Shown piece by piece: positions 1 through 64,000 of a DNA stretch of 64,000 bases. This stretch comes from Actinomycetota bacterium. GTDB taxonomy: Bacteria; Actinomycetota; Acidimicrobiia; Acidimicrobiales; MedAcidi-G1. Position numbers and translations under genes: made by a program. How positions within the stretch are numbered: position 1 is the stretch's first letter; the number at the start of each line of letters is the position of its first letter. Below the pieces are notes generated by a model that saw only the letters and a list, made by a program, of their open reading frames with translations, did not search any database and was not told where the DNA came from. The stretch is from the NCBI GenBank assembly GCA_014381745.1, contig JACNLA010000022.1, positions 1 through 64,000 of the forward strand, given 5' to 3'.

Positions 1-54
1 CAGAGCGTCCGCCTGAAAAGCGGAAGGTCCCCGGATCGACGCCGGGCCCGACCA
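1..54 (+). tRNA. tRNA-Phe (GAA), 3' part
   Basis: Only the 3' portion lies in the window. The anticodon stem is 8-12 paired with 20-24, and the 7-nt loop 13-19 carries the GAA anticodon at 15-17. The variable region is 25-29, the T stem 30-34 with 42-46, and the 3' acceptor strand 47-53 with discriminator A54. CCA is not encoded. The acceptor 5' strand and most of the D arm lie upstream of the window. T-loop position 54 is A rather than the usual T, a small oddity. Confidence 0.9.
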
Positions 55-62
55 CATCTGAT

Positions 63-88
63 GGAGCCCGCCTCGAGAGGCGGGCTCC
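63..88 (+). terminator. Strong hairpin after tRNA-Phe
   Basis: A perfect 11-bp inverted repeat (63-73 with 78-88) with a 4-nt CGAG loop begins nine bases after the tRNA. The stem is GC-rich but has no T-run behind it, so it is a terminator-like or processing hairpin rather than a textbook intrinsic terminator. Confidence 0.6.
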
Positions 89-129
89 GCCAATTCAGGG
101 TCTCTCTGCCACGACTACGGTCGCCTCCC

Positions 130-930
130 ATGCCGACCGACGAGACCCGGGTGATCCTCGCCGCTGCCAACCTGCGGGACCTGGGTGGGATTCAGACAGC
201 CGACGATCGCCAGGTTCGAAAAGGCCTGCTGTTCAGGGGCGGACACCTGAGCGAACTCGACGAATCCGACATCTCCACCGTGACCGATCTGGGCCTGCGG
301 ACCATCGTTGATCTGCGACGGCCCTCCGAGATCGAGTCCCGTCCCCACCCCGACATGGAAGGCACCGAGATGATCCGCTGTCAGGTGTCCAGCGACGACA
401 ACGAGTTCGCCGTCGTGGCGAACCTGCTCGGCAACACGTCCAGCCACGTGGACGGCCCCGGCATGGTCGAGGACTACTTCCGACGCAACCTCACCGACCG
501 CCTGGACGCTTACCGGCCTGTGTTCCAACTGGCGACCGACCCTGATCGCCTTCCGCTCCTGTTCAACTGCACCGCCGGCAAGGATCGGACCGGCTTCGTT
601 GCCGGAATCCTCCTCAGGTTGCTGGGAGTCGATGCCGACATCGCAATGGCCGACTACCTACTCAGCAACGACGTTCGACGTCACTGGATCGCCGAGCGTG
701 AGCAGCAGCACCGGCAGGTAATCGCCGACAGGCTTGGAGTCGATTCCACAGAGGTGGGCGACAACCACCTGACGGCTCTCCGCTCCCTGCTCTGGTGCCA
801 GGCCCCGTTCCTGGAAGCCGCCTTCTCGACCGTGACAGACACCTGGGGTACGTGGGAGTCATTCCGCCGGAACGGGCTCGGCATCGACGACGACCGGTTC
901 GAGACGTTCACCCATGCAGTTCTGACCTGA
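130..930 (+). CDS. Tyrosine/serine protein phosphatase (IphP-like)
   Basis: A 266-residue cytoplasmic protein of the bacterial tyrosine phosphatase family that hydrolyses phosphotyrosine, or in some members phosphoinositides. The P-loop NCTAGKDRTG carries the nucleophile at about Cys147 and the phosphate-binding Arg at about 153, matching the family pattern HCxxGxxRTG except that Asn replaces His. The N-terminal NLRDLGG and GLLFRGGHLS segments are also typical. An earlier in-frame ATG at 61 lies inside the hairpin behind the tRNA, so I start at the ATG at 130. No operon partner is evident. The substrate cannot be told from sequence. Confidence 0.85.
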   Translation: MPTDETRVILAAANLRDLGGIQTADDRQVRKGLLFRGGHLSELDESDISTVTDLGLRTIVDLRRPSEIESRPHPDMEGTEMIRCQVSSDDNEFAVVANLLGNTSSHVDGPGMVEDYFRRNLTDRLDAYRPVFQLATDPDRLPLLFNCTAGKDRTGFVAGILLRLLGVDADIAMADYLLSNDVRRHWIAEREQQHRQVIADRLGVDSTEVGDNHLTALRSLLWCQAPFLEAAFSTVTDTWGTWESFRRNGLGIDDDRFETFTHAVLT

Positions 931-1018
931 ACCATCCACGCGAAAACCGACGGCGCCGTTGGCACTGTGCCCTCTGTTGTCGCATGATCTGACCCGACCA
1001 CGACCATGAGGTGAGGTA

Positions 1019-2446
1019 ATGACGAACCACGACCAGATCTACATCAACGGCCAGTGGGTGCCGTCCGACGGTGATGGCAGCATCGACGTCGTCAACCCCT
1101 CCGACGAGGAGGTCATCGGGAGCGTCCCGGCGGGAACCGCAGCAGACGTCGACGCAGCGATCGCCGCCGCCCGGGCTGCGTTCCCGGCATGGTCAGCCCT
1201 CCACCTCGAGGAGCGCCTCGGCTACATCGAGGCGCTTGCAGGCCAGCTGGCTGAACGTTCCCCCGAGATCGGCACGCTCATCTCACGTGAGGTCGGCATG
1301 CCCGCCGGGTTGGCGACGATGATCCAGGCTGGAATGCCGGCGGCAACCACCGCCAGCGTCCCGGTCACCGCACGCGCCTTCGCGTTCGAAGAGGACATGG
1401 GTCGCTCCATAGTCACGCGCGAAGCAGTGGGCGTTGTCGGCTGCATCACCCCGTGGAACTACCCGCTGCACCAGATCATGGCCAAGGTCGCCCCCGCCAT
1501 GGCCGTCGGATGCACGGTCGTCCTCAAGCCCAGCGAGGTGGCACCCCTCAACGCCTTCCTGCTGGCCGAGATCATCGACGGCCTCGACTTCCCGCCAGGT
1601 GTGTTCAACCTGGTCTGTGGCGTCGGTCCGGTTGTCGGTGAGGCCATTGCCGCCCATCCCGACGTAGACATGGTGTCGTTCACGGGCTCCACACGGGCCG
1701 GTACCCGTGTCGCCGAGGTTGCCGCTGTCAACGTGACCAGGGTCCACCAGGAACTCGGAGGAAAGTCAGCCAACATCGTCCTCGACGACGCCGACCTGGC
1801 CACCGCCGTGCCGGGCTCAGTCGGTGCCTGCTACCTCAACTCGGGCCAGACCTGCAGCGCCCACACCCGCATGCTCGTTCCCAACGACAAGATGGATGAA
1901 ATCGCCGGGTTGGCGGCAGAGGCGGCCGCAGGCTTCACGGTGGGCCCGGCCGACGACCCGGGCACCCGGCTCGGCCCTCTCGTTTCCCAGGCACAGTGGG
2001 ACCGGGTCCAGGACTACATCCAGAAGGGAATCGACGAGGGAGCAACGCTCGTCACCGGCGGCACCGGCAAGCCCGAGGGCCTCGAAAGCGGCTTCTACGT
2101 CAAGCCGACCGTGTTCGCCAACGTCGACAACTCCATGACCATCGCCCAGGAGGAGATCTTCGGACCGGTGCTGTCGATCATCGGCTACGCCGACGAGGAC
2201 GACGCAGTCCGCATCGCCAACGACACCGAATACGGCCTCTCCGGCGGCGTGTGGGGCACCGACAGGGACCGCGCCCTGGCCGTCGCCAAGCGACTCCGCA
2301 CAGGCGAGGTCGACATGAACGGCGCCTTTCTCAACACCGACGCACCGTTCGGTGGCTACAAGAAGTCAGGAAACGGGCGCGAGTTGGGACGCTTCGGCCT
2401 CGAGGAGTTCCTCGAGGCCAAGCAGATCAACCTGCCCATGGGGTAA
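1019..2446 (+). CDS. NAD(P)-dependent aldehyde dehydrogenase
   Basis: A 475-residue ALDH-superfamily enzyme oxidising an aldehyde to the acid with NAD(P)+. Visible are the cofactor motif FTGSTRAG near residue 221, the general-base Glu at about 245 in ELGGK, and the nucleophilic Cys at about 279 in GQTCSA. Length is normal for the family. The start has a GAGGTGAGGT ribosome site just upstream. It is followed after 113 bp by a ferredoxin and a P450 on the same strand, which suggests one oxidation cassette in which the P450 makes an alcohol or aldehyde that this enzyme finishes. The substrate is unknown. Confidence 0.92.
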
Positions 2447-2559
2447 CCCGCTACCGCCCGAATTTGCACAGCGCCGGACCCGCACTACCTTCGCGGCACG
2501 TACCGACGTCGGGTCCCGGAACTGGAGCCGACACCACAAATGGAACCGGGGGCACCGTC

Positions 2560-2757
2560 ATGAGGATCAAGGTCGACCGTGACAAGTGCGAGGGGCACAG
2601 CCGCTGCTACTCGCTGGCACCGGACCTGGTCGACGTCGACGACCTGGGCAACGCCTTCGAACTGAACGGCGGCGAGGTGCCCGCCGGCCTGAACGACCGT
2701 GCACAGCTGATCATCGACAACTGTCCCGAGTTCGCCATCGAGATCGTGGAGGACTGA
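2560..2757 (+). CDS. Small 3Fe-4S-type ferredoxin (P450 redox partner)
   Basis: A 65-residue ferredoxin of the type paired with actinobacterial P450s. Cluster ligands are Cys10, Cys16 and Cys55, the last in a CP pair. Position 13, where a fourth ligand would sit, is His (CEGHSRC), which points to a 3Fe-4S cluster or a 4Fe-4S cluster with unusual ligation. The protein is acidic, as expected for an electron donor. It ends 3 bp before the P450 start, so the two are almost certainly co-transcribed. The matching ferredoxin reductase is not in the window. Confidence 0.92.
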   Translation: MRIKVDRDKCEGHSRCYSLAPDLVDVDDLGNAFELNGGEVPAGLNDRAQLIIDNCPEFAIEIVED

Positions 2758-2760
2758 ACC

Positions 2761-3984
2761 GTGACCGACACCGAGCGCTGCCCGATCACCGACCTGGCCA
2801 CCGACTACGACATCTTCGACCCCGACTACGTGAACGATCCCGTTCCAGCATGGTCGGAGATCCGCGAGCAGTGCCCCATCGCCCACACCGAACGCTGGGG
2901 CGGATCTTGGCTGCCAACCAGGTACGACGACGTGCAGGCTCTGGCCAAGATGGTCCCGGAACTGTCGAGCGCCAACCCCGGGCCGATCGTCGTGAACATC
3001 CCCGAGGAGTTTCGCCGTCCCGAACGCGAGGGTTACAACGGTGCCGCACCGATCAGCGCCGACCCACCGGAGCAGACCTGGACACGCAAGGCCCTGTTGC
3101 CACACTTCACGCCCAAGGCCATCGCACCGCAACGAGAGTTCACCGAGAAGCTCTGCCACGAGCTGATCGACGGATTCATCGACAACGGCGGCTGCGACGC
3201 TGCGGTCGACTACGCCCAGCAGATCCCCCCACGTGTCATCGCCCACAAGCTGGGCGTGGACGGCGGCATGGTCGACCAGTTCATCGAATGGGTCCGCGGT
3301 GTGCTCGAGCTGGGCCTCACCGATCCGGAACTACGTCTCAAGTGCGGAGACCTGATCCACGACTATTTCGCGGTTGAGGTCGCAGACCGGCGCGAAAACC
3401 CGCGTGACGATCTCATCACGGCCCTTTGCAACACGGAGGTGGACGGTCATCTGCTACCCGATCAGGTCGTGGTTGGAATGTGCAACCTCCAGCTGGTTGC
3501 CGGCATCGACACCACCTGGTCCTCAATCGGATCAGCCCTGTGGCACTTCGCCGGCCACGATGACGACCGTCGCCGCATGGCAGAGGCCGACGATGACCTC
3601 TGGGGAACAGCTGTCGAGGAGCTTCTGCGGGCCTACTCACCTGTCACCATGGCCCGCACGGTCATGGAACCCGTCGAGATCAGCGGATCCAGCCTGCAGC
3701 CCGGCGACAAGGTCCTCATGAACTTCCCGGGTGCGAACCATGACCCCGAGGTCTTCGATGATCCCGACACCGTCATCCTGGACCGGCAGCGGAACCGCCA
3801 CATTGCCTTCGGTGCCGGCATCCACCGCTGCGCAGGCTCCAATCTGGCCCGAATGGAAATGGACGTGGCGCTGAGAACCTGGTTCGAACGCATCCCCGAG
3901 TTCACGCTGTCGGCCCCCGATGAGGTCACATGGGCCGGTGGCCAGGTAAGGGGACCACGCATCCTGCCGGTCACCTTCGGCTGA
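2761..3984 (+). CDS. Cytochrome P450
   Basis: A 407-residue soluble bacterial P450 that would insert one oxygen atom into an unidentified substrate, using electrons from the adjacent ferredoxin. Visible landmarks are the I-helix AGIDTT at 247-252, the ExxR pair Glu287/Arg290, and the heme loop FGAGIHRCAG with the thiolate ligand Cys357. Start is GTG, 3 bp after the ferredoxin stop. The upstream aldehyde dehydrogenase suggests a hydrophobic alcohol or alkyl substrate such as a terpenoid, sterol chain or fatty compound, but that is inference. A hairpin lies between its stop and the convergent HAD gene. Confidence 0.95.
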   Translation: MTDTERCPITDLATDYDIFDPDYVNDPVPAWSEIREQCPIAHTERWGGSWLPTRYDDVQALAKMVPELSSANPGPIVVNIPEEFRRPEREGYNGAAPISADPPEQTWTRKALLPHFTPKAIAPQREFTEKLCHELIDGFIDNGGCDAAVDYAQQIPPRVIAHKLGVDGGMVDQFIEWVRGVLELGLTDPELRLKCGDLIHDYFAVEVADRRENPRDDLITALCNTEVDGHLLPDQVVVGMCNLQLVAGIDTTWSSIGSALWHFAGHDDDRRRMAEADDDLWGTAVEELLRAYSPVTMARTVMEPVEISGSSLQPGDKVLMNFPGANHDPEVFDDPDTVILDRQRNRHIAFGAGIHRCAGSNLARMEMDVALRTWFERIPEFTLSAPDEVTWAGGQVRGPRILPVTFG

Positions 3985-3999
3985 CCATTTCTGACTGGT

Positions 4000-4016
4000 C
4001 CGGGCCACCACCCCGG
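4000..4016. terminator. Hairpin between convergent genes
   Basis: A short stem CCGGG (4000-4004) with CCCGG (4012-4016) lies in the 40-bp gap between the P450 gene and the convergent HAD gene. There is no T-run. It could serve both strands as a weak terminator. Confidence 0.35.
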
Positions 4017-4024
4017 GCAGAAGA

Positions 4025-4753
4025 TCAGGCCAGCCCCAGTACCGCCGGCAGGTCGACGAGCCTGTCGATGACATGGTCGGCCTCGTCACCATGTTCGTCA
4101 TCGTCGTGAGCGCCACGAAAACGGACCGTCGTCATTCCGAGCGCCCGGGCACCAGCCACATCAGTCCGCTTTAGGTCGCCAACGTGCACGACCCCGGTGG
4201 GATCATCGACCCCAAGACCGGCCAGGGCGTCATGAAAAATTGACGGATGAGGCTTGTAGACCCCGACCTCGTCCGAAAAGGAAGCATGATCGACATGGTC
4301 CAGGATCCCGTGGAAGTCCAGGTATCCGCGAAGGTGAATCCCTCCCGTGAGCGAAGTGTCGCTGACAATCGCCACCCCGATGCCATGCCCTGCCAGCAGC
4401 GAAACGACCTCCGGCGCCCCCGCTACGACGTCCACGACAAGACGGGTGGACGCAACATCAAAGGCATCGGCAAGAGCTCTCTCGTCATCAGCCGATATCA
4501 GACCCGAAAAGGCAACAAAGGCCTCAGCCATCGCCTCCGGTGCCCCGAACTGCCGACCAGCGCGCCACTCCGACTCGAACCTTGACGGAAACGCCTCGAG
4601 CACCTCATCCAGGAGGGTCCCGGAAATGTCGAGTTCACGCTCGTCGACCACCTGCTGCCATGCATCTCGGCGTACCTCCACTCCGCCCGGATCGCTGACC
4701 AGCAGCGTGTTCCAGAGGTCAAACGTGACCGCTGTAGGAGTCAGGGTCGACAC
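4025..4753 (-). CDS. HAD-superfamily hydrolase
   Basis: A 242-residue HAD-fold protein. Motif I FDLWNTL places the nucleophile at Asp12 but has Trp where phosphatases carry the second Asp. Motif II is SDTS about midway, and the C-terminal HVGDLKRTDVAGA segment is motif IV. The overall pattern resembles HDHD3/dehalogenase-like subgroups rather than a classic phosphoglycolate phosphatase. Its start overlaps the 3' end of the malic enzyme gene by 13 bp, so it is the distal gene of that operon. Substrate unknown; phosphatase or housecleaning activity is only possible. Confidence 0.8.
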   Translation of the reverse strand: MSTLTPTAVTFDLWNTLLVSDPGGVEVRRDAWQQVVDERELDISGTLLDEVLEAFPSRFESEWRAGRQFGAPEAMAEAFVAFSGLISADDERALADAFDVASTRLVVDVVAGAPEVVSLLAGHGIGVAIVSDTSLTGGIHLRGYLDFHGILDHVDHASFSDEVGVYKPHPSIFHDALAGLGVDDPTGVVHVGDLKRTDVAGARALGMTTVRFRGAHDDDEHGDEADHVIDRLVDLPAVLGLA

Positions 4754-6144
4754 ACCCCGTCGGAAACGGCGGCTTCTGCCACCGCTTCGGCAACCGCGTA
4801 TGGCACAGACTTGTCAAACACCGATGGCACCACAAACTCGGGCTTCAGGTCGCCGTCGGACACAGACTCGGCGATAGCGCGGGCGGCAGCGATCTTCATG
4901 TTCTCGGTTATGTCCGTGGCCCTTGCGTCAAACGCCCCCCGGAAGATGCCCGGAAATGCCAAAACGTTGTTGATCTGGTTCGGGTAGTCGCTGCGACCAG
5001 TTGCCATGACTGCTGCCAGGCCGTCAGCATCCTCTGGCCTGATCTCCGGCTCGGGGTTGGCCATGGCGAACACGATCGGATTGTGCGCCATCGTCCTCAG
5101 GTCGGCAGCATCGATGAGACCCGGACCGCTGACACCGACGAACACATCGGATCCCCGCAGAACATCCTGGAGGCTCCCCATCTTGCGGTCAGGGTTGGTG
5201 TGCTCTGCAAACCACTCCTTGGCGAAGTTGAGGCCGTCACGTCCCGAGTAGACGGCACCGGCGCGGTCCACTCCAACAAGCTCGCCGACACCCGCGTTGC
5301 GGAGGATCTTTCCTACCGCCACGCCGGCCGCACCCATACCCGCTATCACGACCGAAAGATCTCCAATCTCGCGACCGGTCAACTTGAGCGCATTCCAGAG
5401 CGCCGCCAAAACCACGACGGCAGTCCCGTGCTGGTCATCGTGGAATACCGGGATATCCAGGGCCTCCTTGAGGGCATCCTCGACCTCGAAAGCGGCCGGT
5501 GCTGCAATGTCTTCCAGGTTGATGCCACCGAAACCCGGCGCCAACCGGATGACCGCTTCGATGATCTGCGACGGATCATCCACGTCGAGACAGATCGGGA
5601 AGGCGTCGACCCCGCCAAACTCCTTGAACAAGAGGGCCTTGCCCTCCATGACGGGAAGCGCCGCCTCAGGGCCGATGTCGCCGAGACCCAGGACAGCGGT
5701 GCCGTCGGTGACGATGGCCACCGTGTTCTTCTTGATTGTCAGATCATGCACCCTGGCCGGATCATCGTGGATCGCCATGCACACCCGGGCCACGCCCGGC
5801 GTATAGGCCATTGAGAGGTCGTGTTCATCGCCCACCGAGACCAACGGCAGCACCTCGATCTTGCCGCCCTCGTGCATCTCGAACGTTCGGTCGAACCATG
5901 AGATGACCCGGACGCCATCAAGGGCGTTGACAGCATCAAGCACCGCCTGTGCGTGCGATTCCTCACGGCAGTTGACGACGATGTCGTCGATCAGAAGGTC
6001 GCCCCGGATGTCGAAGCCACCCATCGACATGATGTTGGCACCGGCCTCACCAATGGCGGTGGCTAACCGCCCGAGGGTGTTGGGGACGTTGTCCATCGCC
6101 ACCTTCAGGTTCATTGAGTACGCCGCCGTGGAGAGGAACGCCAT
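4741..6144 (-). CDS. NAD(P)-dependent malic enzyme with N-terminal ACT domain
   Basis: A 467-residue malic enzyme: malate + NAD(P)+ to pyruvate + CO2. Residues about 10-85 form an ACT domain (NVPNTLGRLATAIGEAGANI region), a ligand-binding regulatory module. The malic N-domain follows with the AYTPGVARVC segment, the Lys in VMEGKALLFK and the metal-binding FHDDQHGTA motif. The NAD domain has the dinucleotide motif GMGAAGVAVGK. It lies 49 bp downstream of pyrE on the same strand, at the tail of the purine block. The ACT domain suggests allosteric control by an amino acid or similar ligand (inference). An in-frame ATG ten codons later (6114) is a possible start. Confidence 0.92.
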   Translation of the reverse strand: MAFLSTAAYSMNLKVAMDNVPNTLGRLATAIGEAGANIMSMGGFDIRGDLLIDDIVVNCREESHAQAVLDAVNALDGVRVISWFDRTFEMHEGGKIEVLPLVSVGDEHDLSMAYTPGVARVCMAIHDDPARVHDLTIKKNTVAIVTDGTAVLGLGDIGPEAALPVMEGKALLFKEFGGVDAFPICLDVDDPSQIIEAVIRLAPGFGGINLEDIAAPAAFEVEDALKEALDIPVFHDDQHGTAVVVLAALWNALKLTGREIGDLSVVIAGMGAAGVAVGKILRNAGVGELVGVDRAGAVYSGRDGLNFAKEWFAEHTNPDRKMGSLQDVLRGSDVFVGVSGPGLIDAADLRTMAHNPIVFAMANPEPEIRPEDADGLAAVMATGRSDYPNQINNVLAFPGIFRGAFDARATDITENMKIAAARAIAESVSDGDLKPEFVVPSVFDKSVPYAVAEAVAEAAVSDGVCRP

Positions 6145-6193
6145 GGCCGATGAGCCTACGGCGACCCTGTTGCCGACGCTCGGGTAGTTACGT

Positions 6194-6748
6194 TCAGGGA
6201 CCCTCGTAGGGGAACCCGAGGTCCGGGGCCGTCACAAGCGGTGCAAACGGGATACCAGCGGCCTCGGCAGCCGCACCGCAGGTTCCACCCCTGTCCACAA
6301 CTGAGAGGATCAGCACCGGTTCTGCACCCAGCTCACGCACCACCCTGGCCGCCTCGAGGGGTGAGGTTCCCCTCGTGACCGTGTCCTCACAGATGACAAC
6401 CCGGTCACCTGGAAGCAGGGCTCCGGCCAGGCGACCCTCGACGCCGTGGTCCTTTGAGTCCTTACGGATGCTGAAGGACCGGAGGCTGTGACCCCTGGTG
6501 GCGGCAACCGCTGCTATTCCGAACGCCACCGGGTCGGCTCCTGCGGCCAACCCACCGATGGCTGTCACGTCGCCGGGGATGACCTGGAGCGCCGCATCGG
6601 CGATGAGGAGAATCCCGTCGGACCGGCACGCCGACTGCTTGGCATCACAGAACCAGGTGCTTTGTCGTCCCGACTTGAGCATGAAGTCACCTGTGCGGAT
6701 CGAATGCTCCAGCAGGTGTTCGATCAGAGCGGACCGGCCTTCTCCCAT
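6194..6748 (-). CDS. pyrE: Orotate phosphoribosyltransferase
   Basis: A 184-residue enzyme joining orotate and PRPP to give orotidine 5'-phosphate in pyrimidine synthesis. The PRPP loop VVICEDTVTRGTS is clear, as are the N-terminal FMLKSGRQS strand-loop and the catalytic-loop Lys/His region SIRKDSKDHGVEGRL. It follows purM after 10 bp on the same strand, so pyrimidine and purine genes share a transcript here. The purine genes together supply and consume PRPP, which makes the linkage sensible. No other pyrimidine genes are in the window. Confidence 0.93.
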   Translation of the reverse strand: MGEGRSALIEHLLEHSIRTGDFMLKSGRQSTWFCDAKQSACRSDGILLIADAALQVIPGDVTAIGGLAAGADPVAFGIAAVAATRGHSLRSFSIRKDSKDHGVEGRLAGALLPGDRVVICEDTVTRGTSPLEAARVVRELGAEPVLILSVVDRGGTCGAAAEAAGIPFAPLVTAPDLGFPYEGP

Positions 6749-6758
6749 GGCAGCGACC

Positions 6759-7793
6759 CTAGCGACGGAGGTGAGCCACGCCGGAGCCTCCGACCAACTC
6801 TCCTATGACATGAGCCCGACGGTCATGGACGTCCAGCATGGCAACCACCTCGCCGGCCTCGCTGGCCGGAACAGCCAGAACCATTCCGATCCCCATGTTG
6901 AAGACCCTCTCCATCTCGGCATCGGCCACCCCGCCCATTGCCTGCAACTCCGTGAAGATCCTGGGGGCCTCCCACGAACCGGTGTCGACCACCGCGTCGA
7001 CCGTTCCGCCCAGTACCCGTGGAAGGTTCCCGGGTAACCCCCCACCAGTGATGTGTGCGACTGCGTGAACCTCGTGGGCGGCGATCACCGCCAGAACAGC
7101 AGGTGAGTAAATGAGGCTCGGTGCAAGCAGTTCTTCGGCAAGGCTTGAGTCGGCTCCCTTCCATGCCGGATCGTCGAGGTCCCGACCGGCAACCTCGAAG
7201 ACAAGGTGCCGTGCGAGGGAGAACCCGTTCGAGCGCAGGTTCGGGGACTCCAGGCCCACGAGCACGTCGCCGGCAGCGACTGCCGAACCATCCAGGAGCG
7301 CTGTTCGCTCAACTGCCCCGACGGCAAAGCCGACAAGGTCGAACTGATCGTCGGCCATCACCCCCGGATGCTCAGCCATCTCGCCGCCGATCAGGGCACA
7401 ACCGGCCTCGGAGCATCCGGCAGCTATACCAGAGACCAGTTGCCCGACCGACCCCGGATCGAGTCGTCCGACCGCCAGATAATCGAGGAAGAAGAGGGGC
7501 TCGGCGCCGACACAGACCAGATCGTCTACGCACATCGCAACCAGGTCGCGGCCGATCGTGTCGAGACGACCGGTCTGCCTGGCGATCTCTGCCTTGGTTC
7601 CCACGCCGTCGGTGGCCGAGACAAGCAGCGGATCCCGGTAACCCGACCGGGCGATGTCGAACAGCCCGCCGAACCCTCCGATATCGCCAACCACCTCGGG
7701 CCTGTAGGTGGCTCGAACGAGCGGTTTGATCAACTGGACGGCCTCGTCGCCGGCATCCAGGTCCACCCCGGCTGCCAGATAGTCGTCGACCAT
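6759..7793 (-). CDS. purM: Phosphoribosylformylglycinamidine cyclo-ligase (AIR synthetase)
   Basis: A 344-residue PurM that closes formylglycinamidine ribonucleotide to aminoimidazole ribonucleotide using ATP, step five of purine synthesis. Signature segments are the N-terminal YLAAGVDLDAGDEAV, the VSATDGVGTKAEIA motif, the DDLVCVGAEPLFFLDYLA motif and the HITGGGLPGNLPR region. Length is normal. Its first base coincides with the last base of purF, a one-base overlap that implies translational coupling. Cytoplasmic dimer in the family. Confidence 0.97.
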   Translation of the reverse strand: MVDDYLAAGVDLDAGDEAVQLIKPLVRATYRPEVVGDIGGFGGLFDIARSGYRDPLLVSATDGVGTKAEIARQTGRLDTIGRDLVAMCVDDLVCVGAEPLFFLDYLAVGRLDPGSVGQLVSGIAAGCSEAGCALIGGEMAEHPGVMADDQFDLVGFAVGAVERTALLDGSAVAAGDVLVGLESPNLRSNGFSLARHLVFEVAGRDLDDPAWKGADSSLAEELLAPSLIYSPAVLAVIAAHEVHAVAHITGGGLPGNLPRVLGGTVDAVVDTGSWEAPRIFTELQAMGGVADAEMERVFNMGIGMVLAVPASEAGEVVAMLDVHDRRAHVIGELVGGSGVAHLRR

Positions 7794-9385
7794 CAGGTTC
7801 TTCCGAACAGCCTGGCTGCGTCGTCGGTGGGCAGGTTCCCGTGAGGATCGTCTCTCAGTACGGGCATCGTCCGTTCGGTCCCGTCGCTCATGTCGGCTGC
7901 CTCGAGCAGGCTCTTTGAGAGGTTGACCGGTATCTCGACCGGGTATTCACCGGTGAGACAGGCATCACAGAACCCGGCCCCCACCGCACCCGTCGATGCC
8001 ATGAGGCGGTCGATGGTCAGGTAGGCGAGGCTGTCGACATCCAGGTACTCACGGATCTCGTCGACGGTCAGGTTCGCGGCCAACAGTTCGCCGCGGGCGC
8101 CGGTGTCCATTCCGTAGAAGCAGGGCCAGCGGTACGGCGGTGACGAGATCCGCATGTGTACCTCTGTCGCCCCGGCATCGCGCAGCATCCGCACCATCGC
8201 CCTCGTGGTGGTCCCCCTCACGATCGAGTCGTCAACCACCACCAGGCGCTGACCCTCGGTGCTGTCACGTAGGGGGTTCAACTTCATGCGGACCGCTGCA
8301 GCCCTGAGGGCCTGGGTGGGCGCGATGAACGTGCGGCCTATGTATCGGTTCTTGACAAGGCCCTGGCCGTAGGGGATGCCCGAAGCCCGGGCATAGCCCT
8401 CCGCCGCCGGCATACCCGACTCGGGAACGCCCATGACCAGGTCGGCTTCGACCGGTGCCTGTTCGGCCAGGGCCTCTCCCATTCGCACGCGGGCGTGGTG
8501 GACGTTCTGCCCGTAGAGCACCGCATCGGGCCGCGCGAAGTAGACGAACTCGAACAGGCAGAGTGCCGGCTCGACCACGTCCGGGGAGAACGGGTGGAAG
8601 GAGCGGCATCCCGAACCGTCGATCACGACAACCTCGCCCGGATCCAACTCACGTACCATGTGCGCCCCGATCACGTCCAGGGCCGGGGTCTCTGAAGCCA
8701 GGACCCAACCACCGTCAAGCCTCCCGAGGCAGAGCGGGCGGAATCCGCTGGGATCCCTCACACCGACGATCCGATCACGGTCGGCCAGAACGAGCGAGAA
8801 CGCTCCCCTCAGCGTGGGAAGCACGGCCAGCAGCGCAGCGTCGAAGGCCTCACCGGCCTCAAGCCCGGGCGTTGCCGACAACTCAGCGGCGAGCAGCTCC
8901 GCTATCAGGTCGCTGTCGGAGGTCACCGTTCCCGGCAGCATTCCGGCAGCACCGGCAAGCTCCTCGGTATTGACCAGGTTGCCGTTGTGGCCGAGAGCGA
9001 ACTCGAAGTGGTCGACTCCCCGGTAGACGGGTTGAGCGTTTCGCCATGTGCTGGAGCCCGACGTCGAGTAGCGGGTCTGTCCGATAGCGAGGCCACCAGT
9101 CAACGCAGCCAAGGTGCGGTCATCGAAGGCATTGGAGACGAGGCCCATGTCCTTCACAACGGTGAGGGTCTGACCGTCGCTGACGGCCATGCCCGCCGAT
9201 TCCTGCCCCCTGTGCTGAAGGGCGTAGAGGCCCAGATAGGTGAGGTGGGCCACGGGCTGTCCCGGAGCGAACACGCCGAAGACACCGCAAGCCTCCCTGG
9301 GTGTGTCGTCATCGGCGGAGAGGGGTTCGTCGAGGTCCGAAACGTGTGGTTGGGGGCCCGGGGAACGGCTCGACACCTGCGACAT
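7793..9385 (-). CDS. purF: Amidophosphoribosyltransferase
   Basis: A 530-residue PurF, the committed step of purine synthesis: PRPP + glutamine to phosphoribosylamine. The N-terminal 32 residues precede Cys33 in EACGVFGVFA, so a propeptide is probably removed to expose the catalytic Cys, as in the Bacillus type. The glutaminase domain shows LQHRGQESAG and GHNGNLVN. The PRPP loop VVVDDSIVRGTTT lies in the C-terminal transferase domain. Cys residues near the C-terminus (AGFCDACLTGEYP) may help hold an Fe-S cluster as in the Bacillus enzyme (inference). Start ATG at 9385, one base from the end of purL. Confidence 0.97.
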   Translation of the reverse strand: MSQVSSRSPGPQPHVSDLDEPLSADDDTPREACGVFGVFAPGQPVAHLTYLGLYALQHRGQESAGMAVSDGQTLTVVKDMGLVSNAFDDRTLAALTGGLAIGQTRYSTSGSSTWRNAQPVYRGVDHFEFALGHNGNLVNTEELAGAAGMLPGTVTSDSDLIAELLAAELSATPGLEAGEAFDAALLAVLPTLRGAFSLVLADRDRIVGVRDPSGFRPLCLGRLDGGWVLASETPALDVIGAHMVRELDPGEVVVIDGSGCRSFHPFSPDVVEPALCLFEFVYFARPDAVLYGQNVHHARVRMGEALAEQAPVEADLVMGVPESGMPAAEGYARASGIPYGQGLVKNRYIGRTFIAPTQALRAAAVRMKLNPLRDSTEGQRLVVVDDSIVRGTTTRAMVRMLRDAGATEVHMRISSPPYRWPCFYGMDTGARGELLAANLTVDEIREYLDVDSLAYLTIDRLMASTGAVGAGFCDACLTGEYPVEIPVNLSKSLLEAADMSDGTERTMPVLRDDPHGNLPTDDAARLFGRT

Positions 9386-9386
9386 T

Positions 9387-11600
9387 CTACCTACCGTCCG
9401 GTTGACGGTTGGTCGTACCCGACCCGAGAGCCTCAGGCAGACGGCTGGTAAAGGCGGCTGAAACCTCCACCAGCGAAAGGTCCATCAGGTCCTTGACGAT
9501 CATGCGGTCGCCGATGGCCATACCGATACGTGAGGCCGGGACAGCGGCAGCCTCGACACGGTCCATGACCTCGGTAAGGACCTCGGGGTCGACCGAAACC
9601 ACCACACGACTGGGCCCTTCCCCGAACAACTCACGATGGCCGGCGACGCGTGCCACATGCACCCCGACCCCCGACCGTGTCGCCATCTCGGCCAGGGCAA
9701 CTCCAAGACCCCCCGCAGAGAGGTCGTGTACCCCCTCGACCATGCCGTCCAACACCAGCTCCCTCACCAGATCAGAGACGCTGGTGTGCATAGCCGTGTC
9801 AACAGACGGCATCTCTCCACCCGGAGCGCCCCGTGACGCTCCCCAGAGCGATCCGCCCAGGCCGATCTCGGCGGGCCCCAGCAGAAGCAGTCGGTTTCCT
9901 TCGACAAGGTGTGCGCCGGGTGGGCGTGAGACCAGACGATCAACAAGGCCAAGCAGACCAATTACAGGTGTCGGGGCGATGTCGGATCCGGCCGATTCGT
10001 TATAGAGGCTCACGTTTCCACCGATGACCGGTGTGCCAAAGGCCGTACATGCCTCGCTCATGCCGTCGACAGCCTCGGAGAGCTGCCACATCACCTCCGG
10101 GTGCTCAGGGTTGCCGAAGTTGAGGCAGTTCACGACGGCCAGGGGACGCGCACCAACACAGGCCAGATTCAACACCGCTTCAGCGACCACGAGCGCCGTT
10201 CCACGACGAGGGTCAACCGCGCACCAGCGGTGGTTGCCGTCGGTCGTAAGGGCGAGACCCCTGCCTGTGTCATGACCCGTTGTCGGATGCTTGAGCCGCA
10301 GGACCGTCGCATCGTCACCCGGACCGACGACGGTGTTCAAGAAGAGTTGATGGTCGTACTGGCTGTAGACCCATGAGGGGTCGGTCAAGAGACCAAGGAG
10401 GTCCTCGCCCGGATCGACCGGCGGCTCCAGATCGTCGGCGGACGGTCCAAGGGGATGCAGCGGTTCCTCACGCGGGCGGTCGTAGAGGGGTGCCTCGTCG
10501 TCAAGGGACGCTGCCGGTACGTCAGCAAGGACCTCACCGTCAAAGCCGTCCAGGATCCGGAGTGAGCCACCCTCTGTGACACGACCGATCACGGCGGCCC
10601 GCACCTCCCACCTCTCACAGATGGCCAGCACGCGTTCCATGCCCTCGGGTTCGACGATGGCCAGCATCCGCTCCTGGGACTCGCTGGTCATCACCTCGTG
10701 TGGTTCCATTTCAGGCTCGCGACGGGGCACCGCCGACACGTCAACGTCCATACCGACCCCACCGCGGGAAGCGGTCTCGCTGGTGGCACACGTGAGGCCT
10801 GCCCCACCCAGGTCCTGAATGCCCACCACCAGGCCCTCGTCGAGCAACTGCAGACAGGCCTCGATGAGGCGCTTCTCCTCAAAGGGGTCACCAACCTGGA
10901 CGCTGGGTCGCTTGTCGCCGTCGTCAGCATCGGAAAAGCCTGCCGAGGCCAGCACGCTCACGCCGCCAATGCCGTCACGGCCCGTGCTCGAACCCAGAAG
11001 TACCGCAAGGTTGCCTATGCCGGAGGCCTGTCCCAGCACCAGACGCTCGGTAGGCAGAAGGCCCAGACACAACACGTTCACCAGCGGGTTGCCCCGGTAG
11101 GTCTCGTCAAATACGACCTCGCCGCCAACGGTAGGCACGCCGACGGCGTTGCCGTATCCGGACACACCCGCCACGACGCCCTCAGCGATCCAACGACTGC
11201 GAGGATCATCCAGTGGGCCGAACCTGAGGGGATCCATGAGGGCGATGGGACGGGCACCCATCGTGAAGATGTCCCTCAGGATTCCACCCACACCGGTTGC
11301 GGCTCCCTGATAGGGCTCAATGGCCGACGGATGATTGTGGGATTCGATCCGGATCGCGGCAGCGATGCCATCGCCCACGTCAACCACACCGGCATTCTCC
11401 CCCGGGCCGACGAGCACCCACGGTGCCTCGGTCGGAAGACGCTTGAGGTGGATGCGACTGCTCTTGTACGAGCAGTGCTCGGACCACATCACCGAGTACA
11501 TCGCCAACTCCAACGGGTTGGCCGGACGCTCCAGGATCTCCTCGATACGTCCGGCTTCATCGTCGGTGAGACCGAGGGCACGGTGGAGGGGTTGGCTCAC
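9387..11600 (-). CDS. purL: Phosphoribosylformylglycinamidine synthase, large subunit
   Basis: A 737-residue short-form PurL, the ATP-dependent synthetase subunit that works with PurQ (glutaminase) and PurS to make FGAM from FGAR. Recognisable segments are [12 protein letters not shown] near residue 40, [21 protein letters not shown] near 85, and the duplicated AIRS-like halves. Start is GTG. Unlike the usual purS-purQ-purL run, 575 bp and an opposing gene separate it from purQ, so it may need its own promoter in the AT-rich stretch upstream (11601-11733). Confidence 0.97.
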
Positions 11601-11733
11601 GAACCCGAACCGTAGCGGTAGACGGCCTCACGATGGCGCGTCGCCGACACAAGGTTGAGGAGATTGAAATCTATGTTCAAATCCAGCACTTGTATACTCA
11701 AAACAACCATCTAATTGTCAATGAGGTGAAGCA
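11601..11733. promoter_or_regulatory. AT-rich divergent promoter region with inverted repeat
   Basis: The second half of this gap, from about 11655, is visibly more AT-rich than its surroundings. It contains TTGAA (11664-11668) and TTCAA (11676-11680) as an inverted repeat with a 7-bp spacer, and a TATACT -10-like hexamer at 11693-11698 for the plus-strand gene. I could not pair the hexamer with a good -35 box. A GAGGTG ribosome site lies 5 bp before the ATG at 11734. The gap must also drive purL leftward if purL is not read through from purQ. Confidence 0.4.
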
Positions 11734-12120
11734 ATGCCAAGAGCCAAACTTTCAGATCATGAGAAGGCCGAGAACAAGGCTGTTCGCGATTATCTTGATG
11801 CCCTTGATGCCAATAGGCCCAAGCGAGGTCGTAAGAGAACCGCTGAGAGCATCGGGGTCAGGGTTGCCGCAATCGAGGCATCCCTGGGAGACGCATCTGC
11901 AACAAAGCGGCTAACCCTTGTTCAGGAGCGCCTAGACCTGCAGGCCGAGATCGATGCGCTCACCCAGGCCGGTTCGGTCGACATGGCGAGCCTTGAAGCA
12001 GCGTTCGTTGACGCCGCTGCTGCCTACGGCGGACGCCGCGGAATCTCCCACGCCGCATGGCGGGAAGTAGGCGTGTCAGCAGACACCCTCAAGGCAGCCG
12101 GGATACGACGTAGTTCCTGA
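11734..12120 (+). CDS. Conserved-looking hypothetical protein
   Basis: A 128-residue protein I cannot assign. The N-terminus is charged and helical (DHEKAENKAVRDYLDALDAN), followed by a basic KRGRKRT patch, a coiled-coil-like helix (about residues 58-78, LTLVQERLDLQAEIDAL) and a distinct C-terminal block GISHAAWREVGVSADTL. No signal peptide, membrane segment or catalytic motif is visible. The basic patch could bind nucleic acid (weak inference). It sits alone on the plus strand inside the minus-strand purine operon, between purL and purQ, with an AT-rich upstream region and a strong ribosome site, which suggests an independent unit inserted there. Confidence 0.8.
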   Translation: MPRAKLSDHEKAENKAVRDYLDALDANRPKRGRKRTAESIGVRVAAIEASLGDASATKRLTLVQERLDLQAEIDALTQAGSVDMASLEAAFVDAAAAYGGRRGISHAAWREVGVSADTLKAAGIRRSS

Positions 12121-12146
12121 CCTGCGCTTCGACAACAAAGTTCGTT

Positions 12147-12166
12147 GGCGGGAAGGCGCTCCCGCC
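12147..12166. terminator. Bidirectional hairpin between convergent genes
   Basis: Arms GGCGGGA (12147-12153) and TCCCGCC (12160-12166) with a 6-nt loop lie in the 55-bp gap between the plus-strand hypothetical gene and the end of purQ. It is suitably placed to stop both transcripts, though no T-run follows on either strand. Confidence 0.45.
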
Positions 12167-12175
12167 CACCCCTGT

Positions 12176-12841
12176 TCAGGCAGCCAGGTCCAAGAGGGAG
12201 CCCAACAGCACCCCTCCGTCCGAACTCCCCAGGATCTCATTGCAGGCCCGTTCCGGATGTGGCATCAACCCCACCACGTTGCGGCCCTCGTTGCAGACGC
12301 CGGCTATGTCATCAACCGAGCCGTTGGGATTGTCGACATACCGGAGGACGATCATGTCCTCGCCCCTGAGCTTCGCCAAGGTCTCTGAATCACACGTGTA
12401 ATTACCCTCAAAATGGTTGATGGGAATTGACAGTTCATCTCCAACCGACGCCCTTGAAGTTAAAGAAGAGTTCTCAGATGAAACCCGAATCGTCGATGGT
12501 TGACAGAGAAACTTGAGGCCGCTGTTCTTCTGTAGGGCACCGGGCAGCAGGCCGGCTTCGGTCAGAACCTGAAAGCCGTTGCAGATTCCGACGACGGGCC
12601 CGCCATCGGCAGCAAAGCGGGCAACGGCGGACATCACCGGTGAGAACCGGGCTATGGCGCCCGGCCGTAGGTAGTCGCCGTGGGCGAACCCACCGGGCAC
12701 GATCACCGCGTCGACCCCGGACACGTCATCGTCGCCATGCCAGAGAAGTCGGCCCTCGCCCCCGAGGAGACCGACCGACTCGACGCAGTCCATCTCGCAG
12801 TTGCTACCCGGAAAGACGACGACGCCCACGAGAGCTGTCAC
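12176..12841 (-). CDS. purQ: Phosphoribosylformylglycinamidine synthase, glutaminase subunit
   Basis: A 221-residue class I glutamine amidotransferase supplying ammonia to PurL. The N-terminal VVVFPGSNCEMD and VPGGFAHGDYLRPGAIA segments are typical. The nucleophile is the Cys in GICNGFQVL, and the partner His/Glu lie in PHPERA near the C-terminus. Start is GTG, overlapping the purS stop by 4 bp (GTGA). It is the last gene before the opposing hypothetical gene breaks the operon. Confidence 0.97.
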   Translation of the reverse strand: MTALVGVVVFPGSNCEMDCVESVGLLGGEGRLLWHGDDDVSGVDAVIVPGGFAHGDYLRPGAIARFSPVMSAVARFAADGGPVVGICNGFQVLTEAGLLPGALQKNSGLKFLCQPSTIRVSSENSSLTSRASVGDELSIPINHFEGNYTCDSETLAKLRGEDMIVLRYVDNPNGSVDDIAGVCNEGRNVVGLMPHPERACNEILGSSDGGVLLGSLLDLAA

Positions 12842-13101
12842 AGGTCACCGTTTCCGGCTTCGACCGTGACCGTGGCATCCTCGATCACGGGGTTGATGAG
12901 GAAGGAGGCGCAGAGATCCTCGGCGTGGGCCTCGGCCTCTTCCTGGTCGCTGGCCTCGATCGTGAACCGAATGGTCTTTCCGACGCTCACCCCGCTCACA
13001 CCCTCGTACCCGAGCGCAGGCAACGCACGCTCGATGGTTGCTCCGGCGGGGTCAGCTATGCCTGATCTCAGGCTCACGTCAACTTGAACCTTGAACTTCA
13101 C
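12838..13101 (-). CDS. purS: Phosphoribosylformylglycinamidine synthase subunit PurS
   Basis: An 87-residue PurS, the small bridging subunit of the three-part FGAM synthase. Typical features are the N-terminal KFKVQVDVSLRSGIADPAG, the GYEGVSGVSVGK middle and the DLCASFLINPVIED end. GTG start with a GGAGGG ribosome site. The 4-bp overlap with purQ implies coupled translation. Its presence with a short PurL confirms the Gram-positive/archaeal complex architecture. Confidence 0.95.
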   Translation of the reverse strand: MKFKVQVDVSLRSGIADPAGATIERALPALGYEGVSGVSVGKTIRFTIEASDQEEAEAHAEDLCASFLINPVIEDATVTVEAGNGDL

Positions 13102-13134
13102 GTCATCCCTCCGGGGGCCGTCGAATCCATCTGG

Positions 13135-14043
13135 TCAACGCTCCACTCCCGGCCAATCACTAAATGACAGTCCGGTTATGCGTTCGTAGGCCTCTACGTA
13201 CCGGGACGAGGTGGCCGAGATCACCTCGTCTGGCAGTTTGGGTGGCGGCGGCTGCTTGTTCCAGTCAAGGCCATCGAGATAGTCACGCACCGGTTGCTTG
13301 TCGAACGACGGGGGCGTGGCACCCGGCTCCCAGGTCTCGGCCGGCCAGAAGCGTGACGAGTCCGGGGTGAGGACCTCGTCGGCCAGAACCAGATCTCCAT
13401 CAACCAGGCCCATCTCGAACTTGGTGTCTGCGATGATGATCCCCCTGGCGGCAGCCCACTCTGAACCACGCCGATAGCACTCGAGCGCCACCTCCCGCGC
13501 CCGTTCCGCCAGGTCCCTGCCGACCAGGTCGACAGCCTGTTCGAACGAGATGTTCACGTCATGGCCCTCGTCAGCCTTTGTCGACGGCGTGAACACAGGC
13601 TCAGGCAGACGCGAGGCCTCGAGCAGACCCTCCGGTAGACGACTGCCGTGCATCGTCCCCGACGCCGCGTACTCCTTCCATGCAGAACCGGTTATGTAGC
13701 CACGCACGATGCATTCGATCGGGAGCATCTCTGCCCTCTGGCAGAGCATCGTTCGACCGGTCCAATGGGCCGGGAACCCGGGGGCATGTCCGCTCAGGTT
13801 GGAACCGATTTCCTCGGGGCCCGTGGCCAAGAGGTGCCCGGGCACCACATCGGACAAGAGGTCGAACCAGAAGGCCGACATTGCCGTGAGCACCCGACCC
13901 TTTTCGGGGATTGGCTCGGCCATGACCACGTCGAACGCCGAGATCCGGTCGGAGGTGACCATCAACAACAGGTTCTCATCGACCTCGTAGATGTCGCGCA
14001 CCTTGCCGGAGTGGACAAGTGGCAGGTTCATTTCGCTGGTCAA
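13135..14043 (-). CDS. purC: SAICAR synthase
   Basis: A 302-residue ATP-dependent ligase joining CAIR and aspartate to give SAICAR. Signatures are HSGKVRDIYEVDENLLLMVTSD split over the first 32 residues, the RISAFDVVM segment, IECIVRGYITGSAW near residue 115 and the IIADTKFEMG motif. It is 33 bp upstream of purS on the same strand and 18 bp downstream of purB, in the same operon. Length fits the longer family branch of about 300 residues. Confidence 0.96.
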   Translation of the reverse strand: MTSEMNLPLVHSGKVRDIYEVDENLLLMVTSDRISAFDVVMAEPIPEKGRVLTAMSAFWFDLLSDVVPGHLLATGPEEIGSNLSGHAPGFPAHWTGRTMLCQRAEMLPIECIVRGYITGSAWKEYAASGTMHGSRLPEGLLEASRLPEPVFTPSTKADEGHDVNISFEQAVDLVGRDLAERAREVALECYRRGSEWAAARGIIIADTKFEMGLVDGDLVLADEVLTPDSSRFWPAETWEPGATPPSFDKQPVRDYLDGLDWNKQPPPPKLPDEVISATSSRYVEAYERITGLSFSDWPGVER

Positions 14044-14061
14044 GGGTGTCTCCGGAGCGGC

Positions 14062-15477
14062 TCAGAGGATCGGTTCGGGATCGTACGCGGCTGCAGCCGG
14101 GCGTGCAGCGACCACATCGGCGATCTTCTGGATCACAGCACCTACCTGATTATCCGCATTTCCCACGAACGTGGACGGATCGGCGAGGAGGTCATCAAGC
14201 ACAGCCCGATCCAACGGCAGGCGCGGATCGGATGCAAGGCGATCCATCAGGTCGGTCTCGACGACTCCCTGCTCGCGCCTGGCCAGCGCCGCTGCAATGG
14301 CATGTTCACCAATTACCTCATGTGCGGCCTCACGCCCCATCCCCGCCTGGACGGCGGCAACCAGCACCCTGGTGGTCGCCAGGAAAGGCAGATACCGGGC
14401 CACCTCTGATTCGACCACCTTCGGGTAGACACCGAATTCGTCCAGCACCGTGAGGAACGTCTGGAAGATGCCGTCGACGGCCAGGAACGAATCCGGTAAC
14501 GCAACCCGTCGAACCACCGAGCAGCTCACGTCTCCTTCATTCCACTGGTCTCCCACCAGCCCTCCGACCATTGCAAGATGCCCACGTAGCACCAGGGCCA
14601 AACCGTTGACCCGTTCGCATGACCTGGCGTTCATCTTGTGGGGCATGGCAGACGAACCGACCTGTCCCGACCGGAACCCTTCGGTTGCCAGCTCCTGGCC
14701 GGCCATCAACCTGATCGTGCGAGCCAGGCTGGATGGACCACCAGATGCCTGAACCAGGGCCGACACGACATCAAAGTCAAGCGACCTCGGGTAGACCTGC
14801 CCGACCGAGTCAAGCACGACCTCGAACCCGAGATGTCCGGCGACAGCACGCTCCAACCGGTTGACCTTTTCAGCATCGCCGTCGAACAGATCTAGCTGAT
14901 CCTGCTGGGTGCCGACCGGTCCCTTCAGCCCGCGGAGAGGATAGGAGGCCACCAGATCGACGATGCGGCCGTAAGCGACAAGGAGTTCCTCGGCCGCCGA
15001 GGCGAACCTCTTGCCGAGTGTCGTGGCCTGTGCCGCCACATTGTGGCTTCGGCCGACCATGACCAGATCCGAGTTCTCGGCTGAGAGCCTCCCGAGCCTC
15101 GCCAGGGTCGCCACGATTCTGTCCTGGACGAGATCAAGGCTGCGACGGACCTGAAGTTGTTCGACGTTTTCGGTGAGGTCACGTGAGGTCATCCCCTTGT
15201 GGATGTGCTCGTGACCGGCAAGCGCGCAGAACTCCTCGATGCGCGCCTTTACGTCATGGCGCGTCACCTTCTCGCGTTCGCGTATCGAATCCAGATCGAC
15301 CTGGTGAACCACAGCCCGGTAGGCGTCGACCACACCATCTGGGACGTCGATCCCCAGTTCTCTCTGGGCCTCCAGCAGGGCGATCCAGAAATGCCTCTCC
15401 ATGACCACCCTGCCCTCGGTGGACCAGAGGTCGACCATCGGTTGGCTGGCGTAGCGGGAGGCGAGGACGTTCTGCAT
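14062..15477 (-). CDS. purB: Adenylosuccinate lyase
   Basis: A 471-residue fumarase/aspartase-superfamily lyase. It removes fumarate from SAICAR and from adenylosuccinate, acting twice in purine synthesis. The family signature GSSAMPHKMN holds the flexible-loop Ser, and the TSRDLTENV and GRSHNVAAQATTLGKR segments provide active-site residues. Expected homotetramer. It lies between purE and purC with short gaps. Confidence 0.96.
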   Translation of the reverse strand: MQNVLASRYASQPMVDLWSTEGRVVMERHFWIALLEAQRELGIDVPDGVVDAYRAVVHQVDLDSIREREKVTRHDVKARIEEFCALAGHEHIHKGMTSRDLTENVEQLQVRRSLDLVQDRIVATLARLGRLSAENSDLVMVGRSHNVAAQATTLGKRFASAAEELLVAYGRIVDLVASYPLRGLKGPVGTQQDQLDLFDGDAEKVNRLERAVAGHLGFEVVLDSVGQVYPRSLDFDVVSALVQASGGPSSLARTIRLMAGQELATEGFRSGQVGSSAMPHKMNARSCERVNGLALVLRGHLAMVGGLVGDQWNEGDVSCSVVRRVALPDSFLAVDGIFQTFLTVLDEFGVYPKVVESEVARYLPFLATTRVLVAAVQAGMGREAAHEVIGEHAIAAALARREQGVVETDLMDRLASDPRLPLDRAVLDDLLADPSTFVGNADNQVGAVIQKIADVVAARPAAAAYDPEPIL

Positions 15478-15506
15478 GGTGAGGCGGTTGTGGCGACCGG
15501 AGCCGG

Positions 15507-15962
15507 CTACCGGGGGGTCATCTCCTGGCGGTGTGCCTCGAGGGCAGCGACAAGGTCCGGATTGTCGACGGCCAGGATCTGAACGGCCAACAGTGCGGCG
15601 TTCATGGCACCGTCGACGGCCACGGTGGCGACCGGTATTCCCCTGGGCATCTGGACGGTGGCCAACAGCGAGTCCCAGCCGTTGATGGCACCGCCGGAGA
15701 GGGGGACTCCGATGACGGGGAGGGTTGTGTGTGCAGCTACCGCACCTGCCAGATGGGCAGCCATGCCGGCACCACAGATGATCGCCACGAATCCGTTGTC
15801 ACGTGCCGACGAGGCAAACTCGGACACCACGGCAGGGCTGCGGTGGGCCGACATGACGTGGACCTCGGCGTCGATGCCGTAACGCTCCAGCGTCTCCGCG
15901 GCGGGTGCCATCTTGTCACCGTCGTTGGGTGATCCCATCAGGATTGCAACTCTGGAAGTCAT
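15507..15962 (-). CDS. purE: N5-carboxyaminoimidazole ribonucleotide mutase
   Basis: A 151-residue PurE. The glycine-rich loop [10 protein letters not shown], the MSAHRSP motif with catalytic His, and [12 protein letters not shown] mark the class I (N5-CAIR mutase) type. The equivalent of the E. coli Ser18 is Asn here. Class I enzymes need PurK, but no purK is in the cluster, so it must be elsewhere or absent. It lies between purD and purB with gaps of 24 and 29 bp. Confidence 0.94.
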
Positions 15963-15986
15963 GTCGATCTCCTTGTCGGTTTCTGT

Positions 15987-17219
15987 CTAGCCGGTGTTGG
16001 CCTCGTTAGCCGCGGCACCGGCTATATCGGTTCGGTACTGCATCCCCGGCCACGAGATCTCAGCCACCGCCGTGTAGGCAATGTCACGTGCGTCGGTCAC
16101 CGTCCCACCTGTTCCGGTAACGGTGAGGACCCGCCCGCCTGCGGTGACGAGATGCCCGTCAACCATCCCTACTCCGGCACAGAAGACCGTGGCCCCGTCG
16201 ACCTCGGAGGCGGCGTTGAGCCCGATGATCGGGTCCCCGGTCCGGGGTGATGACGGATAGTCCTGTGAAGCACACACGACCCCGACGGCCGCACCGTCTT
16301 CGAACATGGGCTCCTCGCTAATGGAACCGGTCGCGGCCGAGGCCAGAAGATCAGCCAGATCGCTGTTGAGACGTGGAACAACCACCTGCGTCTCCGGGTC
16401 ACCGAAGCGCACGTTGTACTCGAGCACCCTGGGCCCGTCCGGGGTGAACATGAGACCGCAGTAGAGGACCCCCCGGTAGTCGATGCCCCTGGCACGTAGG
16501 ACGGCCAGGGTCGGCAGCACCGCTTCTTCCATGAGGGAATCGACAACGTCGTTTGTGGCTATCGGTACCGGCGAGAACGCTCCCATCCCACCCGTGTTTG
16601 GACCCTCATCGCTGTCGCCGAGACGCTTGAAGTCCTGCGCTGGTGCCAGCGGCACGGCCTTGATCCCGTCACAGATTGCCAGCACCGACAACTCTGGCCC
16701 GGTAAGGCCCTCTTCGATCACGACCCGCCGACCAGCATCGCCAAACGCCGTACCTGACAGATACTCACCCACGGCGGCAGTCGCCTCTGAACGATCCGTG
16801 GTGACCAGCACGCCCTTGCCTGCCGCCAGGCCGTCGGTTTTGATAACGAACAGGTCGTGCATCTGGTCCAGAAAGGCCAATGCCGATGTCTCGTCTGTGA
16901 ATGCCCCGTGGCGGGCGGTTGGCACACCGGCCTCTGCTAGAAGGTCCTTCATCCAGGCTTTCGAACCCTCCAGTCGGGCACCGTCGGCACCAGGACCGAA
17001 GACAAGCTCACCGCGCGAGCGGAGGCGGTCGGCCAGACCGTCGACAAGAGGCTGCTCAGGTCCGATGACGAACAGGTCGGCATCCACCTCCTCGGGTGGG
17101 GTGGCAACCGAGCCGGGAATGCCGGGATTGCCGGGTGAAACCAGGACCTCTGAGCTTCTGGCGAGCGCATGTGCGAGGGCGTGCTCGCGACCACCCGAGC
17201 CGACTACGCAGACGCGCAT
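15987..17219 (-). CDS. purD: Phosphoribosylamine-glycine ligase (GAR synthetase)
   Basis: A 410-residue ATP-grasp ligase making glycinamide ribonucleotide, step two of purine synthesis. It opens with the dinucleotide-like VVGSGGREHALAHALA. The ATP-grasp core shows DGLAAGKGVLV and the GPELSVLAICDG region, and the metal-binding part has EYNVRFGDPETQ. It is 18 bp downstream of purA. Start ATG at 17219 matches the usual PurD N-terminus. Confidence 0.96.
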   Translation of the reverse strand: MRVCVVGSGGREHALAHALARSSEVLVSPGNPGIPGSVATPPEEVDADLFVIGPEQPLVDGLADRLRSRGELVFGPGADGARLEGSKAWMKDLLAEAGVPTARHGAFTDETSALAFLDQMHDLFVIKTDGLAAGKGVLVTTDRSEATAAVGEYLSGTAFGDAGRRVVIEEGLTGPELSVLAICDGIKAVPLAPAQDFKRLGDSDEGPNTGGMGAFSPVPIATNDVVDSLMEEAVLPTLAVLRARGIDYRGVLYCGLMFTPDGPRVLEYNVRFGDPETQVVVPRLNSDLADLLASAATGSISEEPMFEDGAAVGVVCASQDYPSSPRTGDPIIGLNAASEVDGATVFCAGVGMVDGHLVTAGGRVLTVTGTGGTVTDARDIAYTAVAEISWPGMQYRTDIAGAAANEANTG

Positions 17220-17237
17220 CAGGACGGCCTGGGGCCC

Positions 17238-18561
<1,324 letters not shown>

Positions 18562-18681
18562 CTATCGCCGGGTCGGCTGGGTGGTCGGCTGATTACCGAG
18601 TAGGGCAGGCTGTCGATCCGGTTGTCGGGCCCCACGGGTCTTCAACACTCGATCATGAGTCACCTACGCTCAAGATCGCCA

Positions 18682-18704
18682 TTTTCCACACCCCCTGTGG
18701 AAAA
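18682..18704. promoter_or_regulatory. Inverted pair of DnaA-box-like 9-mers
   Basis: TTTTCCACA (18682-18690) and its exact reverse complement TGTGGAAAA (18696-18704) are separated by CCCCC. Both match the relaxed DnaA-box consensus TT(A/T)TNCACA with no mismatch. They lie in the 293-bp gap between hspR and purA, which contains no other clear element apart from the purA-proximal hairpin. The T and A tracts are on the wrong sides for an intrinsic terminator on either strand. Confidence 0.5.
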
Positions 18705-18811
18705 GTCTCGTTTCCCCTATGTCCTAAAGGGCCTCTCTGTGGAACGAAACCCGGTTGTAACAAACAAAACGGGGTCCTGGATGCTCAACCGGAAACACGG
18801 AAACTCGCAGG

Positions 18812-19195
18812 TCAACGCCTCTTCGGGTCCCTGTAGACGGTGACGCTCTGACGCACCGGCACCAGATCACGCCGGTACTGCCGGTGCACCTGTGCCACCG
18901 CTTCAGAGCCTGCTTCACGGGTTTCAGCCAAGTCCCTTTCCAGGCGGGCCACCTCGGCCTCCAGCTCGAGCACCCGCTTGACCCCAGCCAGGTTCATTCC
19001 CTCGGACGTCAGATCGGCGATCCGCTGGAGCATGGCAATGTCGGCTTCGCTGTACCTGCGGTTTCCACCTGTGGTTCTGGCAGGATCGAGCAGGCCCCTC
19101 CGCTCATAGATGCGAAGGGTCTGGGGGTGCATCCCCGATAACTCCGCGGCCACCGAAATGACGTAGACGGCCTGGTCGGATCTGATGGTCACCAT
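18812..19195 (-). CDS. hspR: MerR-family heat-shock repressor HspR
   Basis: A 127-residue MerR-type regulator. Residues about 11-50 form the winged helix: YVISVAAELSGMHPQTLRIYERRGLL, then the wing RTTGGNRRYSEADI. A coiled coil follows (about 75-110, ELEAEVARLERDLAETREA), with a basic C-terminal tail. In Streptomyces and mycobacteria HspR represses the dnaK operon with DnaK as co-repressor. Here it is the last gene of dnaK-grpE-dnaJ-hspR, so it likely feeds back on the promoter at 22912-22941. Confidence 0.93.
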   Translation of the reverse strand: MVTIRSDQAVYVISVAAELSGMHPQTLRIYERRGLLDPARTTGGNRRYSEADIAMLQRIADLTSEGMNLAGVKRVLELEAEVARLERDLAETREAGSEAVAQVHRQYRRDLVPVRQSVTVYRDPKRR

Positions 19196-19250
19196 CTGAT
19201 GGCACCCCCGATCGAGGCCTCGACGGCAAGACGATTCTCTGTCACGTCAC

Positions 19251-20348
19251 TCATCCTGCCAGACTGTCACGAGGGTTGCCGTCGCCGGCCTCGGCCAGCG
19301 CCTCGATGGCCGCCTTCTCAGCGTCGTTGGGATCCTCAGGTACGACCACCTCAACGGTCACGAGGAGATCGCCCCTACCCCGACGGGTTCCGACACCCCG
19401 CCCCTTGACACGGAACGTGCGACCGCTTCTGGTTGCTGATGGAAGCCGCAACGTTACCGGGCCGTCCTGGAGCGTCGGTACCTTCACCTCGGCACCAAAC
19501 ACAGCCTCTGGAAACGTAACCGGAACCGTGAGGGTCAGGTTCTTCCCGGACCTCCCAAACAGTTGGTGCGGCTCGACCGCTACGACCACAAAGAGGTCAC
19601 CGTCGGGACCACCACGTCCGGGAGCTCCGCGCCCCTTAAGACGGATTCTCTGCCCGTCCTCAACCCCCGCTGGGATCCGCACCTTCACCTCGCGGGGACG
19701 GCGTTCGACACCACTGCCCCGGCAGGTACCGCACGGATCGTCGATCTGCTGGCCGCTGCCACCACAGGATCCACAGGGTCGACTGAAAGAAAATGGGCCC
19801 TGATTGTCTGCAGTTGTACCGCTTCCTTCACAGGTACCACAACGGTGCGGCCGGGTTCCCGGACGGGCTCCGCTCCCGCCACAGCTGGAACATGGAGCGT
19901 CGCTGGTCAGGTGAACCGATGTGGTTACACCGTTCACTGCCTCGAGAAATGACAGGCCAAGGCGTGTCTCAAGATCTGCTCCGCGGCTCCCGCCCTGACG
20001 ACCATGGCCCCCCTGGCCGAACAAACCACCGAAGACATCGCCGAGGTCGAACGGGACGCCACCCTGGCCTCCGAAGCCTCCACCGGGAGCGCCGCCCATG
20101 CCACCGACCGGACCCATTGCCCGAACCTGGTCGTACTCGACCCTCTTGGTCTCGTCGCCGAGGACGTCGTAGGCGGCAGTCACCTCCTTGAAACGCTGCT
20201 CGGCTGCAGCGTCGCCGGGGTTGGCATCAGGGTGGAGCTTGCGGGCCAACTTCCGGTAGGCCTTGGTGACCTCCTTTGCCGATGACCCCTTGTCAACGCC
20301 AAGTGTCCGGTAGTAGTCCTTTTCGAACCACTCCCTCTGCGCGGTCAT
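19251..20348 (-). CDS. dnaJ: Chaperone DnaJ (Hsp40)
   Basis: A 365-residue type I J-protein that delivers clients to DnaK and stimulates its ATPase. The J domain spans about residues 11-76 with HPD at 39-41. A Gly-rich linker follows, then four CxxCxGxG zinc repeats (CSSCGGSG, CGTCEGSG, CGSCGGSG, CGTCRGSG) at about 153-215, then the substrate-binding C-terminal domains. It lies 24 bp downstream of grpE and 55 bp upstream of hspR in the heat-shock operon. Confidence 0.97.
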   Translation of the reverse strand: MTAQREWFEKDYYRTLGVDKGSSAKEVTKAYRKLARKLHPDANPGDAAAEQRFKEVTAAYDVLGDETKRVEYDQVRAMGPVGGMGGAPGGGFGGQGGVPFDLGDVFGGLFGQGGHGRQGGSRGADLETRLGLSFLEAVNGVTTSVHLTSDAPCSSCGGSGARPGTRPHRCGTCEGSGTTADNQGPFSFSRPCGSCGGSGQQIDDPCGTCRGSGVERRPREVKVRIPAGVEDGQRIRLKGRGAPGRGGPDGDLFVVVAVEPHQLFGRSGKNLTLTVPVTFPEAVFGAEVKVPTLQDGPVTLRLPSATRSGRTFRVKGRGVGTRRGRGDLLVTVEVVVPEDPNDAEKAAIEALAEAGDGNPRDSLAG

Positions 20349-20372
20349 GTCAGCTGTCGGGTGATGCGGGCC

Positions 20373-20921
20373 TCAGCCCTGCACCCGTACCATCGCCGGC
20401 CGCAGCACCCGACCGGCCCAGCCGTATCCGCGACGCAGGACCTCGACCACGCAGAGGCTCCCGCCGCCGTCGGAGCCTGGGTCGTGCACCACCGCCTCGT
20501 GGCGGTTTGGGTCGAACGCTTCACCAACGGGATCTATGACCTCAAACCCGAGCGGAACGAGAGCAGCCGAGAGAGCCACACGAATCGGTTCAATCTCGTC
20601 TGACCCCTGGTCGACGGCCATGTCGCAGGCATCCAGAACAGGCAGCAGCACCTGCACCAGATCAGATCTGGCACGAGAAGCCACCTCGGAATTACGACGC
20701 TCGGTCTGCTTCCTGAAGTTGGCGAACTCGGCGCTGACACGCTGCAGATCAGCAAGAAAGGCATCTCGCTCCGCAATCGGGTCGGCAACCTCGGTGTTGT
20801 CGGCGGCGGCCTCATCGGCCTCCAGGATCTCCTCGATCAGCTCATCTACCGCCTCAGCCGTCGGTCCGTCTGATGGACCTTCGCCTCCAACGGTGGGAAC
20901 CCCACCCGCAGGCTCGCTCAC
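20373..20921 (-). CDS. grpE: Nucleotide exchange factor GrpE
   Basis: A 182-residue GrpE, the ADP-release factor for DnaK. An acidic N-terminal tail is followed by a long coiled coil (about 45-85, with [16 protein letters not shown]), then the C-terminal beta domain ending around [19 protein letters not shown]. The start overlaps the dnaK stop by 4 bp (ATGA). Length is normal for the family. Confidence 0.96.
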
Positions 20922-22729
20922 TGCTCGTCAACGATCTCAGCATCGACCACGTCGTCATCACCCTCATCAGGCTCGCCGGCCGAAGCCTCCTGCTGTGCCG
21001 CCTCGTAGAGGCGCTGGCCAAACTCCTGGCTGGCAGCCATGAGGTCATCGGTGGCAGCCTTGATGGCGTCGATGTCCTCGCCCTCGAGAGAAGCCTCGAG
21101 CGTTGCCAGCTTCTCCTCGACGTTGGACTTCTCCTCGTCGGTCAACTCGGCACCCTCGTCGGTAACCAGCTTTCGAGTCTGGTACAGGAGGTTGTCGGCG
21201 TTGTTGCGAACCTCAGCCTGTTCGCGCCGCTTGTGGTCCTCGTCGGCGTGCACCTCGGCGTCACGGACCATTTGGTCAATCACGTCCTTGTCGAGTGCCG
21301 ACTGACCCGTGATGGTCATGGACTGCTCGTTGTCGGTCGCACGGTCCTTGGCCGACACGTGGACGATGCCGTTTGCGTCGATGTCGAAGGTGACCTCGAT
21401 CTGGGGTATGCCGCGGGGAGCGGGGGGCAGATCGACCAGCTGGAACTTGCCAAGCGTCTTGTTGAACTGCGCCATCTCGCGTTCTCCCTGGAGAACGTGG
21501 ATCTCCACAGACGGCTGACCGTCTTCGGCGGTCGAGAACACCTCTGACCGCTGCGTGGGGATCGTGGTGTTGCGCTCGATCAACTTGGTCATGACACCGC
21601 CCTTGGTCTCAATTCCGAGCGACAACGGGGTCACATCCAGGAGCAGGACGTCCTTTACCTCTCCCACCAGGACACCGGCCTGGACGACGGCGCCTATGGC
21701 AACAACCTCGTCGGGGTTGACGTTCTTGCTGGGCTCCCTCCCGGCAATCTCCTGAGCAAGCTCCACGACAGCTGGCATGCGGGTGGAACCACCAACCAGC
21801 AGTACCTGGTCGACCTCGCCCTTGCTAAGGCCCGCATCGGCGATTGCCTGCTCGAAGGGTGACCGGCAGCGCTTGAGCAGGTCGGCTGTCAGTTCCTGGA
21901 ACTTGGAGCGGCTGAGGGAGTAGTCGAGATGAAGTGGGCCGGCATCGGTTGCTGTCATGAACGGCAGGTTGATCTGGGTTTGCTGGACCTGCGACAGCTC
22001 AATCTTGGCCTTCTCGGCGGCCTCCTTGAGCCGCTGAGCAGCCATGGGGTCCTTGCCCAGGTCGACACCATGGTCGTTGTTGAAAGAGGTGATGAGCCAG
22101 TCGATAACGGCCTGGTCCCAGTCGTCGCCGCCGAGGCTGGTGTCGCCGTGGGTCGACTTGACCTCAAAGACCCCGTCGCCGATCTCGAGTACCGACACGT
22201 CGAACGTGCCGCCACCGAGGTCAAAGACCAGGATGGTCTGGTCCTGGTCGTCCTTGTCGAGGCCGTAGGCGAGAGCTGCTGCCGTGGGCTCGTTGATGAT
22301 CCGAAGCACCTCGAGGCCGGCGATCTGGCCTGCCTCCTTTGTTGCGGTTCGCTGGGCATCATCGAAGTAGGCGGGAACGGTGATGACGGCCTTGTCGACA
22401 TCGGCTCCGAGGTAGGCCTCGGCGTCCCTCTTCAGCTTCTGGAGGACGCGGGCCGAGATCTCCTGGGCCGTGTACTCCTTGTCGTCGATGGTCTCAGACC
22501 AGCCAGATCCCATCTGGCGCTTGACCGATCTGATCGTGCGGCCCGGGTTTGTTATCGCCTGTCGCTTGGCCACCTCTCCAACCAGGACCTCGCCATCCTT
22601 GGCGAATGCGACAACCGACGGGGTCGTGCGTGAGCCCTCTGCATTGGCGATTACGACGGGATCGCCGCCTTCGAGGACGCTGACCACCGAGTTGGTGGTT
22701 CCGAGGTCGATGCCTACGGCCTTGCCCAT
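20918..22729 (-). CDS. dnaK: Chaperone DnaK (Hsp70)
   Basis: A 603-residue Hsp70. The ATPase domain shows [13 protein letters not shown] at the start, [15 protein letters not shown] and [13 protein letters not shown]. The linker [16 protein letters not shown] and substrate domain follow, and the C-terminus is acidic ([13 protein letters not shown]). An in-frame ATG exists 19 codons earlier, but the ATG at 22729 has an AGGAGA site and begins [10 protein letters not shown], the normal Hsp70 N-terminus. First gene of the dnaK-grpE-dnaJ-hspR operon, preceded by a leader of about 175 nt with a large hairpin. Confidence 0.98.
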
Positions 22730-22773
22730 GTCATTTCTCCTGTTCGATTCCGGTATTGAGTACCTGTCGGGTC

Positions 22774-22785
22774 TGGTCCGGACCA
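22774..22785. promoter_or_regulatory. 12-bp perfect palindrome in the dnaK leader
   Basis: TGGTCCGGACCA reads the same on both strands. It lies 45 bp before the dnaK start, inside the predicted leader. It could be a protein-binding site or a short hairpin in the RNA. No factor can be assigned. Confidence 0.35.
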
Positions 22786-22820
22786 CTACAACCAGGGTTC
22801 AAAGACCCGGTTCCGGAGGG

Positions 22821-22865
22821 ACCCGCCGACACGACGGTGGGGGGAAACCGTGTGCCGGCGGGTCA
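22821..22865 (-). promoter_or_regulatory. Large hairpin in the dnaK 5' leader
   Basis: The arms 22821-22839 and 22848-22865 pair over 17 bp with one mismatch and one bulged base, closing an 8-nt loop. In the dnaK transcript it lies about 45-90 nt downstream of the predicted start site and about 90 nt before the start codon. The stem is long and GC-rich, so it should be very stable. It could be an attenuator, an RNA-stability element or a structured leader. Its distance from the ribosome site makes a simple thermometer less likely. Confidence 0.6.
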
Positions 22866-22911
22866 GGATACGGGCTGTTACATGTGTCCAGACCATTTCT
22901 ATGTCTCTAAC

Positions 22912-22943
22912 ACTATAGAGAGTTGAGTCGACTATTATCAACT
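22912..22943 (-). promoter_or_regulatory. dnaK operon promoter with overlapping inverted repeat
   Basis: On the minus strand, TTGATA (22936-22941) and TATAGT (22912-22917) form -35 and -10 boxes with an 18-bp spacer. AGTTGA (22921-22926) and TCAACT (22938-22943) are inverted arms with an 11-bp spacer that cover the -35 box. This is where an HspR operator would act. The arms resemble the HAIR half-site (TTGAGT/ACTCAA) only loosely, and the spacing differs from the standard 7 bp. Confidence 0.6.
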
Positions 22944-22986
22944 TCTGAGGGTGGATTTTCGGCCGGGTTCTGGTGGACTGGTCAAC

Positions 22987-23733
22987 ATGCCCACCCTGAT
23001 CCTGCTGCGCCACGGCCAGAGCGAGTGGAACGCCTCGAACCGGTTCACCGGCTGGTACGACTGCGACCTGACAAGCCTGGGCGAACAGGAAGCCCGGGCC
23101 GGAGCCGGGTTGCTAGCCGCCGCCGGGATCCTGCCCGACGTGGTCCACACCTCCCTCCAGAAGAGAGCCATCCGAACAGCCAACCTGGCCCTCGACGTCC
23201 TGGACCGGGCATGGATACCGGTCAGACGCGACTGGCGCCTGAACGAGAGGCACTACGGAGACCTCACCGGCCTCGACAAGGCCGAAACCAAGAAACGCTT
23301 CGGCGCCGAGCAGTTGCAGGCCTGGCGCCGCGGCTACTCAACCCCACCGCCACCTATCGCCGAGGACAATCCGTTCAACCCCAACACCGACCCCAGATAC
23401 TCAGAACTCGCCGACCCGCCACTCACCGAGTGCCTGGCCGACGTCGTCGCCCGCCTCGTCCCCTACTGGGAGTCAGCGATCATCCCCGATCTGGAATCCG
23501 GCAAGGTCGTGTTGCTGGCAGCACACGGCAACAGCCTTCGGGCCCTCTGTAAGCACCTTGACGGCATCAGCGACGACGGCATCGTGGACCTGAACATCCC
23601 TACCGGAGACCCCCTGCTTTACGAACTGGACAACCACATGAAGCCGGTCGATGACATCGCGGTTCTCGAACGATCACTCGACCCTGAAGCAGCCCGCGCC
23701 GCCGCCGAGGCCGTCGCCAGGCAGGCCGGCTGA
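22987..23733 (+). CDS. gpmA: 2,3-bisphosphoglycerate-dependent phosphoglycerate mutase
   Basis: A 248-residue glycolytic/gluconeogenic enzyme interconverting 3- and 2-phosphoglycerate. The phospho-acceptor His lies in [10 protein letters not shown] at about residue 9. [13 protein letters not shown] and the second catalytic His in [11 protein letters not shown] are present. An in-frame ATG at 22951 exists, but the ATG at 22987 gives the standard [10 protein letters not shown] start. It is divergent from dnaK across a 257-bp gap and ends 18 bp from the convergent ammonium transporter. Confidence 0.96.
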
Positions 23734-23751
23734 TCCAGACAAGCCTGCGGC

Positions 23752-25200
23752 TCAGACGAACTGCTTCGGCTCAGGCCCGTAGCCCGGCGAGCCGTGCTCG
23801 GCCACATCCAGACCAGCCAACTCCTCCTCTTCTGAGACACGCAGGCCAACGGTTGATGCGATCACCTTGAACAGGATCGCCGAGGTTCCCAGCACCCAGG
23901 CTGCAATCAGCGCAACACCGATCGCCTGAACCAGAAGCTGGTCAAACCCGCCCCCGTAGAACAGGCCAGCATTTTCTCGACCCAGGAACGCGTCGTCATG
24001 GCGGGCGAACAGACCCACTGCCAGGGTTCCCCACACGCCACACACTCCATGTACCGACACCGCACCAACCGGATCGTCCACGCCCCTGCGCTCAACAAAG
24101 AGGACCGAGTAGACGACGATGACCCCACCAATGGCACCGGTGACGACAGCACCCATGAAGTTGATAGCCCCCGTCCCGGCCGTGATGCTGACCAGGCCGG
24201 CCAGCGCCCCGTTGCCTGCCATGCCGACATCCATTGCACCTGTCTTCTTCCAGATGACGGCACCAGCGGCCAAGACCCCGGCCGACGCCGCCAGAAGGGT
24301 CGTCATGATGGCGTGCGCCACCCATGCGTCAAAGGCCAGTTCCGAGCCGGCATTGAACCCGAACCAACCGAACCACAAGATGAACACACCAATCACCGCG
24401 TAGCTGATGTTGTGTCCCGGAATTGCCCTGGGCTTGCCGTCCGGGCCGTACTTTCCTATGCGTGGACCAAGGAACACCGCACCCATGAGGGCCGCCCAGC
24501 CGCCTGCGCTGTGCACGATGCTCGAACCGGCAAAATCGCTGAAGCGGGCGTCACCAATGTTGAGATCCGACAGCAGGCCGTCTCCATGCCAGAACGAGTG
24601 CACCACCACCGGGTAGATGAAGCCGGTCATGACAGCGCTGAAGATCAGGTAAGCGGAGAACTTCGTCCTCTCCGCCATCGCCCCCGAGGCGATCGTCACC
24701 GCCGTGGCAGCAAAGACCACCTGAAAGAAGAAGAACGAAGGCGTAGCCAGGACGTCACCGGTATCGAACGACTCGGTCATACCCGAAAGGAAGAATGCAT
24801 CGGTGCCGATGAGGCTCCCCCCGTCAGACCCGAAGGCGAATCCGAATCCGACCGCCCAGAACGCCAGGGCACCGATCGCCATGTCGGCCAGGTTCTTGGC
24901 CATGATGTTGCCAACGTTCTTGGCCCGGGTGAGACCCGCCTCCACAAGGGCGAAGCCAGCCTGCATCAAGAACACCAGACAGCCGGCAACTATCAACCAG
25001 AGGCTCGCCAGCAGGGCGGTGTTGTACTCGGCCGGTGTGAGCTCCTGTGCTGCAGCCGGGGCAGCGGTGATCAACACTGCACCCACGACTCCGGCAAGCC
25101 CAAGGCCCACCTTCCGCGACCGGCTTCGCGATGAGCGGGAGCGCCAGGCCCCCGCCATTACCCGTCTGACAGGGCTTGAGGAGGAAAACGGAGTTGGCAC
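23752..25200 (-). CDS. amt: Ammonium transporter (Amt/MEP family)
   Basis: A 482-residue inner-membrane ammonium channel. The N-terminus looks like a signal peptide (LGLAGVVGAVLITAAPAAAQ, cleavage after AAA-Q near residue 51), followed by about 11 membrane segments. Typical motifs include MQAGFALVEAGLTRAKN and WFGFNAGSELAFD. GTG at 25200 has a plausible AAAGG site; the ATG at 25158 would give a shorter, more usual signal peptide. No glnB/glnK is adjacent, which is unusual for Amt genes. A GAAAC-N6-GAAAC repeat upstream suggests nitrogen control. Confidence 0.95.
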   Translation of the reverse strand: MPTPFSSSSPVRRVMAGAWRSRSSRSRSRKVGLGLAGVVGAVLITAAPAAAQELTPAEYNTALLASLWLIVAGCLVFLMQAGFALVEAGLTRAKNVGNIMAKNLADMAIGALAFWAVGFGFAFGSDGGSLIGTDAFFLSGMTESFDTGDVLATPSFFFFQVVFAATAVTIASGAMAERTKFSAYLIFSAVMTGFIYPVVVHSFWHGDGLLSDLNIGDARFSDFAGSSIVHSAGGWAALMGAVFLGPRIGKYGPDGKPRAIPGHNISYAVIGVFILWFGWFGFNAGSELAFDAWVAHAIMTTLLAASAGVLAAGAVIWKKTGAMDVGMAGNGALAGLVSITAGTGAINFMGAVVTGAIGGVIVVYSVLFVERRGVDDPVGAVSVHGVCGVWGTLAVGLFARHDDAFLGRENAGLFYGGGFDQLLVQAIGVALIAAWVLGTSAILFKVIASTVGLRVSEEEELAGLDVAEHGSPGYGPEPKQFV

Positions 25201-25244
25201 GGCGGCTGCCTTTCGGTGGATCCCGGATCGAACGAGGACGACGC

Positions 25245-25272
25245 TAGATACGCGCTGTTTCGAATCTGTTTC
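25245..25272 (-). promoter_or_regulatory. amt promoter with GlnR-box-like repeat
   Basis: On the minus strand two GAAAC pentamers (25268-25272 and 25257-25261) are 11 bp apart. Downstream is a TATCTA -10-like hexamer (25245-25250), so the upstream repeat falls at the -35 position. GlnR boxes in Streptomyces follow gTnAC-N6-GAAAC, so this is a partial match. Positioning ahead of an ammonium transporter gene makes the guess reasonable. Confidence 0.4.
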
Positions 25273-25346
25273 GTGACAATGAACCGACGGTCAACAATCC
25301 CCTCAAGCCGTGACCGTGACCGTCCTGCAGGTAATGTCCCCTCGAT

Positions 25347-27551
25347 ATGAGCGACAGACGAATACGACCCAACCACGCTGTTGTAGGCCTCGGGGTCCTC
25401 GTGGCCCTCTTTACCGTCCTTTCCGGTGTGGCATCACTCGTCAACGGCTTCCACGACGACTCCACCATCACCCGCGAGGTGTTCGGCAACATCCCTGGAC
25501 CACTCAAGTTGGCCTTCTACTCGGCGATCCCACTCCTGATCATCTGGGGAGCCGTCCTGTTCTCATACAGAGTGCAGAACTGGCAGCGAGGTACACCAGA
25601 CAACCGGGCGACAACCCGCGACAACGCCAAGCGCCGCTTCGGCGACTTCAGGTCGGGCGTCTACATGAGAACCCTCCTGCGCGAGCCTGCTGCGGGGATC
25701 ATGCACTCGCTCATCTACTTCCCGTTCCTGATCCTGTTGGCCGTCACGACAGTGCTGGAGATCAACCACCAGGTACCACCAGCGCTCAAGTTCCTGCACG
25801 GCGACGTCTACAGGGCGTACACGCTCGTCGGAGATGTGGCCGGCGTGCTGTTCCTTGCCGGCGTCATCTGGGCGATCGTTCGTAGGTACGGGCCAGGGCG
25901 CTTTCGCCCCTACCGCATACGGATCAAGACCAGGCCCGAACACGCCGCAGCTCTCATGGTGTTCCTTGCCATCGGGGTAACGGGTTTTGCTGCCGAGGCC
26001 TTCCGAATTGCAACGCAGGTTTCAGCCGACGGTCATGGCGCCGACGCCGAAACCTGGTCGATCATCGGCTACCCGCTGGCGCAGGCAATCGGCAACAGTG
26101 GCCTGGCCCCACACGCCTCCGGCTGGCACCAGGGATGGTGGATAGCCCACGTCGTGTCGTTCATGGCCTTCCTCGCGCTGCTTCCGATAACCATGCTCCG
26201 CCACATGTTCACATCGCCTCTGAACATGTACCTCAAGGACCGTGACCGGCCTAAGGGGGCAATGCGGCCCATACCCAACCTCATGGAGACCGAGCTGGAG
26301 AGCTTCGGGGTGTCAACCATCGAGGAGTTCACCTGGAAACAACTCCTCGACACCGACTCATGCACCATGTGCGGTCGCTGCACCAGCGTGTGCCCCGCCC
26401 ATGCGACCGGCAAGCCGCTCGACCCCCGCGAGATCGTGCTCAAGACGGGCGAGGTGATGGCGGCAACCGGTTCAACCGTCGTGTCACCACCGATCGGCGT
26501 CGATCCTGAAATCGCGGTGTCGGCCAACTCCATGTTCGAACGGGTCACCGGTGAAGAACTCTGGGCCTGCACCAGCTGTCGTGCCTGCGACGAGATCTGC
26601 CCGGTCAACATCGAGATCCTGGACAAGATCCTCGACATGCGGCGCTACCTGTCGCTCATGGAATCGGACTTCCCGAGCGAACTGGGTGCCGCCTACCGGT
26701 CCATCGAGAACTCCGGCAACCCGTGGGGTCTCTCCCAGAGCGAGAGGGCCGACTGGGTCGGTGACCTTGAAGGAGTCGACATCATCGACGGTGGCGACCC
26801 GGTCGAAGCCGAGTACCTCTACTGGGTCGGCTGCGCCGGTTCGTTCGACGACAAGAACAAGAAGGTCTCACGGGCGATGGCCCAACTGCTTCGCCGCGCC
26901 GGCGTGTCGTTCACAATCCTGGGGCCCTCGGAGATGTGCACCGGCGATCCCGCCAGGCGGACCGGCAACGAATACATCTTCCAGATGATGGCCATGCAGA
27001 ACGTGGAGACACTCAACGAAATGGGCGTCCGCAAGATAATCACGCAGTGCCCTCACTGCTTCAACACGCTTGCCAACGAGTACCCGGAGCTGGGCGGCCA
27101 CTACGAGGTGGTCCACCACAGCCAACTCCTGGAATGGCTCATCGACGAGGGCAGGCTAGACGTGTCCGATGCCCGCCTCGATGAACGCATCGTCTACCAC
27201 GACTCCTGCTACCTGGGCCGCCACAACGACATCTACCAGGCGCCACGTCGGGTCATTGGAAGCCTCGGCGGCGTCGAGGTGGTAGAGGCCGAACGGCAGG
27301 GCACAGAGGGCATGTGCTGCGGTGCGGGCGGCGGGCGCATGTGGATGGAGGAACAGACCGGCAAGAACATCAACGTCGAACGCTCCCAGGAACTCCTGGC
27401 CACCGGCGCCACCCGGATAGCCACCGCCTGCCCGTTCTGCTACGTGATGATTGACGACGGCGTCAAGGGCGAGGGCGTCGAAGAGTCCGAGGTAAAGGTG
27501 GGCGACATCGCCCTTCATGTACTCGAGGCGATCGAAGCCGGCGACTCCTGA
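25347..27551 (+). CDS. Membrane Fe-S oxidoreductase, EtfD-like (ETF:menaquinone)
   Basis: A 734-residue membrane protein. The N-terminal third has about six hydrophobic segments resembling a nitrate-reductase-gamma/HdrE-type quinone module. Two 4Fe-4S motifs follow, CTMCGRCTSVCP from Cys339 and CTSCRACDEICP from Cys408. The C-terminal third carries two HdrD/GlpC-type cysteine-rich (CCG) domains, including QCPHCFNTL and MCCGAGGG. This architecture matches mycobacterial EtfD (Rv0338c), which passes electrons from beta-oxidation ETF to menaquinone. No etfAB is in the window, so the assignment rests on domain order. Confidence 0.85.
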   Translation: MSDRRIRPNHAVVGLGVLVALFTVLSGVASLVNGFHDDSTITREVFGNIPGPLKLAFYSAIPLLIIWGAVLFSYRVQNWQRGTPDNRATTRDNAKRRFGDFRSGVYMRTLLREPAAGIMHSLIYFPFLILLAVTTVLEINHQVPPALKFLHGDVYRAYTLVGDVAGVLFLAGVIWAIVRRYGPGRFRPYRIRIKTRPEHAAALMVFLAIGVTGFAAEAFRIATQVSADGHGADAETWSIIGYPLAQAIGNSGLAPHASGWHQGWWIAHVVSFMAFLALLPITMLRHMFTSPLNMYLKDRDRPKGAMRPIPNLMETELESFGVSTIEEFTWKQLLDTDSCTMCGRCTSVCPAHATGKPLDPREIVLKTGEVMAATGSTVVSPPIGVDPEIAVSANSMFERVTGEELWACTSCRACDEICPVNIEILDKILDMRRYLSLMESDFPSELGAAYRSIENSGNPWGLSQSERADWVGDLEGVDIIDGGDPVEAEYLYWVGCAGSFDDKNKKVSRAMAQLLRRAGVSFTILGPSEMCTGDPARRTGNEYIFQMMAMQNVETLNEMGVRKIITQCPHCFNTLANEYPELGGHYEVVHHSQLLEWLIDEGRLDVSDARLDERIVYHDSCYLGRHNDIYQAPRRVIGSLGGVEVVEAERQGTEGMCCGAGGGRMWMEEQTGKNINVERSQELLATGATRIATACPFCYVMIDDGVKGEGVEESEVKVGDIALHVLEAIEAGDS

Positions 27552-27559
27552 ACCGGTAG

Positions 27560-28126
27560 CTACCGCTCGAAGTTCTCCCAGTAGCGGCTGGGGCGTGGAC
27601 CTTCCTGGCCCCTGTACTTGGAACCCAGCCGGCTGGCCCCGTAGGGATTTTCGGCAGCGGTCGTCATGTGCATGAACGAGATCTGACCGATCTTCATGCC
27701 CGGGTAGAGGGTGATCGGCAGGCTCGCCACGTTGGACAGCTCGAGCGTCAGCTGGCCATCCCAACCGGCATCCACGTAGCCCGCCGTCGAGTGGATCAAC
27801 AACCCGAGTCGACCAAGGCTGGACTTTCCCTCGAGCCGGGCAACAAGGTCGTCTGGTACGCCAACCCTCTCCGAGGTGGAACCCAGAACGAACTCGCCGG
27901 GATGCAGGATGAACGGATCGTCCTCGGACCCCTCGACCATCTCGGTCAGGTCCGACAGATCCTGACGGACGTCGATGAGACCCCTGGTGTGGTTGCGAAA
28001 CACCAGGAACCGGTGATCCAGGTGAAGGTCAACAGACGAAGGCTGCACGCACGAGTCGTCGAAGGGCTCAATCACGATCCGGCCGTCGGCAACGGCCTCA
28101 CGGATGGAACGGTCAGAGAGGATCAT
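27560..28126 (-). CDS. dcd: dCTP deaminase, dUMP-forming type
   Basis: A 188-residue trimeric nucleotide enzyme. Motifs VQPSSVDLHLD, the catalytic loop GKSSLGRLGLLIHSTAG and YVDAGWDGQLTLELSN are close to mycobacterial Dcd, which both deaminates dCTP and hydrolyses dUTP to give dUMP. The C-terminal GSKYRGQEGPRPSRYWENF is also of that kind. It ends 8 bp from the convergent EtfD-like gene. The bifunctional reading is inference from similarity. Confidence 0.93.
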   Translation of the reverse strand: MILSDRSIREAVADGRIVIEPFDDSCVQPSSVDLHLDHRFLVFRNHTRGLIDVRQDLSDLTEMVEGSEDDPFILHPGEFVLGSTSERVGVPDDLVARLEGKSSLGRLGLLIHSTAGYVDAGWDGQLTLELSNVASLPITLYPGMKIGQISFMHMTTAAENPYGASRLGSKYRGQEGPRPSRYWENFER

Positions 28127-28166
28127 GAGCCGCCGATGTTACGCCGTGACAGGGAGCGTCACTGCC

Positions 28167-28640
28167 CTAGCTCTCTGCGCCGCCGAACTCGGCTACGGCC
28201 TCCTCGGTGGCAGCAGCGTCGGGCCCGGGCCCAGGGGTTGCGAGGGACCACTGGTGGCCGAACGGATCCGAGAGGCGTGCATACCTGTCGCCCCAGAACA
28301 TGTCCTCAGGGCCATGTATCAGCGTCGCTCCAGCGGCGACCGCACGCTCCACCGATGCGTCCACGTCAACCACGTCACGGTGGAGGCAGATGGGGGTACC
28401 CCCGATAGCCGTGGGGGAAGTGCCGACACCACCGTGCATCTCGGGAAAATCGTCGGTAAGGAAGATCACGAAACCGTCAAAGGAGACCTCTGCATGGATG
28501 ATTCGTCCATCCTCAAGCTCATGTCGAGACATCTCCTCGGCCCCGAACGCCTCAACGTAGAAGGCCAGAGCGGAGCTGGCTCCATCAACGACGATCTCAG
28601 GAATCACATCGGTTCTCAACGGTCTGTGCGCATCGGCCAT
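28167..28640 (-). CDS. VOC-superfamily (PhnB/glyoxalase-like) protein
   Basis: A 157-residue protein with the paired beta-alpha-beta-beta-beta modules of the vicinal-oxygen-chelate fold, PhnB-like subgroup (VIPEIVVDGASSALAFYVEAFGAEE at the start; DRYARLSDPFGHQWSLATP near the end). I chose the ATG at 28640 because it has a GGGGGAGGA ribosome site; an upstream in-frame start at 28700 does not. The last 20 residues are Ala/Glu-rich. Such proteins range from dioxygenases to antibiotic-binding proteins, so no reaction can be named. Divergent from the PhyH gene. Confidence 0.85.
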   Translation of the reverse strand: MADAHRPLRTDVIPEIVVDGASSALAFYVEAFGAEEMSRHELEDGRIIHAEVSFDGFVIFLTDDFPEMHGGVGTSPTAIGGTPICLHRDVVDVDASVERAVAAGATLIHGPEDMFWGDRYARLSDPFGHQWSLATPGPGPDAAATEEAVAEFGGAES

Positions 28641-28739
28641 GGCGGTCCTCCCCCTGTCGCGGCTGATCGTAGCCCTCTGGCAACCCGAGGATTCCTGCAC
28701 ACGTGGTCGCCTGCCCAGACCGGGTCATAGGGTGCGGAG

Positions 28740-29582
28740 ATGGCCAACCTGACGACCCTCGGACACGATGCCACCCTCACCGACATCGCTGCGGCGATGG
28801 ACGCTGACGGAGGTGTCATCGTGAAAGACCTGCTTCCCGAGACCTCCAGGCTCCAGTTGCTCGATGACCTGGCCGACACGTTCGATCAGACCGTCCCCGG
28901 CTCGAAGAGCGGGATAGAACACTGGGAGGGTTTCCACGGTGCAAACACAAGGCGCTTCTGCGGCCTGGCAGCCCGCAGCGACGCCTTCGTGAACCACGCC
29001 CTCCTGAACCCGACCCTTCTGGCAGTGGCCGACCACTACCTCCTGGAAAACGCCACCAGCTACTGGTTGAACACAGGACAGGTAATGGCCGTCGGTCCAG
29101 GCGAGCCCGCCCAGTACCTGCATCGGGACGAAACCAACTGGCCCGAGGCAATCGCCGACGGCCGCGAGATCACCGTCAGCTGCATGTTCGCCCTCAGCGA
29201 CTTCACCCGGGACAACGGAGCCACCGTCGTGATCCCAGGAACCCAGAACCATCCCGCCGAGGTAATACGGGGCGCGCAGTTTGCAGACGAAGAAACCGCC
29301 TACGCATCCATGCCCGCCGGCAGCGGCATGATCTACAGCGGCCGGGTGATCCACGGGGCCGGGCAGAACACGACCGACTCATGGCGCTACGGCATGCACG
29401 TCAGCTTTGTCGTGGGATGGCTCCGACCCGAAGAGGCCAGCCCTCTCGTGGTCGACAGGTCCCGAGCCACTGAGCTTCCCGAGCGGGCACGTGAACTGCT
29501 CGGCTGGAGTTCATACCACTCGGAGACCGGTGGAAGAACCTGGCTGGTCGACTTTGAGGACGCCTCGCTCCTCTTCGACTGA
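28740..29582 (+). CDS. Phytanoyl-CoA dioxygenase (PhyH)-family protein
   Basis: A 280-residue Fe(II)/2-oxoglutarate-dependent oxygenase of the PhyH family. The metal-binding HxD is in YLHRDETNW at about residue 128, the distal His in GRVIHGAG at about 205, and an Arg about 10 residues later could bind 2-oxoglutarate. Bacterial members hydroxylate diverse small molecules. The substrate is unknown. It stops 17 bp before the convergent methylthioinosine phosphorylase. Confidence 0.87.
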   Translation: MANLTTLGHDATLTDIAAAMDADGGVIVKDLLPETSRLQLLDDLADTFDQTVPGSKSGIEHWEGFHGANTRRFCGLAARSDAFVNHALLNPTLLAVADHYLLENATSYWLNTGQVMAVGPGEPAQYLHRDETNWPEAIADGREITVSCMFALSDFTRDNGATVVIPGTQNHPAEVIRGAQFADEETAYASMPAGSGMIYSGRVIHGAGQNTTDSWRYGMHVSFVVGWLRPEEASPLVVDRSRATELPERARELLGWSSYHSETGGRTWLVDFEDASLLFD

Positions 29583-29598
29583 TTCGGTCAGCGTCGGT

Positions 29599-30333
29599 TC
29601 AGGCCCACCGTTGCGCCAACCGTTCCGCCGCACCACCCAGAAGACAAAGCAGTGGCTCGACAGCGTCCTCCAGCACAGCGAAGATGTCCTCAAGGCTGAG
29701 ATCCTCTGAGCCAAGTCCAGCTGCCGGGTTTGACACCACTCCAACCGCTGCATACGGAAGGTCCAGTTCTCTGGCCAGCGCCACCTCCGGGTAGCCGGTC
29801 ATGCCGACCAGATCACCGCCGAAGCCCGCATACATGCGAATTTCGGCCGGAGTTTCAAAGCGGGGCCCGTTTGCACATACGTAGGTTCCACCGTCAACCA
29901 GACGTACACCCGCTGAGCCGGCCACCTCCGCCAGCAGCCGACGCAGGTCCGGGTCGTAGGGATCGGTCATGTCGGTGTGGCGAACCTCGTCATCAAAAAA
30001 GGTGTCCTCACGACCGTGCGTGAGGTTGATGAACTGGTCGATCAGCACCAACTCGCCGTTCCGGTATGCCGGGTTGATCCCACCACTCACCGCCGTGGCG
30101 AACACCGCCCGGGCACCTGCATCGTGGAGAGCCCAGAGGTTCGCCCGATAGGGGATGCGCTGCGGTGGAACGCTGTGGTCGGCACCGTGCCTCGGCAGAA
30201 ACACCACCGGGCATCCCATCCAGGTACCAGACACCAGACCCACGGAGCCGTAGGGGGTCGAAGCCTCCTGCTCCCTGGCACCCACGAGACCCGGCAGGTC
30301 ATAGAAACCACTTCCGGTGATCAGGCCGAGCAT
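29599..30333 (-). CDS. S-methyl-5'-thioinosine phosphorylase (MTAP/PNP family)
   Basis: A 244-residue purine nucleoside phosphorylase of the MTAP branch, phosphorolysing a 5'-substituted nucleoside to the base and a pentose 1-phosphate. TGSGFYDLPGL and FLPRHGADHSVPP are phosphate-site segments; GMTGYPEVALAREL binds the ribose. The base-site loop reads SNPAAG, as in Pseudomonas methylthioinosine phosphorylase, whereas MTA phosphorylases carry TDYDCW with the adenine-binding Asp. I therefore predict 6-oxopurine (hypoxanthine) specificity. It is the last gene of the minus-strand transporter/mtnA run, and a matching deaminase lies at 38361-39662. Confidence 0.85.
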   Translation of the reverse strand: MLGLITGSGFYDLPGLVGAREQEASTPYGSVGLVSGTWMGCPVVFLPRHGADHSVPPQRIPYRANLWALHDAGARAVFATAVSGGINPAYRNGELVLIDQFINLTHGREDTFFDDEVRHTDMTDPYDPDLRRLLAEVAGSAGVRLVDGGTYVCANGPRFETPAEIRMYAGFGGDLVGMTGYPEVALARELDLPYAAVGVVSNPAAGLGSEDLSLEDIFAVLEDAVEPLLCLLGGAAERLAQRWA

Positions 30334-30356
30334 GGTGAAACGGTAGCGACCACCGG

Positions 30357-31892
30357 TCAGTTGTCGGTCCCTGACAACATCAACCGACCCACGCGGTCAC
30401 GGTCGATCCCGTCGGCTGACTCAATGGCCACGATCTGGCCTCCGTAGATGACCGCCACCCGGTCGGCGAGACCCAGGACCTCGTCCAACTCCGCCGACAC
30501 CAGAAGGATCGCCATGCCGGCATCGCGATACTCGATGAGCCGGCGGTGGATGAACTCGATGTTGCCGATGTCGATACCGCGGGTCGGCTGTGCCGCGACC
30601 ATCACCTTGGCTTCGTGGGAGAACTCGCGCGCAGCCACGACCTTCTGCTTGTTGCCACCCGAGAGGGTCGCGACCATCGCCCCAATGTTCGACGGGCGGA
30701 CGTCGAACTCGGCCACGAGCCTTTCCGCATTATCCTCAACAGCCCCCGGACTCCTGATCCCGTGCCGGGAGTAGGGAGGCTGGTGATAACGGTTCAGGAC
30801 CATGTTGTCGGCAACGGTGTGTGCACCTATCAGGCCGAACTTCTCCCTGTCCTCAGGGATGTGTGACACCCCCATGGTGCTGATCTGGCGGGGAGACATG
30901 CCGGCAATCTCGACCCCCTCCAGAGTGATGGAACCCGAGACCACACCACGGAGGCCTGTTATGGCCTCTACAAGTTCGCGCTGTCCATTACCCTCCACGC
31001 CGGCCACACCGACCACCTCGCCAGCGCGGACATCAAGATTGATTCCGTTGAGGGACTGAGAGCGACGGTCGTCGTTGACCACCAGGTCGACGATGGTCAA
31101 CACCTTGTCTCCGGGTGACGCTGGGGTCCGCTCCAGGCTGAGTTCCACGGAGCGACCAACCATCATCGAAGCGAGGCTTGCCTCATCGGTCTCGGCCGGG
31201 ACAGCGCTCCCCACGACCTTCCCGCGACGCATCACGGTGATGTCATCGGCTACGGCCATGACCTCACGGAGCTTGTGCGTTATGAACACGACAGCAACCC
31301 CGGTGTCAGCCAGGCCCCGTAGGACACCCAGCAGGTGGGTCGTCTCCTGAGGGGTGAGAACCGCCGTAGGTTCATCCAGGATCAGGATGTCCACCTCGCG
31401 AAAGAGGGCACGAAGGATCTCCACCCTCTGCTGGAGCCCGATGGGCAGATCCTCGACACGGGCCCACGGATCAATCTCCAGGCCGAATCGTTCTGCAAGG
31501 GCCCTCACCACAGAAGCCGCCTCATCAAGATCCACGACACCGCGCCTCGTCGGTTCGTTACCCAGCACCACATTCTCAGCGACCGTCAGGACGGGAACCA
31601 GCTGAAAGTGCTGATGAACCATTCCGATCCGGCTGTCAATTGCGTCGCGCGGGCCGTTCAGGTGCACAACCTCACCGTTGCGTCGCACCTCGCCACTATC
31701 AGCCCGGTAGAGCCCGAAGATGATGTTGACAAGCGTGCTCTTGCCAGCGCCGTTCTCGCCCAGCAGGGCGTGAACGCGACCGCGCTCGACGCGAAAATCG
31801 ACATCCTCGTTGGCAAGCACGTCGCCGAATCGCTTGGTGACTCCCAGAACCTCGAGGGCCGGAGGCGCGGCCACGCTCACCGCGTCACTCAC
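30357..31892 (-). CDS. Nucleoside-type ABC importer, ATP-binding protein
   Basis: A 511-residue ATPase with two ABC domains in tandem. The first has Walker A GENGAGKST, the signature LPIGLQQRVEILRAL region and Walker B DILILDEPTAVL. The second has a degenerate P-loop (GVEGNGQRELVEA) but a good signature TLSGGNKQK. This is the arrangement of simple-sugar and BmpA-type nucleoside importers. I prefer the GTG at 31892, which overlaps the upstream permease stop by 8 bp; an in-frame ATG at 31955 would lie deep within the permease. Operon partners are the two permeases, mtnA and the phosphorylase, so nucleosides are the likely cargo. Confidence 0.9.
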   Translation of the reverse strand: MSDAVSVAAPPALEVLGVTKRFGDVLANEDVDFRVERGRVHALLGENGAGKSTLVNIIFGLYRADSGEVRRNGEVVHLNGPRDAIDSRIGMVHQHFQLVPVLTVAENVVLGNEPTRRGVVDLDEAASVVRALAERFGLEIDPWARVEDLPIGLQQRVEILRALFREVDILILDEPTAVLTPQETTHLLGVLRGLADTGVAVVFITHKLREVMAVADDITVMRRGKVVGSAVPAETDEASLASMMVGRSVELSLERTPASPGDKVLTIVDLVVNDDRRSQSLNGINLDVRAGEVVGVAGVEGNGQRELVEAITGLRGVVSGSITLEGVEIAGMSPRQISTMGVSHIPEDREKFGLIGAHTVADNMVLNRYHQPPYSRHGIRSPGAVEDNAERLVAEFDVRPSNIGAMVATLSGGNKQKVVAAREFSHEAKVMVAAQPTRGIDIGNIEFIHRRLIEYRDAGMAILLVSAELDEVLGLADRVAVIYGGQIVAIESADGIDRDRVGRLMLSGTDN

Positions 31893-32877
31893 GGCTATAT
31901 GGCTGCCCGATGGCAGCAGGCGGTCGAGCCCTACCAACGAAGCCGGCCAAAACAACGATGCAGACCACGTAGGGGATCATTCCGATGAACTGCGGATCGT
32001 CGGCCAGCCAACCCCTGAACTGAAGTTGGGTCTGCACCGCGCTGGCATAGCCAAATAGCAGGGCTGCACCCCAGATCCCGATCGGGTTCCAACGGCCGAA
32101 GATCATCACCGCCAACGCCACGAAGCCCCGTCCATTGGTCATCATGCGCTCAAAGGATCCGACGGCCTCGAGGCTGAGATAGGCGCCACCCAGCCCTGCG
32201 AGGCATCCGCCGGCAATGAGGTTCGTGTACCGGACCCGCGCAACCGAGATCCCGACGGTCTCGGCTGCGCTCGGCACCTCGCCCACGGACCTGGTCCACA
32301 GACCCCACCGAGTTCGGAACAGGATGAACCACACAACCCAGATGAGGATCAGGGATATGTAGGTGAGGGGACGGTTGATGAAGAACACCCTGCCGACGAC
32401 CGGAAGGTCGGCAAGCGGGCCGAGCGATACCTGGGGGGTCTTGCCGGAAGGCAGGGTGCGACCCTGCTGGAAGAAGTAGCTGCTGATCCCGAAGGCGGCG
32501 ATGTTGAGAACGGTTCCGGCAATTATCTGGTCGCCCAGCAGGGTCACCGAGAGCCCGGCCAGACCGGCTCCCATCAGGGCGCCAGTCGCCATTCCGGCCA
32601 GAACACCAGCCACGAGGCTGCCGGTCGAGGAGGCAACCATGAACCCGACAAACGCCGAAAGCAGCATCTGACCCTCGATGCCGATGTTGACGACCCCGGA
32701 ACGCTCACACATGACACCGCACAACGCACCGAAGATGAGCGGCGTGGACTGGCGTAGTGCGCTGGCCAGAACTGCCGTTGTCTGGGCCTGTTGGAACTCG
32801 GCGGTGAACATTGTTATGAGCACGAACACGAGGATCGTCAACACCCACCAGCGTGTACGTATGAACAGGTCGCTCAT
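31885..32877 (-). CDS. Nucleoside-type ABC importer, permease 2 (NupQ/YufQ-like)
   Basis: A 330-residue inner-membrane permease of the branched-chain/sugar/nucleoside importer family, with about eight hydrophobic segments and the typical LCGVMCERSGVVNIGIEGQM motif near residue 55. The ATG at 32877 overlaps the stop of the upstream permease by 4 bp (ATGA), so I prefer it to the TTG four codons earlier. It would form a heterodimer with the other permease and use the ATPase that follows. Confidence 0.92.
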   Translation of the reverse strand: MSDLFIRTRWWVLTILVFVLITMFTAEFQQAQTTAVLASALRQSTPLIFGALCGVMCERSGVVNIGIEGQMLLSAFVGFMVASSTGSLVAGVLAGMATGALMGAGLAGLSVTLLGDQIIAGTVLNIAAFGISSYFFQQGRTLPSGKTPQVSLGPLADLPVVGRVFFINRPLTYISLILIWVVWFILFRTRWGLWTRSVGEVPSAAETVGISVARVRYTNLIAGGCLAGLGGAYLSLEAVGSFERMMTNGRGFVALAVMIFGRWNPIGIWGAALLFGYASAVQTQLQFRGWLADDPQFIGMIPYVVCIVVLAGFVGRARPPAAIGQPYSRE

Positions 32878-33923
32878 GACGAACCCCAACCCGAGGTAAT
32901 CGAGACCTCAGCGACATCCTGGCGGGAGAAGAACCAACGAACCACTATCGGAGTCGCCACAAACAACAACATGAGCGCCTCGATGATGTCGGTGATCTCG
33001 GGTGACACGTCGGCGTTGAACTGCATCATCGAACCTCCGGCCTCCATGGCCCCGATAAGCAGGGCGGCGGGGATCACGCCGATCGGATTGTTCCGGGCGA
33101 GCAGCGCGATGGTGATTCCGTTGAACCCCAGGCCCGCGTTGAATCCGGGTTCGTACCTTCCGATGACACCCTGGGTCTCTATGGCACCGCCGGCACCGGC
33201 CAGGAACCCGCTGATCGCCATGGTGGCCACGACTATCCGTTTCACCGAGATGCCCGCGTATCTGGCAGCGTCGCCGTTCAGGCCAACGGAGCGGATCTCA
33301 AAGCCGAGGGTGGTCCGCTCCAGCAGGTACCAACAGCCGATGCTTGCCGCAACGGCAACCAGGAACCCTGTTGGCAGAGCACCCCACTGCGGGATTACGG
33401 CACTCTCCTCGACCGCCGGCGTCCGGGACAGGATCCCCTCGTCCTTCCATGGGTTCGAGGCCAACCAGTCCGTCAGGTTGAGGGCCACGAAGTTGAGCAT
33501 GATCGTGGTGATCACCTCGTGGGCTCCACGGGTGGCCTTCAGCACCCCGGCGATCGAACCCCAGGCTGCGCCGGCCAGAGCACCCACGGCAAGTGCAAGC
33601 GGAGCGTGGATGATCCAAGGCAGGCCCTCGAAGCCGAAACCCACAGCCGCAGCGAAGATGCCCCCGATCACGAGCTGGCCCTGGCCACCGATGTTGAAGA
33701 GCCCGGCGCGAAAGGCGAAAGCCACGGCCAGTCCACCCATGATGAGCGGGGTTGCCTTCTCGAGCGTACGTCCGATCGTCTTCTGGCTTGACAGCGATCC
33801 GTCGATCAGCGCGCTATACGCCTCGATGGGGTTGGCCCCGGACAGGGCGAGGATGATGGCACCGATTCCGAGCGCCAGGCCAACTGCGATGAGAGGGACC
33901 GCTACCGGTTTCAGCCATCTCAT
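32874..33923 (-). CDS. Nucleoside-type ABC importer, permease 1 (NupP/YufP-like)
   Basis: A 349-residue inner-membrane permease, paired with the one that follows. It begins with a hydrophobic anchor (PLIAVGLALGIGAIILALSG) and contains the family motif FRAGLFNIGGQGQLVIGG near residue 92. It has about nine hydrophobic segments. The upstream gap of 102 bp to mtnA may hold a separate promoter. A BmpA-type substrate-binding lipoprotein is normally encoded next to these genes but is absent here. Confidence 0.92.
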   Translation of the reverse strand: MRWLKPVAVPLIAVGLALGIGAIILALSGANPIEAYSALIDGSLSSQKTIGRTLEKATPLIMGGLAVAFAFRAGLFNIGGQGQLVIGGIFAAAVGFGFEGLPWIIHAPLALAVGALAGAAWGSIAGVLKATRGAHEVITTIMLNFVALNLTDWLASNPWKDEGILSRTPAVEESAVIPQWGALPTGFLVAVAASIGCWYLLERTTLGFEIRSVGLNGDAARYAGISVKRIVVATMAISGFLAGAGGAIETQGVIGRYEPGFNAGLGFNGITIALLARNNPIGVIPAALLIGAMEAGGSMMQFNADVSPEITDIIEALMLLFVATPIVVRWFFSRQDVAEVSITSGWGSS

Positions 33924-34025
33924 TGCGCTGCAGACCAGATGATGGCGGGGCCTGTTGTCACCGCCGCAGACTAGGTGGACGCGGCCACGTTTCCGGTGAC
34001 ACTGCCCGGGAGGCCAGTGTGCCAG

Positions 34026-35051
34026 TCACCCCTGCCCCGAGTCCAGCGATTCCCCACGGTCAAGCCTCACCACCCGGGTGTCGGTGACGATCGCCGTGAT
34101 CAACTCAGCGGGCGTGACATCGAACGCAGGGTTGAGGGCATGCGTGCCATCTGGAGCCGAGGCCACCCCCGCAAAGCAAACGACCTCGTCGTCACCCCGG
34201 TCCTCGATCTCGATGTCGTCGCCTGTAACGGTGGCCATGTCGATCGTGGACTCCGGAGCAACAACTACAAACGGGACCCTGGAATACCGTGCCGCCAGTG
34301 CCAGCGAGTACGTGCCGATCTTGTTTGCCGTGTCGCCGTTGGCTGCAATCCGGTCGGCCCCTACCAGGACCACGTGCACCGACCCAGTGGAGATGAGATG
34401 GGGTCCGGCCGAGTCGACGATCAACCTGAACGGTGCACCCATCTGCTGTAGTTCCCAGGCTGTCAGGCGCGCCCCCTGCAACAGCGGCCTCGTCTCAAGG
34501 GCAACGGCTTCTTCAAGGAGACCGCGTTCATGGAGGGTCTGGATCACGGCCAGAGCCGTCCCCCGCTCGACGCTGGCGAGGCCACCCGTATTGCAGATCG
34601 TGAGCGCCCGGACCGAGTCGGACCTACCTGTGAGCTCAACCACAAGGTCAGCGCCGTTGTCTCCCATTTTCACCGACGCGACCAACTCATCGTCTCTGAC
34701 CGCGTACGCCTCAGCCAGGACGGCGTCGAAGCCACCGTCTGAGGTGGCTACCACCCGGTCGACCATCTTCGCCAGGTTCACGGCAGTTGGCCGCGCTGAA
34801 CGAATCGACTCCACCGCTGCTGCAAAGGCCTCGGTCCCGACACCGTCCACCTTTGCGGCCAGGACAACGCCGAACGCACCGGCGACACCGATTGCCGGTG
34901 CCCCACGAACCGACAGCCGGCGGATGGCATCGACCAGGTCGGACACCGTCGCGATCTGCAACACCTCGACTGATGTCGGCAACTTCGTCTGGTCGACCAT
35001 CAAGATGGTGCCATCAACCCAGTCCAGGGTCTTTCCGCCAAGCTCGCCCAT
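34026..35051 (-). CDS. mtnA: S-methyl-5-thioribose-1-phosphate isomerase
   Basis: A 341-residue isomerase of the eIF2B-related MtnA family, converting methylthioribose 1-phosphate (and 5-deoxyribose 1-phosphate in some organisms) to the 1-phospho-ketose. The N-terminus KTLDWVDGTILMVDQTKLP is typical. The catalytic Cys lies in ICNTGGLASVE and the catalytic Asp in VGADRIAANGDTANKIGTY. It sits between the nucleoside transporter and the divergent cupin/SDR/aldolase operon, which places it centrally in a predicted salvage pathway. No mtnK, mtnB, mtnD or RuBisCO-like gene is nearby. Confidence 0.93.
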   Translation of the reverse strand: MGELGGKTLDWVDGTILMVDQTKLPTSVEVLQIATVSDLVDAIRRLSVRGAPAIGVAGAFGVVLAAKVDGVGTEAFAAAVESIRSARPTAVNLAKMVDRVVATSDGGFDAVLAEAYAVRDDELVASVKMGDNGADLVVELTGRSDSVRALTICNTGGLASVERGTALAVIQTLHERGLLEEAVALETRPLLQGARLTAWELQQMGAPFRLIVDSAGPHLISTGSVHVVLVGADRIAANGDTANKIGTYSLALAARYSRVPFVVVAPESTIDMATVTGDDIEIEDRGDDEVVCFAGVASAPDGTHALNPAFDVTPAELITAIVTDTRVVRLDRGESLDSGQG

Positions 35052-35131
35052 GATCCAGTCTCCGGGTTGTCGTCAGGTTACTAGTATCGTCCTGCGGCTC
35101 CCTGAACAACCCTGAGGATGTCGACGACCAT
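35052..35131. promoter_or_regulatory. Shared divergent promoter region, mtnA / cupin operons
   Basis: Only 80 bp separate the starts of mtnA (left) and the cupin gene (right), so both operons must be driven from here and are probably co-regulated. A TACTAG palindrome-like core (ACTAGT at about 35079) is the only notable element. I could not define convincing -35/-10 pairs for either direction. Confidence 0.4.
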
Positions 35132-35587
35132 ATGAACGCCGACCAGATCGCAGCCATTCTCGGGCTCGTGCCCCTGCCAGAAGAGGGCGGGATGTGGGCA
35201 CAAACCTGGCACGACGAACACGGATCGGCGATCTACTTCCTGATGCAACCAGACGATTTCTCAGCAATGCACCGCCTCAACCGGACCGAGTTGTGGCACC
35301 ACTACAGCGGTGCACCCGTCGACTTCCTGCTCTTGAACCCGGACGGATCTCACGAAACCCCGGTGCTGGGAAGTGACCTGACGGCCGGTGAACGCCCGTT
35401 CATGGCTGTACCGGCCGGTGTCTGGATGGGCGCATCCACAATGGGAGACTGGTCGCTCGTTGGAACCACGCTGGCTCCGCCGTACGACCCAGATGGCTTC
35501 GAGTTGGGAACAGCTGAACAACTCATCGAGGGGTTCCCTGAAGCTACAGCCCGTATCACCGACCTCGTAAGGGACAACCAGCCGTGA
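35132..35587 (+). CDS. DUF985 (cupin_5) family protein
   Basis: A 151-residue protein of the DUF985/cupin_5 family, a single-domain cupin of unknown function. Typical signatures are the N-terminal AAILGLVPLPEEGGMW, GSAIYFLMQPDDFSAMHRL and ELWHHYSGAPVDFLLL, with His residues in the cupin barrel that could bind metal or ligand. It overlaps the next gene by 4 bp (GTGA) and is the first gene of the plus-strand half of the salvage locus. A role with a sugar phosphate or aldehyde is possible only by context. Confidence 0.88.
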   Translation: MNADQIAAILGLVPLPEEGGMWAQTWHDEHGSAIYFLMQPDDFSAMHRLNRTELWHHYSGAPVDFLLLNPDGSHETPVLGSDLTAGERPFMAVPAGVWMGASTMGDWSLVGTTLAPPYDPDGFELGTAEQLIEGFPEATARITDLVRDNQP

Positions 35588-36357
35588 CCGTGACCGAGTC
35601 ACCCCGGGACCTGTTGGACCTTTCCGGCCGCGTCATCGTCGTAACCGGTGCCGGCGGAGGCATCGGCTCCGGAATCGTCAACCGGCTCGTTGCCGCCGGA
35701 GCAACTGTCGTCGCCCACACCCGGTCATCGTCCACCGACCACCTTCTCGACCTTGACGGCAACCCCGTGTCGAGTCTCCGAGCCGACCTGACATCGCCCG
35801 ACGGTCCCACCAACGTCATCGACTCCACGCTCAGGGAATTCGACCGCCTGGACGGGCTGGTAAACAATGCCGGAATCCAGCCGGTCGTACCGTTCGACGA
35901 GATCACCGATGAGATCTGGTCCCAGACGATGGACGTCAACCTCAAGGCCGTTCACCACCTCACACACCTGGCGGCGACGGCCATGCGCTCACGCGAAACG
36001 GGCGGTTCGATTGTCCACATTGCCTCAATCGAGGCCCACCAACCGACCAGGGTGCACGGGCACTACGCCACCTCCAAGGCCGCACTGGTGATGCTGGCAA
36101 AGGCTGCGGCACTCTCATACGGCCGAGACGGCATCCGTGTCAACACGGTCTCACCCGGGCTCATCACACGACCCGGCCTGGACGAGGAATGGCCCGACGG
36201 GGTCGATCGCTGGAAGGCGGCAGCCCCACTCACCAGGCTCGGAACACCCGAGGACGTTGGCGACGCCTGCGTGTTCCTGTGCTCGGACCTCTCCCGCTGG
36301 ATCACCGGAATCGACCTTGTGGTCGACGGCGGGATACTCACCCGGCCCACGTGGTGA
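35584..36357 (+). CDS. Short-chain dehydrogenase/reductase
   Basis: A 257-residue classical SDR. The Rossmann motif TGAGGGIGSGI lies near residue 22, NNAG near 95, the catalytic Ser in IVHIASIE and the YATSK motif near 160. It ends with the typical DLVVDGGI segment. GTG start overlapping the cupin stop. In this operon it could reduce or oxidise the small aldehyde released by the aldolase encoded next, but sugar or alcohol substrates are equally possible. Sequence alone does not tell the direction. Confidence 0.92.
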   Translation: MTVTESPRDLLDLSGRVIVVTGAGGGIGSGIVNRLVAAGATVVAHTRSSSTDHLLDLDGNPVSSLRADLTSPDGPTNVIDSTLREFDRLDGLVNNAGIQPVVPFDEITDEIWSQTMDVNLKAVHHLTHLAATAMRSRETGGSIVHIASIEAHQPTRVHGHYATSKAALVMLAKAAALSYGRDGIRVNTVSPGLITRPGLDEEWPDGVDRWKAAAPLTRLGTPEDVGDACVFLCSDLSRWITGIDLVVDGGILTRPTW

Positions 36358-36383
36358 CCCCAGAGTCAAGTAGGAAGTGACCC

Positions 36384-38354
36384 GTGGAAGACCGCTGGGA
36401 CCTCTCAGTCTCCAAGAACCTCGATACCCCCCTCGACGAGTGCGTGTACGGGTCGCGTCTGATCGGCTCTGACCCGGCCCTCGTGCTTCACGGTGGTGGC
36501 AACACGTCGGTCAAGGCCCCGTTCACAGACATCACCGGATCCACCACCGACACGCTGTTCGTGAAGGGCTCCGGCTGGGACCTGGCGTCGATCGAACCTG
36601 AGGGGTTCGCCCCGCTGACCTTGCGGCGCCTAAAGAACCTCCTGGCGCTCGACTCGCTCTCCGATCCCGACATGATGCGCGAGCTCATGTCCGCCAGCTT
36701 CGACCCTGCGGCACCCGCACCGTCGGTAGAGAGCCTGCTGCACGCCTACATCCCCCACCCGGCGATCCTCCACAGCCACGCCGATGCGATCGTGTCGCTC
36801 ACAAACGTGGGTGATTCCGATGGATACGTACACGAGATCTTCGGTGACACCGTCGTCGTCATTCCCTACGTCATGCCCGGCTTCGACCTGGCCAAGGTCG
36901 TAGCCACATCGTGGCCCGACCAGGTCAACGCCGGCACCATCGGAATGGTGCTGTTGAACCACGGCCTCTTCACCTTCGGCGAAACCACACACGAGGCCTA
37001 TGTAAGGCACCATGAGCTGATCTCGAAGGCCGAACGATGGCTGGCTCAGAACGCTCCCCTCCCGGCTTCCACGGTTCCCTCTCTTCCGGACCTCGACGCG
37101 ATCGCCCTTGCCGGACTCCGGCGGGACGTCTCCGAGGCTGCGGGCCAGCCGATGCTCCTGTGCCGTCACTGCGACCAGGTCTCCACCCGGTTCGTCCAGC
37201 GCGGCGACCTGGAAAGCCTTGCAACAAGGGGCCCCCTGACACCCGACCATGTGATCCGCACCAAGCGGATACCGCTGGTGGGTCGGGATGTAGCCGCCTA
37301 CACGGCTTCCTACGAGAACTATTTCAGAGAACATGAACGCAGGGGGCGCACCGAGTTGACGATGCTGGACCCGGCTCCACGCATCGTGGTCGACCCCGAG
37401 CTGGGGGTACTGACCGCCGGCAGAACCATTGCCGCTGCAGACATCGCCTTTGACATCTACGAGCACACGATGCCAGCCCTTGAGCGGGTCGAAGACAACC
37501 TGGACCGTTACGAGGCACTCGACGCAGGCCACATCTTCGACGTCGAGTACTGGGACCTTGAACAGGCCAAGCTCCGCCTCGCCGGCCCACCAGCCGAGTT
37601 GGCTGGAATGGTCGCGCTGGTCACCGGAGCCGCCTCCGGAATCGGCCGGGCCTGTGCCGCCGAGTTGCTGGCACGCGGGTGCGCCGTGGGCGGCATGGAC
37701 ATCGACCCCGATATCGCAACCACCTTCGAGAGCCCAGCCTGGCTGGGCCGGACCGTGGACGTCTCCGATCCGGATGCCCAGGTAGCAGCGGTCGACGCAA
37801 TAGTCGAGCGCTTCGGTGGCCTCGACATCGTCCTCGTAGCCGCCGGGATCTTCGGCGCCAGCGCACCCATCAGTGCTCTCGACTCCGGTGACTACCGGAG
37901 GGTCCAGGATGTCAACGTCGACTCCGTCGTCAACCTCCTGCACGCGACCCACCCGTTCCTGGCCAGGTCACCTGTCGGAGGACGTGTCTCGATCATCGGC
38001 TCAAAGAACGTGGCTGCCCCGGGGAAGGGAGCCCTGTCGTACTCGACCTCAAAGGCCGCCCTCAGCCAGGTCGCCCGTGTGGCAGCCCTCGAATGGGCCG
38101 ACGACGGCATCCGCGTCAACACGGTCCACCCTGACGCCGTGTTCGACACAGGACTCTGGAACGACGACCTGCTCAGGGAACGGGCCGACAACTACGGCCT
38201 CACCGTCGACGAGTACAAGACCCGCAACCTCCTGCAGACCGAGGTCACCTCGGCAGGGGTGGCACGGGTCGCAGTCGAGTTGTGCACCAACACGTTCTCC
38301 GCCACGACGGGCGCACACATCCCGATTGACGGCGGAAACGAGCGGGTCGTATAG
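36384..38354 (+). CDS. Class II aldolase fused to short-chain dehydrogenase
   Basis: A 656-residue two-domain enzyme of the RhaD-like aldolase/alcohol-dehydrogenase family. Residues about 1-400 are a class II aldolase with HGGGNTSVKAPF, the zinc-binding HSHADA at about 130 and a second His-containing LLNHGLFTFG. Residues about 415-656 are an SDR with TGAASGIGRACA and YSTSK. Relatives split rhamnulose 1-phosphate to DHAP and lactaldehyde and process the aldehyde. Here no rhamnose genes are present, while mtnA, an MTI phosphorylase and a deaminase are, so 5-methylthioribulose or 5-deoxyribulose 1-phosphate is a likelier substrate. GTG start, 26 bp after the SDR gene. Confidence 0.9.
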   Translation: MEDRWDLSVSKNLDTPLDECVYGSRLIGSDPALVLHGGGNTSVKAPFTDITGSTTDTLFVKGSGWDLASIEPEGFAPLTLRRLKNLLALDSLSDPDMMRELMSASFDPAAPAPSVESLLHAYIPHPAILHSHADAIVSLTNVGDSDGYVHEIFGDTVVVIPYVMPGFDLAKVVATSWPDQVNAGTIGMVLLNHGLFTFGETTHEAYVRHHELISKAERWLAQNAPLPASTVPSLPDLDAIALAGLRRDVSEAAGQPMLLCRHCDQVSTRFVQRGDLESLATRGPLTPDHVIRTKRIPLVGRDVAAYTASYENYFREHERRGRTELTMLDPAPRIVVDPELGVLTAGRTIAAADIAFDIYEHTMPALERVEDNLDRYEALDAGHIFDVEYWDLEQAKLRLAGPPAELAGMVALVTGAASGIGRACAAELLARGCAVGGMDIDPDIATTFESPAWLGRTVDVSDPDAQVAAVDAIVERFGGLDIVLVAAGIFGASAPISALDSGDYRRVQDVNVDSVVNLLHATHPFLARSPVGGRVSIIGSKNVAAPGKGALSYSTSKAALSQVARVAALEWADDGIRVNTVHPDAVFDTGLWNDDLLRERADNYGLTVDEYKTRNLLQTEVTSAGVARVAVELCTNTFSATTGAHIPIDGGNERVV

Positions 38355-38360
38355 ACACCG

Positions 38361-39662
38361 ATGGCTCAGGTCCGTTTCACCGCTGACATCGTGGTCACCT
38401 GCGACACCGACGACTCGGTGTACGCACCGGGCGTGGTCGACACGGTGGACGGGCGAATTGTCTGGGTGGGTCCGCCAGGGGATGCACCCGATGTCACCGA
38501 CGCGGTGGTGAACAACGTCGGTGGGTTGCTCATGCCCGGCCTTGTGAACGCCCACTGCCACACGCCGATGACGCTTGTGCGCGGGTCTGGCGACGGCCTG
38601 CCCCTGCACCGCTGGTTGACCGAGGCCATGTGGCCACGGGAAGGCCGGATGACGCCCGAGGATGCATGGTGGGGGATGACCCTCGGGTCTGCCGAGATGC
38701 TGCTTGCCGGGGTGACAACGAGTTGCGAGATGTACCTGTTCGAGGACTCGGTCGTCGACGCCGCCAGAGCATCGGGCGCCCGGCTGGTCATGACACCCGG
38801 CGTCGTAGCGGCGCTCCACTCCAGCGGCAACGACCGGACCGGGGAGATCTCCGAGTTCTTCTCCAGGCACCACGATCCAGCCGGACGGGTAACGGTGGGT
38901 GTCGCCCCCCACTCCGCCTACGACCTCGGAATAGACGCAGTGGTCGATCTGGCCGACCTGGCCAGGTCCCTCAACACGGTGCTCCACCTCCACCTCGCCG
39001 AAACCCGGGAGGAGAGTGCGGAACTTGAGGCCGCTCACGGCCGCTCAATCACCGAAATCCTCCACGACCACGGCGTGTTCGAGGGTCGGGTGCTGGCCGC
39101 CCACTGCGTCTGGGTGGACTCCACCGACATTGAACTGCTGGCCGCCAACGGTGTCGCCGTCGCCCACTGCCCCGTCAGCAACATGAAGCTCGGGTCAGGA
39201 ATCGCCCCTCTGGCCGCCATGAGGAATGCAGGTGTCACCGTCGCATACGGAACCGATGGTCCAGCCTCCAACGACTCGCTTGACCTCTGGGAAGAGGTGA
39301 AGATGGGCGCACTGCTCGCCCGGGTCCACTCGCTCGACTCGACCCTGATCACTGCCGTCGAAACGCTTGCCATGGCAACCCGTGACTCGGCATCCGCGGT
39401 GGGCCTGGCTGACACCGGCTGCCTGTCCGATGGCTACGCGCTCGACATGATCCGAATCGATCTCGACCAGAGCACGTTCGTACCGGTCACCGACACCGAC
39501 GAACTGCTCGCCCACCTGGCATGGTCCGGATCAAGCAGGAAGGTCACCGATGTCTGGATCGCCGGTGAGAAGGTGGTCGCCGACGGCGAGGTGCTGACGG
39601 TCGATACGGAGAGGGCCGTTGCCGAGGTCAGGGAACGGGCTGTTCGACTGGCCCGAGGCTGA
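38361..39662 (+). CDS. Amidohydrolase, MTA/SAH deaminase type
   Basis: A 433-residue TIM-barrel metal-dependent deaminase of the AtzA/TrzN-SAH deaminase group. Metal and active-site motifs are PGLVNAHCHTPM (about residue 61), HLHLAE (about 213), AAHCVW (about 246) and YGTDGPASND (about 299). The LPLHRWL and WPREG segments match methylthioadenosine/S-adenosylhomocysteine deaminases. It starts 6 bp after the aldolase-SDR gene. Deaminating MTA to MTI would make the substrate of the phosphorylase at 29599-30333. Confidence 0.9.
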   Translation: MAQVRFTADIVVTCDTDDSVYAPGVVDTVDGRIVWVGPPGDAPDVTDAVVNNVGGLLMPGLVNAHCHTPMTLVRGSGDGLPLHRWLTEAMWPREGRMTPEDAWWGMTLGSAEMLLAGVTTSCEMYLFEDSVVDAARASGARLVMTPGVVAALHSSGNDRTGEISEFFSRHHDPAGRVTVGVAPHSAYDLGIDAVVDLADLARSLNTVLHLHLAETREESAELEAAHGRSITEILHDHGVFEGRVLAAHCVWVDSTDIELLAANGVAVAHCPVSNMKLGSGIAPLAAMRNAGVTVAYGTDGPASNDSLDLWEEVKMGALLARVHSLDSTLITAVETLAMATRDSASAVGLADTGCLSDGYALDMIRIDLDQSTFVPVTDTDELLAHLAWSGSSRKVTDVWIAGEKVVADGEVLTVDTERAVAEVRERAVRLARG

Positions 39663-39752
39663 GGGCAAGCCGACAGCCTGTCCGGAGAACGCGGCGTCAC
39701 GGGTAGATTCCCAAAAGTGCCACGGCACTTGTTCCCGTCTACACGGGGATTC

Positions 39753-39823
39753 GCGGGTGTAGTTCAATGGTAGAACCCCAGCTTCCCAAGCTGATGACGG
39801 GAGTTCGATTCTCCTCACCCGCT
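39753..39823 (+). tRNA. tRNA-Gly (CCC)
   Basis: A 71-base cloverleaf: acceptor GCGGGTG (39753-39759) with CACCCGC (39816-39822), D arm with AATGGTA loop, anticodon loop TTCCCAA giving anticodon CCC, T loop TTCGATT, discriminator T39823. CCA is not encoded. It closely resembles bacterial tRNA-Gly(CCC), which reads GGG. Confidence 0.96.
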
Positions 39824-39914
39824 CCGTTCGGCCCACGCCACATGGCCTGAATCTATTTCTCGCTTCGCGCCTAAACCGTCACTGATCAAAGAGAGTTCGA
39901 GGCGAGAAGTGACC

Positions 39915-40448
39915 ATGCACGCATTCGCCGACGAATCCGTCCGGCGAGACAGCTACCTGATTTGTGCCACTGCAATAGCCGTTCCCAACCTCGTGTCAAC
40001 CAGAACCGCCCTTCGCTGCATGCGAGCATCCGGCCAGCGACGAATTCACTTCGTCAGTGAAAGCGACAGGCGAAGGCGCACCATCTTGGCGAGGATGTCT
40101 GACCTCGAGACCACGACGGTGATCTACGTTGCCCACAGTCGTAATCAGGTGAAATCTCGCACTGCGATTGTTCAGATCATGGTGCCCGACCTTAGAGGTA
40201 GAGGGGTGTCCCGCCTTGTCCTCGACTCCCGAGATGGTCAGGACAACCACGACCGCTCAGCGATCTATCATTCGCTACGCATCGGACGAGGCCCCCACTT
40301 CTCGTATGCGCATCAACGTTCAGCAGAAGAACCACTGCTCTGGATTCCGGACGCCATCGCATGGGCGTGGGGACGAGGGGGAGAGTGGCGGAAGCGAGTC
40401 CAGGCGCATGGCCTGATTAAAGAGTTGATTCGGGTTGCGGCACCCTAG
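39915..40448 (+). CDS. DUF3800-like protein
   Basis: A protein of 177 residues (179 if it starts at GTG 39909). The N-terminal HAFADESVRRDSYLICATAI resembles the opening FxDESG strand of the DUF3800 family, whose fold is predicted to be RNase H-like. A middle VLDSRDGQDNHDR and a C-terminal DAIAWAWGRGGEW, with the DA(I)A helix usual for the family, support it. DUF3800 genes often occur in accessory regions. It lies alone directly after tRNA-Gly, with no integrase and no repeat of the tRNA end seen downstream. A GAGGCGAGAAG stretch upstream may be the ribosome site. Confidence 0.75.
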   Translation: MHAFADESVRRDSYLICATAIAVPNLVSTRTALRCMRASGQRRIHFVSESDRRRRTILARMSDLETTTVIYVAHSRNQVKSRTAIVQIMVPDLRGRGVSRLVLDSRDGQDNHDRSAIYHSLRIGRGPHFSYAHQRSAEEPLLWIPDAIAWAWGRGGEWRKRVQAHGLIKELIRVAAP

Positions 40449-40457
40449 ACGCGCAAA

Positions 40458-40491
40458 ACCCGGTCGCTCACCGTCCGGAGAGGAACCGGGT
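40458..40491 (+). terminator. Hairpin after the DUF3800-like gene
   Basis: ACCCGGT (40458-40464) pairs with ACCGGGT (40485-40491) around a 20-nt loop, 9 bp after the stop codon. A second small stem GACTGC/GCAGTC lies at 40546-40564. The remaining 40492-40606 stretch holds no gene I can support. Confidence 0.4.
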
Positions 40492-40606
40492 CTGCTTCCC
40501 CAGGCTAGTGCCCGTGGTCCTTCCAGTATCGGCCAAACACACCGAGACTGCAACCCTCGCAGTCGTGTGTCGCGTCCGCATGCAACAGGTAGGGAAACCT
40601 CATGCC

Positions 40607-40636
40607 TTGACAAACTGATCAAAGGTTATACGATCA
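40607..40636 (+). promoter_or_regulatory. paa promoter with overlapping operator-like repeat
   Basis: TTGACA (40607-40612) and TACGAT (40629-40634) are separated by 16 bp. TGATC (40616-40620) and GATCA (40632-40636) are inverted with an 11-bp spacer and overlap the spacer and -10 box, a position suited to repression. The operon would start with paaZ, 33 bp downstream. No regulator gene such as paaR is in the window. Confidence 0.6.
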
Positions 40637-40668
40637 TGAGTTGAGGGTTGCCGGGGACCGGGAGACGC

Positions 40669-42738
40669 GTGCGCACACTCGAAAGCTTCGTACAGGGATC
40701 GTGGCACTCGCCCGAAGCCGGTGGCGTGGTGACCAACCATGCGGTCACCGGCGACCCCGTGGCTTCCGTGTCCAGCAACGGAATCGACTTCGCAGCGACC
40801 ACCCGGTATGCACGCGACGTCGGCGGCCCCACCCTCCGGGCAATGACATTCCACGAACGCGCCTCCCTCCTGAAAGCCCTCGGCCAGCACCTGTTTGCCG
40901 AAAAGGAGATGCTCTACGACCTGTCCACCGCAACTGGCGCCACCCGGGCGGACTCCTGGATCGACATCGAAGGCGGTGCGGGAGTTCTCCTCAGCTACGC
41001 ATCCAAGGGGCGGCGCGAGCTCCCAAACTCGACGGTCCTCGTGGATGGCGAACCCGAAATCTTGGCCCGCGACGGATCGTTCATCGCCGCCCACATCGCC
41101 ACACCTTTGAACGGTGTCGCCGTGCAGGTCAACGCATTCAACTTCCCCTGCTGGGGTGCGCTCGAAAAGCTGGCTCCCGCCCTCCTGGCGGGCGTTCCCG
41201 CAATCATCAAACCCGCAACACAGACCGCCTTCCTGACCGAAGCAATGGTCCGGCTGATCGTTGAGTCCGGCATTCTCCCGGACGGAGCACTGCAGCTCGT
41301 CTGCGGGGGGTTGGGCGACCTGTTCGACCACCTTGGAGGCCAGGACCTGATCGGCTTCACCGGCTCGGCCGCAACCGCTGCACTCCTGAGAGCCCATCCG
41401 GCCGTGGTCGAACGGTCAGCACGCTTCAACGCCGAGGCCGACTCCCTGAACGCCGCCATCCTGGGCAGCGAATCGGAGCCCGGTTCACCCGAGTTTGACC
41501 TGTTCGTAAGAGAGGTCGTAGCCGAGATGACCGTGAAGGCCGGTCAGAAATGCACCTCCATACGCCGGGCAATGGTACCCAAGCAGCACCTGGAGGCGGC
41601 GACCGACGCTGTGGCAACCGCACTCGGCGAGGTCCGGGTAGGCGACCCAGCTGACCCAGAAACCAGCATGGGTGCCCTCGTCAGCACGGCCCAGAGAGCA
41701 GAGGTGCTCGACGCCATTACGGCCCTGTCCGGTTCTACCGACGTGGTCATCGACTCCTGCGTGTTCCACGACGTGGACGCCGAGCGTGGAGCGTTCCTTG
41801 CGCCAACCCTGCTGCGTTCCAACAACCCAGCCGACCCGAATGTGCACACCACCGAGGCCTTCGGACCGGTCAGCACGATCATGGGATACACGGACCCGGC
41901 CGACGCCATCTCGCTCACAGCCCTCGGTGGCGGGAGCCTCGTCGCCTCCATCTACACAGCCGACCCGGTCGAGGCCCATGTGCTGGCGACCGGCATAGCG
42001 GCACACCATGGCCGCATCCACGTAGTGGACGCATCGGTAGCCGATAGCAGCACCGGCCACGGCTCCCCGCTACCCAGCCTCGTCCACGGTGGCCCCGGCA
42101 GGGCCGGTGGCGGCGAGGAAATGGGCGGTCTGCGTGGTGTACGCCACCACCTCCAGACGACAGCGGTACAGGGCTCGCCCGACATGCTCACGGCCGTGAC
42201 CGGAGAGTGGATGCCGGGCTCAACCCGTGACCTGGACAGTGGCCACCCGTTCAAGCTGAACTTTGAGAACCTCGACATCGGAACGGCGATCCAAACCGAC
42301 TCCCGCACGGTGACCCTCGACGACATCGTGAACTTCGCCGAGAGCACGGGGGACCACTTCTATGCACACATGGACGAAGAGGCCGCAGCGGCGAGCCCCA
42401 TCTTTGGAGGACGAGTAGCCCACGGCTACCTGGTCCTCTCGCTGGCAGCCGGACTGTTCGTCTGGCCCGACCCGGGACCCGTCCTTGCCAACTACGGAAT
42501 CGACCGATGCCGGTTCGCCAAGCCGACCTATCCGGGCGACACCCTCACCGTCTTCCTGACATGCAAACGCAAGACACTGCGGGCCGGAACCGGTTACGGA
42601 GAGGTGGCCTGGGACGCCCAGGTCCTCAACCAGGACAAGGACGTCGTCGCCGCCTACGACGTCCTCACGATGGTCGCAAACCAGCCCGGGGTGAACGGCG
42701 CCCCTGACGAGTCAACTGAAAGTGGAGGCAAAGCCTGA
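40669..42738 (+). CDS. paaZ: PaaZ-like aldehyde dehydrogenase / MaoC hydratase fusion
   Basis: A 689-residue bifunctional enzyme. Residues about 1-515 are an aldehyde dehydrogenase with NAFNFPCWGALEKLAPALLAG, FTGSA and the nucleophile region KAGQKCTSIRRA. Residues about 530-680 are an R-hydratase/MaoC domain with TGDHFYAHMDEEAAA and FGGRVAHGYLVLSL. In phenylacetate degradation PaaZ opens oxepin-CoA and oxidises the aldehyde. The GTG at 40669 has a GGGAG site and gives the typical MRTLESFVQG start; an in-frame TTG at 40648 is less likely. First gene of the paa operon; its stop overlaps paaA by 1 bp. Confidence 0.95.
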   Translation: MRTLESFVQGSWHSPEAGGVVTNHAVTGDPVASVSSNGIDFAATTRYARDVGGPTLRAMTFHERASLLKALGQHLFAEKEMLYDLSTATGATRADSWIDIEGGAGVLLSYASKGRRELPNSTVLVDGEPEILARDGSFIAAHIATPLNGVAVQVNAFNFPCWGALEKLAPALLAGVPAIIKPATQTAFLTEAMVRLIVESGILPDGALQLVCGGLGDLFDHLGGQDLIGFTGSAATAALLRAHPAVVERSARFNAEADSLNAAILGSESEPGSPEFDLFVREVVAEMTVKAGQKCTSIRRAMVPKQHLEAATDAVATALGEVRVGDPADPETSMGALVSTAQRAEVLDAITALSGSTDVVIDSCVFHDVDAERGAFLAPTLLRSNNPADPNVHTTEAFGPVSTIMGYTDPADAISLTALGGGSLVASIYTADPVEAHVLATGIAAHHGRIHVVDASVADSSTGHGSPLPSLVHGGPGRAGGGEEMGGLRGVRHHLQTTAVQGSPDMLTAVTGEWMPGSTRDLDSGHPFKLNFENLDIGTAIQTDSRTVTLDDIVNFAESTGDHFYAHMDEEAAAASPIFGGRVAHGYLVLSLAAGLFVWPDPGPVLANYGIDRCRFAKPTYPGDTLTVFLTCKRKTLRAGTGYGEVAWDAQVLNQDKDVVAAYDVLTMVANQPGVNGAPDESTESGGKA

Positions 42739-43664
42739 TGGGACGCACCTGGTCCTCAATGGACGACTTCGAGACATTCCTCGACGACGGCGGCATGGTC
42801 GAGGTGGACGACGACATGCCCGACGAGTACAGGGCCGCCGTGTTTAGGTTCATCGAACTGCACGCCAACAGCGAGTTGATGGGCGGTCTGACAGAACGCG
42901 ACTGGATACCCATGACCCCCGGCCTACGCCACAAGATGGCCGTACTGGCCAAGACCCAGGACGAAATCGGCCACGGCCACCTGCTGTACATGGTGGCAGC
43001 GGACCTCGGCGTCAAGACCAGGCGGGAGATGCTCGAAGACCTGTTCGCCGGAAGGTCCAGATTTCACAACGTCTTCCACTACCCGGCAAGAACCTGGGGA
43101 GACCAGGTCGCCATCTGCCTCCTCGTGGACGGCGCTGCGGTACCCAGCCAGAAGGCCGTCTACAAGGACTGCTCCTACGGCCCCTACAAGCGAATCCTGA
43201 AACGAATAATCGCCGAAGAGGGCTTCCACCTCCGCCTCGGCGAAGAGCGGGTGCTCAGGATCGCCGAGGGAACCGACGCCCAACGTGCCATGTTCCAACA
43301 GTCGATCGACGACTGGTGGTGGCCGGCGCTCCGACTGTTTGGGCCCGACTCGAAGCCCAACGACCGGCTTGCCCGCTGGCGCCTCAAGTCAGAGAAGAAC
43401 GAGGTGATGCGGGCCGGCTGGGTTCAGAAGTTCGTTCCGATGCTGCACGGCTACGGGTTCACCGTGCCCGACCCCGGTCTCACCCATGACCCCGAAACTG
43501 ATGTCTGGACATGCGGGCCAATCGACTGGGAACCCCTCAAGAAGACGATGGCGATGGACGGACCGGACACGGCACGTCGGATCGCCGAAGCCTCCGCTGC
43601 CTGGGACAGCACCCGGTGGGTGCGCGACGCCCTCGATGCGACCCCGGCTGGAGCGGTCGCATGA
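42738..43664 (+). CDS. paaA: Phenylacetyl-CoA epoxidase subunit PaaA
   Basis: A 308-residue catalytic subunit of the diiron multicomponent epoxidase that makes ring-1,2-epoxyphenylacetyl-CoA. Ferritin-like helices carry carboxylate/His ligands in ELHANSELMGGLTERDW, KTQDEIGHGHLL and IIAEEGFHLRLGEERV. It overlaps paaZ by 1 bp and paaD by 4 bp. Acts in the cytoplasm as a complex with PaaC and PaaB. Confidence 0.97.
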   Translation: MGRTWSSMDDFETFLDDGGMVEVDDDMPDEYRAAVFRFIELHANSELMGGLTERDWIPMTPGLRHKMAVLAKTQDEIGHGHLLYMVAADLGVKTRREMLEDLFAGRSRFHNVFHYPARTWGDQVAICLLVDGAAVPSQKAVYKDCSYGPYKRILKRIIAEEGFHLRLGEERVLRIAEGTDAQRAMFQQSIDDWWWPALRLFGPDSKPNDRLARWRLKSEKNEVMRAGWVQKFVPMLHGYGFTVPDPGLTHDPETDVWTCGPIDWEPLKKTMAMDGPDTARRIAEASAAWDSTRWVRDALDATPAGAVA

Positions 43665-44140
43665 GCACCCTGACGGTTGATTCCCCACTCCTGGAGAGGG
43701 CCCTCGCAGCCGTAGCGACGGTTGACGACCCCGAGATTCCGGGTGTCTCAATTGTCGACCTCGGCCTGCTCGAAACAATCACGACAACTGACGAAGGCCA
43801 CATCTCCATCGGCCTCATCCCCACATTCTCCGGCTGTCCGGCACTCGCCATGATCGCCTCCGACGTGGAGGCAGCCGTGGCGGCACTACCCGGGGTTGAG
43901 GCGGTAACCGTCAGCTGGCTGACCGCACCAGTCTGGGACATCGAGCGAGTCACGTCCGAGGCCAGGACGACCATGGCCACAGACCTGACCGTGGCGGTCA
44001 GGATCGGGACCGGCCCCACACCATGCCCCCGCTGTGGCTCACCGACCGTTGAACAATCTGAGTTCGGTCCCAGCCGGTGCCGGGCTGTACACCGGTGTGA
44101 GTCCTGTCGTGAGGTGGTCGAAGTCATGCGGGACAGGTAG
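43661..44140 (+). CDS. paaD: PaaD, MIP18-like maturation factor of the epoxidase
   Basis: A 159-residue protein. The N-terminal MIP18/DUF59 domain contains VDDPEIPGVSIVDLGL and TFSGCPALAMI; the C-terminal part has a CPRC...CESC zinc-ribbon. PaaD is thought to help metal-centre assembly of the PaaABCE enzyme. The ATG overlaps the paaA stop (ATGA). It lies between paaA and paaB, an order different from the common paaABCDE. Confidence 0.94.
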   Translation: MSTLTVDSPLLERALAAVATVDDPEIPGVSIVDLGLLETITTTDEGHISIGLIPTFSGCPALAMIASDVEAAVAALPGVEAVTVSWLTAPVWDIERVTSEARTTMATDLTVAVRIGTGPTPCPRCGSPTVEQSEFGPSRCRAVHRCESCREVVEVMRDR

Positions 44141-44150
44141 AGGAGGACAC

Positions 44151-44423
44151 ATGCGGACCTACGAGATATTCCTGAAAAGGGACGGACAGGAGGAATACCG
44201 ACATGCCGGAAGCATCGACGCCCCCGATGACGAGCTTGCTCTCCTGTTGGCCCGCGAGAACTACCTGCGCCGCGCCGAGGGCGACCTTCTCTGGATGGTC
44301 GACCGCGCACACCTCCTGATCGGCGACAGGGACTTCGTGGCACCCAACTCCGACAAGCCACACAGGGACAATGACGGGCTCCTCGTGGCAGCCCACCGCA
44401 AGAGCCAGAGGGAAAGCACATGA
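44151..44423 (+). CDS. paaB: Phenylacetyl-CoA epoxidase subunit PaaB
   Basis: A 90-residue PaaB, a small subunit that organises the PaaA/PaaC complex. YEIFLKRDGQEEYRHAGSI and ALLLARENYLRRAEGDLLWMV are family-typical. The ATG at 44151 has a GGAGGAC site; a longer frame upstream lies in paaD and is not used. It overlaps paaC by 4 bp. Confidence 0.95.
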   Translation: MRTYEIFLKRDGQEEYRHAGSIDAPDDELALLLARENYLRRAEGDLLWMVDRAHLLIGDRDFVAPNSDKPHRDNDGLLVAAHRKSQREST

Positions 44424-45205
44424 ACCCCATAACCCCTGGCACAGCCGAGTTCCTGCTGGCCTTCGCCGACGACGAGCACCTCATGGGACAACAGCACACC
44501 GAGTGGATCGGCATCGCACCGTTCCTCGAAGAGGACATGGCATTCGCCAGCATCGCCCAGGACGAGCTCAGCCATGCGGCCCTCCTCTACGCCATCGTCG
44601 CCGACGACGGACAGGGTGGCCCACCCGATGACCGTGCTATCGACAAGCTGGCGTTTGACCGGACCGCCAACGACTACCGATCGGCACAAATCGTGGAGGT
44701 GGCCTGCACCGGCTGGGCACACGCCCTCGTGCGCCACTGGCTCTACGACACCGCAGAGGAACTCCGGTGGACCCTCGTCGAGGACTCGGATCTCGAACCG
44801 CTGAAGGACGCTGCTGCCCATGCAGCCCGTGAAGAAAGGTTCCACATCCGCCATGCCGACGGCCTGATCGACGTGCTGCTGCGAACACCCGACAGCGCCG
44901 ACCGGCTGGCAGACGCCGTACGGGACCTCCTGCCCCTCGCCATGAGCCTGTTCGACCCGGTTGCGGAAGAAGCGGAGGCCGTCGAGGCAGGCGTCGCCTC
45001 GGCGCCGTTCGACACGATGTTGCCTGAATGGACCGACCGGGTTCGAACCCGGTTCCCGGACATCGACATAGGAAGTGTCTCGGCTCCTGAACTCACCGGG
45101 CGGACACAGAGGCACGGAGACTTCCCAGCGCTGCTTGCCCGGATGAACAAGGTCAGGGGCATCGACCCGACCGCCATCTGGTCCGACGCTACGGTGCGGC
45201 AATGA
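44420..45205 (+). CDS. paaC: Phenylacetyl-CoA epoxidase subunit PaaC
   Basis: A 261-residue non-catalytic ferritin-like subunit of the epoxidase. LLAFADDEHLMGQQHTEWIG and IAQDELSHAALLYAIV are typical, with HAAREERFHIRHAD in the later helix. The ATG overlaps the paaB stop, and its own stop overlaps the following racemase-family gene (ATGA), implying the latter is truly part of the operon. paaE, the reductase that should follow, is not present. Confidence 0.95.
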   Translation: MNPITPGTAEFLLAFADDEHLMGQQHTEWIGIAPFLEEDMAFASIAQDELSHAALLYAIVADDGQGGPPDDRAIDKLAFDRTANDYRSAQIVEVACTGWAHALVRHWLYDTAEELRWTLVEDSDLEPLKDAAAHAAREERFHIRHADGLIDVLLRTPDSADRLADAVRDLLPLAMSLFDPVAEEAEAVEAGVASAPFDTMLPEWTDRVRTRFPDIDIGSVSAPELTGRTQRHGDFPALLARMNKVRGIDPTAIWSDATVRQ

Positions 45206-46194
45206 TCCCCGGACCGGGCGAGTTCCTGGAAACCACCGACTACCACTGCGCAGGTGAACCGTTCCGCATCCTCGACGTCGGCCCCATGGAGGGCCGAACC
45301 GTAGGCGACCGACGCGAGTGGGCGATGGAAAACCTGGACGACCTCCGGCGCTTCCTCATCAACGAACCACGCGGGCATGCCGACATGTACGGCGGTTTCG
45401 TCGTACCGCCCAACGACCCCGACGGCGACCTGGGGATCGTGTTCTTCCACAAGGACGGCTTCAGCACCGCATGCGGCCACGGAACCATCGCCATCGTCAC
45501 CTGGGCGATCGACACGGGGCTGATAGCTGCCACCGGCGACACCGTGGAAGTGGTTGTGGACGTTCCCTCCGGTCGTCTGCCTACGCTCGCACGACTACAC
45601 GGGGACGTGGTGACCAGCGTCAGATTCCAAAACATTCCCGCCTACGTCAGCGCCACGGGAATGGAGATCTCCACCACCTTCGGGACCGTGTCAGCCGACA
45701 TCTCGTTCGGTGGCGCCTTCTATGCGTCAGTGAACCTCGACAAGATGGGCCTCTCAACCGACGCCGAATGCATCGACGACCTGATCTCCCTCGGGCGCCA
45801 GATAAGGGCTGCCCTTGATGGCTCACCCACCGTGGCGCACGGCCCGGACGGCCGGCTCTCAAACCTCTACGGCACGATCTTCCATGAGACCATGGACGCC
45901 AATCCGCTGCACCAACGAAACATCACGATCTTCGCTGACGGCCAGGTTGACCGGTCACCCTGTGGCTCCGGTACATCAGCCCGCCTGGCACTGCTGCAAC
46001 GATCCGGACAGGTGAACCTCAACGACCAGTTCCTGAACGAGGGAATCGCCGGCGACGTCTTCTATGGCCAGATCATCGCGAACACCGATGCCGGCATAAT
46101 CACCACCGTCGAAGGTTCCGCCTGGATGCACGCCACGAGCAGGTTCACCCTTGACCCGAACGACCCGATTGGCCTCGGGTTCCAGTTGCGCTGA
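45202..46194 (+). CDS. Proline racemase / hydroxyproline epimerase-family protein
   Basis: A 330-residue diaminopimelate-epimerase-fold protein of the proline racemase family. The two catalytic Cys are present, Cys91 in ACGHGT and Cys254 in SPCGSGT, so a two-base racemase/epimerase rather than a dehydratase (which has Thr at the second site) is expected. An N-terminal TTDYHCAGEPFRI segment is typical. Its ATG overlaps the paaC stop, placing it firmly within the paa operon, where a racemase has no known role. The substrate is unknown; proline or hydroxyproline is a family-based guess. Confidence 0.88.
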   Translation: MIPGPGEFLETTDYHCAGEPFRILDVGPMEGRTVGDRREWAMENLDDLRRFLINEPRGHADMYGGFVVPPNDPDGDLGIVFFHKDGFSTACGHGTIAIVTWAIDTGLIAATGDTVEVVVDVPSGRLPTLARLHGDVVTSVRFQNIPAYVSATGMEISTTFGTVSADISFGGAFYASVNLDKMGLSTDAECIDDLISLGRQIRAALDGSPTVAHGPDGRLSNLYGTIFHETMDANPLHQRNITIFADGQVDRSPCGSGTSARLALLQRSGQVNLNDQFLNEGIAGDVFYGQIIANTDAGIITTVEGSAWMHATSRFTLDPNDPIGLGFQLR

Positions 46195-46233
46195 CCACAC
46201 AGAGCCACCACCCGCCATCTATCGTCACCCACT

Positions 46234-47550
46234 GTGACCTCAAGACAGCCGTTGGACACGACCGGCCTCGAGGGGGAGGCAAAGGTCCGACTGCAAGGTG
46301 AACGTCTCCATGCGCTGGTTGAGAGGTTGTCCAACTGTGACAACCCCTTCTGGTCTGAGCGCCTCGCCGGCGTTGATCCGAGGGCGATCACCTCGGTCGA
46401 TGACCTGGCCTCTCTGCCATACACCGTCAAGGCGGACCTCCGCGACACCTACCCCCTGGGCATGGTCACCACGAAGATGTCCGGCACCACGAGGCTCCAC
46501 GCCAGCTCCGGCACGAGCGGCAAGCCGACAATCGTCGTCTATACGCCCGGCGATATCGCAATCTGGGCCGAGGTCAACGCCCGGGCACTCGCCTTGGCTG
46601 GAGCAGGGCCCGATGACATCCTCCACAACGGGTACGGGTACGGGCTGTTCACGGGTGGCCTGGGACTCCACAACGGTGGTGAACGCCTTGGATGCACCGT
46701 TGTTCCGGTGTCGGGTGGCAACACGGCCCTCCAACTCCGACTGCTCGAGGACCTCGGCAGCCGTGTCATGTCGGCCACGCCCTCGTTCGCTCTGCTGCTC
46801 GCCGAGCGTGCCCGCCAACAGGGAGTGCTGGACCGCCTCAAAGTTGAGATCGGCATTCTGGGTGCAGAGCCCTGGTCCGAGGGGATGCGCAGCCGCATTG
46901 AAGCCGCATGGGGCCACGGCTTCCAGGCACTGGACATCTACGGCCTCTCCGAGGTGATCGGGCCCGGAGTGGCAATGGAGGCACCCGACGACCTCGGCGC
47001 ATTGAATGTGTTCGACGACCACTTCCTTCCGGAAATCGTCGATCCGGCATCGGGGACCGTGGTTGCCGATGGCGAATGGGGTGAGCTGGTTCTCACAACA
47101 CTCACAAAGGAGGCGATGCCCGTCGTCAGGTACCGCACGGGCGACATCACCCGGATTCTGCCTGGTAGCGGAATCGAGGGTCGAAACTGGACCCGCATAG
47201 CACGCCTCACGGGACGGGTCGATGACATGATCATCATTCGCGGGATCAACGTCTATCCGCGGGAAATAGAAACCGTCCTCATGGAAGACCCCGACATCGG
47301 AACCAACTACGCCATCGTTGTCGATCGCCGGGACCTGATGGCCGAGCTGAGGGTAAGAGCAGAACTCACCGCCGAGGCCGCCGGCCGGACAGAGGACTCC
47401 TCGGCTCGACTCAAAAAAGTCCTCCTGGATCGCCTCCGTATCCGAGTAGGCGTCGAGTTGGTTCCCGCTGGTTCAATGTTCAGGACCGAAGCGGGCAAGG
47501 TCCAGAGGGTCTTTGAACAGACGGACGAAACGGACCCTCTGGTTCGCTGA
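46234..47550 (+). CDS. paaK: Phenylacetate-CoA ligase
   Basis: A 438-residue adenylate-forming ligase activating phenylacetate to its CoA thioester. The P-loop HASSGTSGKPT lies at about residue 90, the A5-like LDIYGLSEVIGPG segment near 235, and the hinge/C-terminal RGINVYPREIE motif near 338. GTG start 39 bp after the racemase-family gene. It supplies the substrate for PaaABC. It is the last gene of the operon, ending 15 bp before the convergent kinase gene. Confidence 0.95.
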   Translation: MTSRQPLDTTGLEGEAKVRLQGERLHALVERLSNCDNPFWSERLAGVDPRAITSVDDLASLPYTVKADLRDTYPLGMVTTKMSGTTRLHASSGTSGKPTIVVYTPGDIAIWAEVNARALALAGAGPDDILHNGYGYGLFTGGLGLHNGGERLGCTVVPVSGGNTALQLRLLEDLGSRVMSATPSFALLLAERARQQGVLDRLKVEIGILGAEPWSEGMRSRIEAAWGHGFQALDIYGLSEVIGPGVAMEAPDDLGALNVFDDHFLPEIVDPASGTVVADGEWGELVLTTLTKEAMPVVRYRTGDITRILPGSGIEGRNWTRIARLTGRVDDMIIIRGINVYPREIETVLMEDPDIGTNYAIVVDRRDLMAELRVRAELTAEAAGRTEDSSARLKKVLLDRLRIRVGVELVPAGSMFRTEAGKVQRVFEQTDETDPLVR

Positions 47551-47565
47551 CCCACACCGCCGTAG

Positions 47566-48960
47566 TCAGGACCTCGCTCGGCTCACCGCCTCAGCCCAGC
47601 GACCCCTGTCGCCTGGCCGAACAGGATGGACCATCTCTGCCGGTTGCCAGCCGGCCATGGCATCAGCCGGATCGGTCGCAGAACCGGTTCCGACCCGAAC
47701 CAGCGCCGCAGCCCCGAGAGCGGTCGCTTCGACCGCGTCGGACCGCTCCACCACCACCCCCGTGGCGTCGGCGAGGGCCTGTACGAACGTTGGGTTGGTG
47801 CTCATCCCCCCGTCCAGGCGTAGAGACCCGGGGGATGTACCAGATGCGGCCGCTACCGCCTCGACCGCATCTGCACAGCAGTTCGCCACGCCCTCCAGCA
47901 CGGCCCGACAGATCTCAGCCCGTCCGGTACCCCTTGTAACACCCAGCAGCGTTCCACGTGCTCCGTCATCCCATGTCGGTGTGCCCAGGCCCGACAGGGC
48001 CGGTACAAACACGACGCCTCCAGACTCCTCGCACTCGGATGCCAGGCTGTGGGTCGACTCCACGTCAGGCACCACGCCGAGGTCGACCAACCATGCAGCC
48101 GCGGCACCGGCACTCAACACCGCACCCTCGAGCATCCAGGCAACGCCATCATCTGTTGCCCATGCCGGCATCGCGTAACAACCTTCGACACCCGTCACGG
48201 CAATGCCACCGGTACACATGTCGACCATCGCTCCTGTTCCGGCAGTCACCTTCACCTGGCCGGCCGAGACGCACCCCAACCCGATGAGCGATGCCTGCTG
48301 ATCGCCAACCACGGCTGCAATGGGAGGAGAACCGGGCAGTACGGATGCAGCACCGACGACACCTGCCGACCCGACGACCTCGGGCAGGGAGGTAACCGCA
48401 ATCGACAATCGGTCCAGGAGTGCCTCGTCCCATGAACCGTCGGAACCCAGCAGCCCTGTCGCCGCTGCGCTGGTCAGATCCGTCACGTGGACGTCACCAC
48501 CCGACAGGACCCACGCCAGCCAGGAGTCGACCGTCCCCAGGCAGATGTCACCCCCGCTCCCGGTCCGAGCCGCTTTCATCAACCACTCGAACTTCGTCGC
48601 CGACTGGTTGGGCACCACGAAGACACCCTCTGCCCGCAACTCGCCACACCGAGTAGTTGTACGGAGATCCTGCCAGCCGATGCCCGCACCAGCCGGCTCG
48701 CCGGTGGTGCGGTCCCATGCGACTGCTGACGAGCGTTGGGAGGCGATACCCACGCCAACCACGGGGCCATGGCTGGCGAGAGCATCGGTTGCCAGACCCA
48801 CCACGGCATTCGCCACTTCTGACGGGTCGAACTCGACGAAGCCTGGTTCGGGGCTGGCGGGTGGAAGGCTCAGCCTCTCCTCGCCGACCGGGCGACCATC
48901 GGCATCAACGATCAGCGCACGGATGCTGCTCGTTCCCGCATCAATGGCCAAGACGGTCAC
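47566..48960 (-). CDS. FGGY carbohydrate kinase, probably glycerol kinase
   Basis: A 464-residue two-domain FGGY kinase with N-terminal AIDAGTSSIRA and the C-terminal phosphate loop LDGGMSTNPTFVQALAD. The QRSSAVAWDRTTGEP segment and its operon partners (GlpD and an AGPS-like oxidase) favour glycerol, giving glycerol 3-phosphate for GlpD. It is shorter than typical GlpK of about 500 residues, and xylulose or another polyol cannot be excluded. GTG start overlaps the oxidase stop by 4 bp. Confidence 0.85.
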   Translation of the reverse strand: MTVLAIDAGTSSIRALIVDADGRPVGEERLSLPPASPEPGFVEFDPSEVANAVVGLATDALASHGPVVGVGIASQRSSAVAWDRTTGEPAGAGIGWQDLRTTTRCGELRAEGVFVVPNQSATKFEWLMKAARTGSGGDICLGTVDSWLAWVLSGGDVHVTDLTSAAATGLLGSDGSWDEALLDRLSIAVTSLPEVVGSAGVVGAASVLPGSPPIAAVVGDQQASLIGLGCVSAGQVKVTAGTGAMVDMCTGGIAVTGVEGCYAMPAWATDDGVAWMLEGAVLSAGAAAAWLVDLGVVPDVESTHSLASECEESGGVVFVPALSGLGTPTWDDGARGTLLGVTRGTGRAEICRAVLEGVANCCADAVEAVAAASGTSPGSLRLDGGMSTNPTFVQALADATGVVVERSDAVEATALGAAALVRVGTGSATDPADAMAGWQPAEMVHPVRPGDRGRWAEAVSRARS

Positions 48961-50456
48961 GGCCAGGCGACCTCGCCGTATCGGTCGGGCAGCCCCATCT
49001 TGCCCGGGTTCAGGATTCCCTGCGGATCCAGGGCCTCCTTCAACGCGACCATCACCTCGAACGCCGGCCCGAGAGCCTCAGCCATGAACCTGGCCCGATT
49101 GAGGCCCACCCCGTGGTGGTGGCTGAGCGAGGCACCGGCATCCAGCGCTGCTCGGGCGGCAACATTCCAGGCAGCCACATACCAGGCCTCACGTTCAGAA
49201 GCATTCTCTGGTCGAGAGGCAAACGTGAAATAGAGGCATGCACCATCGGAGTACGCATGAGACTGGTGGGCCGACACAACCCTCACGCCGTCCATGGCGC
49301 CAACGGCCGCCAAGACCGCCCGGTAGCAGGCATCCAGGTTGCTCCAGGAGATCGTGACCTCCATCGTGTCAAACACAAACCCCTTCTTCGTGATGGCCGC
49401 CAGACCCGCTACATCGTTGCGATCCTCCCACCAGTGCTCCACCAACTCTGGGTCAAGTTGCTCGGCCGCCGAGCACTCCTCGGCCACCACGGCCATGTCA
49501 GCCTCGACCAGGTGAGCGTCACCCACATCCAGAACCAGGAGAACGTGGGCGTCTCCGGTATCGAAGCGGGGTGCTGCCTCAGTGGCGTCATACACCCGCA
49601 ACGCGGCTGGCGTGGCTCCCGTCTGCATGATCCGCCTGCACGCATCGTTGGCAGCACCGAAGCTCTCGAACCCGAACGCCAACGTCGTCCGTGCATTCGG
49701 TTGATGATGTAGTCGCAGCCAGGCCCTCGTGATGATTCCGAGGGTTCCCTCTGAACCCACGAACACCTGGGTCAGATCCGGTCCTGCCGCTGCACGGGCA
49801 TGACCACCAGTTGTGATGACACGGCCATCGGCAAGCACGACCTCCAACCCGATAACCAGATCCTCGACCTTGCCGTAGCGGTTCGACAGCTGGCCGGCAC
49901 CCCGACACGCCAACCAGCCGCCGACGGTCGACAACGAAATGGACTGCGGCCAGTGGCCGACCGTGAGCCCCCGCTCGGCCAGGTCGTCCTCCAGGGCGTC
50001 GCCGAAGGTGCCGGCCGCAACCTCTACGACCATCGAGTCCGCATCCACCGTCAGGATCCCCGACAGCGCAGTCAAATCAAGAACTATTCCACCGTGTACC
50101 GGCACGCTGGACCCCAGCACACCCGATCTGCCGCCGGCCGCGGTGACCGGAACGCCATGCTCGGCACATGCCACGATGACGGCCACCACCTCGGCGGTCG
50201 ATGTCGGTCTGACCACTGCATCCGCAATCGCCGGTGCCAAACCGTCAAGAGCCCAAATCTGCGCCAACGGCCACCAGTCCCGGCTCGCCTCAGCCCGCTC
50301 GTCAACAGAGGTGAGAACCTCTACTCCCCGACCCTTGAGTTCGTTGAGAAGTTCTGGTGGAACCTCCACCCGGGTGGCATCCAGCCTGACCTCCAGATCG
50401 ACAGGTTCGACGCCCCAGTCAATTGGGGGCGTTGGAACAGTCTCGTATGAGGTCAT
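48957..50456 (-). CDS. FAD-linked oxidase, alkyl-DHAP synthase (AGPS)-like
   Basis: A 499-residue flavoprotein of the VAO/PCMH family. The FAD-binding region shows VVRPTSTAEVVAVI, AAGGRSG and the GGWLACRGAGQLSNRYG segment, and the C-terminus has the AGPS-like SHHHGVGLNR. Family members include ether-lipid alkyl-DHAP synthase and mycobacterial Rv2251, which lies near glpD1. I start at the ATG at 50456 with a GGAGGAAGC site rather than the GTG at 50480. It is between GlpD and the kinase, so DHAP or glycerol 3-phosphate derivatives are likely substrates (inference). Confidence 0.85.
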   Translation of the reverse strand: MTSYETVPTPPIDWGVEPVDLEVRLDATRVEVPPELLNELKGRGVEVLTSVDERAEASRDWWPLAQIWALDGLAPAIADAVVRPTSTAEVVAVIVACAEHGVPVTAAGGRSGVLGSSVPVHGGIVLDLTALSGILTVDADSMVVEVAAGTFGDALEDDLAERGLTVGHWPQSISLSTVGGWLACRGAGQLSNRYGKVEDLVIGLEVVLADGRVITTGGHARAAAGPDLTQVFVGSEGTLGIITRAWLRLHHQPNARTTLAFGFESFGAANDACRRIMQTGATPAALRVYDATEAAPRFDTGDAHVLLVLDVGDAHLVEADMAVVAEECSAAEQLDPELVEHWWEDRNDVAGLAAITKKGFVFDTMEVTISWSNLDACYRAVLAAVGAMDGVRVVSAHQSHAYSDGACLYFTFASRPENASEREAWYVAAWNVAARAALDAGASLSHHHGVGLNRARFMAEALGPAFEVMVALKEALDPQGILNPGKMGLPDRYGEVAWP

Positions 50457-50469
50457 CGCTTCCTCCATG

Positions 50470-52107
50470 TCAGAAACCACTTTGGGCTTCGTCTTCGGCC
50501 ATTACCAGAGCCTCAAAAGTCTCTACCTCGGACCGGCGACGCTCCGGGCTCCAACCTGCCTCGAGACCCATCAACTCGGCTACCGCATCGACTGCCAGGA
50601 GCGTCGCGTCGCGGTCCTCGATTCGGGCCCTCGTCCGCCTGGACAACACGTCGTCAAGCGTCTGTGCCATCTCGCACCTGACCGCGTAGACCGCCTCGGC
50701 ACGAGAGTACGGCAGCCCGGTTACGAGCGGCTCGGCAAGGAGTGGGTCCTCGGCAATGAGGGCACCAACCTCACGGGCCTCAAATCCGTAGCGACCCACC
50801 AGATGCGGTTCAGGCTCCCCGGTCGACCCGGTTGCACCTGCTGGGACGGCACCACGAAGGCGCAGCCGCCGCGTCCGGCAACGTCTCGACTCGCCTCGAA
50901 ACTCCAGCACGGCGTCAACCGTGTCTGCCGCCATCCGGCGGTAGGTGGTCAACTTCCCGCCGGTCACGGTCACCACGCCGGTTCCGTCCCCCTCCACAAC
51001 GTGCCTCCGGGAGAGGTCAGCCGTACGGCCCGCGTCGGTGGGCGTCACCAGCGGCCTCAGGCCCGCCCATGTCCCGGTCACGTCGTCGACGGTGAGGTCG
51101 GCATCGGTCATGGCGTTGACGGCATCCAGCAGGTACTTGACATCGTCCGCATCGCAGAGCGGTTCATCCAGGGAGCCGTCGTGGTCGGTGTCGGTGGTTC
51201 CTATGTAGGTGTGCCCATCACGCCACGGCAGGACAAACACGCTCCGCCTGTCACCCCTGACAGGCAACAGGACAGCCAGATCAACCTCGAGGCGATCACG
51301 CGGTACGGTCACGTGCACACCCTTGGCTGGCCGCATCTCCAGATCGCTCTCGACCCCGGCGATTGACTGCACATCAGCCGCCCATACGCCACAGGCGTTC
51401 ACCACGGCAGCACATGTCACCCGAATCTGGCGACCATCGGCCTCCACGGTCGCGCCAACAACCCTGCCGTCCCGACGATCCACCCCGGTAAGTGCCGCAT
51501 AGGTGGCAACCACCGCACCATGATCCAGAGCCGCTGTCCGAGCGATGGCCAGGGTCAACCTGGCATCGTCGGCCCATGCATCAAAGTAGAGATACCCCGA
51601 TGCGATCTGATCACCTTTCAGGCTCGGCAGGTGGTCGATGACCCTGCCGGCATTCAACTTCCGATGCCGGCGGCCGATCCGGAGACCTCCGGTCAGGTCG
51701 TACTGCCACATGGCCAGCCCCAGGCCGAAGGCAATGCGCCGATCGACAACGCCGCCCTTCTTCAGGATCGGGATCACAAACGGCAGAACGGACACCAGGT
51801 GTGGGGCGTTACGAAGCAAACGGTGTCTCTCAGCCAGTGCCTGATAGACCAGCCCGAACTCACCGTGTTGAAGGTACCGCAACCCGCCGTGGACCATCTT
51901 TGAGGACCGCGATGACGTTCCCGCCGCAAGGTCGCCCTTGTCCACAAGCGCTACGGACAGACCACGCGATGCGGCGTCCAGAGCCACGCCGACACCGGTA
52001 ACGCCACCACCCACGACCAGGACGTCGAACTCCTCGGCTGCCAGACGCTCCAGAGAGTCCTCTCGCCTGAAGGTCGACCTCAAGGATCCGGGGCCGCTAT
52101 TCGCCAC
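50470..52107 (-). CDS. glpD: Glycerol-3-phosphate dehydrogenase (quinone)
   Basis: A membrane-associated flavoprotein oxidising glycerol 3-phosphate to DHAP and feeding electrons to the quinone pool. The dinucleotide motif VVGGGVTGVGVALDAASRG, the SSRSSKMVHGGLRYLQHGEFG segment and GTWAGLRPL are diagnostic. The open frame extends 45 codons further upstream, but that part lies within the MscS gene and looks unlike protein; I chose GTG at 52107, overlapping the MscS stop by 11 bp. The exact start is uncertain. About 545 residues, normal for the family. Confidence 0.93.
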   Translation of the reverse strand: MANSGPGSLRSTFRREDSLERLAAEEFDVLVVGGGVTGVGVALDAASRGLSVALVDKGDLAAGTSSRSSKMVHGGLRYLQHGEFGLVYQALAERHRLLRNAPHLVSVLPFVIPILKKGGVVDRRIAFGLGLAMWQYDLTGGLRIGRRHRKLNAGRVIDHLPSLKGDQIASGYLYFDAWADDARLTLAIARTAALDHGAVVATYAALTGVDRRDGRVVGATVEADGRQIRVTCAAVVNACGVWAADVQSIAGVESDLEMRPAKGVHVTVPRDRLEVDLAVLLPVRGDRRSVFVLPWRDGHTYIGTTDTDHDGSLDEPLCDADDVKYLLDAVNAMTDADLTVDDVTGTWAGLRPLVTPTDAGRTADLSRRHVVEGDGTGVVTVTGGKLTTYRRMAADTVDAVLEFRGESRRCRTRRLRLRGAVPAGATGSTGEPEPHLVGRYGFEAREVGALIAEDPLLAEPLVTGLPYSRAEAVYAVRCEMAQTLDDVLSRRTRARIEDRDATLLAVDAVAELMGLEAGWSPERRRSEVETFEALVMAEDEAQSGF

Positions 52108-53203
52108 CGTCGCTACCCGGTCGACCACCGAGCAGGTCGGAACGGATCTCGACTGTGGGACCGGTCGCGCCGGCATCTTCCTGGTCCTGTCTGATCCACA
52201 CGGTTCGCTGTGGAAACGGAATCTCAATGCCGTTCTCGTCAAAGGCCCTCTTGAGGCGGGCCCGTAGCAGTCGGCCGGTTGCCCACTGCTCGCCTGGCTC
52301 GGTCTTTACTGCCAACCTGATGGAGATCGCGTCGGCACCGAAGCTCTGAACACCCCAGATCTCGGGCTCTTCAAGGATCGTGGTCGTCTCACGCTTCTCC
52401 CGCCAGACCTCGTCCGCCACGTCCTTGATGACGCTGGCCGCAAGGTCAATATCGGTGTCGTAGGCCACGTCAACGTCCAAAACAGTTCGAGCCCACAGTT
52501 GTGACGAGTTGCCGACCCGGCGGATCTCGCCGTTGGGAATCACCCAGACGACCCCCTCGACGTCCCGCAGGACCGTGGTGCGCAGGCTGACCCGCTCGAC
52601 GGTGCCCGACGCGGCTCCGACGTCGACGTAGTCGCCCACCCCGTACTGGTCCTCGATCACGATGAAGATCCCGGCGATGAAGTCAGCCACCAGCGACTGT
52701 GCGCCAAAACCAATCGCCAGACCGACAATTCCCGCACCAGCAATTAGTGGCGCCAGGTCGAAACCGATCTCCCCGAGGGCCAGCATCATGGCCATGAGAT
52801 AGACAACCGCCCCGGTGATACTTCGCAGCACGGCTCCCAGCGTGAGTGCCCGCTGGCGTGACCGTTCAGCCTGCTCGTGGATCCTCCGCAGCCTGCCCCT
52901 GGCCCGCCGGCCCAGCCGGGCGACCATTGCATCAGACTCCGCCTCGTCCTCCTCCGCCGTCCGGGAGGCGACAAGACGTTCGACCATGCGATCAATTGTT
53001 CGCTTGACCAGCCTGTTCACAATTACAGCACCCACCACGATGATGCCGATCTTGAGCGGACGCTCCACGAACCATGCCGCAATTTCAGAAGCCGCCCCAC
53101 TACCCGTAGCGTCCCAGACGGCTTCACAGATGAATCCCGGGCTGTCGCCACAGGCGTCGGACAAACCCGAAGAAGCCACCTGAGCCAGCAGTTCGATTGC
53201 CAT
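52097..53203 (-). CDS. Small-conductance mechanosensitive channel (MscS family)
   Basis: A 368-residue MscS channel that opens on membrane stretch to release solutes. A first hydrophobic segment (about 43-62) precedes a charged helical stretch; the pore helix region is rich in Ala/Gly (LIAGAGIVGLAIGFGAQSLV), followed by the beta domain YVDVGAASGTVERVSLRTT and IPNGEI. ATG at 53203 has a GGAGGT site and is preferred to the upstream frame start at 53239. It precedes glpD on the same strand with a short overlap. Confidence 0.93.
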   Translation of the reverse strand: MAIELLAQVASSGLSDACGDSPGFICEAVWDATGSGAASEIAAWFVERPLKIGIIVVGAVIVNRLVKRTIDRMVERLVASRTAEEDEAESDAMVARLGRRARGRLRRIHEQAERSRQRALTLGAVLRSITGAVVYLMAMMLALGEIGFDLAPLIAGAGIVGLAIGFGAQSLVADFIAGIFIVIEDQYGVGDYVDVGAASGTVERVSLRTTVLRDVEGVVWVIPNGEIRRVGNSSQLWARTVLDVDVAYDTDIDLAASVIKDVADEVWREKRETTTILEEPEIWGVQSFGADAISIRLAVKTEPGEQWATGRLLRARLKRAFDENGIEIPFPQRTVWIRQDQEDAGATGPTVEIRSDLLGGRPGSDGGE

Positions 53204-53298
53204 CACCGTCACCTCCAAGCCGGGACGGTATCCCAGCAACCGGTCATCGGCTCATCCCGGCACAACACGGCGACCAGGACGGATTCCTCCCGCAGGAC

Positions 53299-53517
53299 TC
53301 AGGCCATCAGGGTCATCAACGCCCAGACCGACACGGCCGAACCCAACAGGATGTAGATGAGGCTCCGCCAGAGCGGAGGCTTTACAAGGTCCGGTGGTGC
53401 CTGACCGCCAGGATCCCGGTCGGCCGGCGGCCTGATGAGTGCGGCCAGGTTGCCTACGGCCATCGCACCACCAAGCGCCAACAGGAGCCATGCCAAAAGG
53501 TCCTCGCCCAGGAACAC
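53299..53517 (-). CDS. Small membrane protein
   Basis: A 72-residue protein with two predicted membrane helices (about 8-28 and 50-70) flanking a short Pro/Asp-rich loop. GTG start 8 bp after the dnaB stop and on the same strand, so likely translated with dnaB. No family assigned. A competing reading frame over the same bases lacks protein-like composition. Confidence 0.65.
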   Translation of the reverse strand: MFLGEDLLAWLLLALGGAMAVGNLAALIRPPADRDPGGQAPPDLVKPPLWRSLIYILLGSAVSVWALMTLMA

Positions 53518-53525
53518 CGGCCGGC

Positions 53526-55052
53526 TCAGCCCAACCGGGCCATGTTGGCGAAACGCGTGTAGTGGGGAAGGAACGCCAACCGGACGGTTCCCGTCGGACC
53601 ATTGCGATGCTTGGCAACGATTACCTCGGCAGTGCCCATGTCGGGGCTCTCCGGGTTGTAGACCTCATCTCGGTAGATGAATATCACGACGTCGGCGTCC
53701 TGTTCGATGGATCCGGATTCCCGCAGGTCGGCGAGCATCGGCCGCTTGTCCTGTCTGGCCTCCAGCCCACGGGAGAGCTGTGACAGGCCGACCACTGGAG
53801 TTTCCAGTTCCCTGGCCAGGATCTTGAGACCTCGGCTGATCTCGGACACCTCAATCTGGCGGCTCTCGGCGGTGGACCGACCCGTCATCAGCTGGATGTA
53901 GTCGACGACGATGACACCCAACTTGCCCACCCGGCTCTTGAGCCGACGAGCCTTGGCCCTGATCTCCATGACCGAGATGTTCGGGTTGTCATCGATCCAG
54001 ATCGGCGCCTCGGCCAACTTGCCGATGCCGTGGTTGATCCTCGACCAGTCGTCATGGGTCAACTGGCCGTTCCTGATGTGTTTGGAGTCCACGCGGGCCT
54101 CAGAGCACAGGATCCGCTGACTCAACTCGAGCTGGCTCATCTCTAGCGAAAAGAGCAGCACGGGAAGGTCGGACTCGACGCCGATGTGTGCCGCCAGGCC
54201 GAGGGCAAACGAGGTCTTTCCCATGGCCGGTCGACCACCCACGATCACAAGCGAGTTCTCCTGAAGACCGGAGAGCAGGTCGTCGAGGTCCTTGTACCCG
54301 GTTTCGGTTCCGGTGATGTTGTCGCCCTGTTCGAAGAGAATCTCCAGTCGATCCAGGTTGGAGTCGAGCAGCTCTCGAATGACTGCCATTGAGTCGGTCA
54401 CCCGACCCTGCCCCACCTGGAACACGAGGCTCTCGGCCTCGTCGACGGCCTTGATGACGTCGTCGGGACGGCTGTAGCCGATCTCGGCGATCTCGTTGGC
54501 CGCCCCGATCAGGCCCCGAAGGGTTGCGTGTTCGTGGATGATTCGGGCGTACTTGGATGCACTGGACGTGGCCGGTGTAGCCGCCTGAAGTTCCAACAAG
54601 AGCCCGGTACCGCCCAGGCTCGCCAAGAGATCGGCCCGGCTCAGCGCCTCGGCGACCGTGACCGGATCAACTGGCTCACCAGCCGAGTAGAGACCACAGA
54701 TGGCATCGAACACGTGGGCGTGGGAGGGCTTGTAGAAGTGTTCCGCTGACACGACCTCGAGAGCATCGGCGATGGCGTCGCGCGATAGGAGCATCGCTCC
54801 CAGAAGGGAGGCCTCGGCCTCGATGTTCTGTGGCGGCACGCGAATGGATGGCCGCCGGCCTCCACCCGAACTGGTCTGGCGCCTCGACTGCGTGGTCGGG
54901 GCGTAACCGGGCATCGGACCATCGGACCCGTCAAGGTCATCTGGTGGTTCGGCGGGAAGCGGCGGAGAATCAGAACCCGGTGCCGGTGGTTGGTCTGCGT
55001 GTGGGCCTCTCAAGCCGCCTACGTCAGCGGCTTCATCGTCGGGCGCGCTCAC
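53526..55052 (-). CDS. dnaB: Replicative DNA helicase DnaB
   Basis: A 508-residue hexameric helicase. A Pro/Asp-rich N-terminal extension of about 65 residues precedes the N-terminal domain (PPQNIEAEASLLGAMLLSRD). The RecA-like domain has Walker A GGRPAMGKTSFALG, Walker B-like LGVIVVDYIQLM and SQLSRGLEARQDKRP. No intein is present: the core is uninterrupted. GTG start. It follows the ribosomal-protein block after a 168-bp gap. Confidence 0.96.
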   Translation of the reverse strand: MSAPDDEAADVGGLRGPHADQPPAPGSDSPPLPAEPPDDLDGSDGPMPGYAPTTQSRRQTSSGGGRRPSIRVPPQNIEAEASLLGAMLLSRDAIADALEVVSAEHFYKPSHAHVFDAICGLYSAGEPVDPVTVAEALSRADLLASLGGTGLLLELQAATPATSSASKYARIIHEHATLRGLIGAANEIAEIGYSRPDDVIKAVDEAESLVFQVGQGRVTDSMAVIRELLDSNLDRLEILFEQGDNITGTETGYKDLDDLLSGLQENSLVIVGGRPAMGKTSFALGLAAHIGVESDLPVLLFSLEMSQLELSQRILCSEARVDSKHIRNGQLTHDDWSRINHGIGKLAEAPIWIDDNPNISVMEIRAKARRLKSRVGKLGVIVVDYIQLMTGRSTAESRQIEVSEISRGLKILARELETPVVGLSQLSRGLEARQDKRPMLADLRESGSIEQDADVVIFIYRDEVYNPESPDMGTAEVIVAKHRNGPTGTVRLAFLPHYTRFANMARLG

Positions 55053-55173
55053 CTTGAAGTCCCCATCTCATCGGCACACATGATGGTCAAGTCTGCCCGG
55101 GCAGCCCTGTGAGTTGCTAGTGGAAAACTGCTGAAAACCGTGGGAAAACCGGGTGGATCTCGGGGGATCATTC

Positions 55174-55182
55174 TGTGGATCA
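55174..55182. promoter_or_regulatory. Single DnaA-box-like 9-mer upstream of dnaB
   Basis: TGTGGATCA (reverse complement TGATCCACA) matches the relaxed DnaA-box TT(A/T)TNCACA at all but position 2. It lies in the 168-bp gap between rplI and dnaB, which also holds several GTGGAAAA-like runs but no gene. One imperfect match can occur by chance. Confidence 0.25.
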
Positions 55183-55220
55183 TGGCCATCATCTGGGGAC
55201 AACGGCCGTGCCACATGAAG

Positions 55221-55667
55221 TCAGTCAGCCGCCTCTACCTCGACACCCACAGGCACCGCCACCTCAGGGTGGATCTGGACGGTGAACTCGTGCAGACCCA
55301 GGTCCTTCACCGTTTCGCCGAGCACATGGCTCCGGTCGATCTCGAACCCGGCCTGCGCAGCCAGGGCGTCTACGACCTCGGCCGATCCCACCGAACCGAA
55401 CAGGCGACCCTCGTCAGATGCCTTCGCCGAGATGTGCAACACCAGACCTGCTATCCGACCTGCGACGACCTCGGCATCGGCTCGCTCCGAAACCGACCTG
55501 AGCTCGCGCTTGCGCTGCATTGCCTCAGCCTGCGCGGCAATGCCGTCACCGGCCTCAACCGCCAAGCCATGCGGTACGAGGTAGTTCCGGGCGTAGCCAC
55601 GGGCCACCTCGACAATGTCGCCGGTACGACCGAGACCATCCACGTCGCTCCTCAAGAGGACCTTCAC
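55221..55667 (-). CDS. rplI: Ribosomal protein L9
   Basis: A 148-residue bL9. N-terminal [21 protein letters not shown] and [14 protein letters not shown] form the rRNA-binding domain; a long connecting helix and the C-terminal domain follow. Its start overlaps rpsR by 4 bp. Last gene of the rpsF-ssb-rpsR-rplI run. Confidence 0.97.
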
Positions 55668-56149
55668 TGGTCACCTCCGGTTGCGATTGACTCGGGCATC
55701 TCGGGTGAAGCACCCTCGTCCAGAACCTCGACAGCACCCTGTTCGAGCACGTCAACAGCGCCCTGTTCGAGAGCCTCGACCTCGGTGCCATCGGCAGATG
55801 ATCCGGGGGGCGGTGCCGTGGGACGTGGCGGTGGGCCATCGGCGCGAGGTGCACGATCATCGGTGCGACGCTCACGACGCTGGGTCGTAACACGGTTCGT
55901 GTACGGAATGAGCGCCATCTCGCGGGCGTTCTTTACAGCCCGGGCAACATGGCGCTGCTGGCCCGCATCGTTCCCGCTGATTCGCCTGGCCTTGATCTTG
56001 GATCGCTCAGACACGAACTTGCGGAGCAGGTCGGTGTCTTTGTAGTCCACGTACTCGATCTTGGCGATGGTCAGGGCGCTGATCTTCTTCTTGCCGCGAC
56101 GCGTGACCTTCTTGGGCTTTGCGCGGCGGGAGTTCGACTTGCGTGCCAT
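55664..56149 (-). CDS. rpsR: Ribosomal protein S18 with long C-terminal tail
   Basis: The first about 90 residues are a normal bS18 ([48 protein letters not shown]). The remaining about 70 residues are extra: a basic/Pro-rich stretch ([20 protein letters not shown]) then an acidic tail with three tandem octapeptides. The usual family length is 75-90. The start overlaps the ssb stop by one base. The frame is intact and the downstream gene overlaps its true stop, so the tail is not a sequencing slip at the end. Confidence 0.95.
55709..55780 (-). repeat. Three tandem octapeptide repeats in the S18 tail
   Basis: Residues 124-147 of S18 read [24 protein letters not shown], three 8-residue units encoded by 24-bp tandem DNA repeats. 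The consensus is V-[ED]-[AV]-L-[ED]-[QE]-G-A. The small, acidic, amphipathic units could form a helix or a protein-interaction tag. Confidence 0.85.
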
Positions 56150-56592
56150 TAGAAAGGCTCCTCATCGGTCATGTTTGTGGGGGCCGGTGCGGCACCCCGG
56201 CTGGACCCCTCGCCTGACGGGGCTGAGCCACCGCCGTCTCCTTTGAACTCGGTCCGGGTGACCTCTGCTGTCGCCCAGCGGAGGCTGGGTGCCACCTCGT
56301 CGGCAATTACCTCCACCTTCGAGCGCCGCTCGCCGTTGTCGTTCTCCCAGGACTGCTGGTCGAGACGTCCGTAGACCACTACGCGGTTGCCCTTGCTGAG
56401 CGACTCGGCCACGTTCTCGGCTAGGTCACGCCAACATGTGACGTCAAAAAAGGAAACCGATTCCTCGCCGTCACGGTTCTTACGGTTCCAGGCCAAACCG
56501 AAGTTGGTCACTGCAATACCGGCGGGGGTGAACCGCAACTCGGGGTCCCGGGTGATGTTTCCGACCAGGGTGACTGTGTTGTCGAATGCCAT
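56149..56592 (-). CDS. ssb: Single-stranded DNA-binding protein
   Basis: A 147-residue SSB. The OB fold occupies about residues 3-110 ([54 protein letters not shown]). A Gly/Ser/Pro linker ends with the interaction tip TDEEPF. The start is 15 bp from the rpsF end. Co-expression with ribosomal genes S6 and S18 is a widespread arrangement. Confidence 0.97.
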
Positions 56593-56607
56593 GTGATTGT
56601 TCCTTTC

Positions 56608-56964
56608 TCAGCCGACGTCTGCCGGCTCTGCCTCGCCGATCAGGCCACGTCGTGTGGCCTCGTCATCGGGAAGGCGCATGATCTTGTGGCGGACCACGTC
56701 ACTGCGGTCCGCGAGTCGGAGAATCCGATCGGTTGAGGCCAGATCGTTCGCCTCGGTCACAATCTCGAGGACGACATAGATGCCCTCCCACTTGTGGTCG
56801 ATCTGGTAGGCGAAGCGGCGGCGACCCCACGGCTCAGAGTCGAGCACGGTAGCGACGCGGCCGTTCTCGGCCTCGATGTTGGTGGTGACCTGAGCCTGCC
56901 AGGCCGCAACGGCCTCCTCGTCGAGGTCGCCGTTGTAGATGATCATCAGTTCGTAAACCCGCAT
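56608..56964 (-). CDS. rpsF: Ribosomal protein S6
   Basis: A 118-residue bS6, which pairs with S18 on the 30S platform. YELMIIYNGDLDEEAV and the LDSEPWGRRRFAYQIDHKWEGIY segments are typical. ATG start with GGAGGTGA 9 bp upstream. First gene of the rpsF-ssb-rpsR-rplI operon. The 207-bp upstream gap to panB is structured and may be an autoregulatory leader for S6:S18. Confidence 0.97.
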   Translation of the reverse strand: MRVYELMIIYNGDLDEEAVAAWQAQVTTNIEAENGRVATVLDSEPWGRRRFAYQIDHKWEGIYVVLEIVTEANDLASTDRILRLADRSDVVRHKIMRLPDDEATRRGLIGEAEPADVG

Positions 56965-57101
56965 TGCAGGTACTCACCTCCTGTGGACAGGGGCCTCGAT
57001 GGGCCCGGGGCCCCGTTTGGGGCAGGGGGACTGGTTGTCAGGCTTCTCGGGGAGAAGCGGTCAAAGGCTACCGGCAGAGAAATCGGATCCACGCCGTCAT
57101 C

Positions 57102-57126
57102 CTGTCAGGGGGGTGTGACAGCCCCC
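57102..57126 (-). promoter_or_regulatory. Overlapping, mutually exclusive stems between panB and rpsF
   Basis: CTGTCA (57102-57107) pairs with TGACAG (57116-57121). GGGGG within 57108-57113 can pair with CCCCC (57122-57126). The pairings interleave, so both can hardly form together. Another small hairpin GCTTCT/AGAAGC lies around 57032-57048, nearer to rpsF. The gap otherwise shows only a DnaA-box-like TGTGGACAG at 56982. Terminator for panB or leader for rpsF are both possible. Confidence 0.4.
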
Positions 57127-57171
57127 GAACAGTCGACGGGGGAACCCAGAGGATGTCCGCCACGGGCCCGC

Positions 57172-58023
57172 TCAGCTCGCGCCGTAGAGGGCAAGGGACT
57201 CCGCATCCGCATCGCTCAAACGGTAACTCTCCTCAGCCGAGGGGAAGGCTCCCGACCGCACATCCCGGGCATACCTGCTCAGAGCATCAACCCCGTCGGA
57301 GTACTGGTCCGCGTAGCGACGCACGAACCTGGGTCGAATCCGCTGCTCGATACCAAGCACGTCGTGGAACACAAGAACCTGCCCATCGCAATCTGGGCCT
57401 GCGCCGATCCCGATGGTAGGAACGTCGACCGACCTCGTGACCATCGCCGCGACCTGGTCCGGTACGCCCTCAAGAACGATTGCGAAGCAGCCGGCGTGGG
57501 CGAGCGCCTTGGCAGCCGCAACCAAATTGAGGGCGGCAGCGGCATTCTTTCCCTGGACCCGGAACCCGCCCATTGCGTTCACCGACTGCGGTGTCAGGCC
57601 TATGTGGCCCATTACCGGAATCTCAGCGGCGACGAGGGCCTCAACCATCGGAAGCCGCCTCCGGCCACCCTCCAGCTTCACCGCCTGGGCACCGGCGCGC
57701 ACGAGGGTCGCCGCATTGCGGAGCGTGTCCTCGGTCGACACATGGAAGCTCATCCATGGCATGTCGGCCACAATCAACGCCGAGGGCCCAGCCCGGTAGA
57801 CAGCCGCAGTGTGGTGGGCAATGTCCTCAACCGTCACCTGGAGCGTGTCGGCATAGCCCAACACCACCATTGCCACCGAGTCACCCACCAAGATCAGGTC
57901 GGTTCCCGCCTCGTCGACCATCCGTGCTCCCGGCGCGTCGTAGGCCGTGACCATCACGAGGGGATCCATCCCGTCTGCGACCTTGCGCGAACGGACAGCG
58001 GGCACCGTCAACTTCTGAGCCAT
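57172..58023 (-). CDS. panB: 3-methyl-2-oxobutanoate hydroxymethyltransferase
   Basis: A 283-residue TIM-barrel enzyme adding a hydroxymethyl group from methylene-THF to ketoisovalerate, the first step to pantothenate and CoA. VMVTAYDAPGARMVDEAGTD, LVGDSVAMVVLGY, KLEGG and GHIGLTPQSVNAMGGF are diagnostic. ATG with GGAGG 8 bp upstream. panC and panD are not in the window. It lies between the DUF5318 gene and rpsF. Confidence 0.96.
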   Translation of the reverse strand: MAQKLTVPAVRSRKVADGMDPLVMVTAYDAPGARMVDEAGTDLILVGDSVAMVVLGYADTLQVTVEDIAHHTAAVYRAGPSALIVADMPWMSFHVSTEDTLRNAATLVRAGAQAVKLEGGRRRLPMVEALVAAEIPVMGHIGLTPQSVNAMGGFRVQGKNAAAALNLVAAAKALAHAGCFAIVLEGVPDQVAAMVTRSVDVPTIGIGAGPDCDGQVLVFHDVLGIEQRIRPRFVRRYADQYSDGVDALSRYARDVRSGAFPSAEESYRLSDADAESLALYGAS

Positions 58024-58093
58024 GATTCGGCCTCCTTCCCGTCCGGCGCCACTTGGCTGCCGGCGGTCCGGTCAGGCTAACAGCGTCCGCTGT

Positions 58094-58504
58094 CTACGGC
58101 AGGCCCCGACCCAACGAGGTAATCCGCACCAGGTGATTCCAACCACACTCAGCGCACACCTCGACCACGTAGGCCGACAGGTCAGCACGACGCTGGTTCA
58201 GCCGCTCCAACTCACCCGGTGTTGATATGCACCGACCGTGGGCGGGAAGCCTGGGTCCGAACACGTAGGTGACATGGGCCACCTCATGGTCATCACATAC
58301 CGGACAGGTCTCCAGGGTGGGCGTACCGCACTCAGCGGCATTGCGTCGGAGCATCGGCTGGGCGTCGCAGACGAACTCGGTACCCAGGTTCCCGGCCCGC
58401 CAGGCGTTAAGGGTGGACTGTCGAGCCAGGCGGTAGTCGATGTCGGCCGGCCTGCGCGCAGGAACCAGTCCCTGTCGTGCCTGACCTGTCTGGCTGCCTG
58501 CCAT
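58094..58504 (-). CDS. DUF5318 family protein
   Basis: A 136-residue protein of the actinobacterial DUF5318 family. It has two Cys pairs, TCPVCDD and VCAECGW, likely a split zinc ribbon, and the GRCISTPGELERL segment. In M. tuberculosis a relative lies near the ponA1-rpsF-ssb-rpsR region, consistent with the context here. Start chosen at the ATG at 58504 because the open frame farther upstream overlaps pcnA. Function unknown. Confidence 0.82.
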   Translation of the reverse strand: MAGSQTGQARQGLVPARRPADIDYRLARQSTLNAWRAGNLGTEFVCDAQPMLRRNAAECGTPTLETCPVCDDHEVAHVTYVFGPRLPAHGRCISTPGELERLNQRRADLSAYVVEVCAECGWNHLVRITSLGRGLP

Positions 58505-58571
58505 CGGCCCACTGTAGGGCAGGCTCAGGCCCCGGATTGGAGGAGTCGTCTGCTGCGGGCCAGATACATGG

Positions 58572-59819
58572 TTAGTGTCGGTCGGCCCACCAGGCCGAAA
58601 GCCGATTCGCCGCCACGTCGCCACCCAGGCGACCCTCGCTGAGACGAAGGTCGGTGAGCCACGTCAGGGCCTCGCCCACCTCGGGGCCGGTGTCCACCTT
58701 CAACAGGGCCATGACCGCGGCACCATCCAGTTCGGGGCCGAGATCGTCAAGCTCTCCCTCCCCAGCCAATCGTCTGACAGCAGCCTCCAGATCACCATCG
58801 TCCAACTCGATTGCCCTGATGAGACGAAGCAGGGGCTCCAGCATCTGCCCGGTTCCGGCAACGAAGCGACGTACATCACCGTCCGACCATCCGGCGCCGC
58901 CAACCCCGGCCACCTCGTCAATGCCTCTGGCCACAACCATCAGGTCTGAGGTCTCATGGCCTGAGATCCTTAGAGCCCGAGCCCTCTCTCTCAGGGCGGT
59001 AGAGCCAATCACCGGACCCAGAACCGCCAAACGGAGCAGGGGCTCGGAAGGTGCCCTGACCATCTGATCTAGCACCGTCCTGAGAACACCGGGTTCCATG
59101 CTCGTGACCTCGGGCAGCACGTGATCAAGCACCCCTGTATCGACCAGCATTGCCAGACCAGGGGCGGGGTCGGGCAGTGCCAGCAAACGGAACAGCTCCT
59201 CCCGCTTGCGCTCAGCGGAAACTATCTCCATCCGGCCAGCCAGGCTTGTAGCAGCGTCGAGCAGTCCCGGGACCGGGGTGAAGCCGTAACCGGCAATGAA
59301 GCGTGCGGCCCTCATCATCCGCAGTGGATCGTCGGCGAACGACACCTCCGGGCCCAGAGGCGTCCGCAGCAAGCCGGCGTCCAGATCCGACCGGCCGTCG
59401 TACGGGTCGTGGAGCACCTCGTCAACCACGTCTACGGCCATGGCGTTCACCGTGAAGTCACGCCTGCTCAGGTCCTCGACGAGATCGGTCGAATAGGACA
59501 CCTCGGGTTTGCGTGAACCAGAGACATAGGCCTCGGCCCTGTGGGTGGTGATCTCAACAGTGTGTCCGGCCAACCGGACACCGATTGTCCCGAACCGCTC
59601 GCCCTGCAACCAGACGGCATCGACAACACCGTCAACGAGGACCTTCATCTGGTCGGGCGTGGCGTCGGTCGTCAGGTCCAGGTCGGGGGTGTCCACCTCA
59701 CGCCCCATGAGAGCGTCCCGGACAACCCCGCCCACAAGGTAGAGGCGGTGACCTGCCCCGTCGAAACGATCCGCGAGGGGTGCCAGCACCTTCAGTTGTG
59801 AGTCGAAAGAGACCGTCAT
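58572..59819 (-). CDS. pcnA: CCA tRNA nucleotidyltransferase
   Basis: A 415-residue class II nucleotidyltransferase adding or repairing the 3'-CCA of tRNAs. The head domain has LYLVGGVVRDALMGREVDTPDLDLTTDA with the catalytic DxD-type Asps, then RRDFTVNAMAVD and the DPLRMMRAARFIAGYGF motif. Both tRNA genes visible here lack encoded CCA, so this enzyme is needed. Its start overlaps the deacetylase-like gene stop by 4 bp. Confidence 0.95.
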   Translation of the reverse strand: MTVSFDSQLKVLAPLADRFDGAGHRLYLVGGVVRDALMGREVDTPDLDLTTDATPDQMKVLVDGVVDAVWLQGERFGTIGVRLAGHTVEITTHRAEAYVSGSRKPEVSYSTDLVEDLSRRDFTVNAMAVDVVDEVLHDPYDGRSDLDAGLLRTPLGPEVSFADDPLRMMRAARFIAGYGFTPVPGLLDAATSLAGRMEIVSAERKREELFRLLALPDPAPGLAMLVDTGVLDHVLPEVTSMEPGVLRTVLDQMVRAPSEPLLRLAVLGPVIGSTALRERARALRISGHETSDLMVVARGIDEVAGVGGAGWSDGDVRRFVAGTGQMLEPLLRLIRAIELDDGDLEAAVRRLAGEGELDDLGPELDGAAVMALLKVDTGPEVGEALTWLTDLRLSEGRLGGDVAANRLSAWWADRH

Positions 59820-60844
59820 ATGGCGACCCCGTGGAGTTTCGCGGCCTGGTCGACAACGTCGCGTCCCGGACCGTCGCCGCTGGAGGCCTCAGGCCTGTGG
59901 TCAACCCCGACGATGGCAGCCAGGGTTGCACCTGCCGAGTCCGAGAGGGCCCTCAGGTCATAGCCCCCCTCGAGGAACAAGATGCAACGCCCGGCGGGTA
60001 CCAGCCCGACGATGCGGACGACCAGATCAGCAAAGTCACCCGCCGTCAACCCCAGGTCGGAAAGAGGGTCGGACCTGTGGCCGTCGAAACCTGCCGACAC
60101 CAGCAGCCAGTCAGGGTTGAACCTCTCGACTACGGGTATGACGGCGGCATCCAGCCCGTGGCGATAGGTGTCGCCGGCGGCACCGATCGGTAACGGAAGG
60201 TTCAGGGTGGTCCCGACCCCTCCATTGGCTCCGATCTCGTCGATCCTGCCGGTTCCTGGGTAGAGCGGCCACTGGTGCAACGAGGCGAACAGGACCCTTG
60301 CATCGTCGTAGAAGACGTCCTGGGTGCCGTTGCCGTGATGGGCATCGATGTCGATGATTGCAACACGCTCGCCTGCATCAGCCAGAGATGCCGCGGTGAC
60401 GGCCACGTTGTTCACGAGACAAAACCCCATCGAGGTCGTTGAGGTTGCATGGTGGCCCGGTGGCCGAACCGCACAGAAGGCCACGTCGGCCTCACCATCG
60501 CGCAGGGCTGTCACCGCCACGAGTCCTGCCCCCGCCGCCAACCGTGCGGCCTCCCAGGAACCGGCACCCATGTAGGTGTCCAGGTCGACCTGACCACCTC
60601 CGGCGGCATGCAGGTCGGCGAGATGAGCCAACTGTGCATCGGAGTGACAGCGCAGCAGGTCGGAGTCGCTGACCGGAACAGGCTCACGACCGATGATCGC
60701 AGCAGCAATTCCGGCGGACTCGATGCCAGCCCAGACTGCCTCCAGGCGGGCAGGGCGCTCAGGATGGCTCCGCTCTCTGCGGTGATCCAGGAACCGTTCA
60801 TCTGTCACCATCAGCACGGTCACGCGTCGATCGTAACCGTCCAT
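59816..60844 (-). CDS. Histone-deacetylase-family hydrolase
   Basis: A 342-residue arginase/deacetylase-fold enzyme. Zinc and catalytic motifs are PPGHHATSTTSMGFCLVNN, the DIDAHHGNGTQDVFY segment (Asp and His ligands) and SAGFDGHRSDPL (second Asp). Bacterial members deacetylate acetylpolyamines, acetoin or acetylated proteins, and the substrate here is unknown. The ATG at 60844 has a weak AGGTCAGGG site; GTG at 60823 is an alternative giving MTVLMVTDERF. It is divergent from a GNAT gene, a suggestive acetylation pair. Confidence 0.9.
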   Translation of the reverse strand: MDGYDRRVTVLMVTDERFLDHRRERSHPERPARLEAVWAGIESAGIAAAIIGREPVPVSDSDLLRCHSDAQLAHLADLHAAGGGQVDLDTYMGAGSWEAARLAAGAGLVAVTALRDGEADVAFCAVRPPGHHATSTTSMGFCLVNNVAVTAASLADAGERVAIIDIDAHHGNGTQDVFYDDARVLFASLHQWPLYPGTGRIDEIGANGGVGTTLNLPLPIGAAGDTYRHGLDAAVIPVVERFNPDWLLVSAGFDGHRSDPLSDLGLTAGDFADLVVRIVGLVPAGRCILFLEGGYDLRALSDSAGATLAAIVGVDHRPEASSGDGPGRDVVDQAAKLHGVAI

Positions 60845-60933
60845 CCCTGACCTGTGGAGTGGACTGCACCACCTCTCCCCGGGCACTCCTCGAAAATACG
60901 TAGGGTGGGCTGATCGCCGACCAACAGCCGCAG

Positions 60934-61680
60934 GTGCCAACCGGTTCCGTGTTCACCTCAGATGGTGGTGCGCGCTTCCGCCATGGACCGTGGCGTGGAT
61001 CTGCCCTGACCGCTCAGATCGTCCCAATCGGCGGGGGACCCATCAACGAAGCTGCCGTGGTCCAGGTTTTCGAGGTGGTCTCGAGCCTCGGCTTCAGCGA
61101 GTTCCTGACCTCCGCTCTCGGCCCGGCCGAACAGGAGCCGTTCCTCGCTGTCGGTTTCCGGGTACACGAGACCCTCCGCCTGCTGGAGCTGAGCCTCGAT
61201 GACGATGCCCCGGCCAGGCCATCCATGTCCACAAGGCGAATGAGGCGCCGCGATCTGGCTCCCAGCCTCGCTATCGACGCGTCCTCGTTCACCAGTTTCT
61301 GGCAGTTCGACGCTGAGGCCCTCCGCGAGGCACTGTCGGCAACCCCGAAAAGCCGGAGGAGGGTTGTCAGATCCGGTGCGAACGTCCTCGGCTACGCGGT
61401 CACAGGACACGCTGGAACGACCGGTTTCATCCAGAGGTTGGCGGTCGAACCACAGAGCAGAGAGGTCGGTATCGGCAGCTCCCTGCTGGCCGACGGGCTG
61501 TGCTGGTTGCACGGCAGGCGGGTCCGAACCGTCCTCGTAAACACCCAGCCTGAGAACAGAGCCGCCCTCTCCCTGTATGAACGGTTCGGCTTCGTCGACC
61601 GTCCGGGTGGACTGGCTGTCCTTCGCTTCGAGGGTTCACTCCCCGCGACTACGCTCCGGCCGACCGAGGAGATGCCATGA
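60934..61680 (+). CDS. GNAT-family N-acetyltransferase
   Basis: A 248-residue protein whose C-terminal half is a GNAT domain: FIQRLAVEPQSREVGIGSSLL is the acetyl-CoA loop and NTQPENRAALSLYERFGFV the C-terminal signature. The N-terminal half is poorly conserved and may be a degenerate second GNAT fold. GTG start. Its stop overlaps degV by 4 bp. Substrate unknown. Confidence 0.87.
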   Translation: MPTGSVFTSDGGARFRHGPWRGSALTAQIVPIGGGPINEAAVVQVFEVVSSLGFSEFLTSALGPAEQEPFLAVGFRVHETLRLLELSLDDDAPARPSMSTRRMRRRDLAPSLAIDASSFTSFWQFDAEALREALSATPKSRRRVVRSGANVLGYAVTGHAGTTGFIQRLAVEPQSREVGIGSSLLADGLCWLHGRRVRTVLVNTQPENRAALSLYERFGFVDRPGGLAVLRFEGSLPATTLRPTEEMP

Positions 61681-62513
61681 CCGTCAGAATTGTCACCGAC
61701 AGTGCTTGTGATCTCAGCAGCGAGGAAACCTCGTCGCTGGGAATCGACGTGGTCCCGCTGAGCATTCGGTTCGGCGATCAGCAGTTCCTTGATCGGGATG
61801 AGCTGAGCGTCGACGACTTCTACGAGAAGATGGCTGCCAGCGACGACCTTCCCCAGACCGCTGCTCCGGCACCAGGTGCCTTTGAGACCGTGTTTCGGGA
61901 TCGCCTCGAAGAGGGAGCCGATGCCGTTGTCTGCATCAACCTCTCGGCAGGCCTCTCTGCGACGCTGCAGTCGGCCGAAACCGGAGCACGTGACCTGGAT
62001 GGCGATATCCGCCTCGTCGACAGCCTGTCCATCACGGGTGGCCTAGGCACGATGGTGCTCGAAGCTGCCCGCGCTGCCAACTCGGGTGCATCAGCCGATG
62101 AGGTGGTGGCCCTGGTTGAGAACCTTCGTTCCCGCACCCGCGTGTACGGGGCGATAGACACCCTCGAAAACCTCAAGAAGGGCGGCCGGATCGGCAACGC
62201 TCAGGCCCTCCTTGGGAGCGTCCTGTCGATCAAGCCCCTCATAGACATCAGCTCCGGGGTTGTAGAGGAGGCCGGCAGACAGCGCACCCGTAGAAAGTCG
62301 CTCGGCTGGCTGAGGGACAAGGTCGCCGAACACGGCGACGCCATCTCGAACCTCTCTGTCATGCACGCACAGGCCGACGACATCGACGTCCTGCTCGAGA
62401 TGCTGGCCGCGCTTGTTGATCCCGCAGACATGAGGGTTGGCGTCATTGGTCCCGTGGTGGCAAGCCACGGTGGTCCCGGCGTCGTGGGGATGTGCTTCAC
62501 GCTCGACAGTTGA
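61677..62513 (+). CDS. DegV family (fatty-acid-binding) protein
   Basis: A 278-residue DegV/FakB-type protein with the typical start MTVRIVTDSACDLSSEE, the TAAPAPGAFETVF segment, CINLSAGLSATLQSA and the GGRIGNAQALLGSVLSIKP region. Family members bind a fatty acid and, with FakA, present it for phosphorylation. No fakA is nearby. Translationally coupled to the GNAT gene before it and overlapping the pseudokinase gene after it. Confidence 0.92.
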   Translation: MTVRIVTDSACDLSSEETSSLGIDVVPLSIRFGDQQFLDRDELSVDDFYEKMAASDDLPQTAAPAPGAFETVFRDRLEEGADAVVCINLSAGLSATLQSAETGARDLDGDIRLVDSLSITGGLGTMVLEAARAANSGASADEVVALVENLRSRTRVYGAIDTLENLKKGGRIGNAQALLGSVLSIKPLIDISSGVVEEAGRQRTRRKSLGWLRDKVAEHGDAISNLSVMHAQADDIDVLLEMLAALVDPADMRVGVIGPVVASHGGPGVVGMCFTLDS

Positions 62514-63343
62514 CACCCACCGGCACGGTAATTGGTGGCCGGTACGAGATCGGAACCCTGGTCTCCCGGACCACAAGCGCCGAGGTCTGGCGCGGACACG
62601 ACCAGATCCTCGACAGAACGGTCGCCATCAAGGTGGTTCGTGACGGCGACACACCCACCGGAGCAGGACGGCTGGCGGTCACCGGTGCGGTTGCTGTCTA
62701 TGACATCCTCGTCCACGAGGATTTCACCGTGGTTGTCTCCGAGTGGGTCGACGCATGGCCGCTCGACCGGATCCTCGAACAGGCGGTGACGCTCCGGCCC
62801 GACGACGTCGTTGACATCGTGGACGGCGCAGCCGGGATACTCGACGGTGCCCACAACCTCGGGGTGCCACATGGTGCTGTGAGACCCTCCAACATTCTCC
62901 TGGGCGACAACGGCTCAGTCCATCTCACGGACTTTCGCGGTCGGGTCGACGGGTCGGGACAGTTGGACGTGACATCTGACGTTGCGGGGCTTGGCCGCGT
63001 GCTGGCAGAGTTGTTGTCCCGGTGCGACCCGGTTTCCATCCCACCTCATCTGGTTGACCTGACTCGTCGTCTGGAATCTGGGGACCCATCCCAACTGCCC
63101 ACCCTGCTCGAGTTCAGGCTCACCCTCCGTCATCCCGGTGGAGTCACCGGTGGTCGACAGACGAGCCGTTGGCTGATTGCCATCGCCGCCCTGATCGCCA
63201 CCATCGCCGTGGCATCCGCCGCTTCCAGGATTCTCTACGGCAGCGACGACGGGCCCGAGGGTGCCGAGGCGCCTCTGTCGGGAGTCGAACCGGGGCCATC
63301 ACCCTCCCACCCCCCCGGCTCACCTCCCCCGGGCCCGCTGTAG
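62492..63343 (+). CDS. Membrane-anchored Ser/Thr pseudokinase
   Basis: A 283-residue protein: residues about 10-215 are a kinase-like domain, 227-248 a membrane helix, and 249-283 a Pro/Gly-rich tail predicted outside the cell. The ATP Lys is kept (VAIK, Lys47), but the HRD catalytic Asp is replaced (HGAVRPSNILL, Ala129) and DFG is DFR (147-149), so catalysis is unlikely. GTG start at 62492 overlaps degV; a TTG at 62510 is possible. It resembles the MurJ/MviN-linked pseudokinase that lies before trxB in mycobacteria, but without the MurJ domain. Confidence 0.82.
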   Translation: MLHARQLTPTGTVIGGRYEIGTLVSRTTSAEVWRGHDQILDRTVAIKVVRDGDTPTGAGRLAVTGAVAVYDILVHEDFTVVVSEWVDAWPLDRILEQAVTLRPDDVVDIVDGAAGILDGAHNLGVPHGAVRPSNILLGDNGSVHLTDFRGRVDGSGQLDVTSDVAGLGRVLAELLSRCDPVSIPPHLVDLTRRLESGDPSQLPTLLEFRLTLRHPGGVTGGRQTSRWLIAIAALIATIAVASAASRILYGSDDGPEGAEAPLSGVEPGPSPSHPPGSPPPGPL

Positions 63344-63352
63344 GATCGACAC

Positions 63353-63691
63353 ATGCCCGACCCAACCGGTACCGGTCCGGAATCCGGGACTCCCGACGAG
63401 GAACATGACTGGGCCGTATCGGCTACGGATCGGGTCGTCGAGGTCGTGGACCGAATCCGTGCCGTAACCACACAGCCAGCTCTCACGGCCTCGCGTGGGG
63501 TCGTCTACGGGCTCCTGGCCGCTATCTGTCTGATCGTCGTGCTGGTGCTGTTGCTCCTGGGAATATTCCGCCTGCTTGACGTGGTTGTTCCCGGTGAGAG
63601 TTGGTCGGCCCACCTGATCCTGGGTTCCGCCCTTTGTCTTGCAGGTGGCTTTCTGTGGACGCGGAGAAACACCGGCCCGCAGGACAGCTGA
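63353..63691 (+). CDS. Small membrane protein of unknown function
   Basis: A 112-residue protein with an acidic/Pro-rich N-terminus and two membrane helices (about 49-71 and 84-101) linked by a short loop, ending RRNTGPQDS. It starts 9 bp after the pseudokinase and lies 37 bp before trxB. I recognise no family. Confidence 0.75.
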
Positions 63692-63728
63692 CCGGGCCAG
63701 ACGCTTACCGAGTACAACTGGAGATTCA

Positions 63729-64000
63729 ATGTCCGTTCCAACCCACCAGGTGGTCATCATCGGCTCCGGACCGGCTGGCCTGACCGCCGCCATCTACGCA
63801 GCCAGAGCCGACCTGGAACCGCTGGTAATTGAGGGAGAGCCCTCCTCAACGAGCGACCAGCCGGGTGGGCAGTTGATGCTGACCACCGATGTCGAGAACT
63901 TCCCTGGTTTTCCTGAAGGGGTCACCGGCCCCCAACTCATGGCCGACATGCGAGCCCAGGCGGTCCGGTTCGGTGCCGAGGTCATCAGCCAGAAGGTGAG
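63729..64000 (+). CDS. trxB: Thioredoxin reductase (5' part, runs off window)
   Basis: The first about 90 residues of a TrxB flavoprotein that reduces thioredoxin with NADPH. Visible are the FAD motif [20 protein letters not shown], the [17 protein letters not shown] segment and [12 protein letters not shown]. The redox CxxC and NADPH domain lie beyond the window. A GGAG site precedes the ATG. In actinobacteria trxB is commonly followed by trxA, parB/parA and the oriC region. Confidence 0.95.

What the first reader, a model, noticed from the sequence alone, without database searches (positions are those of the whole stretch)
29599..39662. Two divergent operons that look like a complete route for 5'-methylthioadenosine / 5'-deoxyadenosine salvage through an aldolase
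Seen: an MTAP-family phosphorylase with a 6-oxopurine loop, a nucleoside-type ABC importer, MtnA, a DUF985 cupin, an SDR, a class II aldolase-SDR fusion and an MTA/SAH-type deaminase, arranged back to back around an 80-bp promoter gap. Known: DHAP-shunt organisms use a phosphorylase or kinase, MtnA and a class II aldolase to turn MTA or 5'-deoxyadenosine into DHAP plus (methylthio)acetaldehyde or acetaldehyde. Inferred: here the path runs MTA to MTI (deaminase), to hypoxanthine + MTR-1-P (phosphorylase), to ketose-1-P (MtnA), to DHAP + aldehyde (aldolase), then alcohol or acid (SDR). Deaminase entry, the aldolase-SDR fusion, the cupin and the importer form a combination I do not know as a described system.
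Basis: partly seen in the sequence, partly recalled or inferred. Interest (0 to 1): 0.85.

Follow-up and report, generated by a model that had tools for sequence, protein, structure and literature searches.

The report
5'-deoxynucleoside uptake and aldolase salvage cluster
Some uncultured actinobacteria carry a compact gene cluster that appears to import by-products of S-adenosylmethionine chemistry (5'-methylthioadenosine or 5'-deoxyadenosine) and break them down to a glycolysis intermediate, which looks like a new arrangement of a known salvage route.

Summary
In detail: nine genes in two divergent runs (29599-39662) encode an MTI-type phosphorylase, an ABC importer (ATPase, two permeases), MtnA, a DUF985 cupin, an SDR, an aldolase-SDR fusion and an MTA/SAH-type deaminase. 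The set recurs in other Acidimicrobiia in different gene orders. In 148 sampled class genomes all 9 with the fusion have MtnA (37 of 148 overall), 7 within 10 kb. The fusion belongs to a clade apart from the rhamnose enzyme RhaEW: rhamnose genes lie near 0 of its 40 sampled members but near 8 of 9 comparators. Cluster phosphorylases are of three kinds; 17 of 17 examined lack the histidine that holds the 5'-hydroxyl, which the genome's housekeeping PNP keeps. Best reading: a third form of the DHAP shunt, entered by deamination of MTA or 5'-deoxyadenosine and ending in DHAP plus an acid made by the fused dehydrogenase. The steps are known singly; the combination appears new. Against: nothing is assayed; the fusion often occurs without MtnA nearby; cupin and lone SDR are unexplained; the binding protein lies outside the locus.

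The parts
29599..30333 (-). MTI-type purine nucleoside phosphorylase
   Evidence: NF006599 S-methyl-5'-thioinosine phosphorylase 235.9 bits (cut-off 223, met); TIGR01694 MTAP 252.4 (cut-off 274.85, not met). Best solved relative 3ozb. Asn in base site, Leu in place of the 5'-OH His.
30357..31955 (-). ABC importer ATPase; true start probably inside this ORF, which overlaps the permease gene
   Evidence: PF00005, 2 stretches; no cut-off met among the 25 of 190 NCBIfam matches shown.
31885..32889 (-). ABC permease (BPD_transp_2)
   Evidence: PF02653.
32874..33923 (-). ABC permease (BPD_transp_2)
   Evidence: PF02653.
34026..35051 (-). MtnA, 5-methylthioribose-1-phosphate isomerase; the only IF-2B family match in this genome
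   Evidence: TIGR00512 368.4 bits (cut-off 279, met); one PF01008 match in the genome; Cys and Asp motifs kept (catalytic roles recalled).
35052..35131 (.). 80-bp divergent intergenic region with a block (ACTAGTATCGT) kept in 6 of 6 aligned sequences
   Evidence: Alignment of window, L002, L003, L004, L005, L008.
35132..35587 (+). DUF985 cupin (Cupin_5), function unknown
   Evidence: PF06172 107.4 bits; the 5 solved relatives bear hypothetical or uncharacterized names.
35584..36357 (+). stand-alone short-chain dehydrogenase/reductase
   Evidence: PF13561; no cut-off met among the 25 of 238 NCBIfam matches shown.
36384..38354 (+). class II aldolase fused to an SDR (PRK08324.2-4 family)
   Evidence: NF006196 889.7 bits (cut-off 831, met); TIGR02632 RhaD_aldol-ADH 402.9 (cut-off 567.75, not met). 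H130, H132, H193, Y553, K557 conserved in both fusion clades.
38361..39662 (+). amidohydrolase, probable MTA/5'-deoxyadenosine deaminase
   Evidence: PF01979; no cut-off met among the 25 of 30 NCBIfam matches shown, best 322.7 of 609; solved relatives include 4f0r (5-methylthioadenosine/S-adenosylhomocysteine deaminase) and 4gbd.

Best explanation
The cluster imports 5'-deoxynucleosides (MTA and/or 5'-deoxyadenosine) and degrades them by a deaminase-entry form of the DHAP shunt. Proposed steps: (1) ABC import with a PnrA/Bmp-type binding protein encoded elsewhere; (2) deamination to 5'-methylthioinosine or 5'-deoxyinosine; (3) phosphorolysis to hypoxanthine and 5-methylthioribose- or 5-deoxyribose-1-phosphate; (4) MtnA isomerisation to the ketose-1-phosphate; (5) aldol cleavage to DHAP and (methylthio)acetaldehyde or acetaldehyde; (6) oxidation of that aldehyde to the acid by the fused SDR, possibly handed over within one protein. 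Shown here: gene content, linkage, family membership, conserved residues. Inferred: every substrate, every flux direction, and steps 1 and 6 in particular. The cupin and the lone SDR have no assigned step.
For: Recurrence: window order in L002-L005, L008; other orders in L006, L052, L053, L055, L057, L058, L094, L104. In 148 sampled class genomes the fusion is over cut-off in 8, plus G074 where it is split over two contigs; all 9 have MtnA over cut-off (37 of 148 have it; hypergeometric 1.7e-6, ignoring kinship), 7 of 9 within 10 kb. Tree: 40 fusion rows form a 100/100 clade; MtnA lies near in 20 of the 40, rhamnose genes in 0 of 40. Phosphorylases: three kinds; the 5'-OH His is absent in 17 of 17 cluster enzymes examined (12 trimeric; 5 hexameric), present in the genome's other PNP at C31 and in 1g2o. 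In PfPNP, His7Phe and His7Ser lower the inosine/MTI ratio from 1.6 to 0.3 and 0.1 (PMC3885546, passages). A PNP over cut-off NF006054 is encoded apart. No ARD in this genome, nor over cut-off in any of the 9 class genomes, so no complete universal methionine salvage. Bmp binding proteins sit beside the importer in L010, L052, L053, L054, L055, L057, L104. C. aurantiacus RhaEW worked with NAD+ and showed no activity with NADH (PMC3870299, passages), hence the acid in step 6.
Against: No assay. In the genome's own family 33 of 48 genomes have the fusion, but of the 21 neighbourhoods read only 9 show MtnA; 12 do not, two of these on contigs under 8 kb, and the genome of L009 has no MtnA match. 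The deaminase meets no NCBIfam cut-off shown. PfPNP His7Ala raises the inosine/MTI ratio to 2.2, and the PfPNP-like enzymes of the relatives carry Phe at Tyr160, which that paper calls critical for the methylthio activity. Lack of the His is usual in the MTAP family (3ozb and 1cb0 lack it too), so only the PNP-type and PfPNP-type cases add independent weight, and they are from related genomes. L052 carries an adenine-type MTAP (Asp) in the same cluster as its deaminase, which would make deamination unnecessary there. The cupin was not found in L010, L052, L054, L079, L094, L107-L109 as fetched. No binding protein lies in the window cluster.
Confidence: 0.72

Rival explanations
1. Catabolism of ordinary purine ribonucleosides: importer, deaminase and phosphorylase give ribose-1-phosphate, MtnA makes ribulose-1-phosphate, and the aldolase gives DHAP and glycolaldehyde, oxidised to glycolate.
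For: The importer family and Bmp proteins serve nucleosides (recalled). L055 carries in its cluster a trimeric PNP over cut-off NF006054 (314.7 of 218) and L053 has a near copy. L010 has a UPRTase and an Indigoidine_A (PsuG-type, recalled) gene upstream of MtnA, and L006 an adenosine deaminase nearby.
Against: 5'-OH His absent in 17 of 17 cluster phosphorylases examined, including the PNP-type ones (Gly), but kept in the genome's separate PNP. MtnA meets the MTR-1-P isomerase equivalog cut-off; the ribose-1,5-bisphosphate isomerase model is far below (152.4 of 314.1).
Confidence: 0.14
2. A methionine or isoprenoid salvage route in which the cupin acts on an MTA-derived sugar phosphate (as the cupin methylsulfurylase of the R. 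rubrum MTA-isoprenoid shunt does), with the aldolase domain serving another step.
For: A cupin lies in the operon; a cupin-superfamily enzyme acts in that shunt (PMC6302742, passages).
Against: No ARD. No RuBisCO family among the 20 window proteins scanned (the genome was not searched for it). The cupin was not found in several loci that keep MtnA and the fusion (L010, L052, L094, L107-L109).
Confidence: 0.06
3. Use of rhamnose, fucose or another 6-deoxyhexose by a RhaEW-type enzyme.
For: The fusion has the architecture of RhaEW (PMC3870299, passages).
Against: TIGR02632 not met. Rhamnose isomerase or rhamnulokinase matches in 0 of 40 loci of its clade against strong ones in 8 of 9 comparators (the ninth, L065, has only a weak kinase match and carries a ribulokinase). 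Comparators form another clade. No sugar isomerase other than MtnA and no kinase in the window cluster.
Confidence: 0.04
4. Salvage of an AI-2-like or S-ribosylhomocysteine-derived five-carbon compound.
For: L079 has a thiolase over cut-off NF006081 (3-hydroxy-5-phosphonooxypentane-2,4-dione thiolase, LsrF type) after the fusion; L053 has an ABM-domain gene in the cluster.
Against: None of the nine window cluster proteins belongs to such a family; the LsrF hint comes from one distant locus and the ABM one from L053 and L055 only.
Confidence: 0.04

Closest known systems
DHAP shunt (MtnN+MtnK or MtnP, MtnA, Ald2/DrdA) of E. coli, R. rubrum, B. thuringiensis
   Same: MtnA (or DrdI) plus an aldolase cleaving the 5-deoxy or 5-methylthio ketose-1-phosphate to DHAP and aldehyde; in E. 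coli linked to a putative transporter gene (PMC10986504, section 3 read; PMC12632272 passages; PMC6079011 passages).
   Different: The two entries named there are nucleosidase + kinase or MtnP; here deaminase + 6-oxopurine phosphorylase. The aldolase is fused to an SDR; ABC importer, cupin and extra SDR are added.
P. aeruginosa MTA deaminase and MTI phosphorylase; M. jannaschii 5'-dAdo deaminase, MtiP and isomerase MJ0454
   Same: Deamination before phosphorolysis; an aldolase end is proposed for M. jannaschii (PMC6302742, passages).
   Different: The passages read mention no such fusion, importer or DUF985 cupin with them; the primary papers were not readable.
RhaEW (L-rhamnulose-1-phosphate aldolase/L-lactaldehyde dehydrogenase)
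   Same: Aldolase-SDR architecture and probable logic: the aldehyde is oxidised by the same protein (PMC3870299, passages).
   Different: 27-34% identity to the in-class comparators L059-L065, separate clade, no rhamnose genes nearby.
Fluorometabolite route of Streptomyces
   Same: 5-deoxy-5-fluoro sugars are formed, and recruitment of the MTR-1-P isomerase is called likely for S. cattleya (PMC7408626, passages).
   Different: Biosynthetic, not catabolic; other genes.

Membership tests
DHAP shunt | MtnA linked to a class II aldolase | tested here: met
DHAP shunt | Entry by MtnN+MtnK or by adenine-type MtnP | tested here: not met
   Window enzyme meets the MTI model and has Asn, not Asp, in the base site; no kinase among the nine cluster proteins. 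The rest of the genome was not searched for MtnK
DHAP shunt | Aldolase cleaves 5-deoxyribulose-1-P or MTRu-1-P | not testable with these tools
   Needs enzyme assay
RhaEW | NCBIfam TIGR02632 cut-off | tested here: not met
   402.9 of 567.75 bits
RhaEW | Encoded within rha loci | tested here: not met
   0 of 40 loci of the clade, the window (26001-48000) included, match rhamnose isomerase or rhamnulokinase queries; 9 of 9 comparators match, 8 strongly
MTI phosphorylase (PaMTIP type) | NF006599 cut-off and 6-oxopurine Asn | tested here: met
   235.9 of 223 bits; NPAAG loop
MTA phosphorylase (TIGR01694) | Equivalog cut-off | tested here: not met
   252.4 of 274.85 bits
MtnA | TIGR00512 cut-off; Cys and Asp motifs | tested here: met
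   368.4 of 279 bits; motifs (roles recalled)
MTA/SAH or 5'-dAdo deaminase | An NCBIfam equivalog cut-off | tested here: not met
   Best 322.7 of 609; 5'-deoxyadenosine deaminase model 262.9 of 522
Universal methionine salvage | Acireductone dioxygenase (PF03079) | tested here: not met
   No match in own genome
MTA-isoprenoid shunt | RuBisCO-like MTRu-1-P 1,3-isomerase | tested here: inconclusive
   Absent among 20 window proteins scanned; genome not searched for it

The most novel reading that the evidence does not exclude
Uncultured Acidimicrobiia feed on dissolved MTA and 5'-deoxyadenosine through a dedicated import-and-degradation unit in which a single aldolase-dehydrogenase protein disposes of the reactive (methylthio)acetaldehyde as an acid, and the DUF985 cupin and lone SDR carry out undescribed steps, such as freeing the methylthio sulfur. 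The PRK08324.2-4 fusion family would then be the aerobic end-enzyme of 5'-deoxynucleoside salvage, also where it stands alone.
Probability: 0.35. Interest if true: 0.72.

Novelty: new variant of a known kind. Interest (0 to 1): 0.55.

Why it matters
It would add a third entry to the DHAP shunt, give a likely role to an aldolase-dehydrogenase family now named by architecture, and link a DUF985 cupin to 5'-deoxynucleoside metabolism. MTA has been quantified in reef seawater, where the authors think sponge holobionts probably remove it, although inhalant-exhalent differences were not significant (PMC5234435, passages). A dedicated importer and degradation route would make its use by free-living bacteria directly testable.

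Tried and rejected
Rhamnose pathway: rejected by cut-off, clade and neighbours. Full methionine salvage: no ARD; the two other class II aldolases of the genome meet generic models (PRK06208, PRK07490) and no MtnB model appeared among their matches. PhyH gene 28740-29582 as a cluster member: it lies by the cluster in the close relatives that also share flanking genes and was not matched in L052-L058; the PhyH in L006 is not matched by the window's at 1e-8. A single orthologous phosphorylase: rejected, three kinds occur. AlphaFold model of the fusion (mean pLDDT 78.6) with Foldseek confirmed an aldolase domain like 3m4r plus an SDR; it did not inform specificity. A paper search for multi-domain Bmp fusions found none, one for DUF985 gave 11 papers, none of whose listed titles or abstract starts gives a bacterial enzyme function. 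Searches for print on this combination; no listed title or abstract start describes it, but many listings were cut at 10-25 papers and three key papers (North 2020, Miller 2014, Guan 2011) were not held.
Full report
What is there. The window lies on contig C7 of a 2.19-Mb, 44-contig assembly, 95.9% complete. The nearest loci in the species collection come from uncultured Acidimicrobiia and other Actinomycetota (record titles). On the minus strand: MtnA, two permeases, an ABC ATPase and the phosphorylase. On the plus strand: the DUF985 cupin, an SDR, the aldolase-SDR fusion and the amidohydrolase. A tRNA-Gly (39753-39825) follows, then an Aldedh-MaoC gene and phenylacetate-type genes, which I take as unrelated.

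Is the set real? One scan with the fusion gave 14 loci. Five (L002-L005, L008) keep the window order. L006 has the same families in another order, with an MtnA only 43% identical to the window's. I then sampled 148 genomes of the class. The fusion passes its cut-off in 8; in a ninth (G074) it is split over two contigs. MtnA passes in 37. All 9 fusion genomes have MtnA, 7 of them within 10 kb. Of these 9 loci the deaminase is seen in 7, the cupin in 6, the lone SDR in 7, the importer in 7 and a phosphorylase in 6; L054 and L056 are cut by contig ends, and L051 (G131) has the fusion with none of the others. The hypergeometric value 1.7e-6 ignores kinship. In a sample of 396 genomes of the phylum 4 match at E 1e-60 or better: this genome; G247, which has MtnA and importer genes nearby; and G158 and G186, whose fusions fall on the RhaEW side and lie by rhamnose genes.

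Results against exclusivity. In the genome's own family 33 of 48 genomes have the fusion, in all 6 genera. I read 21 of these 33 neighbourhoods (the window and 20 fetched): MtnA is near in 9 and not seen in 12. Four of the 20 stretches seem to be the same contigs as earlier loci (L093=L006, L105=L009, L110=L008, L111=L002, judged from contig lengths) and were left out of the second tree. Outside the phylum, L012-L015 (Gammaproteobacteria, Bacteroidetes, Burkholderiales) carry the fusion without the cluster, two of them on contigs or stretches of 5 and 12 kb. In the genome of L012 an MtnA lies elsewhere, beside an MTA-deaminase-like gene. Of the four genomes of L012-L015 three have an ARD-family match over cut-off. 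The fusion may therefore serve the same end in scattered form, or do something else.

Relation to RhaEW. On a 49-row tree the fusions split into a 40-row clade (100/100) and 9 comparators (100/100). Of the 40, 20 have MtnA nearby, 13 do not, and 7 are on short contigs. Rhamnose isomerase and rhamnulokinase proteins from the comparators match 0 of the 40 loci at 1e-8; of the 9 comparators 7 have a rhamnose isomerase match, L062 a rhamnulokinase, and L065 only a weak kinase match (it carries a ribulokinase). Family cut-offs for rhamnose isomerase are met in L061 and L063 but not in L059 and L060, and the rhamnulokinase cut-offs are not met in L062 and L063. RhaEW is said to be always encoded in rha loci, and the C. 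aurantiacus enzyme was active with NAD+ but not with NADH (PMC3870299, passages). His130, His132 and His193, which I take for metal ligands (recalled from FucA), and Tyr553/Lys557 of the SDR are conserved in both clades, while 24 positions differ consistently.

What is the substrate? The phosphorylase is the informative part. The window enzyme is closest to chain 3ozb and shares its NPAAG loop. Other clusters use an adenine-type MTAP (L052), a trimeric PNP (L053, L055), or a hexameric-type enzyme (L052, L053, L055, L057, L104) whose best solved relatives, searched for L055 only, are PNPs of Plasmodium (organism recalled). In 17 of 17 of these the histidine that holds the 5'-hydroxyl is replaced: 12 trimeric ones (window, L002-L006, L008, L094, L058, L052, L053, L055) have Leu, Val, Ala or Gly and 5 hexameric ones have Ile; the genome's separate PNP keeps it. 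Kinship reduces the independence of these cases, and MTAP-family members normally lack it. In PfPNP, changing His7 to Phe or Ser shifts preference towards MTI, but changing it to Ala does not (ratio 2.2 against 1.6), and the relatives have Phe at Tyr160, which the authors call critical (PMC3885546, passages). On balance I read 5'-modified nucleosides as the substrate, MTA against 5'-deoxyadenosine being undecided. Ten radical SAM matches in the genome show a possible internal source of 5'-deoxyadenosine; the importer points to an external one.

Import. The window cluster has no binding protein. In L010, L052, L053, L054, L055, L057 and L104 a Bmp (PnrA-like) protein stands beside the importer. 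In L006 it is a fusion of SBP_bac_3 and Bmp, with a further stretch at the cut end that resembles, by eye, the Bmp part of the window genome's protein. The window's genome has four Bmp matches. Three lie next to other ABC ATPase genes; the fourth is a Bmp-SBP_bac_3 protein cut by the end of contig C6 and is my candidate partner, unproved.

Comparison with the known. A paper on the E. coli DHAP shunt names two entries, nucleosidase + kinase and MtnP (PMC10986504, section 3). Deaminase entry is known from P. aeruginosa and M. jannaschii, for the latter with a proposed aldolase end (PMC6302742, passages). So each step has precedent, and I file this as a new variant: deaminase entry, an SDR-fused aldolase, importer and DUF985 cupin in one unit. 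My searches of the open library list no paper on this combination as far as titles and abstract starts tell; three key papers were not held.

Verdict. Most uncertain: the cupin, the lone SDR, the redox product and the role of fusions that stand alone.

Noticed in passing
L020:7027-9030 (own contig C6 end); L006:20025-21968: Binding-protein fusions that join unrelated folds in one chain: Bmp then SBP_bac_3 and a cut third part (own genome); a Bmp-like end (by eye), SBP_bac_3, Bmp (L006, beside the importer).
   Followed up: partly
L079:10012-10899: LsrF-type thiolase (NF006081, 473.2 of 297 bits) directly after the fusion in a distant actinobacterium that also has MtnA and importer genes nearby.
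   Followed up: no
L053:6406-6747: ABM-domain gene between the fusion and the SDR genes; a similar ORF (by eye) lies in L055 (8722-9024).
   Followed up: no
L104:12800-13528; L094:6485-7261: GntR-family regulators (UTRA type and FCD type) in or next to the cluster; the window cluster has no regulator gene.
   Followed up: no
L010:7331-8941: Indigoidine_A (PsuG-type, recalled) and UPRTase genes upstream of MtnA and the fusion, a pyrimidine-nucleoside flavour.
   Followed up: no
window 28740-29582: PhyH-family dioxygenase gene beside the phosphorylase, kept in close relatives together with the flanking genes.
   Followed up: partly
L006:2017-3084 and 3968-7913: Adenosine deaminase gene and a second importer of the same type (29-45% identity to the window's parts) a few kb upstream of the rearranged cluster.
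   Followed up: no
L082: In the gammaproteobacterial genome of L012, MtnA lies beside an MTA-deaminase-like gene, away from the aldolase-SDR fusion.
   Followed up: partly

Follow-up and report, generated by a model that had tools for sequence, protein, structure and literature searches.

The gene at the centre of this analysis occupies positions 36384-38354 (+ strand) of the window, that is, the whole 64,000-nucleotide stretch of DNA analysed here. It is an open frame of 656 residues with no internal stops and a GTG start preceded by AGGAAG. Pfam (Aldolase_II at residues 28-217, SDR at 410-651), AlphaFold2, Foldseek and residue comparisons divide the product into a class II aldolase-type domain (about 1-222), a middle domain (about 235-400) and an NAD-type short-chain dehydrogenase (SDR, 405-656), in agreement with the initial annotation, which had described a single frame with aldolase and dehydrogenase halves. 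The AlphaFold2 model, computed from an input alignment of 33 family members (four rows from plasmid records were left out), has a mean pLDDT of 92.6 and a pTM of 0.91; searched with Foldseek it retrieves as best match 3m4r (TMt 0.93), a class II aldolase domain from Thermoplasma, with SDRs next. The middle domain is conserved and carries no Pfam name; it closes in a strand-hairpin-helix resembling the last part of a class II aldolase domain, of which it may be a degenerate repeat. The best model passing its cut-off is NF006196 (PRK08324.2-4; 889.7 against 831), which residues 1-656 match across profile positions 1-657 of 657; as its name is neutral (“bifunctional aldolase/short-chain dehydrogenase”), the earlier worry that automatic annotation would read the gene as rhamnose catabolism proved unfounded. 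The rhamnose equivalog TIGR02632 (RhaD_aldol-ADH) is failed at 402.9 (cut-off 567.75); for comparison, a true rhamnose-operon member (the L091 protein, with neighbours RhaI, RhaM and RhaS) scores 1192.2.

The fusion is the third gene of a compact + strand operon in which successive genes overlap or are separated by gaps of at most 26 bp. The operon opens with a Cupin_5 (DUF985) gene (35132-35587, by Pfam match), whose nearest structures are hypothetical proteins and which is co-conserved across the class with the fusion, SDR and deaminase; it continues with a stand-alone SDR (35584-36357, by profile matches), which shares 4 bp with the Cupin_5 gene and lies 26 bp before the fusion. Positioned 6 bp after the fusion is an amidohydrolase of family PF01979 (38361-39662, + strand), probably an MTA/SAH/5'-deoxyadenosine deaminase; 4f0r (MTA/SAH deaminase) and TM0936 (1p1m/2plm) are among the solved structures closest to it, and no NCBIfam model scores it above cut-off. 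Divergent from the operon, 80 bp separating its start from the Cupin_5 gene, is MtnA (S-methyl-5-thioribose-1-phosphate isomerase, 34026-35051, - strand), which passes TIGR00512 (368.5 against 279) and reaches 152.4 on the ribose-1,5-bisphosphate isomerase model (cut-off 314.1). The same - strand carries an ABC transporter of BMP/nucleoside type (30357-33923), comprising an ATPase with two ABC domains (sugar/nucleoside type by profile matches, 30357-31955) and two BPD_transp_2 permeases assigned by Pfam (31885-32889 and 32874-33923), and a purine phosphorylase of the 5'-methylthioinosine phosphorylase type (29599-30333). The phosphorylase passes the methylthioinosine model NF006599 (234.4 against 223) and just misses the MTAP model (251 against 274.85); its best solved structure is 3ozb, the alignment pairing SNPAAG with VNPAAG so that the base-recognition Asn is conserved. 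The window contains no substrate-binding protein gene; four Bmp proteins are encoded elsewhere in the genome, three beside other ABC ATPases and one at a contig end. A promoter and terminator scan gave nothing above chance. Directly downstream of the cluster lie phenylacetate degradation genes (PaaZ, PaaA, PaaC and PaaK, with an inserted proline racemase family gene; 40648-47550), then a row of glycerol kinase-like, FAD oxidase (GlcD-like) and glycerol-3-phosphate dehydrogenase-like genes (47566-52242), all under model cut-offs.

The source genome (2.19 Mb, 95.9% complete) narrows the possible partners of MtnA. MtnA is its only PF01008 protein, and the cluster phosphorylase is accompanied by one further PF01048 protein, an ordinary purine nucleoside phosphorylase; MtnN and any ARD family protein (MtnD, acireductone dioxygenase) are absent from the genome. 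Three PF00596 proteins are encoded, namely the fusion, a PRK06208 member and a PRK07490 member; none of the three is MtnB, and the fuculose-aldolase models score these proteins far under cut-off, with no stand-alone Ald2/DrdA (FucA-like) aldolase among them. Against this background, the fusion is the one obvious consumer of the ketose-1-phosphate made by MtnA. Universal methionine salvage was rejected, MtnB and MtnD both being absent. A search for spermidine synthase (PF01564) found none in this 95.9% complete genome, and there are ten radical-SAM domain matches; for these reasons we favour 5'-deoxyadenosine from radical-SAM enzymes, or an imported nucleoside, over MTA. MTA from polyamine synthesis was rejected as the main internal source, there being no spermidine synthase.

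Homologue loci were drawn from public genomes and plasmid records and split at 45% identity. In the stretch examined, MtnA is present at 35 of the 54 loci at or above this value and RhaI/RhaM at none, these loci coming mostly from one class and so not being independent, and some of those without MtnA being short contigs; below 45%, RhaI/RhaM are found at 35 of 43 loci and MtnA at 2. A maximum-likelihood tree gathers all 22 rhamnose-linked rows into a single clade of 23 members with strong support; the MtnA-linked rows all fall outside it. Within the class, MtnA is encoded by 44 of the 46 genomes that have the fusion and by 68 of the 349 that do not (Fisher p 3.7e-25, indicative only and not a true probability, the genomes being related), an association far beyond chance. 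MtnA lies at most 10 kb from the fusion in 35 of the 46 fusion-bearing genomes, and on another contig in 9 of the 44 that have MtnA.

The linkage survives repeated rearrangement, and this is the strongest evidence we have: MtnA is divergent from the fusion in the window and in L064, directly upstream of it in L012 and L076, and behind the transporter in L071. An MTR kinase accompanies MtnA in L073, L074, L075, L081, L082 and L124, and the kinase of L082 (Acidimicrobiia) passes the MTRK model (446.8 against 275). Among Alphaproteobacteria, mtnA is directly upstream of the fusion in Ruegeria, and mtnK-mtnA lies in the fusion cluster of Mariluticola, Rhizobium rosettiformans, strain NT-25 and Ensifer; three loci from other phyla (L014-L016) have no MtnA nearby. 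Some clusters carry further genes. Two different MtnA homologues, both passing TIGR00512, flank the fusion in L073 (3619-5280 and 8797-10836), where a transketolase N gene follows MtnA; on two Rhizobiales plasmids (L178:12701-17025 and L182:14958-19299) the genes after mtnK-mtnA, adjoining the fusion, encode a transketolase split into N and C parts and a RuBisCO-like protein. The initial annotation had placed the fusion with MtnA and deoxynucleoside salvage rather than with rhamnose, pointing to the divergent MtnA and to missing rhamnose genes nearby. Both parts hold: the first across many rearranged loci in two phyla, with the window MtnA confirmed by TIGR00512 and the adjoining transporter of BMP/nucleoside type, and the second by a profile search that recognised no rhamnose isomerase, kinase, mutarotase or transporter near the fusion.

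Residue comparisons are consistent with an intact enzyme. The metal ligands H130, H132 and H193 are conserved throughout the family alignment, as is an acidic residue at position 116 (Glu in the fusion, Asp in part of the rhamnose clade), and the SDR half retains D439 (NAD-type), S540, Y553 and K557; K541, R565 and R600 of the SDR half are conserved too. The core MtnA-linked set carries the signature L35/H36/M164/T286 where the rhamnose clade has N35/Y36/R164/C286, with exceptions at position 164 (Arg, as in the rhamnose clade, in L073, L075 and L082; Lys in L089 and L090). Judged from the alignment, loss of the Asn and Arg would fit a substrate lacking the C5 hydroxyl of rhamnulose-1-P. R246 is invariant among the fused proteins and lost from SDR-less homologues, and is perhaps part of the coupling between the halves.

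Taken together, the observed genes, their families and linkage, the absent alternatives and the conserved catalytic residues make it probable that the fusion breaks the carbon-carbon bond in a DHAP-shunt-like route for 5'-deoxynucleosides. From them we infer the individual reactions with their substrates, and which of oxidation and cleavage comes first, as follows. The substrate would be 5'-deoxyadenosine (or MTA), made internally by radical-SAM enzymes or imported via the BMP-type ABC system. The deaminase would convert it to 5'-deoxyinosine (or methylthioinosine), which the phosphorylase would split into hypoxanthine and 5-deoxyribose-1-P (or MTR-1-P), and MtnA would isomerize the latter to the ketose 5-deoxyribulose-1-P (or MTRu-1-P). 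The fusion would then cut the ketose-1-phosphate at C3-C4 to give DHAP and a two-carbon product, which, oxidised by the NAD-dependent SDR half, would leave as an acid. RhaEW turns rhamnulose-1-P and NAD+ into DHAP and lactate and is inactive with NADH (PMC3870299), and by analogy the fusion should yield DHAP and acetate (or methylthioacetate). As the equilibrium of such aldol cleavages is given as near 1e-4 in the DrdA paper (PMC6079011), oxidation would pull the reaction, NAD+ coupling thereby driving an otherwise unfavourable cleavage.

Two other roles were weighed against this pathway. A true rhamnulose-1-P aldolase/lactaldehyde dehydrogenase, beside MtnA by chance, would account for the domain architecture and catalytic residues that the fusion has in common with rhamnose-linked proteins at 31-38% identity; we consider it very improbable, given the score under the RhaD_aldol-ADH cut-off, the lack of rhamnose neighbours at all 54 close-homologue loci and the position outside the rhamnose clade. 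RhaA and RhaI are moreover absent from the whole 95.9% complete genome (the RhaI query was validated, BLAST with the same protein having found RhaI in rhamnose loci of other genomes of the phylum), and a rhamnose operon elsewhere in the genome lacking its own aldolase, which the initial annotation had named as the observation that would overturn its reading, was looked for and none was found. On these four counts (the missed TIGR02632, the absent RhaA and RhaI, the loci and the tree) the rhamnose role was rejected, as the initial annotation had proposed. The pathway might instead serve ordinary nucleoside catabolism, the MtnA homologue turning ribose-1-P into ribulose-1-P, which would be cleaved to DHAP and glycolaldehyde or glycolate. 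The nucleoside-type transporter and phosphorylase of the cluster would suit such a route, and ribulose-1-P aldolases form a named family (RU1PAldHalo model); we nevertheless hold it unlikely, as the phosphorylase belongs to the methylthioinosine type and the genome has a separate ordinary PNP, MtnA passes the MTR-1-P model and falls short on that for ribose-1,5-bisphosphate isomerase, related clusters contain an MTR kinase, and at signature positions the Asn and Arg of the rhamnose clade give way to hydrophobic residues.

A further question concerns the order of steps within the DHAP-shunt explanation itself. The SDR half could oxidise the C4 hydroxyl of the ketose-1-phosphate to a phospho-2,4-diketone, which the aldolase-type half would then cleave hydrolytically to DHAP and acetate, with a metal-stabilised DHAP enediolate as leaving group and no free aldehyde; this sub-case is compatible with the same pathway, and we regard it as possible but doubtful. 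C4 oxidation of 5-deoxyribulose-1-P gives 3-hydroxy-2,4-pentanedione-5-phosphate, exactly the substrate of LsrF in AI-2 processing, and Marques et al. in 2014 reportedly identified DHAP as an LsrF product. Genes for LsrF stand beside the fusion in the MtnA/MTR-kinase clusters L073, L074, L081 and L124 (one homologue beside the fusion is ~69% identical to E. coli LsrF), near it in L082, and also in L130 and L089. SDR-less RhaE-type “class II aldolases” occupy the lsrF place in alphaproteobacterial lsr (AI-2) operons that have no annotated lsrF (Sinorhizobium, Rhizobium, Alloyangia, Paracoccus and Thalassospira; L093:7914-9164, L094:7914-9155, L177:9001-10254, L185:9001-10242, L186:9001-10248), the position filled by lsrF in a Lacticaseibacillus operon of the same layout, and these proteins keep H130/H132/H193/E116 and share the L35/H36/M164/T286 of the fusion. 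Two Sagittula clusters, however, hold lsrF and the SDR-less protein together, which argues against simple replacement, and what the lsr-linked proteins act on is itself deduced. RhaEW formed neither DHAP nor lactate when NAD+ was omitted (PMC3870299), though an equilibrium near 1e-4 would allow about 10% cleavage at 8 mM; its authors read the reaction as aldol first, and the missing DHAP could reflect a detection limit. Oxidation first would explain why NAD+ is needed, and also why K541, R565 and R600 are conserved, basic residues that a phosphorylated substrate would favour. The initial annotation had suggested that the fusion could clear a toxic aldehyde at the place where it arises; the LsrF neighbours, the SDR-less proteins in the lsrF place and the RhaEW result without NAD+ are compatible with an order in which no such aldehyde is released.

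As a beta-diketone is not cleavable by retro-aldol chemistry, the aldolase-type domain may cleave phospho-diketones hydrolytically, with the SDR supplying the diketone. Extending this to the whole family is tentative: the RhaE-type domain might be a metal-dependent phospho-beta-diketone hydrolase rather than an aldolase, forming with the SDR an oxidise-then-cleave machine and, without it, completing AI-2 breakdown where an lsr operon lacks LsrF. Were this so, the fused form would produce DHAP and a carboxylic acid by an aldehyde-free route from 5-deoxyribulose-1-P and MTRu-1-P, and likewise from rhamnulose-1-P in the rhamnose branch; rhamnose catabolism, the salvage of radical-SAM by-products and AI-2 processing would all be connected through a single family. 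For the aldolase/SDR family, cleave-first versus oxidise-first becomes a directly testable question.

Whichever step comes first, the feature is real and conserved, and is most likely a DHAP-shunt variant in which a fused RhaE-type aldolase and SDR replace Ald2/DrdA. This would name a likely missing cleavage step in the disposal of 5'-deoxyadenosine/MTA by marine Acidimicrobiia and several Alphaproteobacteria, and clade, neighbours and residues set a large “aldolase/short-chain dehydrogenase” family apart from rhamnose catabolism. In the literature searched we found no description of this fused enzyme type in 5'-deoxynucleoside salvage, although the 2020 DHAP-shunt or PaMTIP work may mention it.

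The closest known protein is RhaEW (TIGR02632; PMC3870299), with which the fusion shares domain order, length class, metal ligands and an NAD-type SDR with S-Y-K; like RhaEW it is a class II aldolase plus SDR with intact catalytic residues. The two differ in clade, in the model cut-off that the fusion does not reach, in the L35/H36/M164/T286 signature and in neighbourhood: RhaEW is found with RhaI, RhaM and RhaS, whereas the fusion is found with MtnA, the phosphorylase and the deaminase in a genome without rhamnose isomerase. The DHAP shunt for MTA and 5'-deoxyadenosine proceeds via MtnP, or MtnN and MtnK, then MtnA and Ald2/DrdA (PMC6079011, PMC10986504). The cluster has in common with it MtnA encoded together with an enzyme of class II aldolase type that should release DHAP, and an entry by phosphorylase or kinase (the MTR kinase being present in sister clusters); Ald2/DrdA itself is absent. 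Where the shunt uses this stand-alone enzyme for cleavage, the cluster encodes a RhaE-type domain fused to an SDR, and where the shunt begins with a phosphorylase, or with a nucleosidase and MTR kinase, the window has a deaminase and a methylthioinosine-type phosphorylase. This entry recalls Pseudomonas aeruginosa, which uses an MTA deaminase and methylthioinosine phosphorylase route (PMC6302742); deaminase, MTIP-type phosphorylase and MtnA are common to both, but the window continues to the fused enzyme in a genome without MtnB and MtnD.

The remaining comparison is with the branch of AI-2 processing that runs through LsrF. This enzyme, a CoA-dependent thiolase (PMC6909531) with a TIM-barrel fold, is unrelated to the fusion, and no lsr genes were found near the fusion in the window. 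In other genomes, LsrF (P-AI-2 thiolase) homologues directly adjoin RhaE-type proteins, whether these have an SDR half or lack it (L073, L074, L081, L124, L089, L130, L180 and L187). What the LsrF branch shares with the pathway proposed here is chemical: a five-carbon 5-deoxy skeleton bearing a C1 phosphate, and DHAP as product.
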